From Bacteroidota bacterium (GTDB lineage: Bacteria; Bacteroidota; Bacteroidia; CAILMK01), in assembly GCA_013287095.1 (NCBI GenBank), contig JABDEJ010000052.1, positions 1 to 16,703 of the forward strand: DNA of 16,703 bases, written 5' to 3'. Below are positions 1 to 16,703 of the stretch, in pieces. Positions within the stretch are counted from its first letter, which is position 1, and each line of letters starts with the position of its first letter. Below the pieces are notes generated by a model that worked only from the letters and a program-made list of their open reading frames with translations, did no database searches and was not told where the DNA came from. The position numbers were made by a program, and so were the translations under genes.

Positions 1-527
1 GCATCCATTTTTACCACAAAGGCCCTTTCTGTACCACTTATGATGAAACCAACAGCTACAAATCCATGGTCAGGTGTTTCTTTTATATCATAAAACCAAT
101 CGCCATCCATGCCCGCAAATGTTTGGTGCCATGCTTCGGTTCCATTTGCATTCGCTTTTACAACGTAAGGCAAATTGGCAGCGCCCCCGGCCGCAATAAA
201 ACCGCCATCGGAGGTGGGATGCACAGTATAAAAATCATCATGCAACTGGCCGCCATAAGTTTGATACCATTCAACATTCCCGCTCTTGTCACATTTCTGT
301 ATAAATCCCTGGTCAGGTTCGGAAATACTCCCAATAGTGTTTCCGCCAAAAATATATCCCCCATCTGCAGTTCCTTCAAACGATACCAGGAAATTCCCGG
401 GATTTGTACCATAAAACTTTATTCCGGAGGAACTTGGATTTGGCGTCGGGTTTTCAGCCACCTTGGTGCAACCAGAACAAAGCACAAGCAAGCAAAAGAA
501 AGCTATTATGTCTTTTTTAATCCCCAT
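1..527 (-). CDS. Family A propeller-repeat lipoprotein A0 (3' end cut by window edge)
   Basis: About 175 codons are visible from the ATG at 527, with no stop before the window edge. The N-terminus (MGIKKDIIAFFCLLVLCSGC) is a lipoprotein signal; the Cys is followed by Thr-Lys. The linker NPSSSGIKFYG is shared with the other A proteins. Three blades follow: one with ADGGYIFGG and GFIQKCDKSGNVEW, one with SDGGFIAAG and YVVKANANGTEAW, and the start of a third with PDHGFVAVG. An in-frame TTG at 536 lines up with the start region of the other A copies, placing the lipobox Cys at codon 23. It follows B1 after an 83-nt gap and should be followed outside the window by its own B partner. Function unknown; probably anchored in the envelope. 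Confidence 0.88.
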   Translation of the reverse strand, partial: MGIKKDIIAFFCLLVLCSGCTKVAENPTPNPSSSGIKFYGTNPGNFLVSFEGTADGGYIFGGNTIGSISEPDQGFIQKCDKSGNVEWYQTYGGQLHDDFYTVHPTSDGGFIAAGGAANLPYVVKANANGTEAWHQTFAGMDGDWFYDIKETPDHGFVAVGFIISGTERAFVVKMD

Positions 528-610
528 CAATGACAAAGAAAATCAATATTTACCTTAACCCCAAATTTTGATGTGATTGGGAATTCGTGATTTGAGTAAT
601 TCGTAATTGA
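528..610 (-). promoter_or_regulatory. Inter-module gap upstream of A0 with conserved leader box
   Basis: Read on the minus strand, the gap after the B1 stop has AATTACGAATTAC-type sequence, then CAAAATTTGG (complement of 561-570), then a leader into the A0 start. The box ends 25 nt before the TTG at 536, the same spacing as in the other four A copies. It resembles a Bacteroidota -7 element (TAnnTTTG) but is not an exact match. Promoter function is inferred from conserved position only. Confidence 0.4.
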
Positions 611-1819
611 TTACAGGTTCCCGTTCGCGTCGGTCTTAACAAACAAAATCCTGGTGCCATTCAATCCTTTGCCAAACTGTGATGTACTCCCTATAAATGC
701 AAGGCTGCCATCGCTGAGTTCCAAAGCGGAATTAAAATTGCCATTGCCTTCTAAAGATGATGACGTCATCGCTTTGTCCCATAGCTTGTTCCCATTTGCA
801 TCAATTTTTAGGGCATAAGGTTGTGTATATGGCGTACCTGTGGATTGTATGCTGCCAACTACAATAAAACCTCCATCCTTACATGAGAGTATTTTTTCCG
901 GTTGTATAGTAGCAGTATTTACCAGGAATTCTTTTTGCCAGACTACGTTCAGGTTTTTATCAAACTTTACCACTACAGGGTAATATGTATTCGCGGTAGA
1001 TGAAAAACGCTCAGTCAATATAACCTCCCCTGAATCATTTGCAAATGTTTGCGATGCGAAAACATCAAAGGATGCCTGGTCACCTGTGTCAATAATGGTT
1101 GTAGTAGTTTTGCCCTTAGCTGGGATATTGGCCGTAAATAGTTTAAAAGGGTCAATTGATGTCCAGTTAACCCTGGAGTAAATATTTCCCGAAACATTAT
1201 ACGTTCCTGTTGAGGAAACATTGCTTATATAAAGCCCCAATATCTCACCTCCAATGCCTGCTGTTCTAAATGAATCGGTTCGCTGATAATTAAGGTTTTC
1301 GTCATAGACGTATATATCGTTTTCTGGATACCCTCCAAATTGGCTGCTGCACGCTGGCAGCATAAAATCTAAGCCCAAATGACTCATATCATCAAAAGTG
1401 AGGTTATTTGGATTAGGAATACTTACAAAATTAAGATTCCCTAAAGTATCAAATTTATATAAATTGGATGTGCCATGTGCCACAAAATGATAACCGTCAG
1501 CCAATAAGAACGCATTGGCATAGTAATTCTGAAAACCATATTGCTGCACGGCCCTGTTCCATGCGAGGTTCCCATATTTATCAGTCCGGGTCATTAACGG
1601 ACGTCCTGCGCCCTCACTTGATATAATGATAAAACCCCCGTCAGGCATTTGAGCCAGGCTCAGGGCTGTTACCGAAGAATCAGTCTGATAGGTTTTTAAA
1701 AACGTGGTGGAAGTCTGTATGCCAGGTCCCTTTTTGCAGGCAAGGGCAATACATAACAAGAGGATTGCCAGAACAAACCGCCTTAGTTTACTATTTGCTT
1801 TCATCAATGATCTTTCCAT
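611..1819 (-). CDS. Family B propeller-repeat lipoprotein B1
   Basis: 402 codons. I chose the ATG at 1819 (MERSLMKANSK) because it lies at the same place relative to the A1 stop as the starts of B2, B3 and B4; longer in-frame starts up to 1852 are not conserved. The signal peptide ends CIALAC (Cys28), followed by Lys-Lys. The mature protein starts with TFLKTYQTDSS and reads as seven propeller blades. The first (PDGGFIII), sixth (KDGGFIVVG with YALKIDANGNKLW) and seventh (SDGSLAFIG with LFVKTDANGNL, then stop) are clearest; the middle ones are degenerate. There is no enzyme motif and no type IX sorting domain. Function unknown; probably a periplasmic or surface lipoprotein that partners A1, with which it overlaps by 29 nt. 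Confidence 0.88.
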   Translation of the reverse strand: MERSLMKANSKLRRFVLAILLLCIALACKKGPGIQTSTTFLKTYQTDSSVTALSLAQMPDGGFIIISSEGAGRPLMTRTDKYGNLAWNRAVQQYGFQNYYANAFLLADGYHFVAHGTSNLYKFDTLGNLNFVSIPNPNNLTFDDMSHLGLDFMLPACSSQFGGYPENDIYVYDENLNYQRTDSFRTAGIGGEILGLYISNVSSTGTYNVSGNIYSRVNWTSIDPFKLFTANIPAKGKTTTTIIDTGDQASFDVFASQTFANDSGEVILTERFSSTANTYYPVVVKFDKNLNVVWQKEFLVNTATIQPEKILSCKDGGFIVVGSIQSTGTPYTQPYALKIDANGNKLWDKAMTSSSLEGNGNFNSALELSDGSLAFIGSTSQFGKGLNGTRILFVKTDANGNL

Positions 1820-3107
1820 TCTGGTCTGTTGTAAGAAATCCGAAAAAACCAACGCTATTTAAAAGCAGGGGCTGAGAATTGACCCCGAGAACAAAAGAAT
1901 TCCCAATGTTTGCCGCCCCCACTGCCTGGGAAGTAGAACCATTTACCTCCGTAAAACTTTCCTGGGTTTTGTTTCCATTCGCGTCCGTGTTCAATATCCA
2001 GCAGGTGCTATTGCCAGATCCATCCATAGCGCTCCCTGAAACCAATAATCCGCCATTCTGGTTGTTAATGGCATCATTAAAAGTAACGCCATTGCCCATT
2101 CCGGGAAAGGAGTTGTGCCACAGTATATTGCCATTAAAATCTATTTTAAAAATAGTCATGGACAAGCAAATCCCACAGGTAGCACAAGGAGGATAGCTTG
2201 GCAGGTCTTGTGGGGCCGACAACATGATAAAAATAAATCCATCTGGCCTACTGACAATTTTTTCAAAATTTGAAGGCGTAGTCGATAAATAATCCCAGGC
2301 AGTCGTCCCATTATTGCCATTGTTAACCCATGGCAATGAGCCAAAATTGGTATAGGTTTTTTGCAATTTTTTGGTTCCAGTGGGTGAAAAATAAGTAAAA
2401 GTCGGATAATTGACGCTTCCAGAATCGTCTCTTTCTGCCAGGCCGGCCACTGCTATTTCCCCATTTGGCCCAACGGCCAATGATGCGCCCAGGCTTTGGT
2501 TTTTGGGCAAGATGATTTGGTGGCCCCATAAACTATCCCCGTTCTGGTCAGTTTTTACAATATATACGGGGTCATCCATGCCAATAGGCGCATAAACAAA
2601 GCCTACTGCAACGAAACCATTGTCCGGCGTTTCGGTTACATCATAAAATTCCAAGGTATATTTATTGGCAAAAGGTTTTTGCCATATTAGATTGCCATAG
2701 GAATTCGTTTTTACAAGGTAGCCTGCCTGTGTAAAATTGTTGTTCGCCGCAAACGAATTTGAAGAGCCTGCCGCAATAAAACCGCCATCTGATGTAGAGC
2801 GTACTACCTGGAACACATCCTGATAAACCCCACCATAATTTTTATACCAGGCAAGGTTCCCGTTTTTATCGCATTTTTGAATAAAACCCTGCTGCCCCTG
2901 GTTCGCACTTGTACTTGTATAGCCACCAAACATATACCCACCATCGGCAGTTTCTTCAAAAGACCTGAGGATTTCTCCATAGCGGTCTCCATAAAGCTTT
3001 ATGCCTGAAGTACTAGGGTTCGCGGTTGATGATTCAGGCGCTTTGCTGCAGCCAAGGCATACCAAGAACAGGCAGATAAAAATACTTATGTTTTTTTTAA
3101 TCCCCAT
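1791..3107 (-). CDS. Family A propeller-repeat lipoprotein A1
   Basis: 438 codons from the ATG at 3107 (MGIKKNISIFICLFLVCLGC); an in-frame TTG at 3116 matches the start region of A2-A4. The lipoprotein Cys is followed by Ser-Lys. After the linker NPSTSGIKLYG come seven blades, including ADGGYMFGG with GFIQKCDKNGNLAW, SDGGFIAAG with YLVKTNSYGNLIW, PDNGFVAVG with YIVKTDQNGDSLW, and a last blade with GFLTTDQNGKIID. Blade 5 has an insert of about 13 residues containing CATCGIC (CxxCxxC), absent from the other A proteins. The C-terminal NGKII codons also carry the start of B1 in another frame. I see no catalytic motif. The fold is inferred from the repeat; the function is unknown. Confidence 0.88.
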   Translation of the reverse strand: MGIKKNISIFICLFLVCLGCSKAPESSTANPSTSGIKLYGDRYGEILRSFEETADGGYMFGGYTSTSANQGQQGFIQKCDKNGNLAWYKNYGGVYQDVFQVVRSTSDGGFIAAGSSNSFAANNNFTQAGYLVKTNSYGNLIWQKPFANKYTLEFYDVTETPDNGFVAVGFVYAPIGMDDPVYIVKTDQNGDSLWGHQIILPKNQSLGASLAVGPNGEIAVAGLAERDDSGSVNYPTFTYFSPTGTKKLQKTYTNFGSLPWVNNGNNGTTAWDYLSTTPSNFEKIVSRPDGFIFIMLSAPQDLPSYPPCATCGICLSMTIFKIDFNGNILWHNSFPGMGNGVTFNDAINNQNGGLLVSGSAMDGSGNSTCWILNTDANGNKTQESFTEVNGSTSQAVGAANIGNSFVLGVNSQPLLLNSVGFFGFLTTDQNGKIIDESK

Positions 3108-3233
3108 CAATGACAAAGAAAATCAATATTTATTTAAACGCCAAATAATTATGAAAAGAGTAAATAGTGAAATTGAATTCGTAATTCCTCCTCCTTCGCT
3201 AAAGCTTCGGCGGACAATGTAATTCGTAATTAT
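3108..3233 (-). promoter_or_regulatory. Inter-module gap upstream of A1: leader box, AT repeats and a 31-bp GC-rich insert
   Basis: The conserved box AATTATTTGG (complement of 3141-3150) ends 25 nt before the TTG at 3116. On the B2 side, AATTCGT-type repeats (3176-3187 and 3221-3231) are interrupted by a GC-richer block at 3188-3218, flanked on both sides by GTAATTC (3181-3187 and 3219-3225). The gap probably holds the A1 promoter or leader and a remnant of a small repeat element; both readings are inferred. Confidence 0.45.
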
Positions 3234-4451
3234 TTAGAGGTTCCCGTTCGCATCGGTTTTCACGAACAATATCCGGTTCCCGTTTTTCCCTTCACCAAAT
3301 GCATTCGTATAGCCAACAAACGCATACCCACCATCGGCAGTGGGTATTGCATAATTAAATTCGCCATTGTATTTTGTATCAAAAACCTTATCCCATACTT
3401 TATTTCCATTTGCATCAATCTTAAGCGCATATGGATAATTGACCGTATAACCGGTTTTTTGCATGCTTCCGCAAATGATAAATCCACCATCATTACACGG
3501 GGAAATACAATATTCGTTGACAGAGCCTTCTGCGGATGGAAATGTATTTTTCCAAGTGATATTCAGGTTATTATCTGCTTTTATGACAATGGGATATGAA
3601 TTATTACTATTCCAGTCCGTCCTCGCTCCAAGAAATATTTCAGATGAATCAGGACCTTTAATCTGGAATTCGGGATAATCTTCAATGCTTTGGTTGCCGC
3701 TATCAATGATGGTTTGGATCACCGGCCCTTTTTTGGGTATCCTCGCTATAAATAATTTTGCATTGTCATCATAGGTCCAATTGTTCCTCGTGTATTTATC
3801 CCCGCAGATATCGTATGCTCCTGAGCCAGTAACCCCATATACAAAATATTGCAGTACCTGCCCATTCAGCCTGGTATCATGAAATGAATCAATTCTCAGG
3901 TATTTTAAATTTTGATCAAATACAAGGGTGGAATTTCCTGAATCTCTCCAACCAATCCAACCACCACAATAAGGAACGACATAGTTGGAGCCGGTTTGAA
4001 AAATTGGGCCATTGAACCAATTGGTGCCACCACTGGAAACCTGATAAGCCTGTATAACATTACCAGAAGTATCAATATTGGTAATGTTTAATCCACCCTG
4101 GAGGTTGAAAAGGTTCGGGCCTAACTTAGTTGCCCACCAATGCGGACTGATTCCCGGGTTAAGGTTAAACCAGTATTCAGGCATTATTTTCATCCATTCC
4201 TGGTTCCCAGACTTATCGGTCCTGATCAAAACCGGTCTTCCCGCACCTTCACTGCCAATGATCAAAAAGCCGCCATCAGGCATTTGCTCTGTATATGTTG
4301 CCTGGGTAGCAGAATCAGCCTGGTAAGTCTTCATAAAAAAAGCTGAAGTGGATGGGGGGATTTCTTTTTTGCACGAAAGCATTAACCATCCAGCCATGGT
4401 TAAAAATAATAGCAAAAGCAGGCTATTTATTTGCATCAATGATCTTTCCAT
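3234..4451 (-). CDS. Family B propeller-repeat lipoprotein B2
   Basis: 405 codons from the ATG at 4451 (MERSLMQINS), which lies inside the end of A2 with a 29-nt overlap. A long hydrophobic stretch leads to GWLMLSC (Cys27), followed by Lys-Lys-Glu. The mature N-terminus (FFMKTYQADSA) and the following blade (PDGGFLIIGSEGAGRP with VLIRTDKSGNQEW) match the other B proteins. Seven blades can be drawn. The sixth (NDGGFIICG with YALKIDANGNKVW) and the last (ADGGYAFVG with LFVKTDANGNL, then stop) are clearest. Tryptophan is frequent in the second and third blades. No known catalytic residues are seen. Role unknown; the fixed pairing with A2 suggests a common complex or function. Confidence 0.88.
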   Translation of the reverse strand: MERSLMQINSLLLLLFLTMAGWLMLSCKKEIPPSTSAFFMKTYQADSATQATYTEQMPDGGFLIIGSEGAGRPVLIRTDKSGNQEWMKIMPEYWFNLNPGISPHWWATKLGPNLFNLQGGLNITNIDTSGNVIQAYQVSSGGTNWFNGPIFQTGSNYVVPYCGGWIGWRDSGNSTLVFDQNLKYLRIDSFHDTRLNGQVLQYFVYGVTGSGAYDICGDKYTRNNWTYDDNAKLFIARIPKKGPVIQTIIDSGNQSIEDYPEFQIKGPDSSEIFLGARTDWNSNNSYPIVIKADNNLNITWKNTFPSAEGSVNEYCISPCNDGGFIICGSMQKTGYTVNYPYALKIDANGNKVWDKVFDTKYNGEFNYAIPTADGGYAFVGYTNAFGEGKNGNRILFVKTDANGNL

Positions 4452-5718
4452 TTTGATCTATATTCATCAGCCCGAAATAAGTAGTCGTACTAGCGCCCGC
4501 AGAAACAAGATTAACCCCTACCGCAAAGTTATTGCCAATGGGTATGGCACCCGCTGCCCATATGTTATATTCGCTTACCGGTAAAAAATTCTCCCATAAT
4601 TTACTGCCGTTCGCATCCGTATTCAGAAGCCAGGTAGAGCTAATGCCGGCAGGATCAATAGTACCGCCTGATATTAACAAGCCGCCAACGGCATTATTGC
4701 TTATGCTATTCATGAATGCGCTTCCGTTTTTGCCAACAAAGTGCTGCTGTTTCCATTGAATATTACCTTTAAAATCCACTTTGAAAATCATAATGGAGTT
4801 TGGTCCCACTGCCTCAAGGTTCACCACTAAAATATATCCATCAGGCCTGCTTATTATTTTTTCAAGGCTCGAGGTAGTTGCATAATTATAATATCCTGAA
4901 TTGATTACAGAACCCCACATTTTATATTCCGGAAAAGGATTGTTTACATTCTGATAATCAAGGAACCCGCCGTTATTATTTAACAATATAAATGATGGGT
5001 AATGCGTGTTCAAATCCCCAACGGTATCAGATTTTACCACATATCCCGCTATAGCAATATCGTCATTTGCCCCTGTTGTTACTGATGTACCGAAGCTCTG
5101 GTAGGAATTAGGATATAATTGTTTCGGCGGCCACAATGTTTTGCCATTATTATCGACTTTTACAACATAGGTAAAATTATCATTTCCATTATCGTAAATC
5201 CCTACTGCCACAAACCCATGATCAGGCGTTTCCGTTACATCAAAAAAACGATCGTCATAAATACCTCCAAAAGTTCTTTGCCATAAGGTATCGCCATTCG
5301 CATTCATTTTTACCAGGTAACAGTCTTCATGGGCATCGCCCCGAATGGCACCATTGCCGTATGACTCGGTTGTTCCGGCAGCTATAAAACCGCCATCAGA
5401 TGTTACATGCACCACATTGAAAATGTCGAGGGATTTCCCTCCGTAAGTTTTTTTCCAAATCACATTGCCGTATTTGTCCGTCTTCTGTATAAAGCCCTGC
5501 TGGGCCATTCCTGCACTTGAGTTTGTGTATCCGCCAAACATAAACCCGCCGTCAGCAGTCGGTTCGAATGAGTTCAGGAAATAGCCATCCTGGTCTCCAT
5601 AAATCCGGATAGCAGAAGAAGTGGGATTGGCACTAGTATTTATCTCAGTTTTTTGGCACGATGAGAACAATGCAAAAGGTGCAATGCTCAAAAAAAGAAT
5701 ATTTTTACCCCAATCCAC
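4423..5718 (-). CDS. Family A propeller-repeat lipoprotein A2
   Basis: No ATG lies between the upstream stop and the lipobox, so translation must begin at a rare codon: GTG at 5718 (chosen) or TTG at 5724. The signal continues DWGKNILFLSIAPFALFSSC, with Cys followed by Gln-Lys. The linker NPTSSAIRIYG precedes seven blades. Blade 1 has ADGGFMFGG with GFIQKTDKYGNVIW, blade 2 SDGGFIAAG with YLVKMNANGDTLW, and blade 3 PDHGFVAVG with YVVKVDNNGKTLW. The last ends GLMNIDQNGKIID. The signal peptide and upstream 124 nt are nearly identical to those of A3, unlike the rest of the gene. Its 3' end overlaps B2 by 29 nt. Function unknown. Confidence 0.87.
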   Translation of the reverse strand: MDWGKNILFLSIAPFALFSSCQKTEINTSANPTSSAIRIYGDQDGYFLNSFEPTADGGFMFGGYTNSSAGMAQQGFIQKTDKYGNVIWKKTYGGKSLDIFNVVHVTSDGGFIAAGTTESYGNGAIRGDAHEDCYLVKMNANGDTLWQRTFGGIYDDRFFDVTETPDHGFVAVGIYDNGNDNFTYVVKVDNNGKTLWPPKQLYPNSYQSFGTSVTTGANDDIAIAGYVVKSDTVGDLNTHYPSFILLNNNGGFLDYQNVNNPFPEYKMWGSVINSGYYNYATTSSLEKIISRPDGYILVVNLEAVGPNSIMIFKVDFKGNIQWKQQHFVGKNGSAFMNSISNNAVGGLLISGGTIDPAGISSTWLLNTDANGSKLWENFLPVSEYNIWAAGAIPIGNNFAVGVNLVSAGASTTTYFGLMNIDQNGKIIDANK

Positions 5719-5839
5719 AGACAAAGAAAATCAATATTTTCCTTAACGCCAAATAATTATGGAAAGAGTGAATGGCAAATGGTGAATTGTAAATAGGGAA
5801 CATAGAATTGCAATTCGTAATTCTTAATTCTTAATTGAA
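5719..5839 (-). promoter_or_regulatory. Inter-module gap upstream of A2: leader box and heptamer repeats
   Basis: The complement of 5749-5758 is AATTATTTGG, 25 nt before the TTG at 5724. In this copy a TTTG lies 18 nt upstream of ATTATTTG, a spacing like that of Bacteroidota -33/-7 promoters. Two runs of 7-nt units follow on the plus strand: GTGAATG, GCAAATG, GTGAATT, GTAAATA (5768-5795), and AATTCGT, AATTCTT, AATTCTT (5812-5832) ending AATTGAATT next to the B3 stop. A promoter is likely but not proven. Confidence 0.45.
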
Positions 5840-7054
5840 TTAAAGGTTCCCGTTCGCATCGGTTTTGATGAACAATATCCTGGTGCCTAAAAGCTGGTTA
5901 CCAAAACCGTTGGATGATCCAAGGAATGCGTAACTACCATCATTTAGTTCTCTTGCGTAATACAAAACACTGTTCCCCGAAGCTGAAAATGTTTTTTCCC
6001 ATAATTTGTTCCCGTTTTGATCGATCCTTAAAACATAAGGCTGATTGTTTTGATAAGCCGTATTCCCTATTTGCCCCACCATAATTGCCCCACCATCACT
6101 GCATAAAGTCATATTGTATAGTCTTGATGAACTATTGCCGACAGGAAATTCATATTGCCAGGCAACATTCAGGTTTTTATCCATTTTTATGACCAATGGA
6201 TGCCACCGGGCTGGTCCATTATCTTCCCTGAGGCAAAGCAATAGAATTCCTGAATCACTTGTATTTGTTGACCATTGCACTCCGTCAGAGTATCTTTTAT
6301 CACCACTGTCAATAATGGTCTCAATAGCCTTGCCAGATGCGGAAATCTTAGCAGCGAAAATTTTGGTAGGATTGCCCCATGCCCAATATTTCCTCGGGAA
6401 TTTGGTGCCTGAGATAACATAATCGCCGGATAATGAAATACTATTCAAAAAGAATCCGAGGGTTTTACCTCCAAGCGTTGAATCCGGGAATGAATCTACC
6501 CTTTGCTGTTTAAGGTTATTATCAAAAACATAAATTTTGTTTACAGAAGGAGCGCCTGAAGCTTGGCCGTTACAAAAAGGGGCAATATAATTTTGGCCAT
6601 CCTGTATCATAACACCAAAATTCCAGGCGTTTATGCCCGCCGTATCGTTTATATTGCCAAATGTATCCAGTAAGGTAAACGTGCCATTGTATTGTGCCAG
6701 AAAATGACCTGGATCTTTGGTATTAAAGGCATTCCATGTACCTTGATTTGGGTTTAATGGGCCTGGGAAACGATATTTTTGAATCACTTTTTGCCATCTA
6801 AGGTTTCCGGATTTATCAGTCCGGATCAAAAGTGGCCGCCCAGCGCCTTCGGTTGATACAATAATAAATCCACCGTCAGCCATTTGCTCCAGGGTTACCG
6901 ATTCAGCTGAAGAATCGGTCTGATAGGTTTTAATAAAAGTGCCTGCTTTGGATACATTTGCTGCTTTTTTGCAGGAACTGAATTGGCAAAGTGCCAACAG
7001 TAAACAGATAAAAAGACGGTATTTATTATTTGCCATTCCCAAGGATGTTACCAT
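5840..7054 (-). CDS. Family B propeller-repeat lipoprotein B3
   Basis: 404 codons from the ATG at 7054 (MVTSLGMANNK), which overlaps the end of A3 by 29 nt. Another ATG at codon 7 is possible but breaks the conserved spacing. The signal peptide ends LCQFSSC (Cys28), followed by Lys-Lys. The mature chain opens TFIKTYQTDSS and continues with ADGGFIIVSTEGAGRP and LLIRTDKSGNLRW. A sixth-blade motif (SDGGAIMVG with YVLRIDQNGNKLW) and a final blade ending LFIKTDANGNL follow. The hydrophilic middle blades contain FDNNLKQQRVDSFPD, a stretch conserved in all B proteins (YDENLNYQRTDSFR in B1). Function unknown; envelope location inferred from the lipobox. Confidence 0.88.
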   Translation of the reverse strand: MVTSLGMANNKYRLFICLLLALCQFSSCKKAANVSKAGTFIKTYQTDSSAESVTLEQMADGGFIIVSTEGAGRPLLIRTDKSGNLRWQKVIQKYRFPGPLNPNQGTWNAFNTKDPGHFLAQYNGTFTLLDTFGNINDTAGINAWNFGVMIQDGQNYIAPFCNGQASGAPSVNKIYVFDNNLKQQRVDSFPDSTLGGKTLGFFLNSISLSGDYVISGTKFPRKYWAWGNPTKIFAAKISASGKAIETIIDSGDKRYSDGVQWSTNTSDSGILLLCLREDNGPARWHPLVIKMDKNLNVAWQYEFPVGNSSSRLYNMTLCSDGGAIMVGQIGNTAYQNNQPYVLRIDQNGNKLWEKTFSASGNSVLYYARELNDGSYAFLGSSNGFGNQLLGTRILFIKTDANGNL

Positions 7055-8306
7055 TTTGATCTGTTGTTAAAAACCCAAAAAAATTGGCGATATTCAAATG
7101 GGTTGAGCTTAAATTAACACCCATAGCATAAGAGCTGCCTACAGGTATTACCCCGGCCGCAAATGCATTAAATCCTTGCACCGGTATATCGGTTTCCCAT
7201 AATCTATTCCCGTTTGGGTCCGTGTTCAGCATCCAGCCATGGTTTTTCCCGGATTCATCAACTGTAACGCCTGAAATGAGCAAGCCCCCTTGAGGATTAT
7301 TGACGGCATCATTCATAGAAGCAGTGCTAAGTCCCTTAAATTGTTGGTTCCATAAGATATTGCCGGTAATATCTACTTTAAAAAGCATCAATGAATTTTG
7401 TGGTGCGGATAGGTTTACTGCAAAAATATATCCATCGGGCTGACTTATTATTTTCTCGGCACGAAAAGAATTTGCATAAGCAGGAACCAGTCCGCCCCAG
7501 CTTTTATATTCTGGAAAAGGAAGCGCACTTGTGATGCCTGACTTGTCAAGGGGGACTCCAGTGGGCGACAACAGGATAAAAGATGGATAATCAATTCCCT
7601 GATCAGTAGCTAATGTGGATTTGACGATATAACCCGCCACTGCTATGTCTCCATTCGCACCCACGGCAACAGAGGCCCCCAGGGCGGAGAAAAACCCCTG
7701 ATAATATTCCCTGGTCCACAATTTATTTCCGTTCTGATCTGTTTTTACGATATACACGCAATCACCATAAGCAGGATCATCTATAAACCCAACGGCCACG
7801 AACCCCTTGTCAGGCGTTTCAGCAACGTCAAAAAACTGATCAGCATAAATACCCCCAAAAGTTTTTTGCCAGAGAGTATCACCATTGGCATCTGTTTTCA
7901 CCATGTACGCATCCCAATAATAATCCTGGCGCGTTGCACCGTGGCCATAAGAGTTCGTAGCGCCAACCCCGATGAAACCACCGTCTGATGTGGCGTGTAC
8001 TTCCATGAACAGGTCTTCCAGTGGTCCACCATAATTTTTGTACCAGACCACATTCCCGTTCTTGTCTGTTTTTTGGATAAAGCCCTGCCCGGCATCGCTT
8101 GGGCTATTGTTTGTGGCCCCGCCAAACATATAGCCACCATCGGGCGTTGCCTCAAAAGAAAACAGGAGGTTACCATCATTATTGCCATAAAAGCGGATGG
8201 CAGAGGAAGTAGGATTTGCAGTGGTATCTACGGTCGCTTTTTGACACGATGAGAACAATGCAAAAGATGCAATGCTCAAAAAAAGAATATTTTTACCCCA
8301 ATCCAC
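7026..8306 (-). CDS. Family A propeller-repeat lipoprotein A3
   Basis: As in A2, only GTG at 8306 (chosen) or TTG at 8312 can start this gene; an in-frame TAA lies upstream and there is no ATG before the lipobox. The signal DWGKNILFLSIASFALFSSC differs from A2 by one residue. The linker NPTSSAIRFYG is followed by seven blades, for example PDGGYMFGG with GFIQKTDKNGNVVW, SDGGFIGVG with YMVKTDANGDTLW, and PDKGFVAVG with YIVKTDQNGNKLW. The final blade ends GFLTTDQNGNILGNGK. Its terminal NGNIL codons contain the ATG of B3. No enzymatic motif or C-terminal sorting domain is seen. Function unknown. Confidence 0.87.
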   Translation of the reverse strand: MDWGKNILFLSIASFALFSSCQKATVDTTANPTSSAIRFYGNNDGNLLFSFEATPDGGYMFGGATNNSPSDAGQGFIQKTDKNGNVVWYKNYGGPLEDLFMEVHATSDGGFIGVGATNSYGHGATRQDYYWDAYMVKTDANGDTLWQKTFGGIYADQFFDVAETPDKGFVAVGFIDDPAYGDCVYIVKTDQNGNKLWTREYYQGFFSALGASVAVGANGDIAVAGYIVKSTLATDQGIDYPSFILLSPTGVPLDKSGITSALPFPEYKSWGGLVPAYANSFRAEKIISQPDGYIFAVNLSAPQNSLMLFKVDITGNILWNQQFKGLSTASMNDAVNNPQGGLLISGVTVDESGKNHGWMLNTDPNGNRLWETDIPVQGFNAFAAGVIPVGSSYAMGVNLSSTHLNIANFFGFLTTDQNGNILGNGK

Positions 8307-8426
8307 AGACAAAGAAAACCAATATTTATCTTAATGCCAAATAATTATGAAAAGAGTGAATGGTAAATAGTAAATGGTAAATGGGGCTCCGCATTCGTAA
8401 TTCCTAATTCTTAATTCTTAATTGAA
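8307..8426 (-). promoter_or_regulatory. Inter-module gap upstream of A3: leader box and heptamer repeats
   Basis: The complement of 8337-8346 is AATTATTTGG, 25 nt before the TTG at 8312. On the plus strand, 8356-8383 is four 7-nt units (GTGAATG, GTAAATA, GTAAATG, GTAAATG). 8393-8420 has AATTC(C/T)T units that run into the B4 stop. The layout matches the A2 gap but copy number and sequence differ, as expected of repeats that change quickly. Confidence 0.45.
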
Positions 8427-9650
8427 TTAAAGGTTCCCGTTCGCATCCAGCTTTACAAACAAAACCCCACTCCCGTTTTTACCATTGCCAAACGAGTTGG
8501 TATAGCCAATGATGGCGTATCCTCCGTCTGCTGTTTTTATACCCGTAAAAAACTGACCGCTGACTGAGGATATTGTCTTATCCCATTGTTTATTGCCATT
8601 AGCGTCAATTTTCATGACATAGGGCTGGCTGTTAACTGCTGCTGGCGTCCCAATATACCCGCACAAGAGATAACCACCGTCACTGCATTGAGAGGCATCT
8701 CCGAAAACCAATGCACTTTTATCCACATGATATTCTTTTTCCCAGCTAAGTTTAGCATTATTATCAAATTTCATAACAACAGGATAAAAGGTATTTGTTA
8801 AGTTATCCTGGCGGGAAACAGGAACTAATATTCCTGAATCAGCGGTTTGAAGAGGCCATTGTGTGATATCGGAATGTCTGAGGTCCCCGGTGTCAACCAT
8901 GGTTTCAATGATTGGGCTTCCGGGTTTTATAATAGCGGCATAAACCTTATGATTATCCCTGAAGGTCCAGTTTTTTCTTGGGAATACTTCTCCGCTTATT
9001 TTTATACTTCCGTTAGGTTTATAATCATAGACAAAAAAACCGATATTCTTGCCTCCAATATCAACATCAGGAAATGTAGAAGCCTGAAGGTTTTTAAGAT
9101 TTTTGTCATACGCATAAACATAATTATTGGATGGACTACTGGAACTTAGCCCATCACATACGCCCACAAAATAATTTGTAGCGTTGGCCAATAAGGGACT
9201 GATAGTATATGTCGAAAGCCCGGGATAAGTACTTAGCAAATTGGTTTGGTTCAAAATATTCCCAAGGTTATCAGTTTGCGTAAAAACAGCCCCGCCTTGC
9301 ATGATAAGGTGGTATGGATCAGGATCATTGTAAATATCCCATTCCCCGGCATAATAAAAGCACAAATAATTATTTATCGTTTTCTGCCAAAGCTTGTTGC
9401 CATATTGATCTGTTTGAATCAATACAGGACGCCCAGCTCCCTCGTCGGCACCAAGGAGAAAATCACCATTCGGGAATTGTTCCACACTCACAGCCTGGGT
9501 GGAAGAATCCGTGGCATAAGTCTTAATAAAAGTCTTAGCAGTGGATGGAGCAGTATTAGTCCCTTTCTGACATGATCCCAAAATGGATACCATTAATGCG
9601 ATCCTCAAAATGGTTTTTATACTATTTACTGCTTTCAAGAATTTTTCCAT
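8427..9650 (-). CDS. Family B propeller-repeat lipoprotein B4
   Basis: 407 codons from the ATG at 9650 (MEKFLKAVNS), inside the end of A4 with the same 29-nt overlap as the other pairs. The signal peptide has Lys and Arg near the start and a lipobox SILGSC (Cys27), followed by Gln-Lys. TFIKTYATDSS opens the mature chain. Then come PNGDFLLGADEGAGRP with VLIQTDQYGNKLW, degenerate middle blades including YDKNLKNLQASTFPD, a sixth blade (SDGGYLLCG with YVMKIDANGNKQW) and a last blade (ADGGYAIIG with LFVKLDANGNL). It ends right after this blade, as all B proteins do. Unknown function; probably acts with A4 in the envelope. Confidence 0.88.
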   Translation of the reverse strand: MEKFLKAVNSIKTILRIALMVSILGSCQKGTNTAPSTAKTFIKTYATDSSTQAVSVEQFPNGDFLLGADEGAGRPVLIQTDQYGNKLWQKTINNYLCFYYAGEWDIYNDPDPYHLIMQGGAVFTQTDNLGNILNQTNLLSTYPGLSTYTISPLLANATNYFVGVCDGLSSSSPSNNYVYAYDKNLKNLQASTFPDVDIGGKNIGFFVYDYKPNGSIKISGEVFPRKNWTFRDNHKVYAAIIKPGSPIIETMVDTGDLRHSDITQWPLQTADSGILVPVSRQDNLTNTFYPVVMKFDNNAKLSWEKEYHVDKSALVFGDASQCSDGGYLLCGYIGTPAAVNSQPYVMKIDANGNKQWDKTISSVSGQFFTGIKTADGGYAIIGYTNSFGNGKNGSGVLFVKLDANGNL

Positions 9651-10896
9651 TTTGGTCTGTAAATAATAGGCCGAAAAGATCTGGCTGAAAGGTATTAACC
9701 GGGCTAAGGTTCAACCCCAAAGCATAGGTATTCCCCATTGCTACAACACCGGAAGCCCAGAAGGTATAACCGCTGATCGGAACATGAGACTCCCATATTT
9801 CATTGCCGCTTGCGTCCGTGCACAGGAGCAATGTATGATGGATGTTAGATGTATCGGTTGTTCTACCTGATATTAAAAAGCCGCCGGTAGAATTTATAGT
9901 AATATCATTCAATGCGCATCCTGCCAAACCGGTAAAATGCTTGCTCCATTTTACATTTCCGCTAATATCTACCTTAAAAAGTTCAATTGAATTTACGGCC
10001 CCTGATATATTTACTGCAAAAATAAACCCATCAGAAACCGCGATTATTTTTTCGGGATTATAAATGATTTCGTACTCAGGAATTTGTGTTCTCAGATCGG
10101 GCATGTAGCCAAAGCTGGAATAAATCTGAAAGGGTGAATTCAAATATATACCCTTTGGGTTCAATAGTATAAAAGCGGGATAATGAATGTACTGCTCAGA
10201 TGACAGATCAGATTTAACATGATAGCCAGCTATGCCAATATTTCCGTTTGATGCTACACAAACGGAGGCGCCAAAACTAAAATAATCATTTGGGAATAAC
10301 GTATGAGACCATAAAAGATTACCATTCTGGTCTACTTTCACCACATAAGTTGAATTGCCATGAGATACAGTGTTATAAATGAACCCAACCGCTACAAACC
10401 CATTGTCAGGTGTTTCGGCCACATCAAAAAATCGGTCAACATAATTTCCACCAAAAGTTTTTTGCCAGACTACCGTTCCATTTCCATCTGTTTTCACGAG
10501 GTAACAATCAGCATTATAGTCCTTTAATCCATTTCCATAAGAGGTGGTGCCTCCCGCAGCAATAAAACCCCCATCAGAAGTAGGATGCACGGCATTAAAC
10601 AAGTCCCAGTTTGCTCCTCCGTATTGTTTGTACCATTTTATGTTCCCGTTCTTATCCGTCTTTTGAATAAAACCTTTTGAGGTCTGGACTGAATCAGAAA
10701 GGGTATAGCCGCCAAACATGATCCCGCCATCAGCCGTTGGCTGACATGACATCAGAAAATTGCCATACGAATTTCCATAAATCTTTACACCAGAGGTGGA
10801 AGAGTTGGCAGCTTGATTTACCGGAACTTTGGAGCAGGAGAGGCATAAAAACCCCAGACCTATCGTGTAAAATAATATCTGTTTTCTAAAAACCAC
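9622..10896 (-). CDS. Family A propeller-repeat lipoprotein A4 (first gene of the array)
   Basis: An in-frame TAG lies just upstream of TTG 10902. Only that TTG or GTG 10896 (chosen) can start it; there is no ATG before the lipobox. The signal VFRKQILFYTIGLGFLCLSC has two positive residues and a Cys followed by Ser-Lys. The linker NSSTSGVKIYG leads into seven blades: ADGGIMFGG with GFIQKTDKNGNIKW, SDGGFIAAG with YLVKTDGNGTVVW, PDNGFVAVG with YVVKVDQNGNLLW, then more degenerate ones, and a last blade GLLFTDQNGKILESSK. It lies at the promoter-proximal end of the array, 78 nt downstream of the DUF1304 gene on the same strand. Function unknown. Confidence 0.87.
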   Translation of the reverse strand: MVFRKQILFYTIGLGFLCLSCSKVPVNQAANSSTSGVKIYGNSYGNFLMSCQPTADGGIMFGGYTLSDSVQTSKGFIQKTDKNGNIKWYKQYGGANWDLFNAVHPTSDGGFIAAGGTTSYGNGLKDYNADCYLVKTDGNGTVVWQKTFGGNYVDRFFDVAETPDNGFVAVGFIYNTVSHGNSTYVVKVDQNGNLLWSHTLFPNDYFSFGASVCVASNGNIGIAGYHVKSDLSSEQYIHYPAFILLNPKGIYLNSPFQIYSSFGYMPDLRTQIPEYEIIYNPEKIIAVSDGFIFAVNISGAVNSIELFKVDISGNVKWSKHFTGLAGCALNDITINSTGGFLISGRTTDTSNIHHTLLLCTDASGNEIWESHVPISGYTFWASGVVAMGNTYALGLNLSPVNTFQPDLFGLLFTDQNGKILESSK

Positions 10897-10902
10897 AGAC
10901 AA

Positions 10903-10980
10903 AGAAAACTATTATTTTGCTAAGCACCAAATAATTGAGAAAGAGTAGATGGCATTTTGGAAATTGGGAATATCCTTTTT
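10903..10980 (-). promoter_or_regulatory. Leader and possible promoter of the lipoprotein array (A4)
   Basis: The complement of 10927-10936 is AATTATTTGG, 25 nt before TTG 10902, as in all other A leaders. The heptamer repeats of the other gaps are absent, so they belong to the B-to-A junctions and not to the A leader. No clear terminator hairpin separates the DUF1304 gene from A4, so readthrough from it cannot be excluded. Confidence 0.4.
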
Positions 10981-11343
10981 TCAGACAGTAATAATCAATA
11001 TCAATGCAATTATCGCCGGCAATGCCTGAATAAAAAATATTCTTCTGGTAACCGTAACAGCGCCATAAATCCCAGCCACAGCAACACAGATCAAAAAGAA
11101 CGTCCCCACATTCTTAGCCCAAACCATATCCGAAATAAACAAAGACCATATCAAACCGGTTGCCAGAAACCCATTATATAATCCCTGGTTCCCGGCCATA
11201 ACTTTTGTGCTTTCAAAAGATTCTTTGGTTAACGATTTGAAAACCTTGGGACCACGGGTAGTCCATGCAAACATTTCTAAGTACAGAAAGTAAAGGTGCA
11301 AAAATGCGATGAATCCAATGAGGCATTTGATGAGAATAAGCAT
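10981..11343 (-). CDS. DUF1304 family small integral membrane protein
   Basis: 120 codons, ATG start at 11343. Four hydrophobic segments are visible, at about residues 3-23, 50-70, 75-94 and 98-119. The sequence FIAFLHLYFLYLEMFAWTT at the start and NQGLYNGFLATGL before the second segment are typical of DUF1304 membrane proteins as I know them. The length also fits that family (about 115-125 aa). The biochemical role of the family is not established. It diverges from the DoxX-like gene; the gap holds a perfect palindrome. It shares its strand with the lipoprotein array but has no evident functional link. Confidence 0.85.
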   Translation of the reverse strand: MLILIKCLIGFIAFLHLYFLYLEMFAWTTRGPKVFKSLTKESFESTKVMAGNQGLYNGFLATGLIWSLFISDMVWAKNVGTFFLICVAVAGIYGAVTVTRRIFFIQALPAIIALILIITV

Positions 11344-11383
11344 ATTGATGATATTTGAAAGACAAATATAGGGGATTGAATTT

Positions 11384-11416
11384 AAACCTATAAGGTTTTA
11401 AAAACCTTATAGGTTT
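11384..11416. repeat. Perfect palindrome with 16-bp arms between divergent genes
   Basis: The left arm AAACCTATAAGGTTTT (11384-11399) and right arm AAAACCTTATAGGTTT (11401-11416) are exact reverse complements around a single A. It lies between two divergently transcribed genes, so it is not at a gene end. It could be an operator, a cruciform, or one copy of a dispersed intergenic palindrome family; the sequence alone does not decide. Confidence 0.9.
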
Positions 11417-11443
11417 GTGCGATATTTGATCTTCCAACCTTTG
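11414..11443 (+). promoter_or_regulatory. Possible promoter of the DoxX-like gene
   Basis: TTTG at 11414-11417 and AACCTTTG at 11436-11443 are 18 nt apart, close to the Bacteroidota -33 TTTG / -7 TAnnTTTG layout; the -7 box has one mismatch. The -33 box overlaps the end of the palindrome, so a factor bound there could control it. The start codon is 40 nt downstream. Confidence 0.3.
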
Positions 11444-11483
11444 CCAACCTATCATCGTCTATGTTAATTCATATCAGCCTGCC

Positions 11484-12113
11484 ATGAAGCCAAGCAAAGA
11501 TAAAATAAACGAATACTTCGTCCTCACCATCAGGTTCTTACTGGCTCTTGTTTTCTTGAATTATGGGATTGCAAAGCTTGTAGGTGGTCAGTTTGGAATA
11601 TCAGCAAAGGATGCAATGCTACCGGTAAAAGACCTTGGCCTTTTTAAACTTTTCTGGTACTTAATGGACCAAAACCCTTTTAAGGTTTTTATTGGGGTAT
11701 TCCAGATCATTACCGCTGTATTTATATTGATAAACAGGGCGATGCTGATAGGTTTATTCTTGTTTCTCGTCATTGTTGTTAACATCCTGATAATGGACAT
11801 TACCTATCTGAAAATGCCTGGATTTTATGATATTTTGACATGGTATATCCTACTGGATATCTATGTGTTATATTATTACCGGGTTCGGTTTATCAATGCC
11901 TGGACAATTCTCACGGCAAAGTTTGTGTTTGTAAATAAATATTCATGGTGGGTATATCTGACACTTCCGCTTGCTGCAATCCTGCTTGGAGGTATTTTGA
12001 TATTTGTTCCGAGGGTATTATATCTCCTTATCACAAATCCTCATGAATTGTCAGTTGATTTAAATTTGATGGTGAATGATGTGAAATTGGCTGTCAGTAA
12101 GGTTCGTAATTGA
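11484..12113 (+). CDS. DoxX-like integral membrane protein
   Basis: 209 codons from the ATG at 11484. About five hydrophobic segments are visible, at residues 13-32, 63-83, 86-108, 113-131 and 154-178. The first (RFLLALVFLNYGIAKLVGGQFG) resembles the first helix of DoxX-type proteins, and the aromatic-rich fourth segment is followed by RVRFINAW. Overall length and helix order fit a DoxX-like protein, but I see no signature that fixes a function, so the family call is moderate. The stop is 53 nt before the start of the dehydrogenase gene on the same strand, so the two may be co-transcribed, although the second has its own promoter-like box. Alternative: an unclassified membrane protein. Confidence 0.6.
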   Translation: MKPSKDKINEYFVLTIRFLLALVFLNYGIAKLVGGQFGISAKDAMLPVKDLGLFKLFWYLMDQNPFKVFIGVFQIITAVFILINRAMLIGLFLFLVIVVNILIMDITYLKMPGFYDILTWYILLDIYVLYYYRVRFINAWTILTAKFVFVNKYSWWVYLTLPLAAILLGGILIFVPRVLYLLITNPHELSVDLNLMVNDVKLAVSKVRN

Positions 12114-12154
12114 AATCCTTTATTTCCGTTAACTCCATTACTGCCGACTGTTCC

Positions 12155-12162
12155 TATCTTTG
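12155..12162 (+). promoter_or_regulatory. -7 promoter box TATCTTTG just upstream of the dehydrogenase
   Basis: TATCTTTG is an exact TAnnTTTG match, ending 4 nt before the ATG at 12167. Transcription starting about 7 nt downstream would give a leaderless or nearly leaderless mRNA. No convincing -33 TTTG is seen at the right distance. Confidence 0.4.
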
Positions 12163-12166
12163 CCGC

Positions 12167-12979
12167 ATGGAGTTTAAAAATAAAACCGTCATTATTACCG
12201 GGGCGTCATCTGGCATCGGTCAGGCATGTGCGCTGGCCTTTGCAAAGGAAGGATGTAATCTTGCCCTGGCTGCGAGGAATCTCGAAAACCTTGCACATAC
12301 GGCATCAGAGTGTGAAAAACTGGGCATAAAAGTTATTGTTGTCCAGACAGATGTGGCGATAGAAGAAGATTGCAAAAACCTGATCGATCAAACAATTAGA
12401 ACTTTTGGAGGAATAGATATACTCATCAATAATGCCGGCATGACTATGAGAGCTTTGTTTTCAGAAATGGATCTTTCTGTTTTGAAGCGCGTCATGGATG
12501 TGAATTTTTGGGGAACTGTTTATTGTACCAAATATGCACTACCATCTTTGCTTAAATCAAAGGGTTCTGTAGTTGGTATTTCCTCAGTTGCGGGATACAA
12601 AGGTTTGCCGGGAAGAACCGGTTATTCAGCATCTAAATTTGCGATGAATGGGTTCCTGGAAGTATTGAGGATAGAAAACCTCAAAACCGGGCTTCATGTA
12701 TTGATCTGTGCCCCCGGATATACTGCCTCCAATATCCGCAATACGGCACTTACCAAGGATGGAAGCATTCAATCTGAATCACCCCTGGATGAAAAGAAAC
12801 TTATGCAACCTGAAGAAGTTGCTTCTTCCATTGTGAATGCCATCAAAAAAAGAAAGAATGTATTAATCCTGACAACATTGGGCAAGTTTACGGTGTTATT
12901 GAATAAGTTCTTTCCGAAGTTTATGGATATGATGGTTTACAACACCATAGCCAAAGAAAAGGATAGTCCGTTTAAATAG
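12167..12979 (+). CDS. Short-chain dehydrogenase/reductase (SDR, classical type)
   Basis: 270 codons from the ATG at 12167. A longer reading frame back to a TTG at 12110 exists, but its added 19 residues are not SDR-like and overlap the previous gene. Classical SDR motifs are all present: the TGASSGIG nucleotide-binding loop (residues 11-18), NNAG (88-91), the tetrad Asn113, catalytic Ser140 (in ISSVAG), and YSASK with Tyr153 and Lys157. CAPGYTASN follows, as expected after the active site. Arg37 after the second strand may favour NADP(H). It oxidises or reduces an unknown alcohol or carbonyl substrate in the cytoplasm. The basic, hydrophobic C-terminus (KFTVLLNKFFPKFMDMMVY) suggests membrane association, as in some lipid-acting SDRs. 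Confidence 0.9.
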   Translation: MEFKNKTVIITGASSGIGQACALAFAKEGCNLALAARNLENLAHTASECEKLGIKVIVVQTDVAIEEDCKNLIDQTIRTFGGIDILINNAGMTMRALFSEMDLSVLKRVMDVNFWGTVYCTKYALPSLLKSKGSVVGISSVAGYKGLPGRTGYSASKFAMNGFLEVLRIENLKTGLHVLICAPGYTASNIRNTALTKDGSIQSESPLDEKKLMQPEEVASSIVNAIKKRKNVLILTTLGKFTVLLNKFFPKFMDMMVYNTIAKEKDSPFK

Positions 12980-13004
12980 AAAATGAAATAAAGAAATAAA
13001 AAGA

Positions 13005-13087
13005 AACCGCAAAGAGCGCAAAGGCTTCACAGAGTACGCAAAGAACAACTCTGTGTTCTTTGCGATACCTCTGCGTTCTCTGCGGTT
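13005..13087. repeat. Large imperfect palindrome of CGCAAAG-type units upstream of argS
   Basis: The inner stem CGCAAAGAACA (13037-13047) pairs perfectly with 13054-13064 around a 6-nt loop. The outer arms 13005-13024 and 13068-13087 match at 17 of 20 positions. The arms are built from repeated CGCAAAG / CGCAGAG units. It lies 22-105 nt upstream of argS, so it could be in the argS leader or end the dehydrogenase transcript. Confidence 0.8.
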
Positions 13088-13108
13088 ACCTTTTGAAGCT
13101 ATATTATA

Positions 13109-14896
13109 ATGCTACAAACCATACAACGATATACTGCAGATGCTATGGCCGACTTATACAGTGTGGCCATGAACCCATCTGATATTCAGATACAACCTAC
13201 ACGGAAAGAATTTACCGGAGACTTTACAGTCGTGATTTTCCCGCTCACCCGATTTTCAAAAGAAGACCCTCCGAAAACAGCCACCAGCATCGGCGAATAC
13301 CTGAAAACCAATATCCCTGAAATAAAAGGTTTTGATATTGTAAAAGGTTTTTTGAATTTATTGTTGAATGATGAATTCTGGTACAACTACCTGGCATCGG
13401 CAACCAATAATTGGGAACAGGCTAAGAATAAACAAACCATTATGGTGGAGTATTCTTCGCCGAATACCAATAAACCGTTGCACCTTGGTCACATCAGGAA
13501 TAATTTATTAGGCTATTCAGTTGCAAATATCCTGAAAGCCAGGGGCCACAATGTCATCAAAGCAAACCTGGTAAATGACCGTGGTATCCATATCTGCAAA
13601 TCCATGATCGCATGGCTGAAATATGGCAATGGAGAAACCCCGCAAACCTTTGGCCTGAAAGGTGATAAGCTGGTTGGGAAATATTATGTGGAATTTGATA
13701 AAGCGCTCAAAGGCCAGGTCTATGCATTAGAACAACTTGACAAAGTTGACAAAGAAGAAGCCGCCAAAAAAGCACCTCTCATGATCGAAGCCCAGGAAAT
13801 GCTGCAAAAATGGGAAGCAGGAGATCCTGAAACCATACGCATCTGGAAAATGATGAACGGTTGGGTGTACGAAGGTTTTGAACAGACTTATAAATCCCTT
13901 GGAGTTGATTTTGATAAAACCTATTACGAAAGCCAGACATATTTACTTGGAAAAGACATTGTAAATGATGGACTTGCCAAGGGTGTATTTACCAAAAAAG
14001 CTGACGGTTCGGTTTGGATTGACCTGACGGGAGAAGGCCTCGATGAAAAACTGGTTTTGCGTAAAGATGGTACATCCGTTTATATTACCCAGGATATGGG
14101 AACAGTGATGGAACGGTTCAGGGAATACAACCTGGACAAGATGATCTATGTGGTTGGAAATGAGCAGGAATACCATTTTAAAGTATTGAAACTGATATTT
14201 AAAAAATTCGGTGAAAAATGGTGGGATCAATTGTACCATTTGTCTTATGGAATGGTGGAACTCCCCAGCGGAAAAATGAAATCCCGGGAAGGAACCGTAG
14301 TAGATGCAGACGACCTGATAGAAGAAATGCTGGAAACGGCTGAAAAACAAACGCGGGAACTCGGAAAAATAGAAGGACTGTCAGAAACCGAGCAACAAGA
14401 CCTGTTTTACAAAATCGGGATGGCAGCATTAAAATTCTACATCCTGAAAGCAGACCCCAAAAAGCAGATGATGTTTGACCCAAATGAATCTATTGATTTT
14501 CTAGGGTTTACCGGGCCTTTTATTCAATATACATACACCCGTATCAAATCTATTTTCAGGAAAGCGGAAACCGATGGAATTTCGACTTCCCCTCAGAGTC
14601 TCCCGCAGGGGACTCTGAGGAACCCTATTCAAGGCCTAGAAAGAGAACTGCTTCAACTACTCTACCGCAAAAATTCCATTCTCGAGGATTCAGAAACAAA
14701 CCTCTCCCCTGCACTAATGGCGAACTATATATATGAGCTTGCCAAAACATATAATAAATTCTATCACGATCATAAAGTATTGGCTGAACCCGATGCGGAC
14801 ATCCGGAATTTCAGGTTAATGCTGTCGCAGAAAACAGGGGATACTATTTTAGCGGGCATGGCTTTGCTTGGCATAGAAATGCCTGAGAAGATGTAA
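13109..14896 (+). CDS. argS: Arginyl-tRNA synthetase (class I)
   Basis: 595 codons, the usual length for bacterial ArgS. It charges tRNA-Arg with arginine using ATP, in the cytoplasm. The N-terminal Arg-tRNA-binding domain covers about residues 1-90. The catalytic core begins at VEYSSPNTNKPLHLGH, with the HIGH-type signature His125-Leu-Gly-His128. The second signature is the degenerate KMSK region GKMKSREGTVVDADDL (Lys389-Arg393 and on). The C-terminal DALR-type anticodon-binding domain runs from about residue 470 (FIQYTYTRIKSIFRKAE) to the end (ALLGIEMPEKM). A 30-bp hairpin fills residues 495-504 in frame, in what should be a variable stretch before the ERELLQLLYR helix. Flanking intergenic palindromes are unrelated to it. 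Confidence 0.97.
   Translation: MLQTIQRYTADAMADLYSVAMNPSDIQIQPTRKEFTGDFTVVIFPLTRFSKEDPPKTATSIGEYLKTNIPEIKGFDIVKGFLNLLLNDEFWYNYLASATNNWEQAKNKQTIMVEYSSPNTNKPLHLGHIRNNLLGYSVANILKARGHNVIKANLVNDRGIHICKSMIAWLKYGNGETPQTFGLKGDKLVGKYYVEFDKALKGQVYALEQLDKVDKEEAAKKAPLMIEAQEMLQKWEAGDPETIRIWKMMNGWVYEGFEQTYKSLGVDFDKTYYESQTYLLGKDIVNDGLAKGVFTKKADGSVWIDLTGEGLDEKLVLRKDGTSVYITQDMGTVMERFREYNLDKMIYVVGNEQEYHFKVLKLIFKKFGEKWWDQLYHLSYGMVELPSGKMKSREGTVVDADDLIEEMLETAEKQTRELGKIEGLSETEQQDLFYKIGMAALKFYILKADPKKQMMFDPNESIDFLGFTGPFIQYTYTRIKSIFRKAETDGISTSPQSLPQGTLRNPIQGLERELLQLLYRKNSILEDSETNLSPALMANYIYELAKTYNKFYHDHKVLAEPDADIRNFRLMLSQKTGDTILAGMALLGIEMPEKM
14591..14620. repeat. 30-bp hairpin element embedded in frame in argS
   Basis: CCTCAGAGTC (14591-14600) and GACTCTGAGG (14611-14620) are exact reverse complements. 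Inside, CCC (14602-14604) can pair with GGG (14608-14610), leaving a GCA loop and one bulged T. It starts exactly on a codon boundary and encodes PQSLPQGTLR (residues 495-504). It looks like a small palindromic element inserted in a coding gene. Confidence 0.8.
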
Positions 14897-14918
14897 AACT
14901 ATTTAGGTCTTCATTTCG

Positions 14919-14926
14919 TATATTTG
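14919..14926 (+). promoter_or_regulatory. -7 promoter-like box TATATTTG upstream of msrA
   Basis: An exact TAnnTTTG match 23 nt after the argS stop. No good -33 TTTG is seen. If used, the msrA leader would be about 80 nt long and contain the following inverted repeat. Confidence 0.3.
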
Positions 14927-14934
14927 TTTTGAAC

Positions 14935-14992
14935 TTTGCGTCTTAGAGCCTTAGTGGCAAGTATTAGAGCCACAAAGTCACAAAGACGCTAA
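14935..14992. repeat. Imperfect inverted repeat between argS and msrA
   Basis: The 24-nt arms 14935-14958 and 14969-14992 match at 19 of 24 positions as reverse complements, separated by AAGTATTAGA. The arms contain GCGTCTT and GTGGC blocks. It could form a hairpin at the 3' end of the argS transcript or in the msrA leader. It differs in sequence from the palindrome upstream of argS, though both contain ACAAAG/CGCAAAG-like units. Confidence 0.7.
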
Positions 14993-15014
14993 AAGGATAA
15001 AAATTAATATCAAA

Positions 15015-15671
15015 ATGAAAATTTCAAATCTTCTCGTCATCTCTGGTTTGCTGCTGGTATATACTGCCTGTGCCAACCGCAATTCCAACGCGGCATCTGA
15101 CATCCCAGCAAATACCCATCCTCAACCTGTCTATTCAGGTAAAACCGAAAAAGCCACCTTCGCACTTGGCTGCTTCTGGCATTCTGAAGAGATGTTTGCA
15201 GAATTAAAGGGAGTCATTGATGCCGTTCCCGGATATTCTGGCGGCAACAAACCCAATCCCAGTTATGAAGATGTTTGTACAGGAACCACGGGCCATGCCG
15301 AATCTGTAGATGTGACTTATGACCCTACGATAATCACCTATAATCAATTACTTCAGGTATTCTTTGCAGAACATGACCCTACAACACCCAATTATGCAGC
15401 ACCTGACGAAGGAACCCAATACAGGTCGGTGGTATTTTACAGAAACGATGACCAGAAACAACAGGCTGATAAATATATACAGCAACTAACGGCTTCCAAG
15501 AAATATAACAATCCGATCATTACGCAGGTAGTACCTTTTACCAATTTCTACCAGGCGGAAGATTATCATTTACACTATTTCCGCAAGCACCCAAACCAGG
15601 GTTATATTGCTGGCGTCACGCGCCCTGAGATCGAAAAATTCAGGAAGGACTTTAAGGATTGGTTGAAATAG
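15015..15671 (+). CDS. msrA: Peptide-methionine (S)-S-oxide reductase MsrA, lipoprotein form
   Basis: 218 codons. Residues 1-19 form a lipoprotein signal (LLLVYTAC, Cys19), so the enzyme is probably membrane-anchored outside the cytoplasm. The MsrA domain starts near residue 45. GCFWHSEE holds the catalytic Cys53; GYSGG, TGTTGHAESVDVTYDP and YRSVVFY are also diagnostic. A further Cys in YEDVCTGTTG lies beside the substrate-binding loop, as in other MsrA proteins. It reduces methionine-S-sulfoxide in proteins. No MsrB domain is fused. A mature domain of about 170 residues is the usual size. It converges with the WbqC-family gene; the two stop codons share a hairpin. Confidence 0.95.
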   Translation: MKISNLLVISGLLLVYTACANRNSNAASDIPANTHPQPVYSGKTEKATFALGCFWHSEEMFAELKGVIDAVPGYSGGNKPNPSYEDVCTGTTGHAESVDVTYDPTIITYNQLLQVFFAEHDPTTPNYAAPDEGTQYRSVVFYRNDDQKQQADKYIQQLTASKKYNNPIITQVVPFTNFYQAEDYHLHYFRKHPNQGYIAGVTRPEIEKFRKDFKDWLK

Positions 15672-15696
15672 GCGGGATTCATTTTACAATCCCGCC
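15671..15696. terminator. Bidirectional terminator hairpin shared by msrA and the WbqC-family gene
   Basis: GGCGGGATT (15671-15679) and AATCCCGCC (15688-15696) form a perfect 9-bp stem with an 8-nt loop. The last base of the msrA stop is the first stem base, and the stop codon of the opposite gene (15679-15681) lies at the stem-loop junction. Neither side has a strong U run, so termination efficiency is uncertain. Confidence 0.65.
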
Positions 15697-16308
15697 CCCC
15701 CTCAAAATCTCACCAGCCTTTGGCCCTTCAATAAAGATCAAATCAATAATACTAAGGTTTGCTAAAAAGCCATATCTTTCTGTAAAAGCCTGCTGATAAG
15801 GCCTTGCTACAAAATGATCATCGTGTGCATTGAACCTTTCTTTTGGATGGATTTTACTTTTGTAATTATTGTATCCAGTTTCCCTTGCGTCAGAAACAAA
15901 CTGAAGCTGTTGGAGATCAATTTTCAGCATCTTCATAATGAGTATCAACAAACCCTTGTTAAAATCAAACAGGCTATCATACTTAGTGCTATAAAACATC
16001 CCAAATTTGTGAGCATAATGCTCAAAAAAAACTGTTTTGCCATAAGCTGATTTAATACTTTGCCAATGCTGGTGCTGCCAGTGGGTATGGTTGTCAATCA
16101 GGATCTCTTTGATGGGCAAGCGTCTCCGCGATTGGTGGACTGGTACTATCAGATCAATAGGGCCATTCGCCCCTGCTATGGTGCAGCGGTTCCGGTAACT
16201 TTGCTTTTCAAAAGACTCCATGTCATCTATAATGACATGATCAAAACCATAAAATTTGCTCATATATTGAACACAAGGCAGGTACTGAAGTTCTAAGAGA
16301 ATATTCAT
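15679..16308 (-). CDS. WbqC family protein
   Basis: 209 codons from the ATG at 16308 (MNILLELQYLPCVQYMSKF); a TTG at 16326 would add six residues not expected in the family. The N-terminal QYLPCVQYMS, the basic-strand region DLIVPVHQSRRRLPIKEI, and HWQHQHWQSIKSAYGKTVFFEHY are the patterns I associate with WbqC-like proteins. The name comes from an O-antigen gene cluster, but the reaction of the family is not established. No signal peptide, so probably cytoplasmic. The C-terminal SIIDLIFIEGPKAGEIL is also family-like. It is divergent from the acyltransferase, with a 51-nt gap, and convergent with msrA, so it forms a single-gene unit. Confidence 0.85.
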   Translation of the reverse strand: MNILLELQYLPCVQYMSKFYGFDHVIIDDMESFEKQSYRNRCTIAGANGPIDLIVPVHQSRRRLPIKEILIDNHTHWQHQHWQSIKSAYGKTVFFEHYAHKFGMFYSTKYDSLFDFNKGLLILIMKMLKIDLQQLQFVSDARETGYNNYKSKIHPKERFNAHDDHFVARPYQQAFTERYGFLANLSIIDLIFIEGPKAGEILRGGGIVK

Positions 16309-16359
16309 GATTGGATTCGAGCGCAATAATAGCCTTTTTTGCCTGTGTCTGGCTCGTAA

Positions 16360-16703
16360 ATGATAAATTTGCAGGCTATTAATTCTACACTTTTGAATTT
16401 TATTCTCAATATCCTTCTGTACGGCATCGCATCATTACCTTTTCGGTTGCTGTACCTGCTGTCGGATTTTTTGTATTTTGTTGTTTATTATATCATTAGG
16501 TATAGGAGAGATATTGTAGAAATGAACCTGAAAAATGCCTTTCCTGATAAAACCGAAAAGGGAATAAAAGCCATATCCAAACAGTTTTTTAAAGACCTCG
16601 CCGACCTGGCTTTAGAAACCATCAAGATCCTTAAAATCACCCCGGAAGAACTTCAGAAAAGGATTTATTTTGCGGAAAGTGAGGCGTTGAAAAAGTATTT
16701 TTC
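16360..16703 (+). CDS. Lysophospholipid / lipid A-type acyltransferase (LpxL/HtrB family), 5' part
   Basis: 114 complete codons are visible from the ATG at 16360, directly after an in-frame TAA, with no stop before the window edge. The N-terminus LLYGIASLPFRLLYLLSDFLYFVVYYII is the membrane segment typical of this family. It is followed by RYRRDIVEMNLKNAFPDKT and the helix KQFFKDLADLALETIKIL, close to Bacteroidota LpxL/HtrB-like proteins. The catalytic HxxxxD motif would lie beyond the window. It should transfer acyl chains to lipid A or a related lipid at the inner membrane. A -7-like box TAAATTTG (16364-16371) lies just inside this start, so the true start may be further in (for example TTG at 16393). 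Confidence 0.8.
   Translation, partial: MINLQAINSTLLNFILNILLYGIASLPFRLLYLLSDFLYFVVYYIIRYRRDIVEMNLKNAFPDKTEKGIKAISKQFFKDLADLALETIKILKITPEELQKRIYFAESEALKKYF

What the first reader, a model, noticed from the sequence alone, without database searches (positions are those of the whole stretch)
1..10902. Tandem array of paired beta-propeller lipoproteins, duplicated as a two-gene unit
Nine minus-strand lipoprotein genes alternate strictly between families A and B. Every A is closer to the other A proteins than to its neighbouring B, so the pair is the unit of amplification. Keeping the pairing through several duplications and considerable divergence implies that A and B work together, for example as a heteromeric surface complex, with the copies providing different specificities. 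I know of no named system with this layout.
Basis: partly seen in the sequence, partly recalled or inferred. Interest (0 to 1): 0.75.

Follow-up and report, generated by a model that had tools for sequence, protein, structure and literature searches.

The report
Paired beta-propeller lipoprotein gene array
A Bacteroidota bacterium carries repeated pairs of genes for two seven-bladed propeller lipoproteins that copy together as a pair; in some relatives such pairs sit beside genes for two outer-membrane barrels and sometimes an inner-membrane ATPase, which suggests, without proof, that they are recognition parts of an undescribed signalling system spanning the cell envelope.

Summary
Confirmed: nine minus-strand lipoprotein ORFs alternate A and B (last A cut by the window edge); identities A-A 45-58%, B-B 37-47%, A-B 25-35%. 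A-then-B pairs recur in G001, G004, G049 and G296; with the window, 14 of 14 DNA-read pairs. A and B trees agree (seven close pairs: r=0.706, 23 of 5040 permutations). A shared promoter-like element precedes all five A genes; G001 has two copies, both at A genes. Looser propeller homologues do occur alone (27 of 27 loci checked).

New: in G004, G049 and G296 the pairs adjoin a tandem pair of outer-membrane barrel proteins with weak TPR matches (C, D). C/D homologues go with an nSTAND1-TM-WD40 NTPase (25 of 27 genomes, within 7 kb in 22); simpler relatives form an operon nSTAND1, barrel, propeller lipoprotein.

Reading (inferred): A and B are paired input subunits of an undescribed trans-envelope STAND-type system. 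Surface exposure is not supported (0 of 59 rows carry the known export signal). The window itself holds no C, D or nSTAND1.

The parts
9622..10896 (-). A1, beta-propeller lipoprotein, family A
   Evidence: ORF; start inferred; A HMM 598 vs B 86 bits (this row helped build the A HMM)
8427..9650 (-). B1, beta-propeller lipoprotein, family B
   Evidence: B HMM 542 vs A 78 bits (row in the B HMM)
7026..8306 (-). A2, family A; AlphaFold2 model, seven blades
5840..7054 (-). B2, family B; AlphaFold2 model, seven blades
4423..5718 (-). A3, family A; closest to L001 A 9995-11299 (60%)
3234..4451 (-). B3, family B; closest to L001 B 11271-12503 (54%)
1791..3107 (-). A4, family A; closest to L001 A 12648-13907 (61%)
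611..1819 (-). B4, family B; closest to L001 B 13876-15087 (67%)
3..527 (-). A5, family A, truncated by the window edge; the array continues outside
   Evidence: full-length relatives P0151, P0152
10898..10931 (-). promoter-like element before A1 (2 mismatches)
8308..8341 (-). promoter-like element before A2 (1 mismatch)
5720..5753 (-). promoter-like element before A3 (1 mismatch)
3112..3145 (-). promoter-like element before A4 (0 mismatches)
532..565 (-). promoter-like element before A5 (2 mismatches)

Best explanation
The array is a multi-copy set of A-B lipoprotein pairs, each with its own copy of a shared promoter-like element and with overlapping genes. SHOWN: A and B are distinct propeller proteins that duplicate as a pair; in three other genomes such pairs adjoin a tandem pair of outer-membrane barrel proteins (C, D) whose family is tied in position and phyletic pattern to an nSTAND1-TM-WD40 protein. 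INFERRED: A and B are lipid-anchored in the outer membrane, probably facing the periplasm, and dock with C and D through their N-terminal, TPR-like part; the assembly binds ligands on the variable face of the propellers and passes the signal to the WD40 domain that the inner-membrane nSTAND1 protein is predicted to hold in the periplasm; its cytoplasmic NTPase then switches, in the two-barrel variant perhaps with a neighbouring class III nucleotide cyclase as output. Extra A-B pairs would be alternative input subunits. The simpler form has one barrel and one propeller; barrel and propeller would have become two in step.
For: Pair unit. A-B next to C-D: G296 C-D-A-B on one strand with gaps -4, 8, -4 nt; G049 C-D convergent with three A-B pairs; G004 A-B-A-B convergent with C-D; G001 C-C-D near a diverged pair. 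Barrel match over the Pfam cut-off in 4 of 8 C/D proteins. nSTAND1 in 25 of 27 C/D genomes against 53 of 368 others, Fisher 1.8e-17; within 7 kb in 22 of 27. With all candidates scored, 8 of 9 genomes with tandem C-D have exactly one nSTAND1. Single-barrel stretches: nSTAND1 then barrel on one strand in 12 of 12; barrel-lipoprotein gaps -11 to 11 nt in 10 of 10 where the contig goes on, the lipoprotein being A/B-like in seven and PKD+Kelch in three. C is one clade (13 rows, 100/99) and D one (12 rows, 99/98). Hydrophobic segment between NTPase and WD40 with more K/R on the NTPase side in 19 of 19. WD40 matches in 10 of 10 nSTAND1 proteins scanned. Class III cyclase beside nSTAND1 in 7 of 8 two-barrel genomes that have nSTAND1, in 0 of 12 single-barrel stretches. 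b-c and d-a loops more variable than a-b and c-d loops in A (2.47 vs 1.20 bits) and B (1.98 vs 1.20). B preference (B over A score) in 14 of 14 second genes, in none of the propeller ORFs of the 27 unpaired loci.
Against: The window and L001 carry no C, D, nSTAND1 or cyclase near the array; the window's genome is not held, so these are inferred from G001, where they lie on other contigs. In the distant genomes the A assignment is weak: unpaired generic propellers score as well or better with the A profile (about 120-270 bits) than A of G296 (158), G004 (182-242) or G049 (53-99). TPR matches of C/D are all below cut-off, and 4 of 8 C/D proteins have no barrel match over cut-off (L042 D, L044 C and D none at all). 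In L050-L053 the second lipoproteins are only weakly B-like as a group (96.7% over 175 columns; A profile 92.0%); in L056 and L057 one of the two neighbours is not recognised as a propeller; L055 has no pair before the contig end; L054 shows fragments. 3 of 10 single-barrel lipoproteins (L058, L059, L064) do carry a C-X-K-(D/E)2 start (read), so facing may differ between variants. The G004 nSTAND1 neighbour is a histidine kinase cut by the contig end, not a cyclase. The Fisher test treats related genomes as independent. No interaction, ligand, location or activity was tested.
Confidence: 0.45

Rival explanations
1. A and B form a heteromeric binding complex (lectin- or adhesin-like) that works on its own; the C/D/nSTAND1 neighbourhood in other lineages is a later or looser association.
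For: The window array and L001 stand alone among other genes; propeller lectins are among the fold matches; variable loops on one face fit ligand binding; generic propellers of this repeat type are common and unpaired.
Against: All three other genomes with A-B pairs have C-D adjacent; no export signal for the surface in A or B.
Confidence: 0.28
2. The arrangement is a conflict or defence system: the envelope parts sense an invader and the nSTAND1 switch triggers a response.
For: STAND NTPases, including nSTAND1, occur in predicted conflict systems (passages of PMC8195603 and PMC10907252); copy-number expansion and loop diversity.
Against: PADLOC models gave only weak hits around the P-loop to 4 of 5 nSTAND1 proteins and none to A2, B2 or one C; among the neighbours that were scanned I saw a cyclase, histidine kinase, SpoIIE and T9SS proteins, no toxic effector domain.
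Confidence: 0.12
3. The propellers are enzymes or substrate-binding lipoproteins like the CylK propeller, and the pair catalyses a reaction or serves nutrient uptake.
Against: CylK's active site needs Arg105 of its N-terminal domain (passages of PMC8916777); A and B have no such domain. Three single-barrel loci have a Kelch propeller in the same slot, which argues for binding rather than one chemistry.
Confidence: 0.08
4. Ordinary tandem duplication kept by recombination between repeats, with no functional need for pairing.
For: Upstream regions look homogenised within a genome (two G001 copies identical over 48 nt; window A2/A3 94% over 100 columns around the start).
Against: Pairs also stand singly (L015, G296) and in distant lineages, with 13 of 14 A-B junctions overlapping.
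Confidence: 0.07

Closest known systems
SBBP / delta-60-repeat beta-propeller proteins (PF17164, TIGR02608; LipL53-type lipoproteins NF047494)
   Same: Same kind of repeat; many PF17164 proteins among the weaker hits of A and B, weak NF047494 or TIGR02608 hits of A2 and the G296 pair.
   Different: A and B stay far below the cut-offs; unpaired relatives of this kind are common.
CylK C-terminal propeller (PDB 7ron, 7fh6)
   Same: Best sequence and fold match of A, best fold match of B.
   Different: CylK is a two-domain enzyme with its active site between both domains (passages); A and B lack the N-terminal domain and carry a lipobox.
STAND NTPase sensor systems (nSTAND1, NACHT, AP-ATPase)
   Same: nSTAND1 NTPase followed by WD40 repeats.
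   Different: Here a hydrophobic segment lies between NTPase and WD40 and the gene partners are outer-membrane barrels and lipoproteins; the passages seen of PMC7159879, PMC8195603 and PMC10907252 describe none with such partners.
SusC/SusD and BtuB/BtuG pairs of Bacteroidota (recalled, not tested)
   Same: Many paralogous two-gene units of an outer-membrane barrel and a lipoprotein; BtuG is a propeller lipoprotein.
   Different: C/D are about 340-aa proteins of the OMP_b-brl type, not TonB-dependent transporters.
PorE of the type IX secretion system (recalled, not tested)
   Same: TPR and WD40-like parts in the periplasm.
   Different: One lipoprotein with an OmpA-like domain; here the parts lie on separate proteins.

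Membership tests
delta-60 / SBBP propeller families (Pfam, NF047494) | Score over the curated cut-off | tested here: not met
   0 of 9 window ORFs over any Pfam cut-off; NF047494 29.5 bits against a cut-off of 400 for A2, nothing for B2
Seven-bladed beta-propeller fold | Seven four-stranded blades with closure between N and C termini | tested here: met
CylK-type alkylating enzymes | N-terminal Ca-binding domain with Arg105 forming the active site with the propeller | tested here: not met
   In the models the first propeller strand is at residue 39 or 40; CylK matches begin at its residues 248-251; active site from PMC8916777 passages
Surface-exposed Bacteroidota lipoproteins | Export signal C-X-K-(D/E)2 (defined in Capnocytophaga; other genera differ) | tested here: not met
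   0 of 39 A and 0 of 20 B; K at +3 is common (35 of 39, 18 of 20) but not followed by two acids (PMC5080379 passages)
Lipoproteins | Signal peptide with lipobox cysteine | tested here: met
   rule of mine: found in 39 of 42 A and 20 of 24 B rows (one A protein counted twice); no signal-peptide predictor was at hand
nSTAND1 / barrel / propeller-lipoprotein system (proposed here) | A-B pair next to C-D | tested here: inconclusive
   met in G004, G049, G296; not met in the window or L001; in G001 C-D lies near another pair
nSTAND1 / barrel / propeller-lipoprotein system (proposed here) | nSTAND1-TM-WD40 in the same genome | not testable with these tools
   window genome not held; the closest genome, G001, has exactly one
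nSTAND1 / barrel / propeller-lipoprotein system (proposed here) | TPR part in the barrel proteins | tested here: inconclusive
   TPR models hit 4 of 8 C/D proteins, all below cut-off
PADLOC-listed defence systems | Match of A, B or C to a model | tested here: not met
   no hit for A2, B2 or one C at 0.001; nSTAND1 only weak P-loop hits

The most novel reading that the evidence does not exclude
A-B pairs are exchangeable sensor cartridges of an undescribed trans-envelope STAND switch: outer-membrane TPR-like barrels (C, D), each matched to one propeller (A, B), hand a signal to a WD40 domain held in the periplasm by an inner-membrane nSTAND1 NTPase, with a class III cyclase as output in the two-barrel variant. 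Barrel and propeller duplicated in step, and the A-B cassette then multiplied under one shared promoter to widen what the cell can recognise.
Probability: 0.32. Interest if true: 0.88.

Novelty: new variant of a known kind. Interest (0 to 1): 0.6.

Why it matters
In the passages I saw, STAND switches are discussed as conflict and immunity proteins. A conserved operon that joins an nSTAND1 protein with a predicted periplasmic WD40 part to outer-membrane barrels and lipid-anchored propellers would be a way to carry a signal across both membranes of Bacteroidota, and the A-B arrays would show how its input side diversifies. It is directly testable: three genes in the simple form, and one-to-one or two-to-two subunits that predict specific interfaces.

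Tried and rejected

Literature: ten searches of the held open-licence library showed, in titles and abstract beginnings, no description of the A-B layout or of an nSTAND1/barrel/propeller operon; subscription papers are not in it, so this is not proof of absence. Five papers were seen in passages only.

Protein-database contigs: the tables give only contig lengths, so adjacency could not be read. By length, five A/B subtype matches recur on shared contigs (23517 twice, 12438, 15134, 5934), in line with the pairing. Against it: contig 23517 lists six A and three B, and contigs 8978 and 25835 three A each and no B; whether B is absent or missed by the word filter is open.

The diverged pairs of L016 and L017 were first called A'B'. 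With the close-family profiles their second genes are not assigned to B (29 vs 55 and 51 vs 56 bits); with wider profiles they are weakly B (67 vs 54, 78 vs 62). They are inside the 11-pair Mantel test, whose r is driven by deep splits, so the 7-pair test is the fair one. L002 and L003 hold longer propeller proteins without A-B pairs; L002 has two of about 610-630 aa in tandem. At class level 75 of 395 genomes have an A-profile hit at 1e-30, but outside G001, G004 and G296 the best stretch covers at most about 57% of the model; I looked at the 27 such loci returned: some have ORFs of A size (for example L096, 399 aa, with a lipobox-like start), none has a B-type neighbour. Four B hits (G035, G070, G072, G222) lie in ORFs of 526-1063 aa and were set aside. 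Searches scored only the best 4 or 5 candidates per genome, so copy numbers there are lower bounds; G049 A genes stay under the 1e-30 line. The two genomes G002 and G003 have no A or B at 1e-30 and no nSTAND1; whether they were in the C/D sample is not told.

Rows: alignments A6/A7 and the trees use hand-picked rows (in one search, 31 of 120 listed A hits and 12 of 120 listed B hits, plus DNA-read rows). Window, L001 and L015-A rows helped build the profiles that score them; rows of G004, G049, G296 and L015-B did not. The tree leaves out barrels under 300 or over 400 aa and repeated stretches. Searches hold one G004 A protein twice. The profile 'Cyc' was built from four proteins that Pfam confirmed.
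Full report
WHAT IS THERE. The window holds nine minus-strand ORFs (eight of about 400-440 aa, the ninth cut by the window edge) that alternate A and B. Global identities are 45-58% among the four full A, 37-47% among the four B and 25-35% between A and B. Profiles separate them (A: 578-616 vs 72-86 bits; B: 542-595 vs 72-103), though these rows helped build the profiles. The ORFs overlap by 29 nt at 4 of 4 A-B junctions. Every A is preceded by a promoter-like 34-bp element (5 matches, 0 expected). In G001, the closest genome found (ArgRS fragments 84-88% identical; 46-65% in the ten other genomes of the order with a match, none in G008), the element occurs twice in 2.8 Mb with up to three mismatches, both times at A genes; the third L001 pair and the L015 pair lack it. 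The two G001 copies are identical over 48 nt although their A proteins are 48% identical, and they differ from the orthologous window copies at 6 and 8 of 34 positions, while window copies 2-5 differ from each other at 2-4. Copy 1 does not fit: it differs by 7-8 from the other window copies and by 6 from G001. So most, not all, promoters look homogenised within a genome while the proteins diverge; A2 and A3 share 94% over 100 columns around the start and 42-71% further on.

THE PAIR IS THE UNIT. L001 carries three further pairs with one T9SS protein before the third, and a fourth pair is on another contig (L015). Module 3 of the window matches L001 module 1 in both genes (A 60%, B 54%), module 4 matches L001 module 2 (A 61%, B 67%). 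Distances in separately built A and B trees correlate: r=0.976 over 11 pairs (permutation p 5e-5) and r=0.706 over the seven closest (23 of 5040 exact permutations). Forcing mismatched orthologues together is rejected strongly in both trees. The place of module 2 differs between the trees, not significantly (p 0.20). In 395 class genomes, B hits in ORFs of B size are found in four (G001, G004, G049, G296), 10 copies, each with an A-like gene before it; the 7 A hits covering over 80% of the model each have a B (with 12, 24, 65-67). Of 14 DNA-read pairs 14 run A then B by profile preference; 13 overlap and one has a 9-nt gap (coordinates). Looser homologues behave otherwise: 27 of 27 other A-profile loci checked have no B-type neighbour. 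They also score about 120-270 bits with the A profile, as much as or more than the A genes of G296, G004 and G049 (53-242 bits), so in distant genomes it is the B gene and the arrangement, not the A score, that mark a pair: B preference is seen in 14 of 14 second genes and in none of the propeller ORFs of those 27 loci.

A LARGER SYSTEM. Next to the pairs in other genomes stands a tandem pair of 335-370-aa proteins, C and D. Of eight tested, four pass the cut-off of an outer-membrane barrel family; TPR matches are below cut-off; the rest are linked by alignment. G296 has C, D, A, B on one strand with gaps -4, 8 and -4 nt; G049 has nSTAND1, C, D and then three convergent A-B pairs; G004 has A-B-A-B convergent with C-D; G001 has C, C, D near a diverged pair. 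A C/D profile hits 27 of 395 class genomes, nSTAND1 (PF20703) 78 of 395, both 25, Fisher 1.8e-17 (relatedness not corrected); the two lie within 7 kb in 22 of the 27. With all candidates scored, 8 of 9 genomes with tandem C-D have exactly one nSTAND1. WD40 matches follow in 10 of 10 scanned. In 19 of 19 proteins the strongest hydrophobic segment after residue 300 lies between NTPase and WD40 with more K/R on the NTPase side, 15 of 16 have that segment only, L065 one more at the ORF start. So the WD40 part is predicted to be periplasmic.

SIMPLE AND PAIRED FORMS. In twelve stretches with one barrel the order is nSTAND1, barrel and, where the contig goes on (10), a lipoprotein: same strand, nSTAND1-barrel gaps -59 to 78 nt, barrel-lipoprotein gaps -11 to 11 nt in 10 of 10. 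That lipoprotein is A/B-like in seven and PKD+Kelch in three; no second A/B-profile hit over 40 bits was seen in these stretches. In L067 the nSTAND1 is split over two ORFs. In stretches with two barrels propellers tend to come in pairs: both members are assigned in G004, G049 and G296 C22, both are propeller-like in L017; in L050-L053 the first is A-like and the second a lipoprotein with weak B-profile similarity; in L056 and L057 one member is not recognised; L054 has fragments; L055 none before the contig end. C and D are each one clade (13 rows 100/99; 12 rows 99/98), single barrels apart from both. I read this as barrel and propeller becoming two in step, one propeller per barrel. A class III cyclase lies beside nSTAND1 in 7 of 8 two-barrel genomes that have nSTAND1 (in G001 a response-regulator cyclase, second gene away after a GAF histidine kinase; in G004 such a kinase is cut by the contig end) and in none of the 12 single-barrel stretches.

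MECHANISM. Shown: pairing, co-duplication, promoter-like element, predicted fold, neighbourhood and phyletic link. Inferred: periplasmic face (0 of 39 A and 0 of 20 B have the known export signal; but 3 of 10 single-barrel lipoproteins do, read), docking of A/B with C/D, ligand recognition by the variable face, passage to the WD40 part, NTPase switch and cyclase output. The chief gap is that the window has none of C, D, nSTAND1, and its genome is not held.

NOVELTY. Pfam, PADLOC and NCBIfam scans of these proteins name no such system. Passages of PMC7159879, PMC8195603 and PMC10907252 describe STAND systems but, as far as seen, no barrel or propeller-lipoprotein partner. I rate the array a new variant of a known kind (STAND-type sensing), with the bolder reading in the section on the most novel reading.

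Noticed in passing
L061, L062, L065 (gene after the barrel): The propeller slot is filled by PKD+Kelch lipoproteins instead of A/B-like ones, so the slot seems to want a propeller of any family.
   Followed up: partly
L060, L063, L065, L067, L068 after the propeller gene: Large proteins follow the three-gene operon; the three scanned (L060, L065, L067) end in a T9SS sorting tail.
   Followed up: partly
window 532-565, 3112-3145, 5720-5753, 8308-8341, 10898-10931: Likely start codons lie within a few bases of the -7-like TTTG of the element, which suggests near-leaderless mRNAs (promoter consensus recalled).
   Followed up: no
window intergenic stretches between B and next A: Short AATTAAGAATTACGAATT-like and ATTTACCATTTAC-like stretches between modules, possible recombination sites for array growth.
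   Followed up: no
window 15679-16326; L049 6553-7170: A WbqC-like gene lies on the same contig as the array in the window and as A-B-A-B/C-D in G004, with different neighbours.
   Followed up: partly
G134 contig C27, 83.6-104.2 kb (L051, L052): Two C-D pairs, four lipoprotein pairs (first member A-like), one nSTAND1 and two class III cyclases lie within about 21 kb.
   Followed up: partly
L016 4579-7126: A diverged propeller-lipoprotein pair in G001 with no barrel or nSTAND1 hit in the 12 kb read.
   Followed up: partly
L064 6650-7903: A SpoIIE-type phosphatase follows the three-gene operon in G222.
   Followed up: no
L096 868-2067: A lone 399-aa propeller with lipobox-like start in G308 scores 272 bits with the A profile and has no B-type neighbour in the 3.6 kb held.
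   Followed up: partly
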